From NCBI GenBank assembly GCA_005888755.1, contig VBBQ01000032.1, positions 1 through 40,340 on the forward strand: a stretch of 40,340 nucleotides of DNA, given 5' to 3'. A program made the position numbers and the translations under genes. Positions 1-40,340 of this stretch are shown here, one piece after another; position 1 is the stretch's first letter; each line of letters opens with the position of its first letter. Origin of the DNA: Candidatus Bathyarchaeota archaeon. Lineage in GTDB: Archaea; Thermoproteota; Bathyarchaeia; 40CM-2-53-6. The notes below the pieces were generated by a model. It did not search any database, was not told the DNA's origin, and worked only from the letters and a program-made list of their open reading frames with translations.

Positions 1-42
1 TGCCCCGAAGCTAACTCATCCGACGAAGAGTTAACAGAACCT

Positions 43-53
43 CTTTTAATAAA
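43..53 (+). promoter_or_regulatory. TATA-like box upstream of tRNA-Asn
   Basis: An AT-rich element (cttttaataaa) stands in GC-rich surroundings, about 45-50 bases before the first base of the mature tRNA. An archaeal start about 25 bases downstream would give a short 5' leader before the tRNA. This is an inference from position and composition only. Confidence 0.5.
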
Positions 54-96
54 CGGGTCTTGTCGGGTTGTCGGTTGCCGCCGGCTATAGACGCGG

Positions 97-241
97 GCCG
101 CCGTTCCCTCAGAGGTTTGGGGGCGCGAGCTCAGTGGTAGAGCAGCGGACTCGGCTCGCGGGCTGAGGCTGAAGCTGTTAAAGTGGAAGGTCCACTGTAG
201 CAACCCGTTGGTCACAGGTTCGAACCCTGTCGGCGGCGCCA
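97..241 (+). tRNA. tRNA-Asn(GTT) with three introns and encoded CCA
   Basis: Exons are 97-104, 128-148, 174-180 and 203-241, giving a 75-nt mature tRNA. The acceptor GCCGCCG pairs fully with CGGCGGC (231-237), followed by discriminator G and an encoded CCA. D stem GCTC/GAGC, T stem ACAGG/CCTGT and a TTCGAAC T loop are all intact. The spliced anticodon stem is GCGGG/CCCGT (one G-T pair) with loop CTGTTAA, anticodon GTT. Introns are 105-127 (between positions 8 and 9), 149-173 (30/31) and 181-202 (canonical 37/38). Each fits a bulge-helix-bulge: a 4-bp central helix (99-102/122-125; 143-146/168-171; 175-178/197-200, the last with two wobble pairs) between 3-nt bulges, with the splice after the second bulge base. 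Read without introns the gene does not fold, which is why it can be missed. An asparaginyl-tRNA synthetase gene lies at 28887. Confidence 0.93.
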
Positions 242-349
242 AGAACTCTGATGAGCTAGGCTGGAGAGTTCCAGAGCGGATTCAAGAGGGGTGGATGACG
301 ATGATGATGTCGTTCGCTTTGTTTCTTGAGAAGCGTTGAACGAACCTGG

Positions 350-672
350 TCAAAGTTGCTTGGAGGCCGTCTTCTTGTATATCTTCGAGTGATATTTCTC
401 GATTATTTCTGGGCTTGTTTCTAGTTCCGCTCGAGCATCGATGTACTCGGCTTTCGGCTTACCTCTAAAGTAGGACGGGGCGATGCGCACCTTGGGGTTA
501 CGGCTTATCCGCTTCACCTTGCCTGTGCTATCATCCGTGTGTGCACGTACAAGATTCTGTTTTCTTCGAAGAACCACACGGGATTCCGAACCGGCTCCCC
601 GTTCCTCCGATAGGTTTCTAGAGACATTACCCCTTCACCTTGAAACCGGGAAAGGGCCGCCTGTTCCGTAAT
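350..672 (-). pseudogene. PPOX-class (F420-type) flavin oxidoreductase-like gene, frameshifted
   Basis: Two overlapping frames on the minus strand carry consecutive parts of one protein. The N-terminal frame has MSLETYRRNGEP and NPVWFFEENRILYVHT (ATG at 627; the frame stays open to about 672). The C-terminal frame has DDSTGKVKRISRNPKVRIAP and FRGKP..YIDARAEL. The order matches pyridoxamine-5'-phosphate-oxidase-like split-barrel proteins that bind F420 or FMN. The frames join at a GTGTGTG tract on the plus strand (537-543). Removing one CA unit on the coding strand restores a continuous VHTDDSTGK reading, so the lesion looks like a dinucleotide slippage. It could be a real mutation or an assembly error. 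The protein is also rather short at the C-terminus. It lies just downstream of the DUF4287 gene, probably in one transcript. Confidence 0.7.
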
Positions 673-689
673 TGTGTTTCGCTGCTCAA

Positions 690-929
690 CTACTTCTTGG
701 CTTTCTCTCCCTTCGCATCTTCCAGTATTTTTTTCTTCGCGAGTTGAGGGTTCTGAATGTACATGATGATCGCGTTGGCGTGACCGTGTCCTAGTCCGCA
801 TTCCGATTTGAGCCACGACAGTAGCTCAGCATGCTTAACCAGCCCCTTCTCTTTTGCCATTTTCTGGAAGTATTCCGGGTCCCTGCCCGTATTGGCCTTG
901 ATGTTGTCTATGTACGCTTTGTACGTCAC
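690..929 (-). CDS. DUF4287 domain protein
   Basis: This is a 79-residue protein starting with GTG. The sequence MTYKAYIDNIKANTGRDPE, then KHAELLSWLKSECGLGHGHA and NAIIMYIQNP, fits the small all-helical DUF4287 family. That family is common next to DUF1801-like and other small stress or metabolism genes and has no established biochemical role. The lysine-rich tail (ILEDAKGEKAKK) is probably disordered. The TAG stop sits just before the broken PPOX-like gene on the same strand, so the two probably formed an operon. Family assignment rests on my recognition of the GLGHGHA block. Confidence 0.8.
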   Translation of the reverse strand: MTYKAYIDNIKANTGRDPEYFQKMAKEKGLVKHAELLSWLKSECGLGHGHANAIIMYIQNPQLAKKKILEDAKGEKAKK

Positions 930-1154
930 GTTTCACACAACACGTACACTCTACGCGTTAGACAGCGGGCTTAATTGTCTTTCCGAAAAATTGTGCATGC
1001 TTTGTCCTTGGTGCCATCAGGCCGAACCGTTCTATCCAGGCGACAGAAGCGGCTTTGGAAGATTCATAATCCTTGTCGTTGTCGGGATCTGGGAAATCGC
1101 TATCCATGTAAATATGTATCAAAAGATAGAAATCGGACTGATGATTCGTCAACG

Positions 1155-1162
1155 CTTATTAT
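1155..1162 (+). promoter_or_regulatory. TATA-like box for aceA
   Basis: The element cttattat lies about 31-38 bases upstream of the isocitrate lyase ATG. With the usual archaeal spacing of about 25 bases this predicts a very short leader. The 260 bases between here and the divergent DUF4287 gene hold no other gene I can support. Confidence 0.5.
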
Positions 1163-1192
1163 GGGCGCGAGGAGTATCGACGATAAGACGCT

Positions 1193-2545
1193 TTGACAAA
1201 TGTAGATATGCGCCTCAGAGCAGATGCTGAACGACTCTCTCAGTCTTGGCTATCAGACCGCTGGAATGGAATCCGTCGGCCCTACTCGGCCGAGGAAGTC
1301 TGCAAGCTCCGGGGGACCGTCCATCCAGAGTACACTCTGGCTCGACTCGGCGCGGAAAAGTTTGAGCGCCTGTTAAGGGACGAATCGTTCATTCCCACTC
1401 TCGGCGCTCTGACTGGAGTTCAAGCTCTCCAGATGGTCCAGGCTGGGCTCAAGGCGATCTACATGAGCGGCTGGCAGGTAGCCGCGGACGCTAACCTTTC
1501 AGGCCAAACTTACCCGGACCAAAGTCTGTACCCGGCCAACAGTGTTCCGAATCTAGTGAAGAGGATCAATCAGGCGTTCCTGAGAGCAGACCAGATACAA
1601 TTCATGAACGGCCAAGGTAAAGTCGACTGGCTCGCGCCGATAATTGCCGACGCCGAGGCTGGGTTCGGAGGCCCCCTCAACGCCTTCGAACTGATGAAAA
1701 TGATGATAGAGGCTGGAGCGGCAGGAGTGCACTTCGAAGATCAGCTTGCTTCAGAGAAGAAATGCGGCCACCTAGGTGGAAAGGTCCTAGTTCCCACTCA
1801 TCAGTTCATCAAGACTCTGATCGCGGCCCGGCTTGCATCCGACGTAATGGGGGTCCCAACGTATCTCATCGCGCGAACCGATTCCATGGGAGCGAAACTC
1901 TTGTCGAGCGACGCGGATCCGAGGGACTTGCCCTATACTACCGGTGAGAGAACCGCGGAGGGTTTCTACAGAATCAAACCAGGCATAGAAGCAGCTATTG
2001 CCCGAGGCATGAGCTACGCGCCTTACGCGGACATCCTGTGGTGTGAGACCTCTACGCCGGACCTTGAGGAGGCTAGAAAGTTCGCAGATGCCGTCCATAG
2101 AGTGTTCCCGGGGAAACTGCTAGCGTACAATTGCTCACCGTCATTCAATTGGGAGAAACATCTAGATCCAGAGAGCATTCGACGTTTCCAGCGAGAACTG
2201 GGCATGATGGGTTACAAGTTCCAGTTCGTCACATTGGCCGGTTTCCACAGTCTCTCAGTGTCCATGTTCGAGCTGGCGAAGCAGTACGCTGTTGAAGGAA
2301 TGGCGGCCTATGTTCGTGTCCAGAGGAAAGAGTTCGAAGCCGAACCGGCTGGCTATACGGCCGTGAAGCATCAGGCGTTTGTGGGAACAGAATACTTCGA
2401 CGAGGTCACAAACGTAATCTCGAGCGGAATGTCTTCGACCACAGCGATGAGCGAATCTACTGAAGCAGCCCAGTTCAAAGAACAGTCCGTTCTAGCATCT
2501 CCTCCAGTCTCAAGCACCAAATCCGAGCGAGACCGGAACCAGTAG
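1193..2545 (+). CDS. aceA: isocitrate lyase
   Basis: The product cleaves isocitrate to glyoxylate and succinate, the first step of the glyoxylate shunt. The 450-residue protein has the ICL/PEP-mutase barrel. Catalytic KKCGH is at residues 189-193 within [16 protein letters not shown]. Other family blocks are [11 protein letters not shown] near the N-terminus, [12 protein letters not shown], the metal-site region [26 protein letters not shown] and YNCSPSFNW. The length matches the compact prokaryotic ICL class. About 35 C-terminal residues rich in Ser, Thr and Glu go beyond the recognisable core. An alternative start is the ATG at 1208. Malate synthase begins two bases after the stop, so the shunt is one operon. 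It is an aerobic, acetate- or fatty-acid-related trait that is patchy among archaea. Confidence 0.97.
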
Positions 2546-2547
2546 GT

Positions 2548-4161
2548 TTGCACTTATCTGACGAAACGAAAAGCCGATCCGAGCTAGCACTGGAACCCCG
2601 AACCCTCAAAGTGACAGGGCCCCACATACAGGGTTTAGATGAGATACTGACACCTGACTCGTTGGCCTTTGTCGGAGATCTTGTTCTAGAATTTTCCCCG
2701 CGTCTCGAGTCGTTACTGGAAAAGAGAATCCTCGTTCACGAGAATCTCCGAAACGGAGCACTCCCCGATTTTCTGGAAGAGACGCGTGAAATTCGGGCAT
2801 CGGAATGGAAGGTTGGACCTATCCCGGCTGATCTTCGACAAAGACGGGTGGAGATTACGGGCCCTGTCGATCGGAAAATGGTCATAAACGCACTAAATTC
2901 GGGCGCAGATGTCTACATGGCCGATTTCGAAGACTCCCACTCCCCGACCTGGGAGGGAACCGTTCAGGGCCAGGCTAATCTTCGAGACGCGGTCAACCGG
3001 AACATCCGATACACTGGTCCCGATGGCCGAGAATACAAGCTAGGAGACAGACTTGCAACTCTCATGGTGCGGCCCCGAGGCCTACACCTGATCGAGAAGC
3101 ATGTTCTAATTGAATCCCGCCCCGTCCCCGCTTTCCTGTTCGACTACGGCCTCTTTCTCTACCACAACGCCAAAAAACTGATCAGTCTGGGAACAGGGCC
3201 CTACTTCTACATCCCGAAACTCGAGAGCTACTTGGAAGCCCGGCTCTGGAACGATATTTTCGACTATTCTGAGAAAGCTCTCAAGCTTCCACACGCCAGC
3301 ATAAAGTGCAGCGTCCTAATCGAAACGATCCTAGCTGGATTCCAGATGGACGAAATCCTCTACGAATTGCGCGAGAGGATAACCGCCCTCAACCTCGGCC
3401 GCTGGGACTACATCTTCAGCCTGATCAAGTTCCTAGGCCAAGACCCGAGATTCCTAGTTCCCGAAAGACCACTCCTCCCCATGACAGCACCCTTCCTCAA
3501 ATCCAGCTCTGTCCTGCTGTCCCAATCCTGTCACAGACGAGGCGCCTACGCAATCGGAGGAATGGCTGCCCAAGTTCCAACTAGAAGCGACCCTCGGTCC
3601 CAGGAAGCCATCGACAAAGTAGTCGCTGATAAGAAGCGAGAAGCCGCGGAGGGATACGAAGGCGCTTGGGTCGCCCATCCAGGCCTGGTACCAGTCGTAA
3701 TGAAGGTCTTCGACGACCGTTCGGCAGAATCGAAGTACAATAACGCGATCGTAGAGGCAAGCCGCGATGATCTCCTCAGAGTGCCCGAACCAAAGATAAG
3801 CGAACAGTCTCTAAGAGCGAATGTCGCTGTCAGCCTGAGGTATCTAGAGTCCTGGCTGGGAGGTCTCGGCTGCGTGGCGATCAACAATCTGATGGAGGAC
3901 ACTGCTACGGTGGAGATTTGTAGGGCTCAGATCTGGCAGTGGATTCATCACTCCGCCAAGCTTCTTAACGGCCAGACGATTACGCGTGAATTATTCAGGA
4001 CCATCTTGAAGGAGGAAATGGCAAAAACGGGCGCCGGACCACGATCGCAAGCTGGCGAAAAGACGAATTACAAGACCGCGGGAGATTTGCTTGACTCACT
4101 TGTGGCCAGTGATAGTTTTCCTGAGTTCATGACGCTGCTAGCGTACGACTATCTTCGATAG
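2548..4161 (+). CDS. aceB: malate synthase A
   Basis: The product condenses glyoxylate and acetyl-CoA to malate, completing the glyoxylate shunt with the upstream isocitrate lyase. The 537-residue length matches the A isoform (about 530 residues). Visible blocks are YMADFEDSHSPTWEG, the glyoxylate-binding arginine region TLMVRPRGLHL, the family signature around ALNLGRWDYIFSLIKF, and the late catalytic segment NLMEDTATVEICRAQIWQW. The start is TTG, two bases after the aceA stop, so translational coupling is likely. Some archaea use a different, shorter malate synthase; this is the bacterial/plant-like A form, which suggests lateral acquisition of the pair. Confidence 0.97.
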   Translation: MHLSDETKSRSELALEPRTLKVTGPHIQGLDEILTPDSLAFVGDLVLEFSPRLESLLEKRILVHENLRNGALPDFLEETREIRASEWKVGPIPADLRQRRVEITGPVDRKMVINALNSGADVYMADFEDSHSPTWEGTVQGQANLRDAVNRNIRYTGPDGREYKLGDRLATLMVRPRGLHLIEKHVLIESRPVPAFLFDYGLFLYHNAKKLISLGTGPYFYIPKLESYLEARLWNDIFDYSEKALKLPHASIKCSVLIETILAGFQMDEILYELRERITALNLGRWDYIFSLIKFLGQDPRFLVPERPLLPMTAPFLKSSSVLLSQSCHRRGAYAIGGMAAQVPTRSDPRSQEAIDKVVADKKREAAEGYEGAWVAHPGLVPVVMKVFDDRSAESKYNNAIVEASRDDLLRVPEPKISEQSLRANVAVSLRYLESWLGGLGCVAINNLMEDTATVEICRAQIWQWIHHSAKLLNGQTITRELFRTILKEEMAKTGAGPRSQAGEKTNYKTAGDLLDSLVASDSFPEFMTLLAYDYLR

Positions 4162-4205
4162 CAGACTGTCTGACCCGACATGTTCATAAAGGGTCAAACC
4201 GAAAA

Positions 4206-4580
4206 ATGGTTTCAATGGACTCTTCGAAGCTTATCGACAAGCAAATCGCAGACCTCTAGGACTGGCGTGGCCAGGTGATAGCCAGGCTTCGCAAGATCAT
4301 TCACGATGCCGACCCGGGGATCACCGAAGAATGGAAGTGGAACACGGCCGTCTGGTCTCACGATGGGCTGGTTGTAGCGGTCGGTGCTTTCAAGGGGAAT
4401 GTGAAGATGAACTTCTTCCAAGGCGCCAGTCTTCCGGACCCGCACAAGCTCTTCAACGCCGGGCTTGAGGCGAAGAAAACGCGGGCGATTGATTTTCATG
4501 AAGGCGATAAGATCAACGGGCCTGCCCTCAAGGATCTTATCCGAGTTGCTGTCGCTCAAAATCGTGGACCTAAGAGGTAA
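4206..4580 (+). pseudogene. DUF1801 protein gene interrupted by in-frame TAG
   Basis: From ATG 4206 or 4215 the frame reads MDSSKLIDKQIADL, then TAG at 4257-4259, then DWRGQVIARLRKIIHDADP, EEWKWNTAVWSHDG, FKGNVKMNFFQGA and FHEGDKINGPALKDLI. Both sides of the TAG look like the DUF1801 (YdhG-like) N-terminal helices, so the stop lies inside the conserved domain. A GTG at 4275 could start a 101-residue shortened product. TAG ends several clearly intact genes here (aceA, aceB, cdvB), so it acts as a normal stop. The simplest reading is a recent nonsense mutation; readthrough or a sequencing error remains possible. Confidence 0.7.
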
Positions 4581-4653
4581 CCTCAGGGTGAATGGAGAGG
4601 GATAGGTCTCAAACGAATAGTTGTCTGAACCTATCCGCAGGCTAGGAATCGAG

Positions 4654-4893
4654 TTATCCGTGCATGCAAGTACCGATCCAGTAACTCTCATCAGTTTGAT
4701 AAATGGCACCGGTGCAGAGAAGAAAGTAGCTCAAGGAACCATACTGGGCAACGCGCTGGCAGTAGGCCCCGAAGTTGGTGCAAATGGTGTGGTCAGAGGT
4801 TGGGAGGTGCAATACAGGAACGAAGAAGACGAAAGCGGGAACTGCGATGACCAGCAGAACCACCACGGCTATTCTCCCTGTCGGCAGTTGCAT
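4654..4893 (-). CDS. small predicted membrane or secreted protein
   Basis: This is a 79-residue protein starting with ATG. After a short polar start it has one strong hydrophobic segment (IAVVVLLVIAVPAFVFFVPVL, about residues 8-28) that could be a signal anchor. An exported tail follows with four Cys residues and aromatic GSLSYFLLCTGAIYQ and YWIG motifs. A TATA-like aaaaatacc lies about 40 bases upstream on this strand. The opposite frame over the same interval has no recognisable features. I do not recognise a named family, and function is unknown. Confidence 0.45.
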   Translation of the reverse strand: MQLPTGRIAVVVLLVIAVPAFVFFVPVLHLPTSDHTICTNFGAYCQRVAQYGSLSYFLLCTGAIYQTDESYWIGTCMHG

Positions 4894-5017
4894 CCTTCAC
4901 TTGGTCAGAGCTAGCAGTGCCTATTTCAGGTATTTTTGGCACGCTGTGTCGTTATTCTCCGAGAACGGCTCAAGGGATCCAATACTTGACTGGAAAAATG
5001 TGATGTATGCTCGAATC

Positions 5018-5115
5018 AGGTCTTGAAAACCGCTTTTTGAAACCAGTTTCTGGAAATCACATTCTAAAACTAGTTCTTGAAACCTTTTTTTTGAAACAGA
5101 TTCCTGAACCAGAAA
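5018..5115 (+). repeat. degenerate short tandem repeat, about seven 13-14 nt units
   Basis: A TGAAAC-like core (tgaaaa, tgaaac, ggaaat, taaaac, tgaaac, tgaaac, tgaacc) recurs at 5024, 5038, 5052, 5065, 5078, 5092 and 5105, separated by T-rich spacers. The wider gap 4894-5330 otherwise shows only the promoter region of the small membrane protein on its left and a TATA-like gaattataag (about 5257-5266) before the next gene. No ORF is supported in it. Possible roles are a T-rich terminator or a protein-binding array. Confidence 0.55.
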
Positions 5116-5330
5116 TATGAATTTTCATAGGGCCCAGGGGCCTACTCAAGTCTCGCGCTCCGCATCCCCGTCACCCTCAGAAAAAGGATCTATTCTTGGA
5201 TAATCGTAACCATGGCGGTTACCATTGTCCATACTATTGATGCGTGGGTACCGACACGAATTATAAGCCGATTCCACTAGTAGTCATCTAACGAACAGAA
5301 AAGCTACGAGCTTGTTTGTTGGCTTAGCAA

Positions 5331-5642
5331 ATGAAGCTTGACCAAGGGCCTTCGGGAGAGCTAACGGTCCTAGATTCAGGATACACAGACCAAGTCCTAC
5401 TAGATTGTGTAAGCGAGGAGTACCTTCGGATAAAGGCAATAATTTACAACTCGCTGAGCGACATGAACAAGCTCTTCCTAGTCGATCGGGCCCTCTACAC
5501 GAACAGTCCTGAGAGACCCCTCTTCATGGAGCTAACTCCCCAAAACATGTCCGCTATGAAAAAGCCGTTGGTGATCTCGGAAGTGAAACTGTACAGCGTA
5601 GAGAGGACTTGGGGTCTAAGTACCCTTAGGATGATGAAGTAG
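5331..5642 (+). CDS. hypothetical protein
   Basis: This 103-residue ORF has an ATG start and a TATA-like element about 65-75 bases upstream. The sequence is a mixed alpha/beta pattern without membrane segments or metal motifs (SGYTDQVLLDCVSEEYLRIKA, then ELTPQNMSAMKKP). I do not recognise a family. It converges with the Alba gene, the two stops being only about five bases apart. Coding status rests on the open frame, coding-like codon use and promoter placement. Confidence 0.5.
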   Translation: MKLDQGPSGELTVLDSGYTDQVLLDCVSEEYLRIKAIIYNSLSDMNKLFLVDRALYTNSPERPLFMELTPQNMSAMKKPLVISEVKLYSVERTWGLSTLRMMK

Positions 5643-5647
5643 GATCT

Positions 5648-6010
5648 TTACTCGGTTCGCGACAGCACGATCTCTATCGTAGACACGTTCCGCTGATCTT
5701 CTCCTTCGCCGAGCAACTCAGTTCCAATTCTGACCTCTTTGATTATCAGCTTGCCCTGGAAGAAGCGGTTTCTGACGACCTCCACAACATCCACGGCGTG
5801 ACTGATCGATTGGCCCCTGGCCTTAACCGTCAATTGCTTGGATCCCATGTTGAAGTGCATCATGACAGCCGTCGCATAGGCCATCAAAGGCTTCTTTCCG
5901 ATGAATACGGTATCCGGGGGAGCACGGTTCATGGGACGGGGTTCACGGGTTTCCGGAGTTCTTTCTGTTCCTTCCGTACGTGCTGGACGTTTAGATTCGG
6001 CTCTTTCCAT
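5648..6010 (-). CDS. albA: Alba chromatin/RNA-binding protein with N-terminal extension
   Basis: Alba dimers coat archaeal DNA and also bind RNA. The core is plain: VFIGKKPLMAYATAVMMHF, then KQLTVKARGQSISHAVDVVE, VRNRF, IKEVRIGTE and RNVSTIEIVLSR. The lysine of FIGKKP is the usual nucleic-acid contact and acetylation site of the family. About 30 residues rich in Arg, Pro, Thr and Glu precede the core, which is longer than the usual few residues. I chose ATG 6010 (MERAESKRP); a TTG at 6016 would add two residues. If the ATG before NRAPPDTVF were used, most of the extension would be lost. Confidence 0.93.
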   Translation of the reverse strand: MERAESKRPARTEGTERTPETREPRPMNRAPPDTVFIGKKPLMAYATAVMMHFNMGSKQLTVKARGQSISHAVDVVEVVRNRFFQGKLIIKEVRIGTELLGEGEDQRNVSTIEIVLSRTE

Positions 6011-6149
6011 TTGCAAACACTAGCCTCTTTGAATCCTTACAGTGACGAACCGGGCAAGGCTCTTTGCGACTTAAGGCTTTGGCTACCTCAGCAGAAAAAG
6101 AAACGGGAAAAAAACGTGAAGGGGAAATTACGGCCGAGTTCTGTAGATT

Positions 6150-7292
6150 CTAGATGATGTCCCGAGTGAGGGCTTCTCTGAACTTGACCCTGCAGTCTTG
6201 GCACTGGAAGAGGCCGATGAGTACGTTCTTCTTGGACTTGCCGCCTTTGAGCTCCCAGACCTTCGCTGCTTTTGGAACGTCAGCGCCGCACTTGGGACAG
6301 ACGACCTTGTAGAACTGGCTGGGCAACTGGAGGCTTGGCTGGGCCATGTCTGGTCCTGAGGCGATGCCTGGAACAGTTTCGGTGCCGGGGATCACTGGGG
6401 AAATCTCGCTCTCTGTTGTAGAGACGGCTGAGGAGGCTTCGAGAGTCGGCATGTCATCGACGACCTTGACGACGAGTGCGTCTGCAACATCCTCAACGTA
6501 CTCCTGAGCTGGTGCTGCAGTGAAAGAATCCTCGACGGCAGGTGTGCTTGATTGGGTCAATGGAGTAATGGGGGCTGCGGTGGTGTCCGCTGAGACTGCT
6601 GAAACTGGTTGGGCTTGTTCCTGGACCGGTGGGGTGAACACCGGGGTCGGCGTTGCGACTGGGGTGCTGATTGGTGCATTGTTGGTCTGAGGATTCGTCC
6701 AGGTTGAGCCGTTACTCGATGGTTGAGGTGCGACAGGCGTTGTCGGGGGAGCCCATGGTCTTTCCGAGGCAATGGAGCTCGCCGCGAATTTGACGCTTGG
6801 CGAAGTGGGTGTCGGGGCAGGTGCTTGTTGTGCTGGGGTTGGTGCCTGTATTGGAACAGCGTTTCTGGCCCATTCCTCGATGAGAGTTCGTGGAGCTGGT
6901 GGGTTTGCTTGTTTGAAGTCGGCTGGTGCTAGTGGTCTGGTCTCGATGTGGGTTAGAACTTCGATCATGTCTTTGATCTCTTCGATGCTGTGGAGGTTTC
7001 GTTGTAGGAGGCCCTTGAACTCTTCTCGTTGTCCGCGGTATTCTTGTTCGCTGACCTCGCCCGTTACGTATTTTGTCTCAAGGTTCAACAGTCTTTGCGG
7101 TGTGCTGCCGATCTGGTCTTTGGTCTCTTTGAGGTGCTCGTTCAACGTGTATCCTAACACGTTGATCCTGTCTTGGAGGTCTTGTGAGGCTCGTCCGTAT
7201 TCCTCGTAGATGGTGCGCATTTTGTCTTTGTAGCCGTTGATCTCGCTGATCAACTTCTCTAGAGTTAGATCGTTTAGTACCATTTTTTTCAT
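6150..7292 (-). CDS. coiled-coil, low-complexity linker and C-terminal zinc-ribbon protein
   Basis: This 380-residue protein has three parts. Residues about 1-125 are strongly helical and charged, coiled-coil-like (LTLEKLISEINGYKDK; QEYRGQREEFKGLLQRNL). About 200 residues follow that are rich in Pro, Thr, Ala and Gln and surely disordered. The C-terminal 55 residues hold a zinc ribbon: CPKCGADVP and, about 25 residues later, CQDCRVKFREAL. The start is ATG 7292 or 7283; the longer frame to 7343 runs into the promoter. I know no named family. The gene diverges from the Cdv operon and shares its upstream region. The helical head and Pro/Thr tail resemble the layout of CdvA-1 without its PRC barrel, so a division-associated role is a reasonable but unproven inference. 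Confidence 0.8.
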   Translation of the reverse strand: MKKMVLNDLTLEKLISEINGYKDKMRTIYEEYGRASQDLQDRINVLGYTLNEHLKETKDQIGSTPQRLLNLETKYVTGEVSEQEYRGQREEFKGLLQRNLHSIEEIKDMIEVLTHIETRPLAPADFKQANPPAPRTLIEEWARNAVPIQAPTPAQQAPAPTPTSPSVKFAASSIASERPWAPPTTPVAPQPSSNGSTWTNPQTNNAPISTPVATPTPVFTPPVQEQAQPVSAVSADTTAAPITPLTQSSTPAVEDSFTAAPAQEYVEDVADALVVKVVDDMPTLEASSAVSTTESEISPVIPGTETVPGIASGPDMAQPSLQLPSQFYKVVCPKCGADVPKAAKVWELKGGKSKKNVLIGLFQCQDCRVKFREALTRDII

Positions 7293-7381
7293 CCTAGGGA
7301 AGCGACTTCTATGAGGTAAAATGGTAAAAGCGTTCAACCGCAAAAACCCTGGAAAACATGGGTTGTAAACCCAGAATCAGC

Positions 7382-7484
7382 AATTTGGTAGAAACAACAC
7401 TGTCAATGACGAGCGTCGAATTATCCGGTTTTTAACTGGCAATGCTAAACTGGGATTGGGGAAAACACAACTTCCTACCAATTT
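7382..7484. promoter_or_regulatory. spaced inverted repeat between divergent promoters
   Basis: The arms aatttggtag (7382-7391) and ctaccaattt (7475-7484) match as an inverted pair at nine of ten positions. They bracket the space between the zinc-ribbon gene and the Cdv operon, with the right arm just upstream of the Cdv TATA box. This would suit an operator or looping site for a dimeric regulator, but no binding protein can be assigned from sequence. Confidence 0.35.
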
Positions 7485-7494
7485 TCCGACACCG

Positions 7495-7502
7495 CATATA
7501 AA
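7495..7502 (+). promoter_or_regulatory. TATA box of the Cdv operon
   Basis: catataaa in a GC-rich context is the best TATA match in the 300-base divergent region. Transcription would start near 7520-7528, leaving a leader of about 75 bases before ATG 7600. That is long for an archaeal mRNA. Confidence 0.6.
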
Positions 7503-7514
7503 CCAAAACCGTCC

Positions 7515-7590
7515 TGTGGACCACACAACATACCCGCCGAATATCTGTTGACAACAGGCAACCTATTGCCTGAGCTAGAATTTGTCTAGC
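7515..7590 (+). promoter_or_regulatory. palindrome-rich leader of the Cdv operon
   Basis: Four perfect inverted repeats stand almost end to end. They are TGTGG-a-CCACA (7515-7525), CTGTTG-a-CAACAG (7545-7557), CAGGCAA-ccta-TTGCCTG (7555-7572, overlapping the previous one) and GCTAGA-atttg-TCTAGC (7574-7590). They lie between the predicted transcription start and the first ATG. They could be mRNA hairpins controlling translation, or operators. The two middle repeats cannot both form at once, since they share CAACAG/CAGGCAA. Confidence 0.6.
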
Positions 7591-7599
7591 CTGCAGAGT

Positions 7600-8322
7600 A
7601 TGAATTCACACCTTTCCATGTCAAGAACCCACTTGGAACATGTCCCAAGTAAGCCAGCTTTCAAGATAGAAATGTCATACAAGTCCATGAAGAATTGGGA
7701 CCGAGAGCAAAGGGAACCTTTACTCTCCAAGGTCACCGATCGCATCCACCACCAAGAACCGCTCAAAGAAAAGATCTCACAGGTCGTCTACAAACTCAAA
7801 GTACAACAGAACAGGCTCGAAGGAGCCAACCTCAAGACACAGCAGCATGACAAGTCACTCTTCGACAAGTGTGTCCAAGCCCAAATGTCCAAAGACACAA
7901 TGCGAAGCGCAATGTACGCCAACGAGATCGCTGAGATCCGGAAAATCGCCAAAGTCACCCTCAGAAGCGAACTAGCACTCGAACAAGTCGTACTCCGACT
8001 CGAAACAATCCAGGAATTCGGCGACGTCGCAGCCATGATGGGCCCAGTAGCAGGAGTAGTACACCAGATCAAGAACCAGATCGCAGGAGTCATCCCACAA
8101 GTCGGCTACGAATTAGGCGAGATCTCCGACACGCTAAACAGTGTGGTCATGGAAGTCGGCGAGGCAACAGGACAAGGCTACGACCTGGAAGCATCAGGCC
8201 CAGAAGCCTCGAAGATCATCTCTGAAGCCAACACCATAGCAGAGACACGGATGCGCGAGAAGTTCCCGGAGTTACCCTCTCCAACCGCAACCGCAGAACA
8301 CGAGACAGTGATTCCAAGGTAG
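7600..8322 (+). CDS. ESCRT-III/Snf7-family division protein 1 (CdvB paralogue without winged helix)
   Basis: ESCRT-III proteins polymerise on membranes during division. The 240-residue product has the charged helical hairpin of the family (PLKEKISQVVYKLKVQQNRLE; QAQMSKDTMRSAMYANEIAEIRK; LRSELALEQVVLRLETIQEFGD). A glycine/valine-rich central helix follows, then the C-terminal motif MREKFPELPSP, a likely MIM2-type site for the Vps4 MIT domain. No winged helix is present. Starts at 7600, 7618, 7672 or 7687 are possible. Alignment with the other two copies favours one near MKNWDREQREP (7687), whereas TTG 7582 falls inside a leader hairpin. It is the first gene of the operon, 34 bases before cdvA-1. 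Confidence 0.9.
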   Translation: MNSHLSMSRTHLEHVPSKPAFKIEMSYKSMKNWDREQREPLLSKVTDRIHHQEPLKEKISQVVYKLKVQQNRLEGANLKTQQHDKSLFDKCVQAQMSKDTMRSAMYANEIAEIRKIAKVTLRSELALEQVVLRLETIQEFGDVAAMMGPVAGVVHQIKNQIAGVIPQVGYELGEISDTLNSVVMEVGEATGQGYDLEASGPEASKIISEANTIAETRMREKFPELPSPTATAEHETVIPR

Positions 8323-8356
8323 GAGTAACTCCGACAACATTTTTTGGTGCAAAATC

Positions 8357-9073
8357 ATGCCAATAACACTTGAACAAGTCCGAAGATTCCTCGGCAGAAC
8401 CCTCCAAGACCCCTACGGCAGAGCCTTCGGCAAAGTCGTAGGCATCTCCGCCAACCTCAGAGACGAGGTAACGGGAGTAGGAATAGAGGAAGGCAACGGA
8501 GAGTTTCTCCAATGCCCCGGCGACAGGGTCACCATAACCGGAGACACCCTCGTCCTTGCACCGGCTTGGAAGGTCGAAGCAGAGGAGTTTCGGAAAGAAT
8601 TCGACATCGTAACCAGACGCCTCCGCGCACTGGACGAGCTGTTCAGCGTCGGCGACATCCAGAAGGACGTCTACGAAGATCTAAGGAAGCAGCACGAGGA
8701 CGCAATTAACGAGTTGAAGGGTAAACGGAAGGAGATAATCGACACCCTAAGCCAGCGAACCAGCACTCTCAACACTCAGCTTCGACAGTTACAGACACAC
8801 CTCGCAGGCAACAAGATGTTGCACGCATCCGGCGAATTCGACGACATGAACTACAAACAAGCTAGCGATGCTATCGACAGCGGTCTTGTCCGCGCGATGG
8901 CTGAGAAGAAAGACGTTGAGACGATCTACAGTTACCTGCAGAAGCTCGACGCGACACAAGTGCCCCCCGCCGCCCAGCAGCCCCAACCGATTGCTCCAAC
9001 GCCTCAACCCACCACAACGACAACCTCCCCCTCGAGAGATCCCGTTATGGTACTTCACGTGAGGGAGACTTAG
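8357..9073 (+). CDS. cdvA: CdvA-type division protein 1
   Basis: CdvA is the TACK-specific DNA- and membrane-associated protein that recruits CdvB. Residues about 1-70 form a PRC-barrel-like beta domain (FLGRTLQDPYGRAFGKVVGI, then DTLVLAPAWKVEAEEF). Residues 75-200 are a long charged coiled coil. The last 40 residues are a Pro/Gln/Thr linker ending in PVMVLHVRET. A short terminal strand after a linker is where CdvA carries its E3B peptide for the CdvB winged helix, so this tail may do the same. The length (238) is typical. The AGGAGG for the next gene begins within its TAG stop. A second CdvA lies at 13375. Confidence 0.9.
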   Translation: MPITLEQVRRFLGRTLQDPYGRAFGKVVGISANLRDEVTGVGIEEGNGEFLQCPGDRVTITGDTLVLAPAWKVEAEEFRKEFDIVTRRLRALDELFSVGDIQKDVYEDLRKQHEDAINELKGKRKEIIDTLSQRTSTLNTQLRQLQTHLAGNKMLHASGEFDDMNYKQASDAIDSGLVRAMAEKKDVETIYSYLQKLDATQVPPAAQQPQPIAPTPQPTTTTTSPSRDPVMVLHVRET

Positions 9074-9077
9074 GAGG
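9072..9077 (+). promoter_or_regulatory. Shine-Dalgarno site deciding the cdvB start
   Basis: AGGAGG overlaps the cdvA-1 stop and lies nine bases before CTG 9087. No ATG, GTG or TTG occurs in the cdvB frame between the upstream stop (9060) and ATG 9138. From CTG the protein reads (M)FRKFEDRV, which aligns with MFRDNPSLTDRI of the paralogue at 12762. Confidence 0.55.
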
Positions 9078-9086
9078 ATTCGAGGG

Positions 9087-9890
9087 CTGTTTCGAAAGTT
9101 CGAAGACAGAGTCCACCCTATCCCTCTGAAGGAGCGTATGTCCCAGGCTCTGTTCCGGCTCGGCTCCCAGAAGGAAAAACTGGAGCACATGTCTTCGAGG
9201 CTCCAGCAACGCGACAAGGAAATGTTCCAACGCTGCATCGGAGCGCAACTCTCCAAGGACACAGCTCATGCGGCCCTCTACGCCAACGAATGCGCTGAAA
9301 TCCGAAAAATGGCACATCTCACTCTTAGCAGCGAACTAGCCCTCGAAAGGGTCATCCTCCGAATGCAGACGGTCGAAGAGTTCGGTGACATCATGGCTCA
9401 GATGGCTCCCGTCATAGGCGTAGTCCGCGAGACCCGCGGTAGAATCGCCGGGGTTATTCCCGAGGTAGCTAACGAGCTTGGCGAAGTCAACAACATGCTC
9501 AGCGATATGAGTATTGAAACCGGCGAGGTTGGACAAGACCAGAGTTTCGACATGGCCGCCTCAAGCACTGAAGCACGCAAAGTCCTCGAAGAATCCAGCG
9601 CCATCGCATCCCAACAAATGAAGGAACGATTCCCAGAACTACCTCTACCGGAGGCTCGCCAACCCGTCCCAGAAGCTGCAACCCGGGCGCCCGAACAAAG
9701 GATCCCCATAGCCATCACAACAAACGGATCGGAAGAGGCTCCACTAGAAGACAGGCTCCTAGACTACATCAAAACGCACAACGGTGAGCTCAGCCTCAAC
9801 AACTGTTCCGCAGAGCTTCTGGTCCCGAGCGACGACATCAGGCGCTCTCTACAACGGCTCAAGGATGACGGAAAGATAGTCATGGACTAG
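9087..9890 (+). CDS. cdvB: CdvB: ESCRT-III protein with C-terminal winged helix
   Basis: This is the main archaeal ESCRT-III division protein, expected to bind CdvA through its winged helix and CdvC through a MIM2 motif. The product is about 267 residues from CTG 9087 (250 from ATG 9138). It has the Snf7 helical core (LKERMSQALFRLGSQKEKLE; QLSKDTAHAALYANECAEI; LSSELALERVILRMQTVEEF), then MKERFPELPLP, then a linker. The C-terminal 55 residues read as a winged helix (EDRLLDYIKTHNGELSLNNC; SDDIRRSLQRLKDDGKIV). Among the three ESCRT-III genes here only this one has that domain. The CTG start is inferred from the SD site and paralogue alignment; ATT 9078 is the other option but abuts the SD. Confidence 0.92.
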   Translation: MFRKFEDRVHPIPLKERMSQALFRLGSQKEKLEHMSSRLQQRDKEMFQRCIGAQLSKDTAHAALYANECAEIRKMAHLTLSSELALERVILRMQTVEEFGDIMAQMAPVIGVVRETRGRIAGVIPEVANELGEVNNMLSDMSIETGEVGQDQSFDMAASSTEARKVLEESSAIASQQMKERFPELPLPEARQPVPEAATRAPEQRIPIAITTNGSEEAPLEDRLLDYIKTHNGELSLNNCSAELLVPSDDIRRSLQRLKDDGKIVMD

Positions 9891-9945
9891 ACGGGAGACA
9901 AGTGCTCCCGTTCAAGCCCTTCACTGTCACAAGAGGGGACAAGTA

Positions 9946-11091
9946 ATCTCAGCATCAGAAGAACTGGAATCTCTCGCAGTAAAATACGCAAAGGAAGCAA
10001 TCGAGCTAGAGAGAAAAGGCTCCAAACGCCTCGCCGCCACAAAGTACCAGCGGGCCATCGAAGTCCTCCTCAAACTATGCTCCCTCTACCCAGCAGCGGT
10101 TCAGAACAAAGTCTACACGGAACACGTGGAAGCTTACAAAAAACGAATCCAAGAACTCCAGTCCGACGAGCCAATCGCTCATTCTATGGACTCCACTGAG
10201 ACCCGCGACTCAAAGACCGTCAAACTCGACCAGTGGGTCTTGACAGAGAAACCGGACATCAGCTGGAGCGACATCGCTGATCTGGAAAAGCCGAAGAGGG
10301 CAATCGAAGAGTCGATAATCTTCCCTGTTCGAAGACCAGATCTCTTTCCTCTTGGCTGGCCTCGAGGAATACTATTCTTCGGACCCCCAGGTTGTGGAAA
10401 AACTCTACTCGCTGCCGCCATTGCGAGCGAGATAAAGGGGATGTTCTTCTGCGCCGACGCTGCGTCCCTGATGTCAAAGTGGCTTGGAGAGTCGGAACGA
10501 AACGTCTCCCAACTATTCACAAAGGCAAGGGAAGTGTCTGAGAATGGGCAGCCAGCGATCGTTTTCATCGACGAAATCGACTCGCTAATGGGCGTCCGGG
10601 GAGAAGAGGTCGGCGGAGAGGTTCGGGTTCGAAACCAATTCCTGAAAGAGATGGATGGAATCTTAGACAAGAACAGGAAACTCCACGTCTATCTTATCGG
10701 CGCAACGAACAAGCCATGGGTCCTAGACGAACCGTTCATCCGACGGTTCCAGAAGAGAATCTACGTCCCACTGCCAGACGTCAAAGCTCGCATGGACATG
10801 TTCCAGATCTATGCTCAGAATCTGAAGTTCCAGAACAACGTCGACTTCGCCGAGCTGGCAAGAAGGACCGAAGGCTATTCCGGGGGAGACATTCGCGATC
10901 TATTCCAGTCAACGCAGATCAAGGTCGTTCGCGACTTCTTCCAACGCGGCGCCGCTAACGATCTCAACGCGATTCCAGACCCGATTACCATGGAAGACTT
11001 TGAGACTATCATCGTGGGCCGGAGGCCAAGCGTCTCACAGAACATCATCAAACGCTACTTCGACTGGGACGAATCGTTCAAGGCATCGTAG
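9946..11091 (+). CDS. cdvC: CdvC: Vps4-type AAA ATPase with MIT domain
   Basis: This ATPase remodels and disassembles ESCRT-III polymers. From GTG 10126 the frame encodes only the linker and AAA domain, but the frame upstream gives a full MIT domain (EELESLAVKYAKEAIELERK; RLAATKYQRAIEVLLKLCSLYP; YKKRIQEL). No ATG/GTG/TTG is available there. Family members begin M-S-A, and here ATC (9946) is followed by TCA GCA with a GAGGGG motif 8 bases upstream, so an ATC start is the best reading (381 residues). Walker A GPPGCGKT is at about 146-153, Walker B VFIDEIDS near 206-213, then GATNKPWVLDEPFIRRF with the arginine finger region and a C-terminal RRPSVSQNIIKRYFDWDESF. The Lrp gene follows three bases later. 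Confidence 0.94.
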   Translation: MSASEELESLAVKYAKEAIELERKGSKRLAATKYQRAIEVLLKLCSLYPAAVQNKVYTEHVEAYKKRIQELQSDEPIAHSMDSTETRDSKTVKLDQWVLTEKPDISWSDIADLEKPKRAIEESIIFPVRRPDLFPLGWPRGILFFGPPGCGKTLLAAAIASEIKGMFFCADAASLMSKWLGESERNVSQLFTKAREVSENGQPAIVFIDEIDSLMGVRGEEVGGEVRVRNQFLKEMDGILDKNRKLHVYLIGATNKPWVLDEPFIRRFQKRIYVPLPDVKARMDMFQIYAQNLKFQNNVDFAELARRTEGYSGGDIRDLFQSTQIKVVRDFFQRGAANDLNAIPDPITMEDFETIIVGRRPSVSQNIIKRYFDWDESFKAS

Positions 11092-11094
11092 AGG

Positions 11095-11574
11095 ATGAAA
11101 GACGTGAACCTTGACGGAACTGACCTGCGAATCCTCGCGGAGCTCGTGGAGAACTCCAAACAGTCTTACGTTGAGATAGGCCGCAAGCTCGCTCTGCATC
11201 CCAATGTGATCGCCTACAGAGTCAACCGGTTAGAAGACGCGCACATTATCCGCGAGTACACAACCCTCATTGATTTCGGAAAGCTCGGCCTATCAGAACA
11301 AGTGATAGTCGCCGCTAACTTTCCCAGCAGCCCCTCCAGAGAAGACATTCTGAAACAAATATGTGAGATTCCAGAGACCCTTAACGTAATCAGCTCCCTC
11401 GGGACCCCAGAAGGACTCGTCTTCATAGTCGCCCGCAACAAAGAAGACGTGAACGCGGTTCTATCAAAGCTCCGTTCAATGAACCTTGACATCGATTTCG
11501 CCTCCTCAGTCATCAGGACCTACGACGAGGGACGCTTGGGAATGTTCCTCCGGTCTATGGCAGGTCCAGAATAG
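11095..11574 (+). CDS. Lrp/AsnC-family transcription regulator
   Basis: The 159-residue protein has an N-terminal helix-turn-helix (LDGTDLRILAELVENSKQSY; EIGRKLALHPNVIAYRVNRL, about residues 5-50) and an alpha/beta RAM-like ligand and dimerisation domain. The frame starts three bases after the cdvC stop with a GAGG just before it. Co-transcription with the division genes is therefore very likely, suggesting local or global control of division by a metabolite-sensing factor. The effector and target sites are unknown; the inverted repeats upstream of the operon are candidates for autoregulation. Confidence 0.88.
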   Translation: MKDVNLDGTDLRILAELVENSKQSYVEIGRKLALHPNVIAYRVNRLEDAHIIREYTTLIDFGKLGLSEQVIVAANFPSSPSREDILKQICEIPETLNVISSLGTPEGLVFIVARNKEDVNAVLSKLRSMNLDIDFASSVIRTYDEGRLGMFLRSMAGPE

Positions 11575-11589
11575 AAAGGTCGATCCTAT

Positions 11590-12057
11590 TTGGAAAAGCC
11601 ATCCTGGACCCCGATTGTCTTATCCGGCGCCGTCCCACGTGAAGCCACGGACCTGCTCGCAATCCTGGTAATGGGAATCGTGGCCGTGGAAGCTTCTCTT
11701 GCTGCATTAAGTCCCACGCTCTTCGGTTCGAGGCTCTGGCTCTCTCTCCTAGTTGCCCCCCCGACATGTGCCCTAGCATCTGTCTCCACAACGACGAGAC
11801 GGACGAGAGAGGAACTGGCCCTCTTCGCGTATGGAGGCTCCGGCTGGCAGATTCTCCTACGATACTTCATCAGGGGAGCAATCATTGCTCTGGTCGCATT
11901 CTCTCCAGTAATACTCCAAGAGTTTCTAACAACAACTTCGATCCTCAATCTAGTCGCAGCAGTGATCGTCCTATTGCTTACAGGAGGGTCGTTCTACTCG
12001 CTGCCGAGCCTTCGCAGAATTCGATCCTCGTCGTTCGTTGAGAACTACAAGAGTTAG
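11590..12057 (+). CDS. small FtsX/MacB-like ABC permease
   Basis: This is a 155-residue integral membrane protein starting with TTG and having four predicted membrane helices (about 21-42, 48-66, 98-115 and 122-140). Between helices 2 and 3 is a cytoplasmic stretch (TRRTREELALFAYGGSGWQILL) that looks like the coupling-helix segment of ABC3/FtsX/MacB permeases, where RREIALL.ALGAS is typical. The ATPase gene starts six bases later, which supports one transporter. It is much shorter than FtsX or MacB and lacks a large extracytoplasmic domain. Family placement is by this motif and context, not by full-length similarity. Confidence 0.7.
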   Translation: MEKPSWTPIVLSGAVPREATDLLAILVMGIVAVEASLAALSPTLFGSRLWLSLLVAPPTCALASVSTTTRRTREELALFAYGGSGWQILLRYFIRGAIIALVAFSPVILQEFLTTTSILNLVAAVIVLLLTGGSFYSLPSLRRIRSSSFVENYKS

Positions 12058-12063
12058 CAAGCC

Positions 12064-12759
12064 ATGTCATCCGTGATCGAAACCCGGTCAGTGGTAGTCG
12101 AATACCCTTCAGTCAAAGGGATCCTGCGCCTCTACGATCAAGGCGTTTCTTTGAAAGTGGATCAAGGAGACTTCCTAGCCGTGCTCGGTGGGTCCGGTTG
12201 GGGAAAATCAACACTCGTCAACGTTATCCTGGGATTGGAGAAGCCGATTCATGGATCCGTCAGCTTCCGCGACCATGATGTCACACGGGAATCATTCGTA
12301 AAACGATGCGCTCTCATTAAGACAGCAGCCGTGTTTCAAAGGCCCACCGCACTTCCCCAAATGACTGTCTCGCAAAACCTGCACCTAGCTCTATCGCTAG
12401 CGGGGGTCCCGAGAAAAGATCGCGATGAAAGGATCAAAGAAGCTCTCGCATTCTTCGGATTAGACAAGATCGAACGGTCATACCCTGATGGGCTGAGCGC
12501 CGGCCAACGAAGACGAATCGATCTCGCAAGAGCCTTGGCCGTCAAGCCCGAACTACTAGTGATCGACGAGCCAACCGGTGACTTGGATGGGTCGGCTACA
12601 AACCTGCTGATTCCTCTTCTGAGAGGACTGAACCGGAACCAGGGAACGACGATTTTCATGACCACCGCACTGCCCCGCCAAGCGTCACAAGCCAAGCACC
12701 AGGTGCACCTCAGACCCCCCTTGTATCTCACGCCGGAAAACAGGATGATAGGAGACTGA
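12064..12759 (+). CDS. ABC transporter ATP-binding protein (FtsE/LolD/MacB type)
   Basis: The 231-residue nucleotide-binding protein has Walker A GGSGWGKS (about 42-49), a Q-loop region VFQRPTALPQMTV, signature LSAGQRRRIDLARAL and Walker B LLVIDEPTGDLD. The EPTGDLD form and short length are typical of the FtsE/LolD/MacB branch that energises mechanotransmission rather than import. The usual switch histidine is not obvious: the expected region reads IFMTTALPRQAS, so catalysis may be altered. It pairs with the upstream permease and is followed two bases later by ESCRT-III-3, inside the division operon. Confidence 0.9.
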   Translation: MSSVIETRSVVVEYPSVKGILRLYDQGVSLKVDQGDFLAVLGGSGWGKSTLVNVILGLEKPIHGSVSFRDHDVTRESFVKRCALIKTAAVFQRPTALPQMTVSQNLHLALSLAGVPRKDRDERIKEALAFFGLDKIERSYPDGLSAGQRRRIDLARALAVKPELLVIDEPTGDLDGSATNLLIPLLRGLNRNQGTTIFMTTALPRQASQAKHQVHLRPPLYLTPENRMIGD

Positions 12760-12761
12760 CG

Positions 12762-13370
12762 ATGTTCCGCGATAACCCTTCATTGACAGATAGGATTCGG
12801 GAAGCGATAAAGCCGACACCAATGAGACAGCGGATCCAGTTCGCGTCCCACAAGCTCCGCCTCCAAACGACACGGCTAGAACGTAGCATCACCCAGATGG
12901 AATCACGAGACCAAACGCTCCGGGACAAATGCACGAAAGCATTGGAAGCACGAGATACGCAGACCGCCACGGTTTTCGCCAACGAATGCGTGCAAATTCG
13001 AAAACTCATCAAAACATCCCTCCGAAGCCAGATCTGCCTCGAACAAGCACTATTGCGCCTTGAGACGGTGGAACAGTTCGGGGACATGGTTCACAGCATG
13101 GGCTCTGTCAGGGGACTACTCGGCACAGTGAGAGGAGAACTGGAGGGCAAACTTCCCGAGATTTCGACAGGCATCGGAGATGTTGAAGACTCATTAGAAA
13201 ATCTCACGATGGAAATCGGGGAGGCCGTCGACGCCGATGGAATGTCAATCCCCGTCAATGATGAGTCTGCTCACATCTTGAAGGAGGCGGATCTCATGGC
13301 TGAGCAGAAGATGAAGGAGAAATTCCCAGAGATTCCTCAGATCGTGAATCCAGCTCATCGAGTGAGGTAG
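12762..13370 (+). CDS. ESCRT-III/Snf7-family division protein 3 (no winged helix)
   Basis: The 202-residue paralogue of CdvB starts with ATG two bases after the ABC ATPase stop, with a GGAG motif just upstream. It has the same core as the other two copies (MRQRIQFASHKLRLQTTRLE; KCTKALEARDTQTATVFANE; LRSQICLEQALLRLETVEQFGD) and ends MAEQKMKEKFPEIPQIV, again a MIM2-like proline motif. The acidic segment after the core (EIGEAVDADGMSIP) matches the corresponding stretch of copy 1. It lacks a winged helix, so it probably joins filaments started by CdvA/CdvB rather than binding CdvA in the known way. It is followed four bases later by cdvA-2. Confidence 0.9.
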   Translation: MFRDNPSLTDRIREAIKPTPMRQRIQFASHKLRLQTTRLERSITQMESRDQTLRDKCTKALEARDTQTATVFANECVQIRKLIKTSLRSQICLEQALLRLETVEQFGDMVHSMGSVRGLLGTVRGELEGKLPEISTGIGDVEDSLENLTMEIGEAVDADGMSIPVNDESAHILKEADLMAEQKMKEKFPEIPQIVNPAHRVR

Positions 13371-13374
13371 ACTA

Positions 13375-13995
13375 TTGTTGTTATCTCCAGAGTTGGAGAC
13401 GAAGGCTCTCCTGGGGCGAAGTGTCAGCGATATCTACGGCAGATTGCTTGGACGCGTGATAGGTATCGAACGGAATCACTTCGGCGAGATGGAAGGCGTC
13501 CAGGTAGAAGCAACAGGCGGAATTATTCTAACAGCAAAAGCCAGGCAAATGGCCCTCACCCCGAAGACAATCACGATATCCCCGGAGTGGAAGCTTGAGT
13601 CCGAGGACATCATTTCTGAGCTTACGCTGTTGAGAAAGCGGGTCGGCGCTCTTGAGTCATTGAAGGATTCAAGGGAGATTGACGGGGAAATCTACTCGGA
13701 GCTCCTGGAGTCGCAAAAGGCAGGCTACTTGGACAAAGTGAAACTGGCAAGCGCCCTAGTCGGCTCAATGCGATCTAGACTAGCCGAGATCACTGGACAA
13801 ATCACGAGCCTGACAAGATATCTCGTCAATGCGAAGCTGGATCACAAGAGCGGGGAGCTTGACGAGGATTCTCTGAAACTGGCGCAGGGTTCTATCGAGC
13901 CGAGTCTTCGGCCTTTGATCGCGGAGAGGAACGATCTTACGTTATCGATCAAAGTGGTCGAGCAGGTCTTGCCGTCTAAGGTCAGTATTAACTAG
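13375..13995 (+). CDS. CdvA-type division protein 2
   Basis: The 206-residue product begins with TTG four bases after the ESCRT-III-3 stop. The N-terminal PRC-barrel-like domain (LLGRSVSDIYGRLLGRVIGI; KTITISPEWKLESEDI) aligns block by block with CdvA-1. A long coiled coil follows (about 75-200). Unlike CdvA-1 it ends right after the coiled coil, without a Pro/Thr tail or terminal E3B-like strand. If it acts with CdvB it must do so differently, for example by mixed filaments with CdvA-1. It ends the operon; a hairpin lies just downstream. Confidence 0.85.
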   Translation: MLLSPELETKALLGRSVSDIYGRLLGRVIGIERNHFGEMEGVQVEATGGIILTAKARQMALTPKTITISPEWKLESEDIISELTLLRKRVGALESLKDSREIDGEIYSELLESQKAGYLDKVKLASALVGSMRSRLAEITGQITSLTRYLVNAKLDHKSGELDEDSLKLAQGSIEPSLRPLIAERNDLTLSIKVVEQVLPSKVSIN

Positions 13996-14002
13996 GACCC
14001 TA

Positions 14003-14026
14003 CTATCCCTGCATGGGTGAGGATAG
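14003..14026 (+). terminator. inverted repeat after the Cdv operon
   Basis: CTATCC and GGATAG (14003-14008 and 14021-14026) are perfectly complementary, with a smaller CCC/GGG pairing inside the loop. It sits eight bases after the last stop of the operon. No T-tract follows, so it may be a 3'-end stabiliser rather than a true terminator. Confidence 0.3.
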
Positions 14027-14120
14027 GGGAAATGGCTACCTTCGACAGTCGGGTCCGGGTACTGTAACAGCCATATTTTCCGTTGCCATTTTCCAAAGAT
14101 CAACGTACACGTGATGGTTC

Positions 14121-14459
14121 ATGACTAGCAAAGCGAGAAAGAACAAGCCTACGAGGATCGAAAAGGTCCTGCCATTAGGCAAGATCATCGAGTTCTTCCG
14201 TCATCGATTCCACGATCCCTATCTGAATCCAGAAGCTGAATTGAGCTTCGCAGATTTTCAAACTGGCTTTCCGGAGGTTCCTCGCGAGGACTTGGAAGAA
14301 GGATTGTCTCACTGGGTCATGAGACCCGGCGCAAGAGTGCTTTCGACAAAGACAACGGCCATCGATGGACTTGATCTACAAGTGTGGTACATTCATGGGC
14401 TTCATGAGGAACACGCGGACTTGGAGGATTCCTTGAGCCGGGGACCCATCCAAGCCTAG
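14121..14459 (+). CDS. hypothetical protein
   Basis: This is a 112-residue ATG-start ORF. The N-terminus is very basic (MTSKARKNKPTRIEK), then a helical segment (LPLGKIIEFFRHRF) and an acidic region (DFQTGFPEVPREDLEEGL), ending in VWYIHGLHEEHADLED. It has no membrane helix and no cysteine. The layout could suit a small winged-helix-like or adaptor protein, but I do not recognise a family. It lies downstream of the division operon after a separate 125-base gap, so it may have its own promoter. Confidence 0.6.
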   Translation: MTSKARKNKPTRIEKVLPLGKIIEFFRHRFHDPYLNPEAELSFADFQTGFPEVPREDLEEGLSHWVMRPGARVLSTKTTAIDGLDLQVWYIHGLHEEHADLEDSLSRGPIQA

Positions 14460-14485
14460 CAACGAAGACATTGAACCCCGACTTC

Positions 14486-14521
14486 CTTACTTATTAGAGT
14501 AAGAAAACGTAATTCACGTTT
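14486..14521. terminator. two adjacent perfect inverted repeats
   Basis: CTTACT-tattag-AGTAAG (14486-14503) is followed almost at once by AAACGT-aattc-ACGTTT (14505-14521), 27 bases after the preceding stop. The pair could act as a 3'-end structure. The rest of 14460-14950 holds repeat copy A and the promoter of the next gene. Confidence 0.35.
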
Positions 14522-14617
14522 CGCCGACCAGGAAACCCGCTCCTCAACAATCACTCACGACTTCCAATATTCTGAATGAGCTTCGACTTAGATGGAGATA
14601 CGCGTTCGTTGTCAGAA

Positions 14618-14795
14618 ATCACCCATTATCAGCCCTGATCTTGGAAATGGTAGAGTCTCTTTGTTATTCCTAGAATCGTTCGAGGAGACGTGGATAAGAC
14701 CCCTAGATTTGCCTTCCCATCTAAGCCTGGATTGTGCCCTGAATCAGCTGTCTCGCCCAGAATCACTGCCGGACACGGAATCGTTCCCTGGGGGT
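14618..14795 (+). repeat. dispersed non-coding repeat, copy A
   Basis: It contains the left block around ACCCATTATCAGCCCTGATC (to 14640) and, 82 bases on, the right block AAGCCTGGATTGTGCCCTGAAT followed by TCTCGCCCAGAATCACTGCC and a GACA/GGAA tail. Both blocks recur at 25645 and, inverted, at 30548. The spacer segment AGACCCC-TAG is shared with copy C. The tail after 14795 diverges from the other copies. It lies between genes, upstream of the nucleotidyltransferase, with no supported ORF. Confidence 0.7.
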
Positions 14796-14950
14796 ATTGC
14801 ACAGCGGTTTTGCGTCGCTGGAGTGGTTCCTCCGGACCTCGTGAAGGTAACCGCCTCGTGCTAGGGGTGGCCCTTCCCAGGATTTTTGGCTTGCAGGCAA
14901 TTGAAGTCCTTATACCGGTCGGAGACCCGCCGCGAAACCGCAAGGTACCA

Positions 14951-15673
14951 ATGAAGGCGTTTGTTCTTGCCGGTGGCGCGGGCACGAGGCTCTCGCCTCT
15001 AACGAGCTATGTTCCTAAAGGAATGATACCGATAGCCGGCAAACCGTTCATCGACTACGTCATCATCTATCTCGCAGGCCATGGAATAAGAAACATCATC
15101 ATGCTGTTATCGGATGAAGACAGCGAAGTATACCGCAACCACTTGGACGATGGATCAAAGTACGGTGTCAACATCGGCTATAGCATCAGCCCACGAACCG
15201 GCACGGCAAACGCGCTGAAAGATGCGAGCAGTCTCATCGACTCGACCTTCCTCGTCTATTACGGCGACGTCCTCACAACCCTCGACCTTACAGACATGAT
15301 CCGGTTCCATAGAGAAAAGAAAGCAACCTGCACAGTCGCCCTCAGCACTGGCGTCCGAATCGACTACGGCGTAGGACGAGTCGACAAAGACGGCAGAATA
15401 GAATACTTCGAGGAAAAACCCGTCATCAAAGAATATCCTGTCTCGATAGGCGTCTGCCTCTGCGAACCCGCTGTCCTCAAATATTGCTCAAGCGGATCCG
15501 ACATCGCGGCAAACGTCATACCCACACTCGTCGCCAAAGGCGAACGAGTCTACGGCTACCTCACCCCAGAACCACACCACGACATTGGATCATTCAAGCA
15601 ATTAGACGAGGTAAAGAAGATCCTAAAGACCCAAGCCAAGAGCCAGACGAAGAACTCGTCCAAGCAAGACTAG
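14951..15673 (+). CDS. sugar-phosphate nucleotidyltransferase
   Basis: This enzyme class activates sugar 1-phosphates as NDP-sugars for glycan or cofactor synthesis. The 240-residue protein begins MKAFVLAGGAGTRLSPLT with the canonical G-G-x-G-T-R nucleotide-binding loop, followed by VPKGMIPIAGKPF and the metal-binding YYGDVLT. I chose ATG 14951 because the motif must be at the extreme N-terminus and a TATA-like ccttata lies about 40 bases upstream; the frame is open further but covers the repeat. It lacks the C-terminal left-handed beta-helix seen in GlmU or many archaeal paralogues, so it is a minimal single-domain form. Sugar specificity cannot be read. Its stop overlaps the convergent cysS stop. 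Confidence 0.9.
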   Translation: MKAFVLAGGAGTRLSPLTSYVPKGMIPIAGKPFIDYVIIYLAGHGIRNIIMLLSDEDSEVYRNHLDDGSKYGVNIGYSISPRTGTANALKDASSLIDSTFLVYYGDVLTTLDLTDMIRFHREKKATCTVALSTGVRIDYGVGRVDKDGRIEYFEEKPVIKEYPVSIGVCLCEPAVLKYCSSGSDIAANVIPTLVAKGERVYGYLTPEPHHDIGSFKQLDEVKKILKTQAKSQTKNSSKQD

Positions 15674-17085
15674 GTCATCCAGTGCGTCTGCTCAGCCGAG
15701 TCCTCTACCACAAAGCCAAGTTTAGCCATCCGATCACGGATGCGATCAGCCGAGTCATAGTCTCGCTTGCTCCGCAGCTCGTTCCTCAGCTCCAGGACAA
15801 AGTTCACCAGCTCCGAAACCCGGTCCTGCGCGACAGTCTCAGTCTCTAGGACACCTAAAACAGAGCCAAGATCTTCCAAAGCGCTAATTATCGCGTTTAC
15901 CGACTCGGTTTTTGGATTCCTCGCCTCTTCCTCTGCCAACCCGACCATTCTGATGTAAGCAGCCAGCGCTCCCGGAGTGTTGAAATCATCGTCCATAGCC
16001 TTGAAGAACTCGTCCCGCGCCTCGTCAAGCTGGTTGAGAACCGAGTTCGCCTCCCCCTTCTTACCGGTCATCCTGTCTCGAGCCAGCGCAAGCTGGTCGT
16101 GCGCTCGCCTGAACCTTCTGGCAAGGCTGACTGCTTGCTGCAACGCCTCCTCGGTAAAGTCCAACGGACTCCTGTAATGTGTCCCAGCGTAGAACACCCG
16201 CAGACCTGGAGCACCAACTTTCCTGACCATGTCTCGGATCGGGATAAAATTGCCCAGCGATTTGTGCATCTCCTGTCCCTTGATGCTCATCAATCCGGTG
16301 TGAAGCCAGTAACGCGCCAATGGCTTCTTCCCAGTCAAACCCTCCGTTTGCGCAATCTCTGCTTCATGATGCGGGAAGATGAGATCCGAACCACCGCCAT
16401 GCACATCATACCTTGGCCCAAAGTACGTTAGAGTAATCGCGGTGTCCTCGATATGCCAGCCAGGTCGTCCTTTGCCCCACGGACTCTCCCAGAATATCTC
16501 GCCAGGCTTCTGGCTCTTCCACAAGGCGAAGTCTCCAGGATGTTTCTTCCGGGGATCGGGATCAACCCGGTGAACCGTAAGATCCTCCAGCTTTTGATGA
16601 GACAGTTTTCCGTAGCCTGGAAACTTGGAAATGTCGAAATAGACGTCATCATCAACCCTGTAAGCGATTCCCTTCTTTAGAAGTCCAGTGACCTGATCGA
16701 TGATCTCGGGAATATGATCCGAAGCCTTCGCGTAAAGATTAACACTGTCCACGTGGAGTTCTTTCATGTCCTTGAAGAAAGCTTTCGCCAAGCGATCCGC
16801 TAGAACCAGCGGCTGTTCCCCTAGATCGTGAGCCTTGTTGATGATCTTATCGTCGATATCAGTAATGTTGAGGAGGAAGAAGACACTGAAACCCTTCCTC
16901 CGCAAATAGCGTGCGATGATATCATAGGCGACGTAGGTCTTTCCGTGGCCAATGTGAGAGACATCCCAGACCGTCGGACCGCAGACGAACATGTTCACCC
17001 GTTTTGGCCGGATGGGCTCGAACTTGTCGAGCTTCCGCGTCAGCGTATTGTGGACTCGAAGCTCAGAGGAAGTCGGATCTATCAG
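15670..17085 (-). CDS. cysS: cysteinyl-tRNA synthetase
   Basis: This class I synthetase charges tRNA-Cys. The product is about 471 residues: NTLTRK, the zinc-site Cys in MFVCGPTVWDVSHIGHGKT with the HIGH-type motif, NITDIDDKII, GRPGWHIEDTAI, the zinc His/Glu region FPHHEAEIAQ and a KMSKS variant MHKSLGN. The second zinc ligand, Cys in bacterial enzymes (HIEC), is Asp here; I believe archaeal CysRS often have this. The C-terminal domain is a helical anticodon binder. No ATG/GTG/TTG is available just before ELRVHNT; CTG 17085 (or ATA 17082) is the best start. The longer frame to 17412 overlaps the Nudix gene and looks non-coding. Confidence 0.93.
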   Translation of the reverse strand: MIDPTSSELRVHNTLTRKLDKFEPIRPKRVNMFVCGPTVWDVSHIGHGKTYVAYDIIARYLRRKGFSVFFLLNITDIDDKIINKAHDLGEQPLVLADRLAKAFFKDMKELHVDSVNLYAKASDHIPEIIDQVTGLLKKGIAYRVDDDVYFDISKFPGYGKLSHQKLEDLTVHRVDPDPRKKHPGDFALWKSQKPGEIFWESPWGKGRPGWHIEDTAITLTYFGPRYDVHGGGSDLIFPHHEAEIAQTEGLTGKKPLARYWLHTGLMSIKGQEMHKSLGNFIPIRDMVRKVGAPGLRVFYAGTHYRSPLDFTEEALQQAVSLARRFRRAHDQLALARDRMTGKKGEANSVLNQLDEARDEFFKAMDDDFNTPGALAAYIRMVGLAEEEARNPKTESVNAIISALEDLGSVLGVLETETVAQDRVSELVNFVLELRNELRSKRDYDSADRIRDRMAKLGFVVEDSAEQTHWMT

Positions 17086-17137
17086 CGCAGAGTCCCCACG
17101 GTCACCTCGGTCACCGCATCGACCTCTATAACTGACT

Positions 17138-17635
17138 CTAACCGGTTGGAAGCTTGCTCTGACCCGGCTTTGCCTCCGAGGAATGACCCTTCTCGGACTG
17201 GATATTGCTCCAGGCTTTCGAGAGCATCTCCTTCTCATTAGGATACGACAAGGTATGGAGAGCCTTTTCGTACGGCATCCACTCCATCGCATCGTGCTCG
17301 GTCCCCACCTTCGCGTCAGCCTGATCAGTCTCGAACAGGAAGAAGTGAACAGTCTTGTCGTAGGTCTTCGCACGGAACCCGAACTGGTACTTGATCGCGC
17401 CAAGCTTCCCATGCAGCTTCACCCTGCTTACACCGGTCTCTTCACGTACCTCCCTCATAGCCGTCGTGACCTCGTCTTCGCCCTCTTCGATCAACCCCTT
17501 CGGCAAACACCAGACCCCTCTCTTATTACTGGCCAGCAGCAGAAAAAGCGGGTTATCCTTCTCCCAGCGATAGACAACTCCACCAGCTGATATAACCCGG
17601 ATCCTCTGTCTGGGCTGCATCCCGCCCCCGTACAT
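17138..17635 (-). CDS. Nudix hydrolase
   Basis: Nudix enzymes hydrolyse nucleoside diphosphates linked to another moiety. The 165-residue protein has a full Nudix box at about 47-69 (GLIEEGEDEV..AMREVREETGV), including the REVREE metal-binding core. The SAGGVVYRW start and FLFETDQ strand resemble the diadenosine-tetraphosphatase/MutT-like branch. Substrate is not predictable. The last 25 residues (KGHSSEAKPGQSKLPTG) look disordered. Start is ATG 17635, or ATG 17620 (MQPRQRIRV), which is closer to the domain; a TATA-like aattatag is at about 17655-17662. It precedes cysS on the same strand. Confidence 0.9.
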   Translation of the reverse strand: MYGGGMQPRQRIRVISAGGVVYRWEKDNPLFLLLASNKRGVWCLPKGLIEEGEDEVTTAMREVREETGVSRVKLHGKLGAIKYQFGFRAKTYDKTVHFFLFETDQADAKVGTEHDAMEWMPYEKALHTLSYPNEKEMLSKAWSNIQSEKGHSSEAKPGQSKLPTG

Positions 17636-17657
17636 GACTATACTCTACGCTCTGCGA

Positions 17658-18866
17658 CTATAATTCGATATCTTTCGACAAAGGCGTGATGTTTTCCGAG
17701 GGAGAACCAACAACCACAATATCTTCTATCCTGACACCGCCCCACTTAGGCTCGTAGAGGCCTGGTTCAATCGTTGCCACGGACCCTTTTCTAAGGTGAT
17801 CCTTGCCGTATAGTGAAAGGTAGGGTCTCTCTCCAATAGTCAATCCGACCCCGTGACCGAGCCCGTGCACGAACCCACGAGTCCGCGCTTCCTTATTCCC
17901 CTTCATCAGCTGCCGCGCAGTTGGGTACCCTTTCCTCTCGAAGATCTCGCACGCGTTCGCCATCATTTCTTTGCAGGGGACCTGCTCCTTCACCATATCC
18001 AGCGCCGAAGTTTGAACTTCCAGAACGGCATCATACATTTCCTTGACCTTCCTAGGCGCGGAACCGAACAAATAGGTCCGAGTCAAATCATGCCAGTAAC
18101 CATCTGGTTCAGAAGGAAATATGTCAAAGACAATAGGCTCACCGGATCGGACAATATCCTCGTCTTCGCCCCTGTAGTGAGGGTCGCTGGACTTCCTTCC
18201 CGGCGCGAATATCGTATCCTCCGGCGCGACCAAGTTCTGCTCAGAAAGCGACCTTCCAATAACCTTCTTGACCGTTCCGACACTCAACGGTTTTGACTTG
18301 TAAGACACTCTCCTCCCGTTGATACTTGCTCCTCTTAGAAACCGGAGTGTGTCTTCCACCACTCGTATCGTTTTCTTCCCGAGAACTCTCAGCCGTTCGA
18401 TCTCCCAACGATCCTTTGTTTCACGGGCAGTTTCGATGATCGTAGGCGACTTTTCCCCAGTGATCTTCACGCCCTTACGTCGGAGGGCGTCTATCATGTG
18501 GAGTGTATTGGACACATCATTCCTACCCGCGAGAATCGTAGGACCGTGAAGTCCCTCTTCCTTCATGATCTTCCGGTAGAATCGGATCCGGGCCTCATCC
18601 CGGTCGTATTTACTCGCGATGCGCTCGTACCCATAGTCCGAGTAAGTCTTGATGTTGCGAACCGTCCCCTGGCGCGCGCTGCCCACGTCGATATTGCTCA
18701 CTATGAGCGTCGGGTCATGTGATCTTCGTTTCAGAAATATTCCGCCTCTTGGAAGAGACGTTCCCGCAACGTATCGAAGATCCGGGTTTCCCACCGTTGA
18801 GTCTCCGAAGACTATTATTGAATCGACATTTCCCTTTTCCATCTCCACGTCGAGATCTTTGATCAA
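17658..18866 (-). CDS. M24-family metallopeptidase (Xaa-Pro aminopeptidase-like)
   Basis: It probably removes N-terminal residues preceding proline in the cytoplasm. The 402-residue protein has an N-terminal creatinase-like domain (about 1-150) and the pita-bread catalytic domain. The five metal ligands can be seen: Asp in IVFDIFP, Asp in HDLTRTYLF, His in FVHGLGHGVGL, Glu in TIEPGLY and Glu in VRIEDIVVV. The start is TTG 18866. It lies upstream of the Nudix gene on the same strand with a short gap. Substrate preference is inferred only from family. Confidence 0.92.
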   Translation of the reverse strand: MIKDLDVEMEKGNVDSIIVFGDSTVGNPDLRYVAGTSLPRGGIFLKRRSHDPTLIVSNIDVGSARQGTVRNIKTYSDYGYERIASKYDRDEARIRFYRKIMKEEGLHGPTILAGRNDVSNTLHMIDALRRKGVKITGEKSPTIIETARETKDRWEIERLRVLGKKTIRVVEDTLRFLRGASINGRRVSYKSKPLSVGTVKKVIGRSLSEQNLVAPEDTIFAPGRKSSDPHYRGEDEDIVRSGEPIVFDIFPSEPDGYWHDLTRTYLFGSAPRKVKEMYDAVLEVQTSALDMVKEQVPCKEMMANACEIFERKGYPTARQLMKGNKEARTRGFVHGLGHGVGLTIGERPYLSLYGKDHLRKGSVATIEPGLYEPKWGGVRIEDIVVVGSPSENITPLSKDIEL

Positions 18867-18956
18867 GAAGATGCCTTGGTAACAGGAGGCGAGAACGGTA
18901 TATTATGATTGGGAGCGGTCAGTTGCGACGAACAGTTCGATAGACTGTTGGAAGAA

Positions 18957-19229
18957 CTAGTTCTTTCTGGCGGCAACTAGAGGCTTCTGAAGGGACGTGC
19001 GAAAGAGTCTTTTCTGGGTAGACCTGCGATGACGACTCTCCAGCTCACTCTTCAACCGTCTTTCCTCCGCTCCGTGCAACCAGTCAGGGATAAGAAGAAC
19101 CCGGATCAGTTCCTGTACAGTTACTCCCCTCTGAATCGCGAGCTGCTTGAGCCTTAGGTAGACGGCTCGGTCGAGGACCTGCATGAACTTGACAGAGTCT
19201 TTGGTGCCCCGAGTTCTCGATACTGGCAT
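18957..19229 (-). CDS. small ribbon-helix-helix-like protein
   Basis: This is a 90-residue, strongly basic protein with an ATG start. The segment KFMQVLDRAVYLRLKQLA then IQRGVTVQELIRVLLIPDWL fits a short strand plus two helices of the ribbon-helix-helix (CopG/Arc) fold. The C-terminal 40 residues are rich in Arg, Lys and Ser. That suggests DNA binding, perhaps as a dimeric regulator of the divergent alcohol dehydrogenase. Family assignment is by pattern only. Confidence 0.6.
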   Translation of the reverse strand: MPVSRTRGTKDSVKFMQVLDRAVYLRLKQLAIQRGVTVQELIRVLLIPDWLHGAEERRLKSELESRHRRSTQKRLFRTSLQKPLVAARKN

Positions 19230-19360
19230 GAAAACAAAGGGAGTCCACTACTATTCATGGCTCATCTACTCTTCTTATAGAATAAACTCTAAACGAAAAC
19301 ACGTTTCAAACTTGGTCCCCGGAAATCCGTTAAATTGGACGACAAAGATAGGAGCTGTTC

Positions 19361-20389
19361 ATGCTTGCCTGTCTAATCAACGGACCCGGACACGTCGAGA
19401 TTACAGAAGTTCCGATTCCGAGACTCCGGCATGGCGAAGTCTTGATCAAACTCGCGGCAGCCGGAATATGCGGAACTGACATCGAAAAGGCCCACGGCGC
19501 ATATGGACCCGGCGGAATCCTGGGCCACGAGGTCAGCGGGACGATTGCGAGCGTAGGTGATGGAGTGACCGATCTGAGAAAATCGGACAGGGTCATCGCA
19601 CACCATCACGTGCCTTGCTACAATTGCGAATACTGCCGACATGCAGACTACACTATGTGTGATCTCTTCAAGAAGACAAACTTCGATCCTTGCGGACTTG
19701 CAGAGTACTTCCGAGTCCCCGAGGCCAATGTCACTCGAGGAGCCGTTGTGAATTTGACTCCCGAGACAAGCTTCGAGGAAGGATCTATGATAGAACCGAC
19801 AGCGTGTTGCGTGAGAGCCCTCGACAAGGCTAGAGTGAACCCTGGAGACAAAGTTCTCGTCGTAGGCCTTGGCCCAGCTGGCCTGACACAAACACAATTA
19901 CTCAGGAAAATGGGCGCTACAACGATAATCGGCGTCGATATTCTCCCCCGTCGACTCGAAATGGCCCAGAAGCTAGGGGCCCACGAGACAATTGATTCTT
20001 CCTCGAAAAATGTACCTGAACAAGTTACGAAGTCGATTGGAGTTGGTGTTGATCTTGCAATCGTATCCACGGGGAATCAGAAAGCAATACAGCCAGCGCT
20101 TGCTTCGGTCAGAAAGGGAGGAAAACTCCTATTATTTGGCGCCCCCGCTCAAGGCTCAACAATTGATCTCGATGTCAGTGCTTTGTTCAGCCGGCAGATC
20201 TCGATCGTTACGAGCTATTCCTGTGTAGAATCGGATATTCATCGTGCTCTCGGATTTCTGGCGCGAGGAGACCTGGACCTTCGGTCCATGGTTACCGACA
20301 GGTTTGCGTTACGAGATGCTCCCAAAGCGCTTGAGCACGCTCGAACCTCGAGAACCGCTATCAAGACGATGATAATGTCCCAAGCGTAG
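19361..20389 (+). CDS. zinc-dependent medium-chain alcohol/polyol dehydrogenase
   Basis: The 342-residue protein is an NAD(P)-dependent MDR enzyme of the sorbitol/threonine-dehydrogenase type. Catalytic zinc residues appear as Cys37 (GICGTD) and His56-Glu57 (GHE). The structural zinc is complete as Cys86, Cys89, Cys92 and Cys100 (CYNCEYCRHADYTMC). The Rossmann motif is VVGLGPAGL, followed by VDILPRRLEMA, where the Asp after the second strand suggests NAD rather than NADP. Substrate cannot be fixed. AT-rich elements at about 19271-19280 and 19328-19335 are promoter candidates; the divergent neighbour is the ribbon-helix-helix-like gene. Confidence 0.93.
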   Translation: MLACLINGPGHVEITEVPIPRLRHGEVLIKLAAAGICGTDIEKAHGAYGPGGILGHEVSGTIASVGDGVTDLRKSDRVIAHHHVPCYNCEYCRHADYTMCDLFKKTNFDPCGLAEYFRVPEANVTRGAVVNLTPETSFEEGSMIEPTACCVRALDKARVNPGDKVLVVGLGPAGLTQTQLLRKMGATTIIGVDILPRRLEMAQKLGAHETIDSSSKNVPEQVTKSIGVGVDLAIVSTGNQKAIQPALASVRKGGKLLLFGAPAQGSTIDLDVSALFSRQISIVTSYSCVESDIHRALGFLARGDLDLRSMVTDRFALRDAPKALEHARTSRTAIKTMIMSQA

Positions 20390-20553
20390 TCGGATTCGTG
20401 GAGTTACCCGAAATTGACACTTGATGAAGGTGAAAGTGCGGTCTTTGAGGACGTGTCCCGTCGTGTTAAAGGAGAGGTCTGACCTGCTAGTTTTTCCACG
20501 CTTCATTCGAGGCGAATCTGACAACGCAATTTCAGTTTGACCAAAAGGTAGAC

Positions 20554-20832
20554 TTGGCGATAAGCAAGTCTGTGAAGGGTACGCTCAGGTTCTACAACGA
20601 GCTTAGAAAGCAAGCGGTTGCTCGAGGCGAGGCGGCGAAGCCTCCCAGCTACGAGACGTTCTCGACAATGGCAAAAGGCCTCATGGATGCAAACAGACAG
20701 GTCGACCTCGACAGATTGAAGAACCTGAGCATGAGAGACCTCTTCGAGCGCACCTGGGCTCAGAAGCTTCTCAACTACTCAACGCAGAGACTTCTGAGAG
20801 AGGCCCATGAGACCTTGGTTCGGAGATATTAG
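20554..20832 (+). CDS. hypothetical protein
   Basis: This is a 92-residue TTG-start ORF predicted to be almost all helical and basic (GTLRFYNELRKQAVARGE; LMDANRQVDLDRLKNLSMRD; QRLLREAHETLVRRY). It has no cysteine and no membrane segment. I do not recognise a family. The stretches on either side (20390-20553 and 20833-21113) show no convincing gene. Confidence 0.55.
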   Translation: MAISKSVKGTLRFYNELRKQAVARGEAAKPPSYETFSTMAKGLMDANRQVDLDRLKNLSMRDLFERTWAQKLLNYSTQRLLREAHETLVRRY

Positions 20833-21113
20833 GAGCACGCTCGACTACCTATGGTTTGTGAGCGCCCGACGAGGCAACCGTTCTCTAAGATTCCTCTCAA
20901 GGGTCATGGAAACTATCGAGGAGGTTTCGGACTCTAACGCATGTTCTCGTCCCAGAAACGAACAGAGTAGTTGAACAAGCTCTCTTCCAGGCGCTTTCAG
21001 CTGAAAGAATCCATATTCTCGCTTCTTTCCGCTGCCTTCCCTCGTGGGTATCTCCGCGTTCTGCGTGAGTTTCAAATACTACCACGCTCCAGTGCACGCT
21101 CAGCTGAATAGAA

Positions 21114-21257
21114 ATGCCACAAGCATACTGCGTCAAATGTAAAGCAAACATCGAGATAAAGAACCCCCAGAACGTCACGCTCAAGAACGGAAAGGCTGCG
21201 GTCAAGGGCACTTGCCCAAACTGCGGAACCTCCGTCTTCCGAATCGGAAAAGGGTAG
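21114..21257 (+). CDS. DUF5679 zinc-ribbon protein
   Basis: This is a 47-residue gene. It begins MPQAYCVKCKANIEIKNP and ends GTCPNCGTSVFRIGKG, with two CxxC knuckles binding one zinc. This small ribbon is widespread in archaea and bacteria (DUF5679), and its role is unknown; a nucleic-acid or ribosome-associated role is often supposed. A TATA-like aaatact lies about 40 bases upstream. Its high Lys content fits nucleic-acid binding. Confidence 0.9.
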   Translation: MPQAYCVKCKANIEIKNPQNVTLKNGKAAVKGTCPNCGTSVFRIGKG

Positions 21258-21350
21258 AGCGCCTCCTTCCAGTAAACCCATCAACCTTCGCCCGGTTGCA
21301 GGCTAACCCTGCGAACCTTTTAACCCCCAACCTCTTTATTTAGGCAGGTA

Positions 21351-23081
21351 TTGAAGGCAAAGAGCGCGACTATTGTTTTCCTTATTTTATCGGTCGCGGT
21401 TACCTATTGGTTCCCCCTATCGTGGGCCGATGGTACCCCCGCAGCGGTACCTCGATACTCCTATCTCATAGGAAGCAACGCGACAAGTACCGCTGGCCTC
21501 TCCTTCCAGTTTCCGTCGGGGAGTAACACCGTGACAAAGGACCTCACAAATTCCTCTTCAGTTTTCACGATGCAAAACCAGCTCTTTGATTCAATAACCG
21601 TCGCAGGCCCGATTGTGTTCTCTCTATGGCTCTCTTCTAACACGACAACGACAACGATGGTAACCCTTGGTCTAACTTTGGCCGGAGGTTTCAATGTCAC
21701 CACGGGAGAGATTCAGGAGGATGTTACTATGATCGCTTCTAATCACACCATCACATATACACCGTCCGTCACCACATTGCTTTTCGGGTCTCAAGTCAAA
21801 TTCTCGATTTGGGCAAATCCCCCAAAAGGCACTAAAGTGACTCTTCACTGGGGTTCGCAAACGAGACACTCGTCAGTTCTCATTCCACTCTCAGGATACG
21901 CCTTCGTGAACAATGTTGCAATCCTCGACAAACTGCTACGACCCGCTCCGAACTTTGATCTTCAGGCTTCAACAGGAAATAACGTAGTATTGATTCAAGC
22001 ATCAGTGGTAGCAGCTTTCGGTTCAGCCGATATACAAAGGGTAAACCTGACAATAGTTGGGCCAAACCGGGTGCCGGTCTACAACCAATCGAGAAACGGG
22101 AATGAAGCGTTTCCCCTCACTCAATTCCCGCCTTTCAGTTATAACTTTCAGTGGGCCTATCCGTCGAACGCTACCGAAGGGGTTTATCAGGTTAACATTG
22201 ATCTGATCGACTCTCAAGGCCATTTAGCCTCCAGGTTCGGAGGCTCTTCATCTTTTGGTCTATTCAAAGGAGGCACTCCGCCTTTCAATTTCCTACCATA
22301 TGCCGCGATAGGCGGAGTGGCCGTCGTCGGTGGGGCCTTGTATTATGGAACTAAGAGGAGGACGAAGAGGTATCTCGCACCGTTCGAACACTTCAACAGC
22401 CTCACCGGGGGCGAGTTTAACGGCGGCACGATTACGGTTGAGGGTAATACCGGATCAGGTAAGACTCTGTTGTCCGAACAACTGATGTACGAGGACCTTA
22501 GGAGAGGAAGACCTTGCATCTTTGTAGCTACTAGCGACTTTCCAACCAACATCCGATCAAATATGAAAGCCATGGGACTTGATGTCACGGGTTACGAGCA
22601 GAGTGGATTGTTGAGCTTTGTGGATGCATACTCATCGGAAGCCGGGCAGGAGTCAAGAGAGAAATTCTCCACCCCTTCTTTGGGGGACTTGACTACCCTT
22701 GGGATGAAGATCACGTCGTCGCTACCCTTGGACAAGGCCAAGGGAGCTAGCCTCTACCTGGATTCCCTGGTTCCTCTTGCGTCCAAGGCGAAGGCTGAGA
22801 GTATCATATCTTTCGTGCAATCTGTCGGGGCTAGAATGCGTGGAATGGGCGGCAGAGCAGTTTTCACCTTGGGGCCCAGCGTGGACGGAATGGTTCAGCG
22901 ACAACTTGAAGACTTGGCCGACTGTGTTGTTCAGATGGAAGCTTTTGAAGAGCGTGGAGTTCGTCGTCGACGTCTCAGAATTGCTAAGTTCAGAGCGAGG
23001 AGGCATCAGGAAGGTTGGAATGTCTTCGCTATAGAGGATGGAAAGGGAATCATCTTCTATTCTAAGAAGCCTAAGACTTAG
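21351..23081 (+). CDS. membrane-anchored KaiC/RecA-like ATPase with secreted domain
   Basis: The 576-residue protein has a signal-like start (ATIVFLILSVAVTYWF, ending near residue 27). About 285 extracytoplasmic residues rich in Ser, Thr, Asn and Val follow, probably beta-sandwich domains with many N-x-S/T sites. One membrane helix is at about 313-335, with a following GTKRRTKR stop-transfer. The C-terminal 230 residues are a RecA/KaiC-like ATPase: Walker A EGNTGSGKT at 364-372, then FVATSDFPTNIRSN and Walker B-like ASLYLDSLV near 467. Topology places the ATPase inside and the sandwich outside. It looks like a surface receptor coupled to a KaiC/FlaH-like switch. It starts with TTG; cttttaac at about 21316 may be the TATA box. 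It converges with another KaiC-like gene. Confidence 0.85.
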   Translation: MKAKSATIVFLILSVAVTYWFPLSWADGTPAAVPRYSYLIGSNATSTAGLSFQFPSGSNTVTKDLTNSSSVFTMQNQLFDSITVAGPIVFSLWLSSNTTTTTMVTLGLTLAGGFNVTTGEIQEDVTMIASNHTITYTPSVTTLLFGSQVKFSIWANPPKGTKVTLHWGSQTRHSSVLIPLSGYAFVNNVAILDKLLRPAPNFDLQASTGNNVVLIQASVVAAFGSADIQRVNLTIVGPNRVPVYNQSRNGNEAFPLTQFPPFSYNFQWAYPSNATEGVYQVNIDLIDSQGHLASRFGGSSSFGLFKGGTPPFNFLPYAAIGGVAVVGGALYYGTKRRTKRYLAPFEHFNSLTGGEFNGGTITVEGNTGSGKTLLSEQLMYEDLRRGRPCIFVATSDFPTNIRSNMKAMGLDVTGYEQSGLLSFVDAYSSEAGQESREKFSTPSLGDLTTLGMKITSSLPLDKAKGASLYLDSLVPLASKAKAESIISFVQSVGARMRGMGGRAVFTLGPSVDGMVQRQLEDLADCVVQMEAFEERGVRRRRLRIAKFRARRHQEGWNVFAIEDGKGIIFYSKKPKT

Positions 23082-23830
23082 AATACTTTGTCGCGTGGGA
23101 AAACCTCGATTCCCGCGGCTCCAAACTGATAGGGACGAATCTGCGTGTCATGAGCAATTCCGCGCATTTTTTCGACTTGTACTGCTCGGACAAAGTTTCC
23201 TTGATGCATGAGTGTATGAAGAACAACTACTCCATGTGAAAGAAACTCTTCAATTTGAAATCTTCGGTCCAAGAGCGATGTCTTCAACTCGCTTGTTACC
23301 AGAGAAGTGCAACCGGTGTCCGATAGTGCATCAAAGAATTCTACAGTTGCCCTTCGTCTCTTCACCTCCTCCCCGTACCTCAACATAACTGATGTGATAG
23401 GGTCGAGAGCGATCCGCTCGACATTCTCGCCTTCAACCAGTTTTGTGAGAGTTTTCAAGACCTCGGTGAAGCCAACCCCTTCAGAGGAGTCGGAGGAAAA
23501 TAGCGCGTGAGGTCCATTGTTCTTGATCCTAGTCCTACGCAAACCGCTGGCGTCTAAGAACAAGAGTCGGCCCTTTTTCTCGACGCTATCAAGGTCCCAA
23601 TTGTACGATTGGAAGTTTTGTTTTATCACATCCGGATATTCATCGAGGGTAACGTAGAGTCCGGTTTCGCCCTGGAGCGCCCCGCTGTAGAGATACTGGA
23701 TGGCGAAAGTCGTCTTTCCAGAACCAGGGCTCCCAACTACTAGAATGCATTTTCCCTCAGGGAAGCCTCCCCCGAGAAGCTCGTCGAGGCCTTTGATCCC
23801 TGTGGGAACTCTATCCAACACAATCGTCAA
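23078..23830 (-). CDS. KaiC-like (RecA superfamily) ATPase, single domain
   Basis: This 250-residue protein begins VPTGIKGLDELLGGGFPEG, the usual KaiC/RadA lead-in, with Walker A GSPGSGKT at about 33-40, YVTLDEYPDVIKQN after it and Walker B-like RIALDPITSVML. One KaiC domain is present, so it is not the clock KaiC. It is of the archaeal type often found in signalling and motility. Its stop overlaps the stop of the convergent membrane-anchored ATPase by four bases. A TATA-like tttttatac at 23848-23857 suggests transcription begins at or next to TTG 23830, a leaderless mRNA. Confidence 0.92.
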   Translation of the reverse strand: MTIVLDRVPTGIKGLDELLGGGFPEGKCILVVGSPGSGKTTFAIQYLYSGALQGETGLYVTLDEYPDVIKQNFQSYNWDLDSVEKKGRLLFLDASGLRRTRIKNNGPHALFSSDSSEGVGFTEVLKTLTKLVEGENVERIALDPITSVMLRYGEEVKRRRATVEFFDALSDTGCTSLVTSELKTSLLDRRFQIEEFLSHGVVVLHTLMHQGNFVRAVQVEKMRGIAHDTQIRPYQFGAAGIEVFPRDKVF

Positions 23831-23847
23831 TTAGACTGGTTATCAGC

Positions 23848-23857
23848 GTATAAAAAT
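23848..23857 (-). promoter_or_regulatory. TATA box of the KaiC-like gene
   Basis: On the minus strand tttttatac lies about 22-27 bases before TTG 23830, the spacing for a leaderless transcript. This supports TTG as the true start. Confidence 0.6.
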
Positions 23858-23875
23858 AGTATTTCGAGATTAGCC

Positions 23876-24751
23876 CTAGACTTCTCGGAATTTTCCAGGT
23901 GGATTTTCGAGCCATATCTTCGAGGAAACGACTCTAGAACTCACCTTCTCGGTTAGCACTATGCGTGCTATGTGTCGATTTGCAGGGTCAGCTGCGAGGT
24001 TGCAGCCGAGCGCGAAGCACCAGCACACGCCGATCAGGAGGAGGAAGATGTAAGCCAGGGTACTGAAGATTGGCCGAGTAAGGGCAGTGTAGAGCAGCGA
24101 GAAGCCGCCCGATGCACCAATCACCGTAGATAGAAGCGTCGTATGAAAGGGGCCAACATCGATGCTCCGAAGCCTCAATCCTCCGAAGTATGGAAGGGAA
24201 AGAGCAACCAAGGGGAGCATTAGCGATGCGGTCATTGTGAGTGTCACAAAATCCTGCGTAATCAGGCTCACTATGTCGGTTGTCCGGGCTAGAGGCGAGA
24301 TCAACGGGATGTCCTTGTGATTTGCTTCGTAGGTTGCGAAAGGCACTACAACCGCGAGAATGAACCCGAAGTACATGACCTGTCTCCGAAGTTTCAGTTT
24401 CAAACCTCGAGAAGCTTGGACCGCCGAGAGTTCTGAGGTCTTGGAACCGATTACGTGAATTCCCTTCGTGATGAAGAGATAGAGCTTAATCGTCTTCGTT
24501 GATATGACACCCCCGAAGAAGTACATGTACGTGAACCCTATTGGGATGCCAATGAGAGGGATTACGAGAGTCAACGTCGCGCTCAACGCTAATGTGAGGA
24601 GTCCTACCTGCGCATTTCTTGGCAGTATTCTATTCGCTGACGCGAGGATGGGAAGAACTGTAGATGATCCGATGAAAAAGAGAACGAAAGTGGCAACAAA
24701 GCAGACGAGTAAGTTTCGTCGGTTGTGTGAGCTTCCAGTGCCGCTTGACAA
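23876..24751 (-). CDS. polytopic membrane protein of unknown function
   Basis: The 291-residue protein has six to seven hydrophobic helices: LVCFVATFVLFFIGSSTVL, then two closely spaced segments to YMYFFGG, then MYFGFILAVVVPF, a long one around LMLPLVALSLPYF, and STVIGASGGFSLLY and IFLLLIGVCWCFALGC. A charged cytoplasmic loop (RGLKLKLRRQ) lies between the third and fourth. The start is TTG 24751. There are no catalytic motifs I can name. It lies upstream of the KaiC-like gene on the same strand, so a link with the neighbouring ATPase pair is possible but unproven. Confidence 0.75.
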   Translation of the reverse strand: MSSGTGSSHNRRNLLVCFVATFVLFFIGSSTVLPILASANRILPRNAQVGLLTLALSATLTLVIPLIGIPIGFTYMYFFGGVISTKTIKLYLFITKGIHVIGSKTSELSAVQASRGLKLKLRRQVMYFGFILAVVVPFATYEANHKDIPLISPLARTTDIVSLITQDFVTLTMTASLMLPLVALSLPYFGGLRLRSIDVGPFHTTLLSTVIGASGGFSLLYTALTRPIFSTLAYIFLLLIGVCWCFALGCNLAADPANRHIARIVLTEKVSSRVVSSKIWLENPPGKFREV

Positions 24752-24840
24752 TGTTGCCCGAGTTGAGAATCCGGTTATTGGACAATATTTAGGAAGGCTG
24801 GTTCTCTAGTCCCATCTGGCTAGTTAATGGAGAGATTCCC

Positions 24841-25617
24841 TTGCCTGAAGAAATGGATCTCATTCTGAAGATCGTTAGGACGTATCGTCCGACCGGCCGT
24901 GTGTCGATCCGACGGATAGGCAGCTTCGTCAATGATGTATTCCTCGTTAAAGTGGACAACGAGAAACTTGTGGCCAAAAGGTACACGAACTGGGTGTCTC
25001 TCAAATGGGTGACGTTGAGTCTCTTCGGCCTAGGTTCGGTTCACTTCTCGATATCCGGGAAGAGACGGATGGAGGCCGAGTATGCTTTCAACGACCTATT
25101 GTCACATCGCGGTATACCAGTGCCCTCCATTCTGGGAGCTGACCAGAAATCCAGAACAATACTGTTCTCATTCGTTTCAGGCGACCAATTATCGAGTCTA
25201 CTTCCCAGATTGGTGGGGGTTGCTCAAATGGGACAGAGGGAGCGCGAGGCAGCTTACCAAGCTGGAAAACTGATGGCGGGCGCGCACCAGCTAGAAGCTG
25301 CGCTAGGCGATACGAAGCCGGAGAACTTTCTCGTAGAGAAGAAGGGCGAGGTGACACTCGTTGATCTCGAACAAGCCCGCCATCGAGGGGATTATGCTTG
25401 GGACCTGGCAGAGTTCCTATTCTATTCAGGTCATTACTGGTTCTCGTTCAACAAGACCCTGGAGGCATACGTTGATTCCTTCATCAAAGGCTACAAGGAG
25501 CAAGGAAGCCCGAGCACGGTTAGAGCTGCTGCCTCTCCCCGATACGTTAGAGTCTTCTCCGTATGGACTCCCCCGAATATCCTGCATAACATGAGAAAGA
25601 AACTCACCGAGATCTAA
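24841..25617 (+). CDS. protein kinase-like (APH/RIO/KdkA-type) protein
   Basis: This is a 258-residue protein of the kinase-like superfamily. It has an N-lobe lysine candidate in KLVAKRY and a Glu candidate in RRMEAEYAFNDLL. The catalytic loop reads GDTKPENFLV, in which the usual His is Gly but Asp, Lys and Asn remain. The metal-binding DFG is DLE (TLVDLEQARH), as in RIO or LPS-kinase-like enzymes. WDLAEFLFYSG follows as in aminoglycoside-phosphotransferase-type folds. It could phosphorylate a small molecule, a lipid or a protein; nothing in the sequence decides. The start is TTG 24841. Repeat copy B begins about 30 bases after the stop. Confidence 0.8.
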   Translation: MPEEMDLILKIVRTYRPTGRVSIRRIGSFVNDVFLVKVDNEKLVAKRYTNWVSLKWVTLSLFGLGSVHFSISGKRRMEAEYAFNDLLSHRGIPVPSILGADQKSRTILFSFVSGDQLSSLLPRLVGVAQMGQREREAAYQAGKLMAGAHQLEAALGDTKPENFLVEKKGEVTLVDLEQARHRGDYAWDLAEFLFYSGHYWFSFNKTLEAYVDSFIKGYKEQGSPSTVRAAASPRYVRVFSVWTPPNILHNMRKKLTEI

Positions 25618-25644
25618 TGGGCACCGTGATTTCGTAGCCCGCAA

Positions 25645-25845
25645 TATCGCCCATTATCAGCCCTGATTCGTGATTTGAACAGTCACGTCTAGTACATGCG
25701 CTATTTCGTGCTGTAAACCGGGATAATTCCCGATCGACATAAGCCCGGATTGTGCTTTAATCGCTGTGTTTCGCCCATTCTCACTGCCAAACGGGAAATG
25801 GTCCAGGGAAAATAGGGGGTCTTAGCGACCGACCCTCGCGCCGCA
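25645..25845 (+). repeat. dispersed non-coding repeat, copy B
   Basis: The left block is ATCGCCCATTATCAGCCCTG (25646-25665). After a 73-base spacer the right block AAGCCCGGATTGTGCTTTAA (25741) leads into TTCGCCCATTCTCACTGCC. The tail GAAATGGTCCAGGGAAAATA, then TTAGCGACCGACCCTCG, is shared with copy C. It fills the 285-base gap between the kinase-like gene and the convergent thermosome gene. No ORF is supported. Confidence 0.75.
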
Positions 25846-25902
25846 TTAGTGCTTACGCGGGGATGTTCGGATCGGAAATCGAACGGGGACAGAAGGGTCG
25901 TT

Positions 25903-27552
25903 CTAGAACTCTTCATCGCCGCCGGGCGGTTTGAAGTCCTTTCCGCCGCCGGCACCCTTGTCGACTCCTTTGGACGCGATGACGTCATCGATTCTTAGAA
26001 TCATCGACGCGGCTTCGGAGGCTGATTTGATCACTTGTTGCTTAACCCGTAGTGGTTCGAGAACGTTCAGCTTTCGCATATCCTTCACATCGCCCGTGAA
26101 CACATCGATTCCGAACCATGGACTTCCTGCACGTTCATGCTTTGAGCGTAGCGCTACGAGAACATCGATGGGGTCGAATCCAGCATTCTCAGCCAGGGTC
26201 GTTGGCACGGCTTCGAGTGATTCCGCGAATGCTTCGATCGCCAGCTGTTCTCTCCCGCCCACCTTCACGGCGTATTCCCGGAGTCTCTTGGCGAGTTCCG
26301 CCTCAGGCGCGCCGCCTCCGGCAACAATCTTGCCATCTTCTAATGCGTTTCTTACGACGCACAGCGCGTCATGCAGGGACCTGTCAGCTTCGTCGACAAC
26401 ATGTTCCGTTCCACCGCGAATGACTATCGTTACGGCCTTCGGGTTTTTGGCGTCTCGAACGTAGATGAGCTTGTCATCGCCTATCTTTACCTCCTCTATC
26501 GACTTTGCCTCGCCCAACGCGTCTTTCGCGAGGTCCTTGACGCTAGCAACGACTCTGGCGCCGGTTGCCTTCGACAGCTTCTCAAGATCACCGCTGCTTA
26601 CGTTCTTGACGGCGCCAATTCCTTTCTTGGCCAGATAGTGTAGCGCAACGTCGTCTATCCCTTTCTCGCTGAACACGATATTCGCACCAGTCTTCTCGAT
26701 CTGAGAGACCATGTCGACCAACATCTTCTCTTCCTCCTCGATGAACAGGTGCATCTGGTCAGGATTGTTGATGTTGATCTTCGCGTCGAACTCTGTCTTC
26801 TCTACCTCGATCTTGGCGTTGAGGAGAGCGATCCTTGCGCCTGTTATCGTCTTCGGCATTTGAGCGTGGGCAAGCTCCTTGTCAATGACAATGCCCTTGA
26901 CGAGTTCTGTCTCTTCCAAACTCTTCCCGTGTTTTTTCAAGATCTTTATCAGATCAATATCTGCCTTGATCTCACCGTTAACCTTCTCAGCAATCTGCTT
27001 GACAGCCTTCACCGAGATATCTGCAAAGTGCTCCTTCGCGACAGCGATGCCCTTGCTATACATCGACGTTGTCGCAACCTGTCGCAGAATCACATCATCC
27101 TTCTCGGATATAGGAATCGATAACTTGTCAAGGATCTCAATCGCCTTCTCCGCAGCCATCTTGTAACCATCAACAATCACAGTCGGATGGACATCCTTGT
27201 CCAACAGCTTCTCAGCCTTCTCAAGGAGTTCACCAGACAACAATACAGCAGTTGTAGTACCGTCGCCAACCTCGTTATCCTGGGTCTTGGACACTTCAAC
27301 AAGCATTTTCGCGGCTGGATGCTGAACGTCAAGCTCTTTCATTATAGTGGCGCCATCGTTCGTAATCGTCACGTCGCCGATACTGCTTACTAGCATCTTG
27401 TCCATTCCTCGAGGACCGAGGGTGGAGCGCACCGTTTCCGCTACGACCTTCGCAGCAGTAATGTTATTCCTCTGAGCTTCCTTACCAGTTGATCGTCCAG
27501 TACCTTCCTTTAGGATAAGTACAGGCACTCCTTGGGTTCCTTGAGCAGACAT
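25903..27552 (-). CDS. thermosome subunit (group II chaperonin)
   Basis: This is an ATP-dependent protein-folding ring subunit, 549 residues from ATG 27552 ([17 protein letters not shown]), the usual archaeal length. Visible blocks are [42 protein letters not shown] (the ATPase Asp), the helical-protrusion region, and [15 protein letters not shown]. The tail ends [15 protein letters not shown] instead of a pure GGM repeat. The frame continues upstream to 27663 but that part is unlikely to be translated. A TATA-like cttaagaaat at about 27600-27610 on this strand fits a short leader. Confidence 0.97.
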
Positions 27553-27804
27553 TCTTTCATACCTTACTGAATTGGAATTCGAAAGCAAAGGAGAGCGGGA
27601 TTTCTTAAGGTTTACCCGCTTTGTGATCGAAGCCGAGGATTGTCCGACTCGGAATCGATACATAGGCTATCGGAAAGGAGCTCATTGTTCCAAAGTTTGC
27701 TGCGAAAGAGAGCCCTTTCCAGGGCAGTGCCTATTCTCTAGGACTTGAAAGGTTCAAGACGAGTACCACTTTCTTCTTTCAAGGGGCCAGCTTGAAGCTA
27801 CCTT

Positions 27805-28236
27805 ATGGCTTCATCGCAGAACCCGATGGCGTACTTGCTCGAAAACGGCCTTCGGAGAGTCGAAAGCGAGAGGCCTGAGCTCGTGAATGACTCAAGGTAT
27901 CAGGAGCTGAAGGAGCAACTGCTCCGAGATGCCGAGGGCCATTTCCGGGAGATACAAGCTACGTATGCGACCATTTTGAAGACGCAGTGTCATTGCGGGG
28001 GCCAATTGGAGCCGGTGGACCATGACTTCGGTAAGTCAGGAGGAACCATCTACGATAGCGTCATAGCCAAGTGCAAGTCCTGCGGCGAGGCGCAGGCTTT
28101 TCAGTTTCCCAAGGAAGGATTCATCTCAGAGGCTCGGTCTGCCATGGAGCTGAGAGACTATCTTCAAGCTACATACGCGATCGACTATGCAGGCGCAGTC
28201 AGAAGCGATCTTCAGAGTCGCGCAGTAAGGCACTAG
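27805..28236 (+). CDS. hypothetical protein with a Cys-pair zinc motif
   Basis: The 143-residue ATG-start protein has a helical N-terminal half (PELVNDSRYQELKEQLLRD) and a central ribbon formed by CHCGGQLEPVD and CKSCGEAQAF, which together supply four or five Cys for one zinc. A helical C-terminus follows (AMELRDYLQATYAIDYAGA). I do not recognise a family. It converges with the next conserved gene, with 14 bases between stops. Confidence 0.65.
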   Translation: MASSQNPMAYLLENGLRRVESERPELVNDSRYQELKEQLLRDAEGHFREIQATYATILKTQCHCGGQLEPVDHDFGKSGGTIYDSVIAKCKSCGEAQAFQFPKEGFISEARSAMELRDYLQATYAIDYAGAVRSDLQSRAVRH

Positions 28237-28250
28237 GGCCCTTAGCATAT

Positions 28251-28814
28251 CTACGTGCCAACGGTTTTCTCGTACATTTTCCGGAAGGTCCATCGGACAG
28301 CGTTCTTTATCTCGCTAAGACGAGTCTCGTCTCCATAATTTTTGACGCGCAACTGTTTCAGAAGATTGCCCTGCTGATCAAGGTCAAAAGACAATACTCG
28401 ATCGGGGGGTAATCCGCCCTTTCGGACGGCTTCCTCGTCTTTCTTCTGCATCGGCTCAAGCACCTTTCCCAAGAGGAACGGCCGGAACGGTGGAGTGTTG
28501 GTGTCGAATTTCATTCCTTCACCTGGCACGACGCGGAGGTTCGGGCCGTCAACGTGCATGTCCGCTAAAACCACTCCGCTGATCGTTCTGATGCTCTGCG
28601 GAGGAACCTCCTGTTTCTTCGTGTCCTCCGCGAGAGTTTTCGGAACCTCAACTCTTCGATAGCTTCGTTCAGTGAGTAGGAGATCAATTACTTCGAGGAA
28701 TGATCTCAGGGTTCTGATCTCTTCCTCATCTTCTAGAACTTTCTTCTCGAGGTAAGCCTTCAGCTCGGCAAGCTTCTTTGTCGACCGTTCTCTCAGCTCT
28801 GACATAATCGTCAC
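28251..28814 (-). CDS. conserved archaeal protein of unknown function
   Basis: The 187-residue protein has an N-terminal coiled coil (LAELKAYLEKKVLEDEEEIR) followed by a domain with VVLADMHVDGPNLRVVPG, NTPPFRPFLLGKVLEPM and KNYGDETRLSEIKNAVRWTF. I believe a similar protein is conserved in Nitrososphaeria, from memory of the TPPF..FLL..IL and NYRD..RLNEI patterns, but it has no established function. The start is GTG 28814 (leaderless by TATA spacing) or ATG 28805. It diverges from asnS through a very short shared promoter. Confidence 0.7.
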   Translation of the reverse strand: MTIMSELRERSTKKLAELKAYLEKKVLEDEEEIRTLRSFLEVIDLLLTERSYRRVEVPKTLAEDTKKQEVPPQSIRTISGVVLADMHVDGPNLRVVPGEGMKFDTNTPPFRPFLLGKVLEPMQKKDEEAVRKGGLPPDRVLSFDLDQQGNLLKQLRVKNYGDETRLSEIKNAVRWTFRKMYEKTVGT

Positions 28815-28834
28815 ATGGTTGGTCGTATTGGGAT

Positions 28835-28844
28835 TCTTAAATAA
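28835..28844. promoter_or_regulatory. AT-rich box shared by divergent genes
   Basis: cttaaataat is the only AT-rich element in the 72 bases between the conserved gene (minus) and asnS (plus). Read left it is about 25 bases from GTG 28814; read right it is about 45 bases from ATG 28887. One TATA-like element may therefore serve both directions. Confidence 0.4.
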
Positions 28845-28886
28845 TCCGAGGGGCAGTCAAGCGTTGAGTTTTGCGGGGGTATAGGA

Positions 28887-30191
28887 ATGAAGCAAATCGC
28901 CACGGTAAGAGAGGTTCTGCGGGGAACCCTCGACTCACAGCAGGTTCACGTCCGTGGATGGTTACAGAACAAGCGCACTGGCGGTGGAATAATTTTCCTC
29001 CTGTTGCGCGATGGCTCAGGGGTCGTTCAATGTACATTGCGAAAGGGGAAGGTTGATGAGAAGATTTTCGAAGAGTTCCAGTCCGCTCGGATAGAATCGA
29101 GCGTTGAGCTGAAGGGCGAAGTCAGGCCTGATCCCCGAGCGCCTAGTGGGAGAGAGATTCAGGTGGTTGACGGGCTCGTCGTGCATCCTGCTCTTGAAGA
29201 GTTTCCAATCGCGAAGCAGTTCCATGGTCCCGAGTTCCTCTTGGACAACAGGCACCTATTCGTCCGGAGCGACAAGATGCGCTCGATCCTCAGAGTTCGC
29301 GGGGTCGTTCTCTCAGCAGTCCGGGAATGGTTTGACAAGCACAGTTTCACAGAGGTTCAGGTTCCAACTCTCACTTCTGCCGCTGTGGAAGGCGGCGCGA
29401 CCCTGTTCGAGGTGAAATATTTCGATCAAAAAGCGTACTTGACACAGAGCTGGCAGTTGTATGCTGAGGCTTTGATCGCGAGCATAGGCAGCATCTACAC
29501 TGTTGCTCCATCCTTCAGAGCGGAGAAATCTCGGACCAGGAGGCACTTGACAGAGTACTGGCACGTTGAGGCTGAGGCGCCCTGGTGTGACCTGAATTGT
29601 ATAATCGAAGTAGAGGAGCGATTGTTGAGCCACATCGTGGCCGAGCTCGTGGAAAAGTGCAAGACCGAACTAGCACTCTTCGAGAGGAACCCAGAGGAAT
29701 TGGAAAAAGTGAAACCGCCTTTTGAGAGAGTAACATACGACCAGGCGTTCAAGATGATCGGAGAAGAAAAATCGGGAATAAAATGGGGCGACGATCTCGG
29801 ATACGAGCAGGAGAAAATCTTGACCGCGAAGTTTGATCGGCCTTTCTTCGTCACTCATTATCCCAAAAAAGCGAAGGCGTTCTATCACATGCCTGATCCC
29901 TCTAATCCAGAGGTGACCTTGTCTGTAGACTGTTTGGCTCCTGAAGGCTACGGGGAGATTACAGGTGGTGGACAGAGAATTGAGGAGTATGATGCATTGC
30001 TGGCGAGGATCCGCGAAGAAGGACTAGACCCGAAAAGCTACGAATGGTACTTGGACCTGCGGAAGTTCGGCAGCGTTACCCATTCAGGTTTTGGACTTGG
30101 TCTGGAACGGGTTGTCTCTTGGGTCTGCAAACTCGACCACATACGAGACGCAATAGCGTTTCCTCGGCTTATCAACCGAATCTACCCATAA
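28887..30191 (+). CDS. asnS: asparaginyl-tRNA synthetase
   Basis: This class II synthetase charges tRNA-Asn, the tRNA encoded at 97-241. The 434-residue length is typical of archaeal AsnRS. The N-terminal OB-fold (VHVRGWLQNKRTGGGIIFLL) binds the anticodon. The catalytic core shows motif 2 FRAEKSRTRRHLTEYWHVEAE and motif 3 GFGLGLERVVSWV. HLTEYWHVEAE and the GEITGGGQRIEEYD block point to AsnRS rather than AspRS or the AsnRS-like asparagine synthetase, although the Asx branch is hard to split by eye. Start is ATG 28887. Confidence 0.93.
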   Translation: MKQIATVREVLRGTLDSQQVHVRGWLQNKRTGGGIIFLLLRDGSGVVQCTLRKGKVDEKIFEEFQSARIESSVELKGEVRPDPRAPSGREIQVVDGLVVHPALEEFPIAKQFHGPEFLLDNRHLFVRSDKMRSILRVRGVVLSAVREWFDKHSFTEVQVPTLTSAAVEGGATLFEVKYFDQKAYLTQSWQLYAEALIASIGSIYTVAPSFRAEKSRTRRHLTEYWHVEAEAPWCDLNCIIEVEERLLSHIVAELVEKCKTELALFERNPEELEKVKPPFERVTYDQAFKMIGEEKSGIKWGDDLGYEQEKILTAKFDRPFFVTHYPKKAKAFYHMPDPSNPEVTLSVDCLAPEGYGEITGGGQRIEEYDALLARIREEGLDPKSYEWYLDLRKFGSVTHSGFGLGLERVVSWVCKLDHIRDAIAFPRLINRIYP

Positions 30192-30337
30192 AGACAAGAG
30201 CGTCTCGCCCGAGTCGCGTGTCTCACCACAGCCTACGACCTGCAAGGGCTCAAATCGTCCATAGATGAAGGTCCGCCGAAATGCTATCCTGTCGTGACCT
30301 GATTACTTTCGAAGGGGTCCGAGGTAAGAACTCATGC

Positions 30338-30548
30338 GACCCCCGAGGGTCAGTCGCTAATATCCCCTATTTCCAGAAACCATTTCCTGTCTGATAGTGA
30401 TATTGGGCGAGACAGGTTATTCAGGGCACGGTCTGGGCTTCGGTGAGATAGCGAAACTAGGGGGTCTACCGCCCTTTTGGGAACGTTTTGCCGAGTAGCA
30501 TCGGGGCGACCTCCCAGATTCGGGATCAGGGCTGATTATGGGCGATTC
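30338..30548 (-). repeat. dispersed non-coding repeat, copy C
   Basis: It is inverted relative to copies A and B. On the minus strand it reads ATCGCCCATAATCAGCCCTG, an 83-base spacer, AAGCCCAGACCGTGCCCTGA with TCTCGCCCAATATCACTATC, then GGAAATGGTTTCTGGAAATA and TTAGCGACTGACCCTCG, ending in a short GACCC/GGGTC hairpin. The left block overlaps the last codons and TAA stop of the hydroxyacid dehydrogenase gene. It occupies most of the 344-base gap after asnS; the remainder (30192-30337) shows nothing I can name. Confidence 0.75.
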
Positions 30549-31528
30549 TTGGATCCAGTGCTGTCGAGGAGGTGCGGTCTTGCTATTTGGGCAGCTGTTT
30601 TCGGTGCTTCGGAGACTATCTTCTGCGCAAGTTCCACGCTCTCTCGGCGCTGTGCTTGAAGCGTCTGAGCACCTATGTGGCAGGTTGCCACAGTAACCCC
30701 GTTTGGGAACGATATCATGGCCTTTTCCCATTCGTCGACTGGAGGTTCAAGGTGGAAGACATCTAGCCCGGCACCGGCTAGCAGGCCTTGCCGAAGCAGT
30801 TCCAGAAGGCTGGGACCATCAACAATGTCCCCTCTCGAAGTGTTGATCAAGTAGGAACCTCGCCTCATCATCGCTAGCCGTTTACCATCTAGAAGATGGT
30901 GAGTCTGAGGAGTGTACGGAACGTGAATCGTGACAATCTCGGACTTTTGCAGGAGTTCTTCGATGGATTCTGTGAAGTCGTAGCTGAGTCCCGGAACGCC
31001 GCGGGGTTTGACGACATCGTAGCCAAGGACCTCCGCCTGGAAGCCCACTGAAAGAATCCTTGACACCTCATTTCCTATGCGGCCCGCGCGTCCGATGACC
31101 CCGACTTTTTTCCCTTGCAGTTCCTCTCCCATCAGCTGGTTCTTGATCCAGCGACCGGCCTTCATCTCTCGATCTGCTAGGGGAATCCTTCTCAGCAACG
31201 ACAAGATCAAACCAACTGTTAGCTCGGCAACGCTGGTCGAGGGTGCGGCTGGAGTGTTCCATACCTGTATTCTCGCGGCCTTCGCTGCCTCGACATCTAT
31301 GTTGTCGAGTCCTACTCCGGCTCTTCCGATGATCTTGAGATTTCTTGCTGCCTTGATCGTATTGGCATCGAGCTTTGTTCGGCCGCGAACAATTGCGATC
31401 TCGTAATTCGGGATAACTTCTACCACTCTCGCCTTGTCGATGCCCGCTTGATCGTCGACTTGGAATCCTGCTGCTCGGAGAATCGTCAAACCATCAACGT
31501 GAATAGGGTCGCAAACGAGAACTCGCAT
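30536..31528 (-). CDS. D-2-hydroxyacid dehydrogenase (3-phosphoglycerate dehydrogenase-like)
   Basis: This NAD-dependent enzyme of the D-isomer 2-hydroxyacid family has 330 residues and no ACT domain. Substrate-binding GRAGVGLDNIDVEAAK, the Rossmann stretch KVGVIGRAGRIGNEV, catalytic Arg in INTSRGDIVDG, Glu in DVFHLEPPV and His in TCHIGAQT are all present. SerA-type serine biosynthesis is the likeliest role; glyoxylate or hydroxypyruvate reduction is an alternative given the glyoxylate shunt in this genome. It starts four bases after the upstream FAD oxidoreductase gene, so the two form an operon. Its last residues (SKNRP) and stop come from repeat copy C. Confidence 0.9.
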   Translation of the reverse strand: MRVLVCDPIHVDGLTILRAAGFQVDDQAGIDKARVVEVIPNYEIAIVRGRTKLDANTIKAARNLKIIGRAGVGLDNIDVEAAKAARIQVWNTPAAPSTSVAELTVGLILSLLRRIPLADREMKAGRWIKNQLMGEELQGKKVGVIGRAGRIGNEVSRILSVGFQAEVLGYDVVKPRGVPGLSYDFTESIEELLQKSEIVTIHVPYTPQTHHLLDGKRLAMMRRGSYLINTSRGDIVDGPSLLELLRQGLLAGAGLDVFHLEPPVDEWEKAMISFPNGVTVATCHIGAQTLQAQRRESVELAQKIVSEAPKTAAQIARPHLLDSTGSKNRP

Positions 31529-31532
31529 GTCC

Positions 31533-32933
31533 CTAGTTCTCCACCGTCGTAAGTGGACGTGACTTTGCTTGGGAAGTTTGGAGCTTCCGCAATAAGGCCT
31601 GTGCCGCGATCGTCACTGGATCCCAGACTGGAGCTAGTGGCGGTGAGTAGCAAGTCTCTAGCTGTTCGAATTCCTCTACAGTCAACCCTAGGTGTCCGGC
31701 CATTGATGCGAAGTTGGCTCTCAGTGTGGCTCCTTCTTCGCCTACAAGCTGAGCTCCTAACAACCGGCCGTCTTTAGGGTCTGCCAGAAGCTTCACCGTG
31801 AGATCCTTGCCTCCAGGGTAGTATGGAAGCCTGGTGGACCCGGTCACCCTTACAGATGCTGGATGTATTCCCAATTTCTCCGAAAGTGCCGTCGTGGGTC
31901 CGAAGGAAGCTATCTCTAGACCAAACAATTTGACAGTCGTTACGCCGGTCGACCCGGGATACTTTGCGTTACCTCCCGCCGCATTGATCCCTGCGACCGA
32001 GGCTTGTCGGACCGCTGTTGTGGATAGCTGAAAGAAGACATGTCGACGGGTTATTAGATCGTAGGTTTCTATGCAGTCGCCCGCAGCATACACGTTCGGG
32101 GCAGAGGTCGCCATTCGCTGGTCGGTCTTGATTCCTCCGGATTCTCCGAGAATAATGCCTGCTTGCTTGGCCAACTCGGTGTTTGGCTTCACTCTCACTG
32201 CTACGATGACAGCATCGACGGGATGCTCTTTTCCGGATATGCGAACTCCCGAAACCCGACCGTTCACGCCTATTATTGCCTCTAGGGTCGATTGAAGATG
32301 GTACTCAACGCCGTGTTCCTCAGCGCGTGTTCTGACGATCGAAGCCATGTCGGGGTCGAGTACTACAGGGAGAATTTCTGGGACAATTTCTGCCTCGAGA
32401 ACAGCTATGCCTTGTTGAAGCAGTGCTTCGGCCATTTCAGAACCGGTAAGTCCTGCTCCCACGATTGCTACTCGCCTAGCGTTGTTCTCAGCGAGATGAT
32501 TTGTCAGCCTCTCAATGTCATTCATCGTCCGGACGGTGAATACTCCCTTGAGGTCGGATCCGGAGACTGGTACTGTGCTGGGCCGTGCCCCTGTCGTGAG
32601 AATTAGCGCATCGTACTCGATAGTCTCGGTTGAGTCGTCCTTAGTCCTGATCGCTTCTACGCTTCGCTTCTCCGTGTTGATGCTTGTGGCTTTCCAGCCG
32701 AGGCGGAGGTCTATCCGGTTCATCTGCTCATAGAAGGCTTCGTCATGTCCTATCAACGCTTCAAGGTTTGGCACGACATGACTGAAGGCATAGGGGAGGC
32801 CGCACCTGGAATATTCGGGCAATTCCTCATCGCCTAGAAGAACGATCTGTGCAGTTCTGTCAGTTTTCCGTGCGTGAAACGCGGCAGTTGTGCCAGAGAC
32901 TCCGCAACCGATGATCACAATACGCCGGGGCAT
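31533..32933 (-). CDS. FAD-dependent NAD(P)H oxidase / CoA-disulfide reductase-like protein
   Basis: This is a 466-residue class III pyridine nucleotide-disulfide oxidoreductase. FAD binding is by IVIIGCGVSGTTAAF at the N-terminus, the single redox cysteine is in YSRCGLPYA (about residue 43), NAD binding is by VAIVGAGLTGSEMAEAL, and the second FAD motif is APNVYAAGDCIET. The C-terminal dimerisation domain is present (KLLADPKDGRLLGAQLVGEEG). Family members reduce CoA disulfide, oxidise NADH with oxygen or reduce persulfides; the sequence does not choose among them. It is the first gene of the operon with the hydroxyacid dehydrogenase and diverges from the aldolase gene. Confidence 0.92.
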   Translation of the reverse strand: MPRRIVIIGCGVSGTTAAFHARKTDRTAQIVLLGDEELPEYSRCGLPYAFSHVVPNLEALIGHDEAFYEQMNRIDLRLGWKATSINTEKRSVEAIRTKDDSTETIEYDALILTTGARPSTVPVSGSDLKGVFTVRTMNDIERLTNHLAENNARRVAIVGAGLTGSEMAEALLQQGIAVLEAEIVPEILPVVLDPDMASIVRTRAEEHGVEYHLQSTLEAIIGVNGRVSGVRISGKEHPVDAVIVAVRVKPNTELAKQAGIILGESGGIKTDQRMATSAPNVYAAGDCIETYDLITRRHVFFQLSTTAVRQASVAGINAAGGNAKYPGSTGVTTVKLFGLEIASFGPTTALSEKLGIHPASVRVTGSTRLPYYPGGKDLTVKLLADPKDGRLLGAQLVGEEGATLRANFASMAGHLGLTVEEFEQLETCYSPPLAPVWDPVTIAAQALLRKLQTSQAKSRPLTTVEN

Positions 32934-33059
32934 GGCGCTTCATGATTTCCTTCGTCCGATAACGGTTTCCTTAGCGCAGGGGAGCCCGGCTTGGGGGCAA
33001 GGATTAGTTTAAAGTGGGGAAGAGCGAATTTTGAGCTTAGAGAATCTTTGAAGGCTAAC

Positions 33060-33836
33060 ATGAGCAATTTTCTGAGAGACGGAAAAGGGATGCTACTCGC
33101 ATATGATCAGGGTTTCGAACACGGACCCTCAGCAGACTTTAACGATAAGAACATCGATCCAAACTATATCCTCGACATCGCGGCAAAGGGAGATTTTACT
33201 GGATTAGTGCTGCACAAGGGTATTGCCGAAAAATACTACACAGGAAAAATCCCGCTCATCGTAAAGCTAAACGGAAAGACCAGCCTGCCCAAGGGCGAAC
33301 CGGTCTCAACCCAAGTTTGTAGTGTGGAAGAGGCCGTCAGCTTGGGAGCGAAGGGCGTGGGATACACCATCTATCTGGGGAGCGCTCATGAGAGCCTCAT
33401 GCTACAAGAGTTTGGCGAGATTCAAGAGGAGGCTCACGACGACGGGATTCCAGCCATCGCCTGGATCTATCCGAGGGGTGAGGCTGTGAAGAACGATACC
33501 AGCCCGGAAATAGTGTCGTACGCTGCGCGGGCCGGCCTTGAGGTCGGTGCTGATGCTGTCAAAATCAAGTACTCTGGGTCGCCTGAGACTTTCAGCTGGG
33601 CGATTAAGGCGGCTGGGTTGATCAAAGTATTCATGTCGGGTGGACCTAAAGCGCCAACCGACGAGACATTCCTCAGCCAGGTTAAAGGAGCGATGGACGG
33701 CGGGGCCGCCGGTCTAGCAGTCGGCCGAAACGTCTGGCAGCACCAAGAACCGCTCAAGATGGCGTCGGCTCTCAAAGAGATCATTTTCAACGGCCGTGCA
33801 GTCGACAAGGCATTACAGCTCGTCGTAGCCCAGTGA
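33060..33836 (+). CDS. fba: class I fructose-1,6-bisphosphate aldolase (archaeal DhnA type)
   Basis: It joins or splits fructose bisphosphate and triose phosphates. The 258-residue protein begins with ATG 33060 (MSNFLRDGKGMLLAYDQGFEHGP). The Schiff-base lysine is expected in GADAVKIKYSG (Lys168 or Lys170 by this numbering), and phosphate binding is in MSGGPKAP and GLAVGRNVWQ. The upstream frame to 32991 is open but precedes the domain; the TATA-like tttaaa at 33008-33013 would put the transcript start between. FBPase starts 15 bases after its stop and TIM follows, a gluconeogenic operon. Confidence 0.94.
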   Translation: MSNFLRDGKGMLLAYDQGFEHGPSADFNDKNIDPNYILDIAAKGDFTGLVLHKGIAEKYYTGKIPLIVKLNGKTSLPKGEPVSTQVCSVEEAVSLGAKGVGYTIYLGSAHESLMLQEFGEIQEEAHDDGIPAIAWIYPRGEAVKNDTSPEIVSYAARAGLEVGADAVKIKYSGSPETFSWAIKAAGLIKVFMSGGPKAPTDETFLSQVKGAMDGGAAGLAVGRNVWQHQEPLKMASALKEIIFNGRAVDKALQLVVAQ

Positions 33837-33851
33837 AGAAGTAGGTTCTCG

Positions 33852-34772
33852 ATGGCGGCACGGAAACTGCGCGAGCTTCTCGAGACCGAGGACCGGAGTC
33901 TGGCCAAGCTCGTCGAGCTTCTTGCTGAACTATCCCTCAGGATTGTGCGGGAGATTCCAAGAGCCTTGGGAATGACAGAGGGAGTGAATATTTACGGGGA
34001 TCAACAGACGGAGCTTGATGTCTGGTCTAATGGGCTTCTGACCAAGAGGCTGCTTAGAAGTGGGCTGGTTCGACAGGTGGCTTCCGAGGAGATGGAGACG
34101 GTCATGAGCGCCGATCACGGTGAGTATACTGTTGCTCTGGATCCATTGGACGGGTCCTCGAATATCAAGACGAACAATCTTATGGGCACAATTATCGGAA
34201 TCTATCATGACAAGCCTCTGCCTGCTGCTGGCCACGACCTCTTGTCCGCGCTTTACTTCCTCTATGGACCCTATGTTGAAGCGGTCGTGGGAACGAAGAC
34301 GGGCGTCTATCTTGCATCGCCGGCGGGGCGGGGCACGGGGGCTTCCAAGTTCATCTCAACCGGAGAGCCACACCGATTGCCCTCGAAAGGCTCGGTCTAC
34401 GGGATCGGAGGCTCACGGGACAAATGGACGGTGAAGGTTCGCGAGTTTGCTGATAGGCTTGAGAAGCGGAAACTGAAGTTCCGATATGGCGGTTCTTTCG
34501 TTGGTGACTATAATCAAGTATTAGGGACCGGCGGGTTCTTCGCCTATCCGGAGTTACTCGATGCACCGAATGGAAAGTACCGATTGCAGTTCGAATCGAA
34601 CCCGATAGGGTACATAACTGAGAGGGCTGGGGGAAAGGCTAGTACTGGAAAAGAGAGAATTCTAGATGTTGAACCTGTCAGTATCTCGCAACGTGTTCCC
34701 ACTTATTTGGGGAACAAGGATCTGGTTTCCGAATTTGAAGAACTCTCAGGTACAAGTGCCGGTCTTTCCTAG
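33852..34772 (+). CDS. fbp: class I fructose-1,6-bisphosphatase
   Basis: It removes the 1-phosphate of fructose 1,6-bisphosphate, the committed gluconeogenic step. The 306-residue protein has the inositol-phosphatase-fold metal motif DPLDGSSNI (Asp97, Asp100), an upstream metal Glu pair in ASEEMETV, and sugar-phosphate binding KFRYGGSFVGDYNQ, with NPIGYITERAGGKAS near the end. This is the bacterial/eukaryal class I type, not the bifunctional archaeal FBP aldolase/phosphatase. The N-terminal 25 residues are helical and may be regulatory. It lies between aldolase and TIM. Confidence 0.94.
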   Translation: MAARKLRELLETEDRSLAKLVELLAELSLRIVREIPRALGMTEGVNIYGDQQTELDVWSNGLLTKRLLRSGLVRQVASEEMETVMSADHGEYTVALDPLDGSSNIKTNNLMGTIIGIYHDKPLPAAGHDLLSALYFLYGPYVEAVVGTKTGVYLASPAGRGTGASKFISTGEPHRLPSKGSVYGIGGSRDKWTVKVREFADRLEKRKLKFRYGGSFVGDYNQVLGTGGFFAYPELLDAPNGKYRLQFESNPIGYITERAGGKASTGKERILDVEPVSISQRVPTYLGNKDLVSEFEELSGTSAGLS

Positions 34773-34784
34773 AACCTTCTGGGG

Positions 34785-35483
34785 TTGAGTCGAATAAGAC
34801 GGATCCGAACCCCTCTCATACTTGTGAACTTCAAGACCTACGTTGAAGCCACAGGCAAGAGGGGCGTTGAACTCGCCAAAATCGCTGACCAGGTCTCGAG
34901 AGATAGTGGAGTAACCATCGCTGTTGCACCACAGTTCACTGACCTGAAGACCGTGACCGAGTCTGTCGAGATACCCGTTTTTAGCCAGCACATCGACCCA
35001 ATCAAACCTGGACCCTATACAGGCCATATACTGGCCGAAGCAGTTAAGGCCGCAGGCGCCTCAGGAACGATTCTGAACCACTCTGAGAAACGAGTCAAGA
35101 TTTCAGAGATCGAAGAGATTCTCTCCTTCGCAAATGCCTCCGATCTTGTGACGCTGGTGTGCACCGACACTCCCGGGGTTAGCGCAGCCGTCGCGTCCCT
35201 AAGCCCTGACATGATCGCCATAGAACCTCCAGACCTCATAGGGACCGGGGTTTCCGTCTCGAAAGCTCGACCAGAGCTAATCACAAATGCGATCAAACGG
35301 ATCCGATCAGTCAACAGCTCTGTTGACATACTGTGCGGTGCGGGAGTAAGCACTCCAGAGGACGTCGGCAAAGCACTTGAGCTCGGAACCCATGGCGTGC
35401 TGGTTTCTAGCAGCGTCGTGAAGGGGACGAATCCGACTCAGCTATTGGAGAACATGACCGACGAGGTTCTCAGGTCAAAGTAA
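34785..35483 (+). CDS. tpiA: triosephosphate isomerase (archaeal type)
   Basis: It interconverts dihydroxyacetone phosphate and glyceraldehyde 3-phosphate. The 232-residue length is the compact archaeal form. Catalytic residues are visible: Lys in LVNFKTY, His in TILNHSEKR and Glu in AIEPPDLIGTG. The phosphate-binding loop is ILCGAGVSTPEDV, followed by GVLVSSSVVKG. The start is TTG, 12 bases after the FBPase stop. It completes an operon carrying trioses to fructose 6-phosphate. Confidence 0.95.
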   Translation: MSRIRRIRTPLILVNFKTYVEATGKRGVELAKIADQVSRDSGVTIAVAPQFTDLKTVTESVEIPVFSQHIDPIKPGPYTGHILAEAVKAAGASGTILNHSEKRVKISEIEEILSFANASDLVTLVCTDTPGVSAAVASLSPDMIAIEPPDLIGTGVSVSKARPELITNAIKRIRSVNSSVDILCGAGVSTPEDVGKALELGTHGVLVSSSVVKGTNPTQLLENMTDEVLRSK

Positions 35484-35543
35484 GAGTTCTTCATTGTCAG
35501 TGGCTAAATAGCAGCGAAAACGTTCAAGGTCGGTCGTGAATCT

Positions 35544-36029
35544 ATGGCATCATTCAAGGGAACCGCAGCCCTTCGAATCCTAGCTTACGGGTCTGCTCTC
35601 TCAACCTATGTGCTGATCGTTATCGGAGGCTACGTTGTCTTTAGCGGCTCTGGATTGGCCTGCGGTAGTTCTGGCCCAGATTCTTGGCCACTGTGCAACG
35701 GACAGGTCATCCCCACTCTCTCGGGACCAGTTCTCGTAGAATGGACCCACAGGCTGTTCACAGTGGTCGTTGGACTCTTCGTGCTTGGAACAATGATAGT
35801 CGCTTGGACACGATACAGAGAGGAAAAGAGGGTCCTTCAATTATCGACTGTCAGTTTTCTTACTCTCTTAGGCCAGATCTTGCTCGGGATGGTAACTGTG
35901 AAAACTGACCTGGATCCCCTAGTGAGTACGGCTCACCTCGCTGTGGCCTCCGCGTTGTTTTCCGCCGTCATACTAAACGCGATTACTGTAAGAAGGATCA
36001 CATCTTCGTCCCATTTGCTTTCTAGATAA
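35544..36029 (+). CDS. ctaA: half-size heme A synthase (CtaA/COX15 family)
   Basis: It oxidises heme O to heme A for the terminal oxidase. The 161-residue protein has four membrane helices instead of the eight of bacterial CtaA, the half-size form known in some archaea, which presumably dimerises. Heme-ligand histidines are in VEWTHRLF and VSTAHLAVASALF. The Cys-containing loop GLACGSSGPDSWPLCNGQV matches the ACG..WPLCNG segment of the family. It lies just upstream of the oxidase subunit genes, so the oxidase probably contains heme A. Confidence 0.9.
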   Translation: MASFKGTAALRILAYGSALSTYVLIVIGGYVVFSGSGLACGSSGPDSWPLCNGQVIPTLSGPVLVEWTHRLFTVVVGLFVLGTMIVAWTRYREEKRVLQLSTVSFLTLLGQILLGMVTVKTDLDPLVSTAHLAVASALFSAVILNAITVRRITSSSHLLSR

Positions 36030-36064
36030 TGGCTATTCCCGTTCGTTATAGTCAGTGCATAACG

Positions 36065-36073
36065 CTTTAAAAA
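36065..36073 (+). promoter_or_regulatory. TATA-like box for the oxidase operon
   Basis: ctttaaaaa lies about 41-49 bases before the subunit II ATG. It would give a leader of about 15-20 bases and suggests that subunit II begins its own transcript separate from ctaA. Confidence 0.5.
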
Positions 36074-36113
36074 CGAGGAGGCCGAGACGAAGAAAAATCA
36101 AGAGACATAGAAG

Positions 36114-36806
36114 ATGGCGATCTCCAACACTCAAGTAATTTTCGACAATCTCTACGGCATCTTCACCTATCTCGCCTTCCTTGTTGGAATAATCGTTTTC
36201 GCGCTGATGGCATACCTGATAATCAGGTACCGCGCGAAAAAATCTTCAAGCGATCCCGAAGATACACCCCGGCTCGGCCGCATTCCAACCTCACGCGGTC
36301 ATGGTCGAAACGTGTTAGTCACCGTAACGCTTTCGACGTTCCTTTTGGCCGTCTTGATAATCACGTCGTTTGCCGCTGTGGATACGCTTTTCCCCAATAA
36401 CCCCCCAAATGCCACGTGGTGCTACAGCATTGCCGCCTACAATCAGACCCAAACCGCGGGACAAAGTTGCCCACGCCTGGACGTCACAGGTCACCAGTTC
36501 TATTGGGTTTTCACATATCCGGGCGCTCGATCGTACACCAATTTTTTCAGGGTGCCTGTTAACACGACGGTCGTCCTTGACGTTACCAGCGCGGATGTTT
36601 TCCACGATTTCGGGATTATACAGTTCAAGATCAAAACAGACGCGATTAAGGGACGAACCAACACCATCTGGTTCATCCCCTACCAGACCGGGACTTACAC
36701 AATCCAGTGTTTTGAGTTGTGCGGGACTGGACACGTCGGAATGATCGCAACTCTGGCCGTTATGAACGTCACAGCTTTCCAGAGCTGGTACGGCAGTGCA
36801 AAGTGA
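36114..36806 (+). CDS. coxB: heme-copper oxidase subunit II with CuA site
   Basis: It accepts electrons from a soluble or membrane copper protein or cytochrome. The 230-residue protein has two N-terminal membrane helices (about 12-35 and 62-85) and a cupredoxin domain outside. The CuA ligands are complete: His164 (VFHDFG), then Cys199, Cys203, His207 and Met210 (CFELCGTGHVGM). The aromatic electron-entry patch GHQFYWVFTYPG is present. A complete CuA means a cytochrome-c-oxidase-like donor rather than quinol. Its TGA stop lies four bases before the subunit I ATG. Confidence 0.96.
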   Translation: MAISNTQVIFDNLYGIFTYLAFLVGIIVFALMAYLIIRYRAKKSSSDPEDTPRLGRIPTSRGHGRNVLVTVTLSTFLLAVLIITSFAAVDTLFPNNPPNATWCYSIAAYNQTQTAGQSCPRLDVTGHQFYWVFTYPGARSYTNFFRVPVNTTVVLDVTSADVFHDFGIIQFKIKTDAIKGRTNTIWFIPYQTGTYTIQCFELCGTGHVGMIATLAVMNVTAFQSWYGSAK

Positions 36807-36810
36807 CCAT

Positions 36811-39231
36811 ATGAGCCAGGATATCCTCCCACCTAGAATCAGGAGGTGGCTGTTCACAACCAACCATAAGGAAGTTGGAATCCTCTACCTCGTTACGGCC
36901 CTCTTCTTCTTCGTCGCAGCTGGATTATTGGCTCTCACCATGAGGACACAGCTGTCCGTTCCGGACAATCATGTGCTGACCGAGACCCTGTACAATCAAT
37001 TCGTAACAGTGCACGGCCTCCTGATGATATTTTGGGTTCTGTCCCCATTCGCCTTTGGCTTCGCGAACTACATCATTCCACTACAAATTGGAGCTCGGGA
37101 CCTTGCATTCCCGAGGCTCAACGCGATGAGTTACTGGTTCTACCTGTTCAGCGGCGTGGCCATCATCATGAGTTTTATCTTCGGGGCCCCGGACCTCGGC
37201 TGGACGCTCTATTCTCCTCAGACCGCAATCCAATTCTCCCCGTCCATCGGACTCAACGTAGGAGCTGCCGCTCTCATCCTGATTACCGTCTCAATAACAA
37301 TGAGCTCAGTGAACTTTCTTGTGACCATGTTCAAGATGCGAGCCCCGGGTATGAAGCTGAGGCATATGCCGGTCTTTCCATGGGCGATTCTGGTCACTAT
37401 CTTCATGATGCTCTACGCGTTTCCATCTTTTCTAGCCGCCGTTCTCTTGCTGTATGTTGACCGGGCATTCGGAACTTTCTATTTCTCTTCAATTCAAGGT
37501 GGAGCACTGCTCTGGGACAATGTCTTCTGGTTCTTCGGGCATCCTGAAGTCTACATCGTCCTGTTTCCTGCAATAGGCCTTATCGCCGATGTCATTCCGA
37601 CATTCACTCGCCGACCCCTCTATGGCGCCAAGTATGTCATTGGTTCTATGATAGCTGCTGCGATCATCAGCTTCATCGTTTGGGGTCATCACATGTTCGT
37701 GACAGGAATCGGATTGACCTCAACCAAGTTGTACACTGTCACAACAATCGCGGTTTCCCTGCCCTTTGATGTGATGGTAATCGCAATGATCGAGACTCTG
37801 ATCAAAGCGCGGATCAAGCTCAAGGCAGCCGCACTTTTTGCGCTAGGAGCTATCGCCCTCTTCGTGATTGGCGGGATCACCGGCGTGTATCTCGCGTCTG
37901 TGGCTCTTGATCACGCATTAAGAGGTACGTATTTCGTCGTTGCTCACTTCCATTACATCATGGTCGGTGGAAGTATCATGGGACTGATCGCCGGATTGTA
38001 CTACTGGTTTCCAAAATTCACTGGAAGAATGTACAATGAAACAGTCGCCAAGATCCATTTTGTAGTTTCCTTCATTGGGTTCAACATTCTCTATTTTCCG
38101 ATGTTTCTCTTGTTGGATATGCCACGGAGAATACAGACATACGCCCCGGACACGGGATGGGGATCCCTGAACTCGCTTGCAACCCTCGGGGGCTTCATCT
38201 TCGGTGGGGCGCAGGTACTGCTCTTCCTAAACCTCTTCCTGAGCCAGCGGAAGGGATTGCCCTCTGGGCCGAATCCCTGGGATGGCTGGACGCTGGAGTG
38301 GTCCCTTCCTTCCCCGCCTCCGGCCCATGACTTTGATACTATACCGACTATTGCTGAAGACGGCACTTACCATTTCGGGGACAGCCCCGGACTGCCAAAT
38401 GGGGCTGGGTATCCGAACGGCTCCAAGATAGGAAACGGTTATTCACACTCTCACCTTGAAGGTTTAAGCGCTTGGCCGATTGTCGTGGCTTTCGCTGCGT
38501 TCATCTTCTTCCTCGGGTTAACGATAGGACAACCTAACAACCCGACGACTCCAGTTACCTTTCAGCCCTTCTGGCCGTTGATAGCGGATGGCGCTATCCT
38601 TGGCGTCATCGCGCTTTATGGTTACAGCAGAGAAAGGTTCTCGGTGCATGAAGAGACTCGCACAGAGAGCTGGCCGTTCCGGGAGGTTCCAAACGTCAAA
38701 CTTGGAATCTGGACGTTCTTGGGTGCCGAAGTGATCTTTTTCGGGGTACTCATCGGCGCATACTTTTTCGTTCGAACCAACTCCCCTACATGGCCTGAAA
38801 TCGGGTCACTATTCGATATCCGGAACGGGTTTGCAATGACGCTAGTTCTGTTGACGAGTAGTCTCACCGCGATAATGGCTCTCGTCTCGGCAAAAATAGG
38901 ATCACGCAACGGGTTGATCTCAAGTTTGTTGGCAACCTTTGGACTTGGGGTTGCGTTTCTTTACATAAAGTCAACCGAGTGGGTCTATCTCGGAACGCAC
39001 GGGGTGTTCTCCGTTGCAAGCGGCCTCCCCGCGACAAGCTATTTCATCACCACGGGAACCCACGGGGTTCACGTTTTCGCGGGCATGCTCATGACACTGT
39101 ATCTGCTAGTCAACAGTCTAAAAGGACGCTATCTCAAGGGCGATCATCAAGCAATTGAGCACTTCGGTCTCTACTGGCACTTCGTCGACATTGTCTGGGT
39201 GTTTCTCTTCCCATTGTTCTATCTCATCTAG
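36811..39231 (+). CDS. coxAC: heme-copper oxidase subunit I fused to subunit III
   Basis: It is the catalytic core of an oxygen-reducing proton pump. The 806-residue protein starts at ATG 36811 (MSQDILPPRIRRW). The subunit I half has heme and CuB ligands His68, His244, His293, His294, His379 and His381 (VHGLLMIFW, FGHPEVYI, WGHHMF, HFHYIMVGG). Tyr248 is the cross-link residue and Glu246 the D-channel glutamate, marking an A1-type oxidase. After a hydrophilic Gly/Pro linker (about 505-550) the subunit III half carries PNVKLGIWTFLGAEVIFFG, THGVHVFAGM and YWHFVDIVWVFLFPLFYLI. Fusion of I and III is known in SoxM-like and Nitrososphaeria-like oxidases. Confidence 0.96.
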   Translation: MSQDILPPRIRRWLFTTNHKEVGILYLVTALFFFVAAGLLALTMRTQLSVPDNHVLTETLYNQFVTVHGLLMIFWVLSPFAFGFANYIIPLQIGARDLAFPRLNAMSYWFYLFSGVAIIMSFIFGAPDLGWTLYSPQTAIQFSPSIGLNVGAAALILITVSITMSSVNFLVTMFKMRAPGMKLRHMPVFPWAILVTIFMMLYAFPSFLAAVLLLYVDRAFGTFYFSSIQGGALLWDNVFWFFGHPEVYIVLFPAIGLIADVIPTFTRRPLYGAKYVIGSMIAAAIISFIVWGHHMFVTGIGLTSTKLYTVTTIAVSLPFDVMVIAMIETLIKARIKLKAAALFALGAIALFVIGGITGVYLASVALDHALRGTYFVVAHFHYIMVGGSIMGLIAGLYYWFPKFTGRMYNETVAKIHFVVSFIGFNILYFPMFLLLDMPRRIQTYAPDTGWGSLNSLATLGGFIFGGAQVLLFLNLFLSQRKGLPSGPNPWDGWTLEWSLPSPPPAHDFDTIPTIAEDGTYHFGDSPGLPNGAGYPNGSKIGNGYSHSHLEGLSAWPIVVAFAAFIFFLGLTIGQPNNPTTPVTFQPFWPLIADGAILGVIALYGYSRERFSVHEETRTESWPFREVPNVKLGIWTFLGAEVIFFGVLIGAYFFVRTNSPTWPEIGSLFDIRNGFAMTLVLLTSSLTAIMALVSAKIGSRNGLISSLLATFGLGVAFLYIKSTEWVYLGTHGVFSVASGLPATSYFITTGTHGVHVFAGMLMTLYLLVNSLKGRYLKGDHQAIEHFGLYWHFVDIVWVFLFPLFYLI

Positions 39232-39239
39232 GTGATTCA

Positions 39240-39551
39240 ATGAACACTACATACCTGTACCTTCTCGTCTTCGCGATTCTCGTGGGAAGTACCGACATAG
39301 AAGTCAACATCGTTGCACTGTATCCCTCAGCGTCAACCGGTGTGGCGATGCTTTTCGGAACAATCGCGCTTTCTTATGGCGTAATCGTGAGCATTCTCTT
39401 GGGATTGGCCGGGATGAAAGCACTGCTCATCGCATTGTTCTACCAGCACCTCAAATACGAGCCGAGATCTCTTTCGTCGTGGGTCCTAATTGGACTCGTC
39501 ATCGCCTCCTTATTGATGTCCTTAGTCTTCATCCAGCTGCATGTTCACTGA
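39240..39551 (+). CDS. oxidase subunit IV-like membrane protein
   Basis: The 103-residue protein has three membrane helices (about 5-25, 35-60 and 78-100) and the segment GMKALLIALFYQHLKYE between helices 2 and 3. That matches the KA.LV.L.FMHLKYE signature of prokaryotic cytochrome c oxidase subunit IV. It probably stabilises the complex. It begins eight bases after the fused subunit gene. Confidence 0.85.
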   Translation: MNTTYLYLLVFAILVGSTDIEVNIVALYPSASTGVAMLFGTIALSYGVIVSILLGLAGMKALLIALFYQHLKYEPRSLSSWVLIGLVIASLLMSLVFIQLHVH

Positions 39552-39662
39552 GAGTCATTGCCGATGAGAGGATCGCGACCTTGTCGTTCCGAAAGAAAGG
39601 TAAGGAGTCGGTCTATACCATGAATATGCACAGGTACCGCACTTAGCTGGCGAATTCACTCC

Positions 39663-40340
39663 ATGATTAGCCAACGACTTTCTGGCCGGGTTCCCTCATT
39701 GGCAATCGTTCTCCTCGGCACACTCCTAGTGATCTTTGGATTCACCGCGTATCCCGTCGTAACCGCCTTAATTCCCACGGAGGTATCTCGTAGCGAAGAC
39801 TTTGTGATAGATTTCGCGTATTTCGCCTTGGGCGTTGACACACTCGGACTATGCATACTATTCTATGGCGCGACCAACTTTTTGACTAGCTGGTCAACAG
39901 GCGAAGCCCCGGGGCCCTCGCCCTCTATTGTTGGAGTAGTCGCCGCGGCCTTTGCCAAAAGTCGATATTCCCGGCTGCTCATCGCGTCTTCTTTCGCATA
40001 TGGCATATTCTATGCGTTCGCTTCCGGGTTAATCGTTTTTCAACCTGCTCTCAGGTTCTCAGATGTATATCACGTTGGGATACCATCGCTGGCTATCGCA
40101 ACTTGTTGCGGGCCAATCGGAGAAACCCCACAAGTCGTTGCGTACATCACTCAACACATAGGACTCCTTCTCGTTCCGGTCAACCTGCTTCTCCTCTTCT
40201 TGATTTCATGGCTCGTAGGTGTAAACGCGGGCTTTGCAGGTTATGTCCTATCGTTTCGAACGAAGAACGCTAGTATGGGCTGGTTCGGAGGGATAGGAGC
40301 CTTCATCGGCCTTTTTACCTCATGTCCAACTTGCGCAGGG
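39663..40340 (+). CDS. polytopic membrane protein near oxidase genes, partial (runs off window)
   Basis: An open frame from ATG 39663 to the end of the window gives 226 residues without a stop. Hydrophobic segments include SLAIVLLGTLLVIFGFTAYP, FAYFALGVDTLGLCILFYG, LLIASSFAYGIFYAFASG, QHIGLLLVPVNLLLLFLISW and the final GWFGGIGAFIGLFTSC. It ends at CPTCAG, a Cys pair within a membrane segment that looks like a copper- or redox-related motif. Context suggests a role in oxidase assembly or metal supply, but I know no named function. The C-terminus is missing. Confidence 0.75.
   Translation, partial: MISQRLSGRVPSLAIVLLGTLLVIFGFTAYPVVTALIPTEVSRSEDFVIDFAYFALGVDTLGLCILFYGATNFLTSWSTGEAPGPSPSIVGVVAAAFAKSRYSRLLIASSFAYGIFYAFASGLIVFQPALRFSDVYHVGIPSLAIATCCGPIGETPQVVAYITQHIGLLLVPVNLLLLFLISWLVGVNAGFAGYVLSFRTKNASMGWFGGIGAFIGLFTSCPTCAG

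Follow-up and report, generated by a model that had tools for sequence, protein, structure and literature searches.

FtsEX-type modules are known from bacterial division, and ESCRT-III from archaeal and eukaryotic division. Bacterial FtsEX is a type VII ABC system, grouped with LolCDE and MacB, and the extracellular domain of FtsX governs a peptidoglycan hydrolase. At the Sulfolobales cdv loci examined (L106, L111), only CdvA, CdvB, and CdvC sit together. The bathyarchaeal cdv loci described earlier hold an ESCRT-III–CdvA–CdvB–CdvC core, additional CdvA-like proteins are encoded away from the cdv locus, and the survey makes no mention of FtsX/FtsE-like genes (PMC11188069). In a 2026 study, CdvA filaments showed no membrane binding in vitro and no membrane-binding surface in their structures, and its authors proposed partners yet to be identified as the tether; in Sulfolobus, the ESCRT-III proteins themselves attach to membranes through N-terminal helices (PMC12818579).

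The window, that is, the whole 40,340-nucleotide stretch of DNA analysed here, belongs to a soil archaeon of a Bathyarchaeia lineage and contains nine close-set genes at 7672–13995, all on the plus strand, accompanied by a divergent gene. The features are listed below; the NCBIfam matches of ESCRT-III-1, CdvB, ESCRT-III-3, and CdvC all lie under the strict equivalog cut-offs, and the Pfam cut-off for the CdvA coiled coil (PF18822) is 30 bits.

6150..7343, minus strand: CdvA-like zinc-ribbon protein, divergent from the operon (PF18822 32.3 bits, above cut-off)
7497..7502, plus strand: TATA box of the operon (context GCATATAAACCAAAAC)
7672..8322, plus strand: ESCRT-III-1, wing-less, MIM2-like tail REKFPELP (NF041005 E 1.2e-66; tree)
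8357..9073, plus strand: CdvA-1 (PF18822 74.9 bits; NF041007 E 5.9e-30)
9087..9890, plus strand: CdvB (NF041008 E 1.8e-42, residues 12–267)
9946..11091, plus strand: CdvC/Vps4 (Pfam AAA 4e-36, MIT 6e-6, Vps4_C 2e-4; NF041006, cell_div_CdvC, E 5e-154)
11095..11574, plus strand: Lrp/AsnC-family regulator (PF13404 E 1e-10; synteny)
11590..12057, plus strand: minimal FtsX-like four-TM permease (AlphaFold fold and Pfam matches of orthologues)
12064..12759, plus strand: FtsE/LolD/MacB-type ABC ATPase (PF00005 E 6e-30; best NCBIfam match FtsE, E 4e-39)
12762..13370, plus strand: ESCRT-III-3, wing-less, MIM2-like tail KEKFPEIP (Snf7 PF03357 E 1.3e-9, above cut-off)
13375..13995, plus strand: CdvA-2, PRC barrel and coiled coil (PF18822 34.9 bits)

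This anatomy (genes, families, and order) is near certain. The first-pass annotation had reported the nine plus-strand genes in exactly this order, as an enlarged Cdv locus, contiguous and with three ESCRT-III and two CdvA genes around one CdvB and one Vps4, and all of them were found so; it knew of no description of such a locus, and our literature search for this layout likewise retrieved none. Its finding started at 6150, however, and while the plus-strand set stood, the minus-strand gene at that position, encoding a third CdvA coiled-coil protein, had been left out. The intergenic distances downstream of CdvC are only 2–15 nt, and the TATA element TATATAAACCAAAA, located approximately 170 nt 5′ of ESCRT-III-1, does not vary among the 15 loci aligned from the genus and family. 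In the whole assembled genome, all three ESCRT-III genes and the single CdvC-type Vps4 gene are at this locus.

All parts of a Cdv system are present: CdvA, ESCRT-III/CdvB, and an MIT-bearing Vps4/CdvC. The NCBIfam CdvB1/B2 and CdvB models match ESCRT-III-1, CdvB, and ESCRT-III-3 with E values of 1e-66 to 1e-26. CdvA-1 consists of a PRC barrel, a coiled coil, a linker, and a C-terminal E3B-like tail (VMVLHVRET, a VxVxx tail) conserved across families, and CdvB of an ESCRT-III core, a MIM2-like motif, and a C-terminal winged helix (PDB matches CdvB2 9s97, E 2e-45, and CdvB 9s9j, E 5e-26). CdvB probably starts near 9087 at a CTG following AGGAGG (9072–9077). The start of CdvC lies near 9946, which takes in the MIT domain, rather than at the first GTG at 10126; no ATG, GTG, or TTG is present upstream of the MIT domain, and the start codon is probably ATC. 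ESCRT-III-1 and ESCRT-III-3 both have a Snf7-type core and a MIM motif, and all three ESCRT-III proteins retain the MIM2-like KFPELP motif for the single Vps4. We infer from this content that the region is a cell-division locus, a Cdv (ESCRT-III) operon extended by a membrane module. It shares with the Sulfolobales system the CdvA–CdvB–CdvC core, the E3B-like tail of CdvA-1, the winged helix of CdvB, the MIM2-like motifs on the ESCRT-III proteins, and the single MIT-bearing Vps4. Unlike L106 and L111, it unites all ESCRT-III paralogues, a second CdvA, the Lrp gene, and an FtsEX-like pair. The ESCRT-III–CdvA–CdvB–CdvC core, found also in L084–L086 and many sampled families, and the additional CdvA-like proteins are common to the bathyarchaeal loci described earlier, but in the present case CdvA-2 and the gene for the zinc-ribbon CdvA-like protein lie inside or beside the cdv locus.

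The protein encoded at 6150..7343 has a CdvA-like coiled coil, a long P/A/T-rich linker, and a conserved C-terminal zinc ribbon (CPKC...CQDC), and no PRC barrel; its gene probably starts at the ATG at about 7292 or the TTG at 7343 and is a conserved divergent partner of the operon in the genus and in genome G018. The CdvA-related families arCOG03733/03734 of Thermoproteales (PMC11188069) likewise combine a CdvA-like domain with a zinc ribbon, which in them is N-terminal; the resemblance is one of domain content.

The layout was conserved across the genus, in genomes G018 and G020, and in families f3 and f6 of the order; thus, the locus is stable and does not stem from a recent duplication. Where both genes were on one contig, the spacing between CdvA-1 and CdvA-2 was always about 5.0–5.25 kb, and the Lrp gene comes after CdvC in family f9 as well as in most families of the order. 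FtsX, FtsE, and CdvA-2 occurred in an all-or-none manner, being present in the clusters of these same lineages and absent from those of G019, f2, f4, and f5. Outside the order, a CdvA–FtsX–FtsE run was found in three genera of f9 and a CdvA–CdvB–FtsX–FtsE run in f8, and most other Bathyarchaeia families examined had a Cdv cluster without the FtsEX-like pair. As all these lineages do without it, the pair is not generally required, and the membrane tether would differ between relatives. A single clade of the families possessing CdvA-2 and FtsEX was not rejected (AU test, p 0.36), so either one gain or several losses could account for the distribution. An ABC–CdvA–ESCRT neighbourhood is also present in G197 (L245). 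Genome G006 holds two cdv clusters, C85 and C92, of which C85, being similar to genus g4, was regarded as mis-binned.

The gene pair between Lrp and ESCRT-III-3 had previously been labelled as an ABC permease and an ABC ATPase. A membrane protein beside an ATPase was indeed found, but the “permease” is identified here as a minimal FtsX-like four-TM protein and its partner as an FtsE/LolD/MacB-type ATPase, both Cdv-linked. Searched alone against Pfam and NCBIfam, the permease of the window gave no match, therefore its family assignment rests on fold and orthologues. Its AlphaFold model (pLDDT 83.8) had FtsX (8hd0, Z 12.0) as the nearest fold, followed by LolE and MacB, and orthologues from other families matched PF02687 above cut-off (4e-11, 1.5e-11, 1.3e-9, and 2e-7). 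The four-TM core with the PF02687 motif (the motif seen in the orthologues) is that of FtsX-like/type VII ABC permeases, among which neither sequence nor fold discriminates FtsX, LolE, and MacB. The ATPase of the window has intact Walker A, Q loop, signature, and Walker B Glu, while its H-loop His is replaced by Ala. In a tree of 14 Cdv-linked and 40 other ABC ATPases, mostly of the same genomes, all 14 formed one clade (100/99, recovered in every bootstrap tree); since it includes the ATPases encoded beside CdvA in the two further families f8 and f9, the Cdv-linked ATPases share ancestry. In a 220-genome sample of the phylum only members of this clade exceeded 300 bits, the next best reaching 249. 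A 470-residue frame in G033, apparently a fused FtsE/ESCRT-III protein, proved to be an artefact of an N run.

The pair could instead be a MacB/LolCDE-type exporter of the ordinary kind, moving small substrates or lipids and co-transcribed with division genes by chance. This is suggested by the 10 to 29 ABC ATPases per genome that match the FtsE model (eight genomes searched) and by a fold shared with LolE and MacB. We consider such an exporter unlikely, as the pair adjoins cdv genes in five families in differing arrangements, with ATPases of one exclusive clade, and as the permease, with 155 residues versus about 300–600, is a membrane core lacking the extracellular domain found in MacB, LolC/E, and FtsX. 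Moreover, the H-loop His is lost in 11 of the 14 Cdv-linked ATPases (the window and 10 of 13 relatives), the remaining motifs being intact, and kept in 38 of 40 paralogues. Judged from these motifs, the loss is more in keeping with a switch than with a pump, and a slower ATPase would be expected. The module resembles bacterial FtsEX in the FtsX core fold, the PF02687 motif (of the orthologues), the FtsE-type ATPase, and the genetic link to a division machine; it differs in lacking the extracellular domain that controls the hydrolase, in having mostly lost the H-loop His and thus a complete set of catalytic motifs, and in having the ESCRT/CdvA system as genetic partner. The likeness claimed is one of family, not of orthology.

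The neighbouring CdvA-2 has the PRC barrel and three-helix coiled coil of the CdvA fold: its AlphaFold model (pLDDT 88.5) matched the S. islandicus CdvA filament 9s9g (Foldseek E 5e-13; VIA Z 17.8, 194 residues, rmsd 3.0, 26% identity). It terminates after the coiled coil, with neither linker nor E3B tail. The CdvB-binding peptide is absent in f1 and f3 and residual in f6; thus, CdvA-2 counts as a CdvA paralogue, but not as one that recruits CdvB in the known way. ESCRT-III-3 forms an order-wide clade (100/97). Both proteins fall inside Cdv families; placement with unrelated ones would, by the first-pass annotation's own test, have refuted its reading. It had further explained the two pairs, which do share the gene order ESCRT-III then CdvA, by duplication of a two-gene block. 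In that case the second pair might be largely redundant. The AU test does not reject sister placement of the paired ESCRT-III proteins (p 0.28) or of the two CdvA proteins (p 0.38), but the trees do not support a block duplication, which appears very improbable: ESCRT-III-3 is found in 6/6 families of the order and CdvA-2 in 3/6, the former occurring without the latter in G019, f2, f4, and f5; CdvA-1 of the order is a clade of its own excluding CdvA-2 (96/93); and the CdvA-2 kept without the tail in f1 and f3 fits a changed role. In the best tree, CdvA-2 derives from the FtsEX-linked CdvA of f8/f9, but with a support of only 72/60, and no such descent is claimed.

CdvA-2 and ESCRT-III-3 could also form a second filament system with a different job, for example vesicle budding or membrane repair, as had been proposed for this locus; Vps4 would then serve both this system and division. 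The missing CdvB-binding tail and the separate ESCRT-III-3 clade agree with this, and wing-less ESCRT-III paralogues of S. islandicus are implicated in vesicle budding; yet several such paralogues act in the one division ring of Sulfolobus (PMC11796394). Given also the single operon-like array with the division genes, the common motif for a single Vps4, and the presence of ESCRT-III-3 throughout the order even without CdvA-2, we regard two systems as possible but improbable.

We favour, with slightly less than an even chance of being right, a single division machine whose CdvA-2/ESCRT-III-3 layer is anchored or gated by the FtsEX-like module. This reading is based on the tight one-direction array, the invariant TATA element, the conserved layout, and the all-or-none FtsX, FtsE, and CdvA-2, on the Cdv-linked ATPase clade, the FtsX fold, the H-loop loss, and the tailless CdvA-2, and on the reported failure of CdvA filaments to bind membranes in vitro (PMC12818579). 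As in the known families, CdvA-1 would polymerise and recruit CdvB via its C-terminal tail and the CdvB winged helix, ESCRT-III-1 would be added to this assembly, and CdvC/Vps4 would extract subunits through MIT–MIM2 contacts. The FtsX-like four-helix protein would sit in the membrane paired with the FtsE-like ATPase, whose ATP-driven dimer closing could alter it so that a CdvA polymer is captured or released, mainly CdvA-2 with ESCRT-III-3 as the partner filament. The module would thus tether a single composite division ring to the membrane or serve as its timing gate, and be neither a pump nor a separate vesicle machine, and the Lrp-family protein probably sets the expression of the whole cluster. 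We infer the contact of the pair with CdvA, the direction of control, and the division role. Since Sulfolobus ESCRT-III binds the membrane via its own helices (PMC12818579), a tether may be dispensable.

The FtsEX-like pair offers a concrete, testable candidate for the link between CdvA and the membrane, a conserved integral membrane protein and an ATPase being encoded beside CdvA in several families. The general form of the idea, that some Bathyarchaeia use a pared-down FtsEX-type ABC complex as the membrane receptor for CdvA polymers and as their ATP gate, is the more doubtful one. If true, a module of the superfamily that also operates in the bacterial FtsZ divisome would anchor an ESCRT-based division ring, and an FtsEX-type module would, unusually, meet with ESCRT-III.

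All nine plus-strand genes proposed in the first-pass annotation were found by profile matches and coordinates, and the locus carries the following genes.

6150-7343, minus strand: third CdvA coiled-coil protein, with a zinc ribbon (PF18822, 32.3 bits, cut-off 30)
7672-8322, plus strand: ESCRT-III-1 (profile match)
8357-9073, plus strand: CdvA-1 (profile match)
about 9087-9890, plus strand: CdvB (CdvB model over residues 12-267)
about 9946-11091, plus strand: CdvC (profile match)
11095-11574, plus strand: Lrp (profile match)
11590-12057, plus strand: FtsX-like permease (fold and Pfam matches of orthologues)
12064-12759, plus strand: FtsE/LolD/MacB-type ATPase (ABC ATPase family)
12762-13370, plus strand: ESCRT-III-3 (profile match)
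13375-13995, plus strand: CdvA-2 (profile match, CdvA fold)

The spacers downstream of CdvC measure 2-15 nt. The genome as assembled (2.01 Mb, 48 contigs, the window being contig 28) contains three ESCRT-III genes and one CdvC gene, none of them outside the cdv cluster. In the ESCRT-III-1 leader, a CRTGTCAAGAA... element (7617-7640) is conserved above its flanks in 15 loci, and this conservation is not of the coding type. Rather than a member of Nitrososphaeria, the host is a Bathyarchaeia relative; the 40 cm samples behind the same-genus records VBBT01000019 and VBBD01000032 were presumably soil. The window also carries glyoxylate shunt genes (isocitrate lyase and malate synthase, 1193-4161) and aerobic respiration genes (COX15, COX2 and a fused COX1-COX3, 35544-39231).

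The analysis consists of sequence comparison and structure prediction; most of the genomes are MAGs, and 38 of them belong to the order. The whole block is kept in the genus, in the same-family genomes G018 and G020 and in families f3 and f6, and CdvA-1 is separated from CdvA-2 by approximately 5.0-5.25 kb in every case where a single contig carries the two genes. The clusters of genome G019 and families f2, f4 and f5 retain ESCRT-III-1, CdvA, CdvB, CdvC and ESCRT-III-3, and both the FtsX/FtsE-like pair and CdvA-2 are missing from them. Through most of the order, and likewise in family f9, the gene after CdvC is Lrp. Among other Bathyarchaeia, the four-gene core of ESCRT-III, CdvA, CdvB and CdvC occurs in L084-L086 and in many families. 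The locus thus appears to be layered, and we infer this succession: first the core, next Lrp and ESCRT-III-3, after them FtsX/FtsE with CdvA-2, and last the divergent zinc-ribbon CdvA-like gene. A class-wide search at E 1e-7 gave no CdvA match in any of the 12 f14 genomes, in any of the three f10 genomes or in G031 (f4), all at least 85% complete. In the bin G006, two cdv clusters occur together (L047 and L048, on C85 and C92), apparently from different genera and probably through mis-binning.

The window permease itself gave no match in the Pfam search. Its model (pLDDT 83.8) comprises a four-helix core alone, without an extracellular domain, and its nearest folds are FtsX (8hd0, Z 12.0; 8x61), LolE and MacB. 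Since helical membrane folds reach middling Z scores easily, the FtsX-like assignment rests on the orthologues of f3, f6 and f9, which match PF02687, the FtsX-like permease C-terminal domain, above cut-off (4e-11, 1.5e-11, 1.3e-9 and 2e-7). CdvA is followed directly by FtsX and FtsE in three genera of f9, and the order in f8 is CdvA, CdvB, FtsX, FtsE; altogether, an integral membrane protein is encoded next to CdvA or within its cluster in five families. When compared with 40 other ABC ATPases, mostly from the same genomes, all 14 Cdv-linked ATPases grouped together as a single clade (100/99, recovered in 100% of bootstrap trees), and only clade members exceeded 300 bits among 220 genomes of the phylum, the next score being 249. 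Walker A, the Q loop, the signature and the Walker B Glu are intact in all 14, whereas the H-loop histidine is kept in only three (those of f9), as against 38 of the 40 paralogues. These comparisons and models establish the common ancestry of the Cdv-linked ATPases, the linkage, and the folds of the permease and CdvA-2; that the pair is a hitch-hiking exporter is a rival reading.

The CdvA-2 model (AlphaFold, 16 sequences, pLDDT 88.5) is closest to the S. islandicus CdvA filament among solved structures (9s9g; Foldseek E 5e-13; 194 residues aligned at 26% identity with a VIA Z of 17.8 and rmsd 3.0), so its PRC barrel and coiled coil are intact. CdvA-1 extends further, through a linker, to a short VxVxx tail, which is kept from Sulfolobales to this genus and matches in position and pattern the E3B peptide, which binds CdvB. 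CdvA-2 ends with the coiled coil, and a residual tail remains in f6; we read this as a loss of direct CdvB recruitment. A further CdvA coiled-coil protein, stand-alone and 148 residues long (L072:3803-4246, G000 C37; PF18822, 37.9 bits) also occurs across the genus. In three f9 genera, a small zinc-ribbon protein lies immediately upstream of CdvA (L071:5035-5397, L162:4548-4838, L163:7671-7994), its ribbon pattern resembling that of the 6150-7343 protein.

The first-pass annotation had explained the second pair by duplication of a two-gene block. In trees of 80 ESCRT-III and 83 CdvA proteins, ESCRT-III-3 (100/97), CdvB (98/99) and ESCRT-III-1 (85/78) form order-wide groups, all CdvA-2 proteins unite in one clade (100/99), and the order's CdvA-1 proteins form another (96/93) with CdvA-2 outside. 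CdvA-2 and ESCRT-III-3 therefore seem older than the divergence of the families, and several branches have ESCRT-III-3 without CdvA-2. Joint duplication is thus not favoured by the sequence data, while AU tests rejected sister placement of the paralogues neither for ESCRT-III (p 0.28) nor for CdvA (p 0.38).

The CdvB match includes the winged helix, and among solved structures the core of the protein matched chains of CdvB2 and of CdvB. Since all three ESCRT-III paralogues carry a MIM2-like K/R-FPE(L/I)P stretch, the single Vps4 could act on each of them. No ATG, GTG or TTG precedes the conserved N-termini of CdvC (9946-9948) and CdvB (9087-9089). At the CdvC start position, 13 genomes have ATC (12 from the genus, and G018); the codon is ATT in G017, GTT in G012 and G003, TTA, CTA or TTC in f5 and f4, and ATG, GTG or TTG in most other families; the CdvB start is CTG preceded by AGGAGG in 14 genomes. 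In G005, a GTG lies one codon upstream. Automated gene prediction would lose the MIT domain of CdvC. A divergent FtsZ-family protein (G000 C14:8872-9705; 112 bits, cut-off 295) accompanies Cdv in the genus; the search did not recover it from several families of the order.

According to published surveys, TACK archaea have a minimal CdvABC, and Bathyarchaea encode additional CdvA-like proteins away from the cdv locus (PMC11188069), whereas CdvA-2 lies inside it here; the text of the ESCRT survey mentions neither FtsE, ABC transporters nor Lrp. The suggestion that a contiguous double set with transporter and regulator is undescribed held in our search of the text of openly accessible journal articles, which found no account of FtsX or an ABC transporter together with Cdv proteins or of such a Bathyarchaeia locus. 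We regard the locus as a Cdv system to which an FtsEX-like module has been added.

A 2026 structural study reported that CdvA filaments do not bind membranes in vitro and have no membrane-binding surface, and its authors speculated that unidentified partners tether or activate CdvA (PMC12818579). We propose a contact between the FtsX/FtsE-like complex and CdvA polymers, whose existence and direction are both inferred: the complex would capture or release them under ATP control, and in this lineage it would serve the layer of CdvA-2 and ESCRT-III-3. Rival readings to such a tether or gate are that the added genes serve another task at the membrane or are simply redundant. The CdvA-linked FtsX-like membrane protein is a natural candidate for the partner of CdvA at the membrane.

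Follow-up and report, generated by a model that had tools for sequence, protein, structure and literature searches.

Bacterial repeats of the BOX and ERIC type are modular, intergenic sequences whose units occur in tandem and fall into classes of different internal length. REPINs are short, non-autonomous extragenic repeats that require, and are mobilised by, RAYT transposases (Y1_Tnp, PF01797), and their motifs are palindromic and inverted, at spacings of 71 or 110 bp (PMC3116915). Prokaryotic MITEs have been reviewed, with archaeal examples in Sulfolobus, Haloquadratum and others (PMC10969869). We found no literature on the mobile repeats of uncultured Bathyarchaeota-type archaea, which seem almost undescribed. 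Here we analysed a 40,340-nucleotide stretch of DNA (the window), which is contig C28 within a 2.01 Mb soil Bathyarchaeota-type archaeal MAG (G000) and whose gene content includes a thermosome subunit. The window holds three copies of a repeat that is probably a non-autonomous mobile DNA element of the REPIN/MITE-like kind, limited to one family of these soil archaea.

Like REPINs, the archaeal element has a variable spacer flanked by a pair of conserved motifs, occurs in clusters and has no autonomous copy, and the doublet appears to be the replicating unit. Unlike those of REPINs, its motifs are repeated directly, at steps of a helical turn, and do not form inverted hairpin pairs, and its consensus folds are weak. 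Y1_Tnp (RAYT/IS200; PF01797) was matched in 0 of the 21 genomes of the archaeal family, with positive control matches in 5 of 14 genomes, and identity with the REPIN/RAYT system was dropped because this family is absent. With MITEs the element shares small size, high copy number, non-coding sequence, intergenic location and presence/absence variation; it differs from them in that neither clear terminal inverted repeats nor a target-site duplication (the flanks being diverged) nor a parent transposon was found. BOX and ERIC-type repeats are comparable in their modularity, but their sequences and host domain are different, and the cores here are direct repeats at helical-phase spacing. The element works like REPINs and MITEs, yet the inverted motifs and the RAYT of REPINs were not found. 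Integron attC sites, with conserved ends and a variable middle, were set aside on general grounds, the copies being dispersed singly or in pairs; CRISPR-like variable spacers were set aside since bodies are inherited at 85–95% identity at many orthologous sites.

The original prediction had described three dispersed copies, each with a left block carrying the palindrome ATCAG-CC-CTGAT, a core TCGCCCA-NN-ATCA doubled in a right block (with a CACCCA variant in copy A), and a tail TTAGCGAC...CCTCG common to copies B and C. All of these features were recovered, and profile matches place the copies where they had been predicted (Table 1). The right block is offset from the left core by 73 bases in B and by about 84 in A and C. 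The predicted size of about 200 nt holds for the core unit (about 215 nt) and falls short for the full unit, which tandem periods and one empty site suggest to be about 245–257 nt. Within the window, the core pattern gave 12 matches with at most 2 mismatches, against a shuffle mean of 3.96, and 0 of 100 shuffles reached 12.

Table 1. Positions of the three copies and their parts in the window
Feature	Positions	Strand	Description
Copy A, whole core unit	14616..14825	+	long class, core spacing 134; profile R1 match, E 1.4e-33
Copy A left core	14619..14639	+	TCACCCATTATCAGCCCTGAT
Copy A middle block	14723..14742	+	AAGCCTGGATTGTGCCCTGA; right core starts 30 nt on
Copy A right core	14753..14776	+	TCGCCCAGAATCACTGCCGGACAC
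Copy A right end	14809..14823	+	degenerate, TTTGCGTCGCTGGAG; consensus CTCGCG(A/T)CGCA(A/T)GAG
Copy B, whole core unit	25644..25850	+	short class, core spacing 124; profile R1 match, E 3.5e-36
Copy B left core	25647..25667	+	TCGCCCATTATCAGCCCTGAT
Copy B middle block	25741..25760	+	
Copy B right core	25771..25794	+	TCGCCCATTCTCACTGCCAAACGG
Copy B right end	25835..25849	+	CTCGCGCCGCATTAG
Copy C, whole core unit	30331..30548	-	long class, core spacing 135; profile R1 match, E 1.1e-39
Copy C left core	30525..30545	-	TCGCCCATAATCAGCCCTGAT
Copy C right core	30387..30410	-	TCGCCCAATATCACTATCAGACAG
Copy C right end	30331..30347	-	CTCGGGGGTCGCATGAG

In the unit, which is about 215–250 nt long, the left core is followed by a nearly random body, the middle block, the right core and the right end, in that order. 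The right core repeats the left-core motif as a direct repeat, and each core consists of TCGCCCA plus a lineage-specific half; in the dialect of the window genome the left core is TCGCCCATTATCAGCCCTGAT and the right core is TCGCCCANNATCANNGCCAGACAG. The middle block (AAGCCCGGATTGTGCCCTGA) is positioned exactly 30 nt upstream of the right core in 129 of the 135 copies measured, and the right end, for which Table 1 gives the consensus, follows the right core at a looser distance, mostly 59–71. Inspection of the aligned copies showed no inverted similarity between the unit ends, apart from 5 bp (CGAAA/TTTCG) in genus g2. Mean body identity between copies is 0.63, compared with 0.595 for shuffled bodies, and is alike within and between spacing classes. 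The predicted selection on the paired blocks, and not on the spacer, is borne out.

A search profile (R1) built from 72 copies matched about 71 copies in the window genome and 59 in the genome of a sister species (G013); the search for further copies had been set beforehand as a refuting test, and the outcome of no more copies is not what was found. Left cores alone numbered 42 in the window genome, against 0 for a reversed control pattern. R1 matches were present in 18 of 18 genomes of the genus and in 2 of the 3 other genera of the family (in G018 and G019, not in G020), so that 20 of 21 genomes of this one archaeal family carry the element, and were absent from all 17 genomes from other families of the order. 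Named genomes with exact left-core matches were solely soil Bathyarchaeota and 'Crenarchaeota' MAGs. A phage, plasmid or virus origin was dropped, as viral contigs, plasmids and phages gave no match to the element. Nor was a longer autonomous version found among the sampled loci, where left core and right end are almost always about 180–220 nt apart; a search for far right ends as a sign of an autonomous parent gave just tandem pairs or degenerate right ends.

The distance between the two cores is sharply quantised. Across 235 copies it clusters at 124, 135 or 145 bp, with no copies at 128–131 or 139–144, and these modes were not imposed by the search, as the right core was sought over a wide range (90–185). 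In the window-genome dialect the distribution is bimodal (122–127, n=71, mean 124.3, sd 0.95; 132–138, n=78, mean 134.9, sd 1.1), and the gap of 10.6 bp between the modes fits the helical phasing of B-DNA. In the second dialect 50 of 52 copies lie at 132–136, with single copies at 123 and 145, and the spacing is 132–137 in genus g3 (n=21) and 145–146 in genus g2 (n=13). Because the distance changes in helical turns, the paired blocks behave like DNA sites contacted by a protein, and this supports the predicted protein-binding element on a new ground. The classes do not represent two recent clones, since 65 body clusters at 75% identity are spread over both (26 all-short, 32 all-long). Of near neighbours in body sequence (at least 85% identity), 82 of 84 fall in the same spacing class, as do 45 of 60 at 75–85% identity, so the class has switched repeatedly.

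Core sequence differs between lineages, the clades of the genus being delimited by the element itself. Both cores read TCGCCCA-TTATCA in the window-genome clade, TCGCCCA-GAACA in the second clade (G001, 4, 5, 9, 10, 14, 16) and TCGCTCA-TTTTGA in genus g2; in genus g3 the left core (GAAYAA) and the right core (TTCTCC) are mutually unlike. In three of the four dialects the two cores have changed in parallel, which suggests that a single trans-acting factor may read both of them. The g2 copies are nearly uniform, which suggests recent spread. In most g2 (G018) copies (L404–L432) a strongly AT-rich box with an AT content of 0.86–0.93, e.g. CTTTAAGAAAATTA, lies upstream of the left core at -42 to -31; the bases between box and core are variable while the distance is fixed. 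This box could represent a promoter or an insertion-site preference, and none was found upstream of the left core in the other dialects. A hairpin-like motif (TTACTTATTAGAGTAAGAAAACGTAAT) at window 14488–14510 is kept at the same site in other species and was seen at 12 distinct places among the loci fetched, some of them shortly upstream of second-dialect elements.

Comparison of orthologous sites, in genomes that are draft MAGs throughout, indicates that positions persist while their contents turn over. Tandem pairs being merged, 50 sites were listed in the window genome, and for 32 of them both flanks are present in G013 and enclose an element; one of these had an implausibly long matched interval, and 31 were taken further. 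About half of the 31 contain an unrelated body despite flanks that are 86–96% identical, and all loci fetched together give 43 independent orthologous pairs, of which 29 have a replaced body. The G013 counterpart of the B site, for instance, holds a body 91% like that of copy C. A full, shortened or variant element occupies the C site in every resolved species; in G013 the element there has an internal deletion across CCCT, which leaves the left core joined to the right end. Copy C is lost or truncated in G013 and G006, and copy A in G013, G015, G002 and G011. In G004 and G014 the B site is a 57–60 nt intergenic region without the element, and in G010, where the site is partly unresolved, the element is apparently also missing. 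Site e30 is empty in two relatives (G013 and G006), the net insert measuring about 257 nt, with flanks too diverged for a clean junction or target-site duplication to be read. A MITE-like element, which the original prediction had offered as its alternative, is in keeping with a multicopy family with empty sites, though clear inverted ends and a parent transposon were not found.

Half-units and changes from one to two units are frequent. Tandem pairs have a period of 232–252 nt, and the bodies of the partners are 0.61 identical, a random level. At e12, e16 and e34 the sister genome holds a single chimera of both tandem units, a contraction. The order is long then short in 18 of 25 tandem pairs (Fisher p = 0.001), some of which are orthologous; several tandem and orthologous pairs have loci in common, so their independence is incomplete. 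A 135-class unit thus usually precedes one of the 124 class, and the tail of the first unit (TGGTTGA.GGGAAA) differs from that of single copies.

The site at which constraint acts was approached through 14 independent orthologous pairs with kept bodies, where cores are 7.8% diverged and bodies 9.4% (p = 0.22), the core figure being biased low because copies were picked by core match; flank divergence in these pairs is 9.5–10.2%. An early sample of 10 orthologous pairs had cores and bodies changing at equal rates. The left core and the right end taken alone are each 5.2% diverged, below the body, which hints, in a sample confounded by ascertainment, that these two parts change more slowly and may be under weak in-place selection. 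Since cores drift about as fast as kept bodies, the pattern is best explained by constraint that acts as units propagate, as in a mobile element, and not at each site. A putative recombinase or transposase encoded elsewhere would make contact with the two cores along a single face of the helix and would move or copy the unit, so that only units with intact, in-phase cores would propagate and resident copies would afterwards drift neutrally. Incoming units may settle beside resident ones, and recombination between tandem units would then remove one of them to leave a chimera; bodies would turn over in this way while sites stay fixed.

We weighed this mobile reading against explanations that assign the units a function in the host. 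Nucleoid, segregation or regulatory proteins might bind the in-phase cores at sites kept by selection, a proposal that would account for the helical phasing, for sites common to several species and for the avoidance of predicted genes; we regard it as unlikely, as cores in kept-body pairs are not clearly slower than bodies, copies A, B and C are freely lost or truncated in relatives, and half-units and unit-number changes are common. A family of structured non-coding RNA genes, which the original prediction had entertained, is improbable. The AT-rich box in most g2 copies, which is TATA-like, speaks for it, as do second-dialect fold energies modestly below those of shuffles (-70.6 vs -64.4), but the other dialects have no such box, consensus folds in the window-genome dialect are very weak, at about -2 to -4 kcal/mol on the plus strand with values as low as -12 for the minus strand, and mean energies in g2 and g3 equal those of shuffles. 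Pairing in the right-end hairpin is no better than in shuffled columns, Rfam gave no match to the element at gathering or relaxed thresholds, and a one-sided length step of 11 nt would not keep an RNA hairpin intact. The structured RNA was dropped after these analyses, in which consensus folding covered both strands by class and dialect with shuffled controls. A terminator or other 3'-end role, predicted from the genes preceding copies B and C, was likewise dropped. All copies are outside predicted genes, which a simple codon-usage script had called; among the 99 copies with a called gene on either side, 36 are between convergent, 22 between divergent and 41 between co-directional genes, with 52 following a same-strand gene; these counts give no sign of a terminator or of a 3'-end preference.

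Processes other than transposition could also contribute to the patterns. Ectopic gene conversion alone could underlie site sharing and body swapping, which weighs against mobility, as does the g3 dialect with its unlike left and right cores. On another view, the copies would be inert remnants of an old element that was once mobile, made uniform by gene conversion only, with spacing classes descended from two ancestral masters. Fixed sites with swapped bodies and the chimeras are compatible with such debris, but spacing is sharp despite random-level bodies, there are three modes, including an independent one at 145 in another genus, spacing switches at moderate body divergence, and the near-uniform g2 copies suggest recent spread; this account is improbable. 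The mobile reading could be extended, tentatively, to a new archaeal mobile-repeat system, in which a putative machine unrelated to RAYT/IS200 would read direct-repeat cores in helical phase, co-evolve with the core sequence in each lineage and, at fixed sites, rebuild units by way of tandem dimers in a set order, long first and short second. Helical-turn spacing combined with a random body would offer a direct way into the geometry of the complex that mobilises the unit. A further prediction, drawn from the dialects, is that a single trans-acting DNA-binding protein shifted its specificity between lineages, and its gene should therefore be findable by comparative genomics.

Other features of the window were observed alongside the repeats. 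A 154-nt direct repeat (7915–8068 and 9279–9432, 70% identical and 1364 nt apart) is located inside adjacent genes that resemble paralogues, and a gene for a CdvA-like coiled-coil protein of archaeal cell division is found at 13375–13995. A fused cytochrome oxidase COX1-COX3 gene at 36796–39231 suggests aerobic respiration in this Bathyarchaeota-type soil archaeon.
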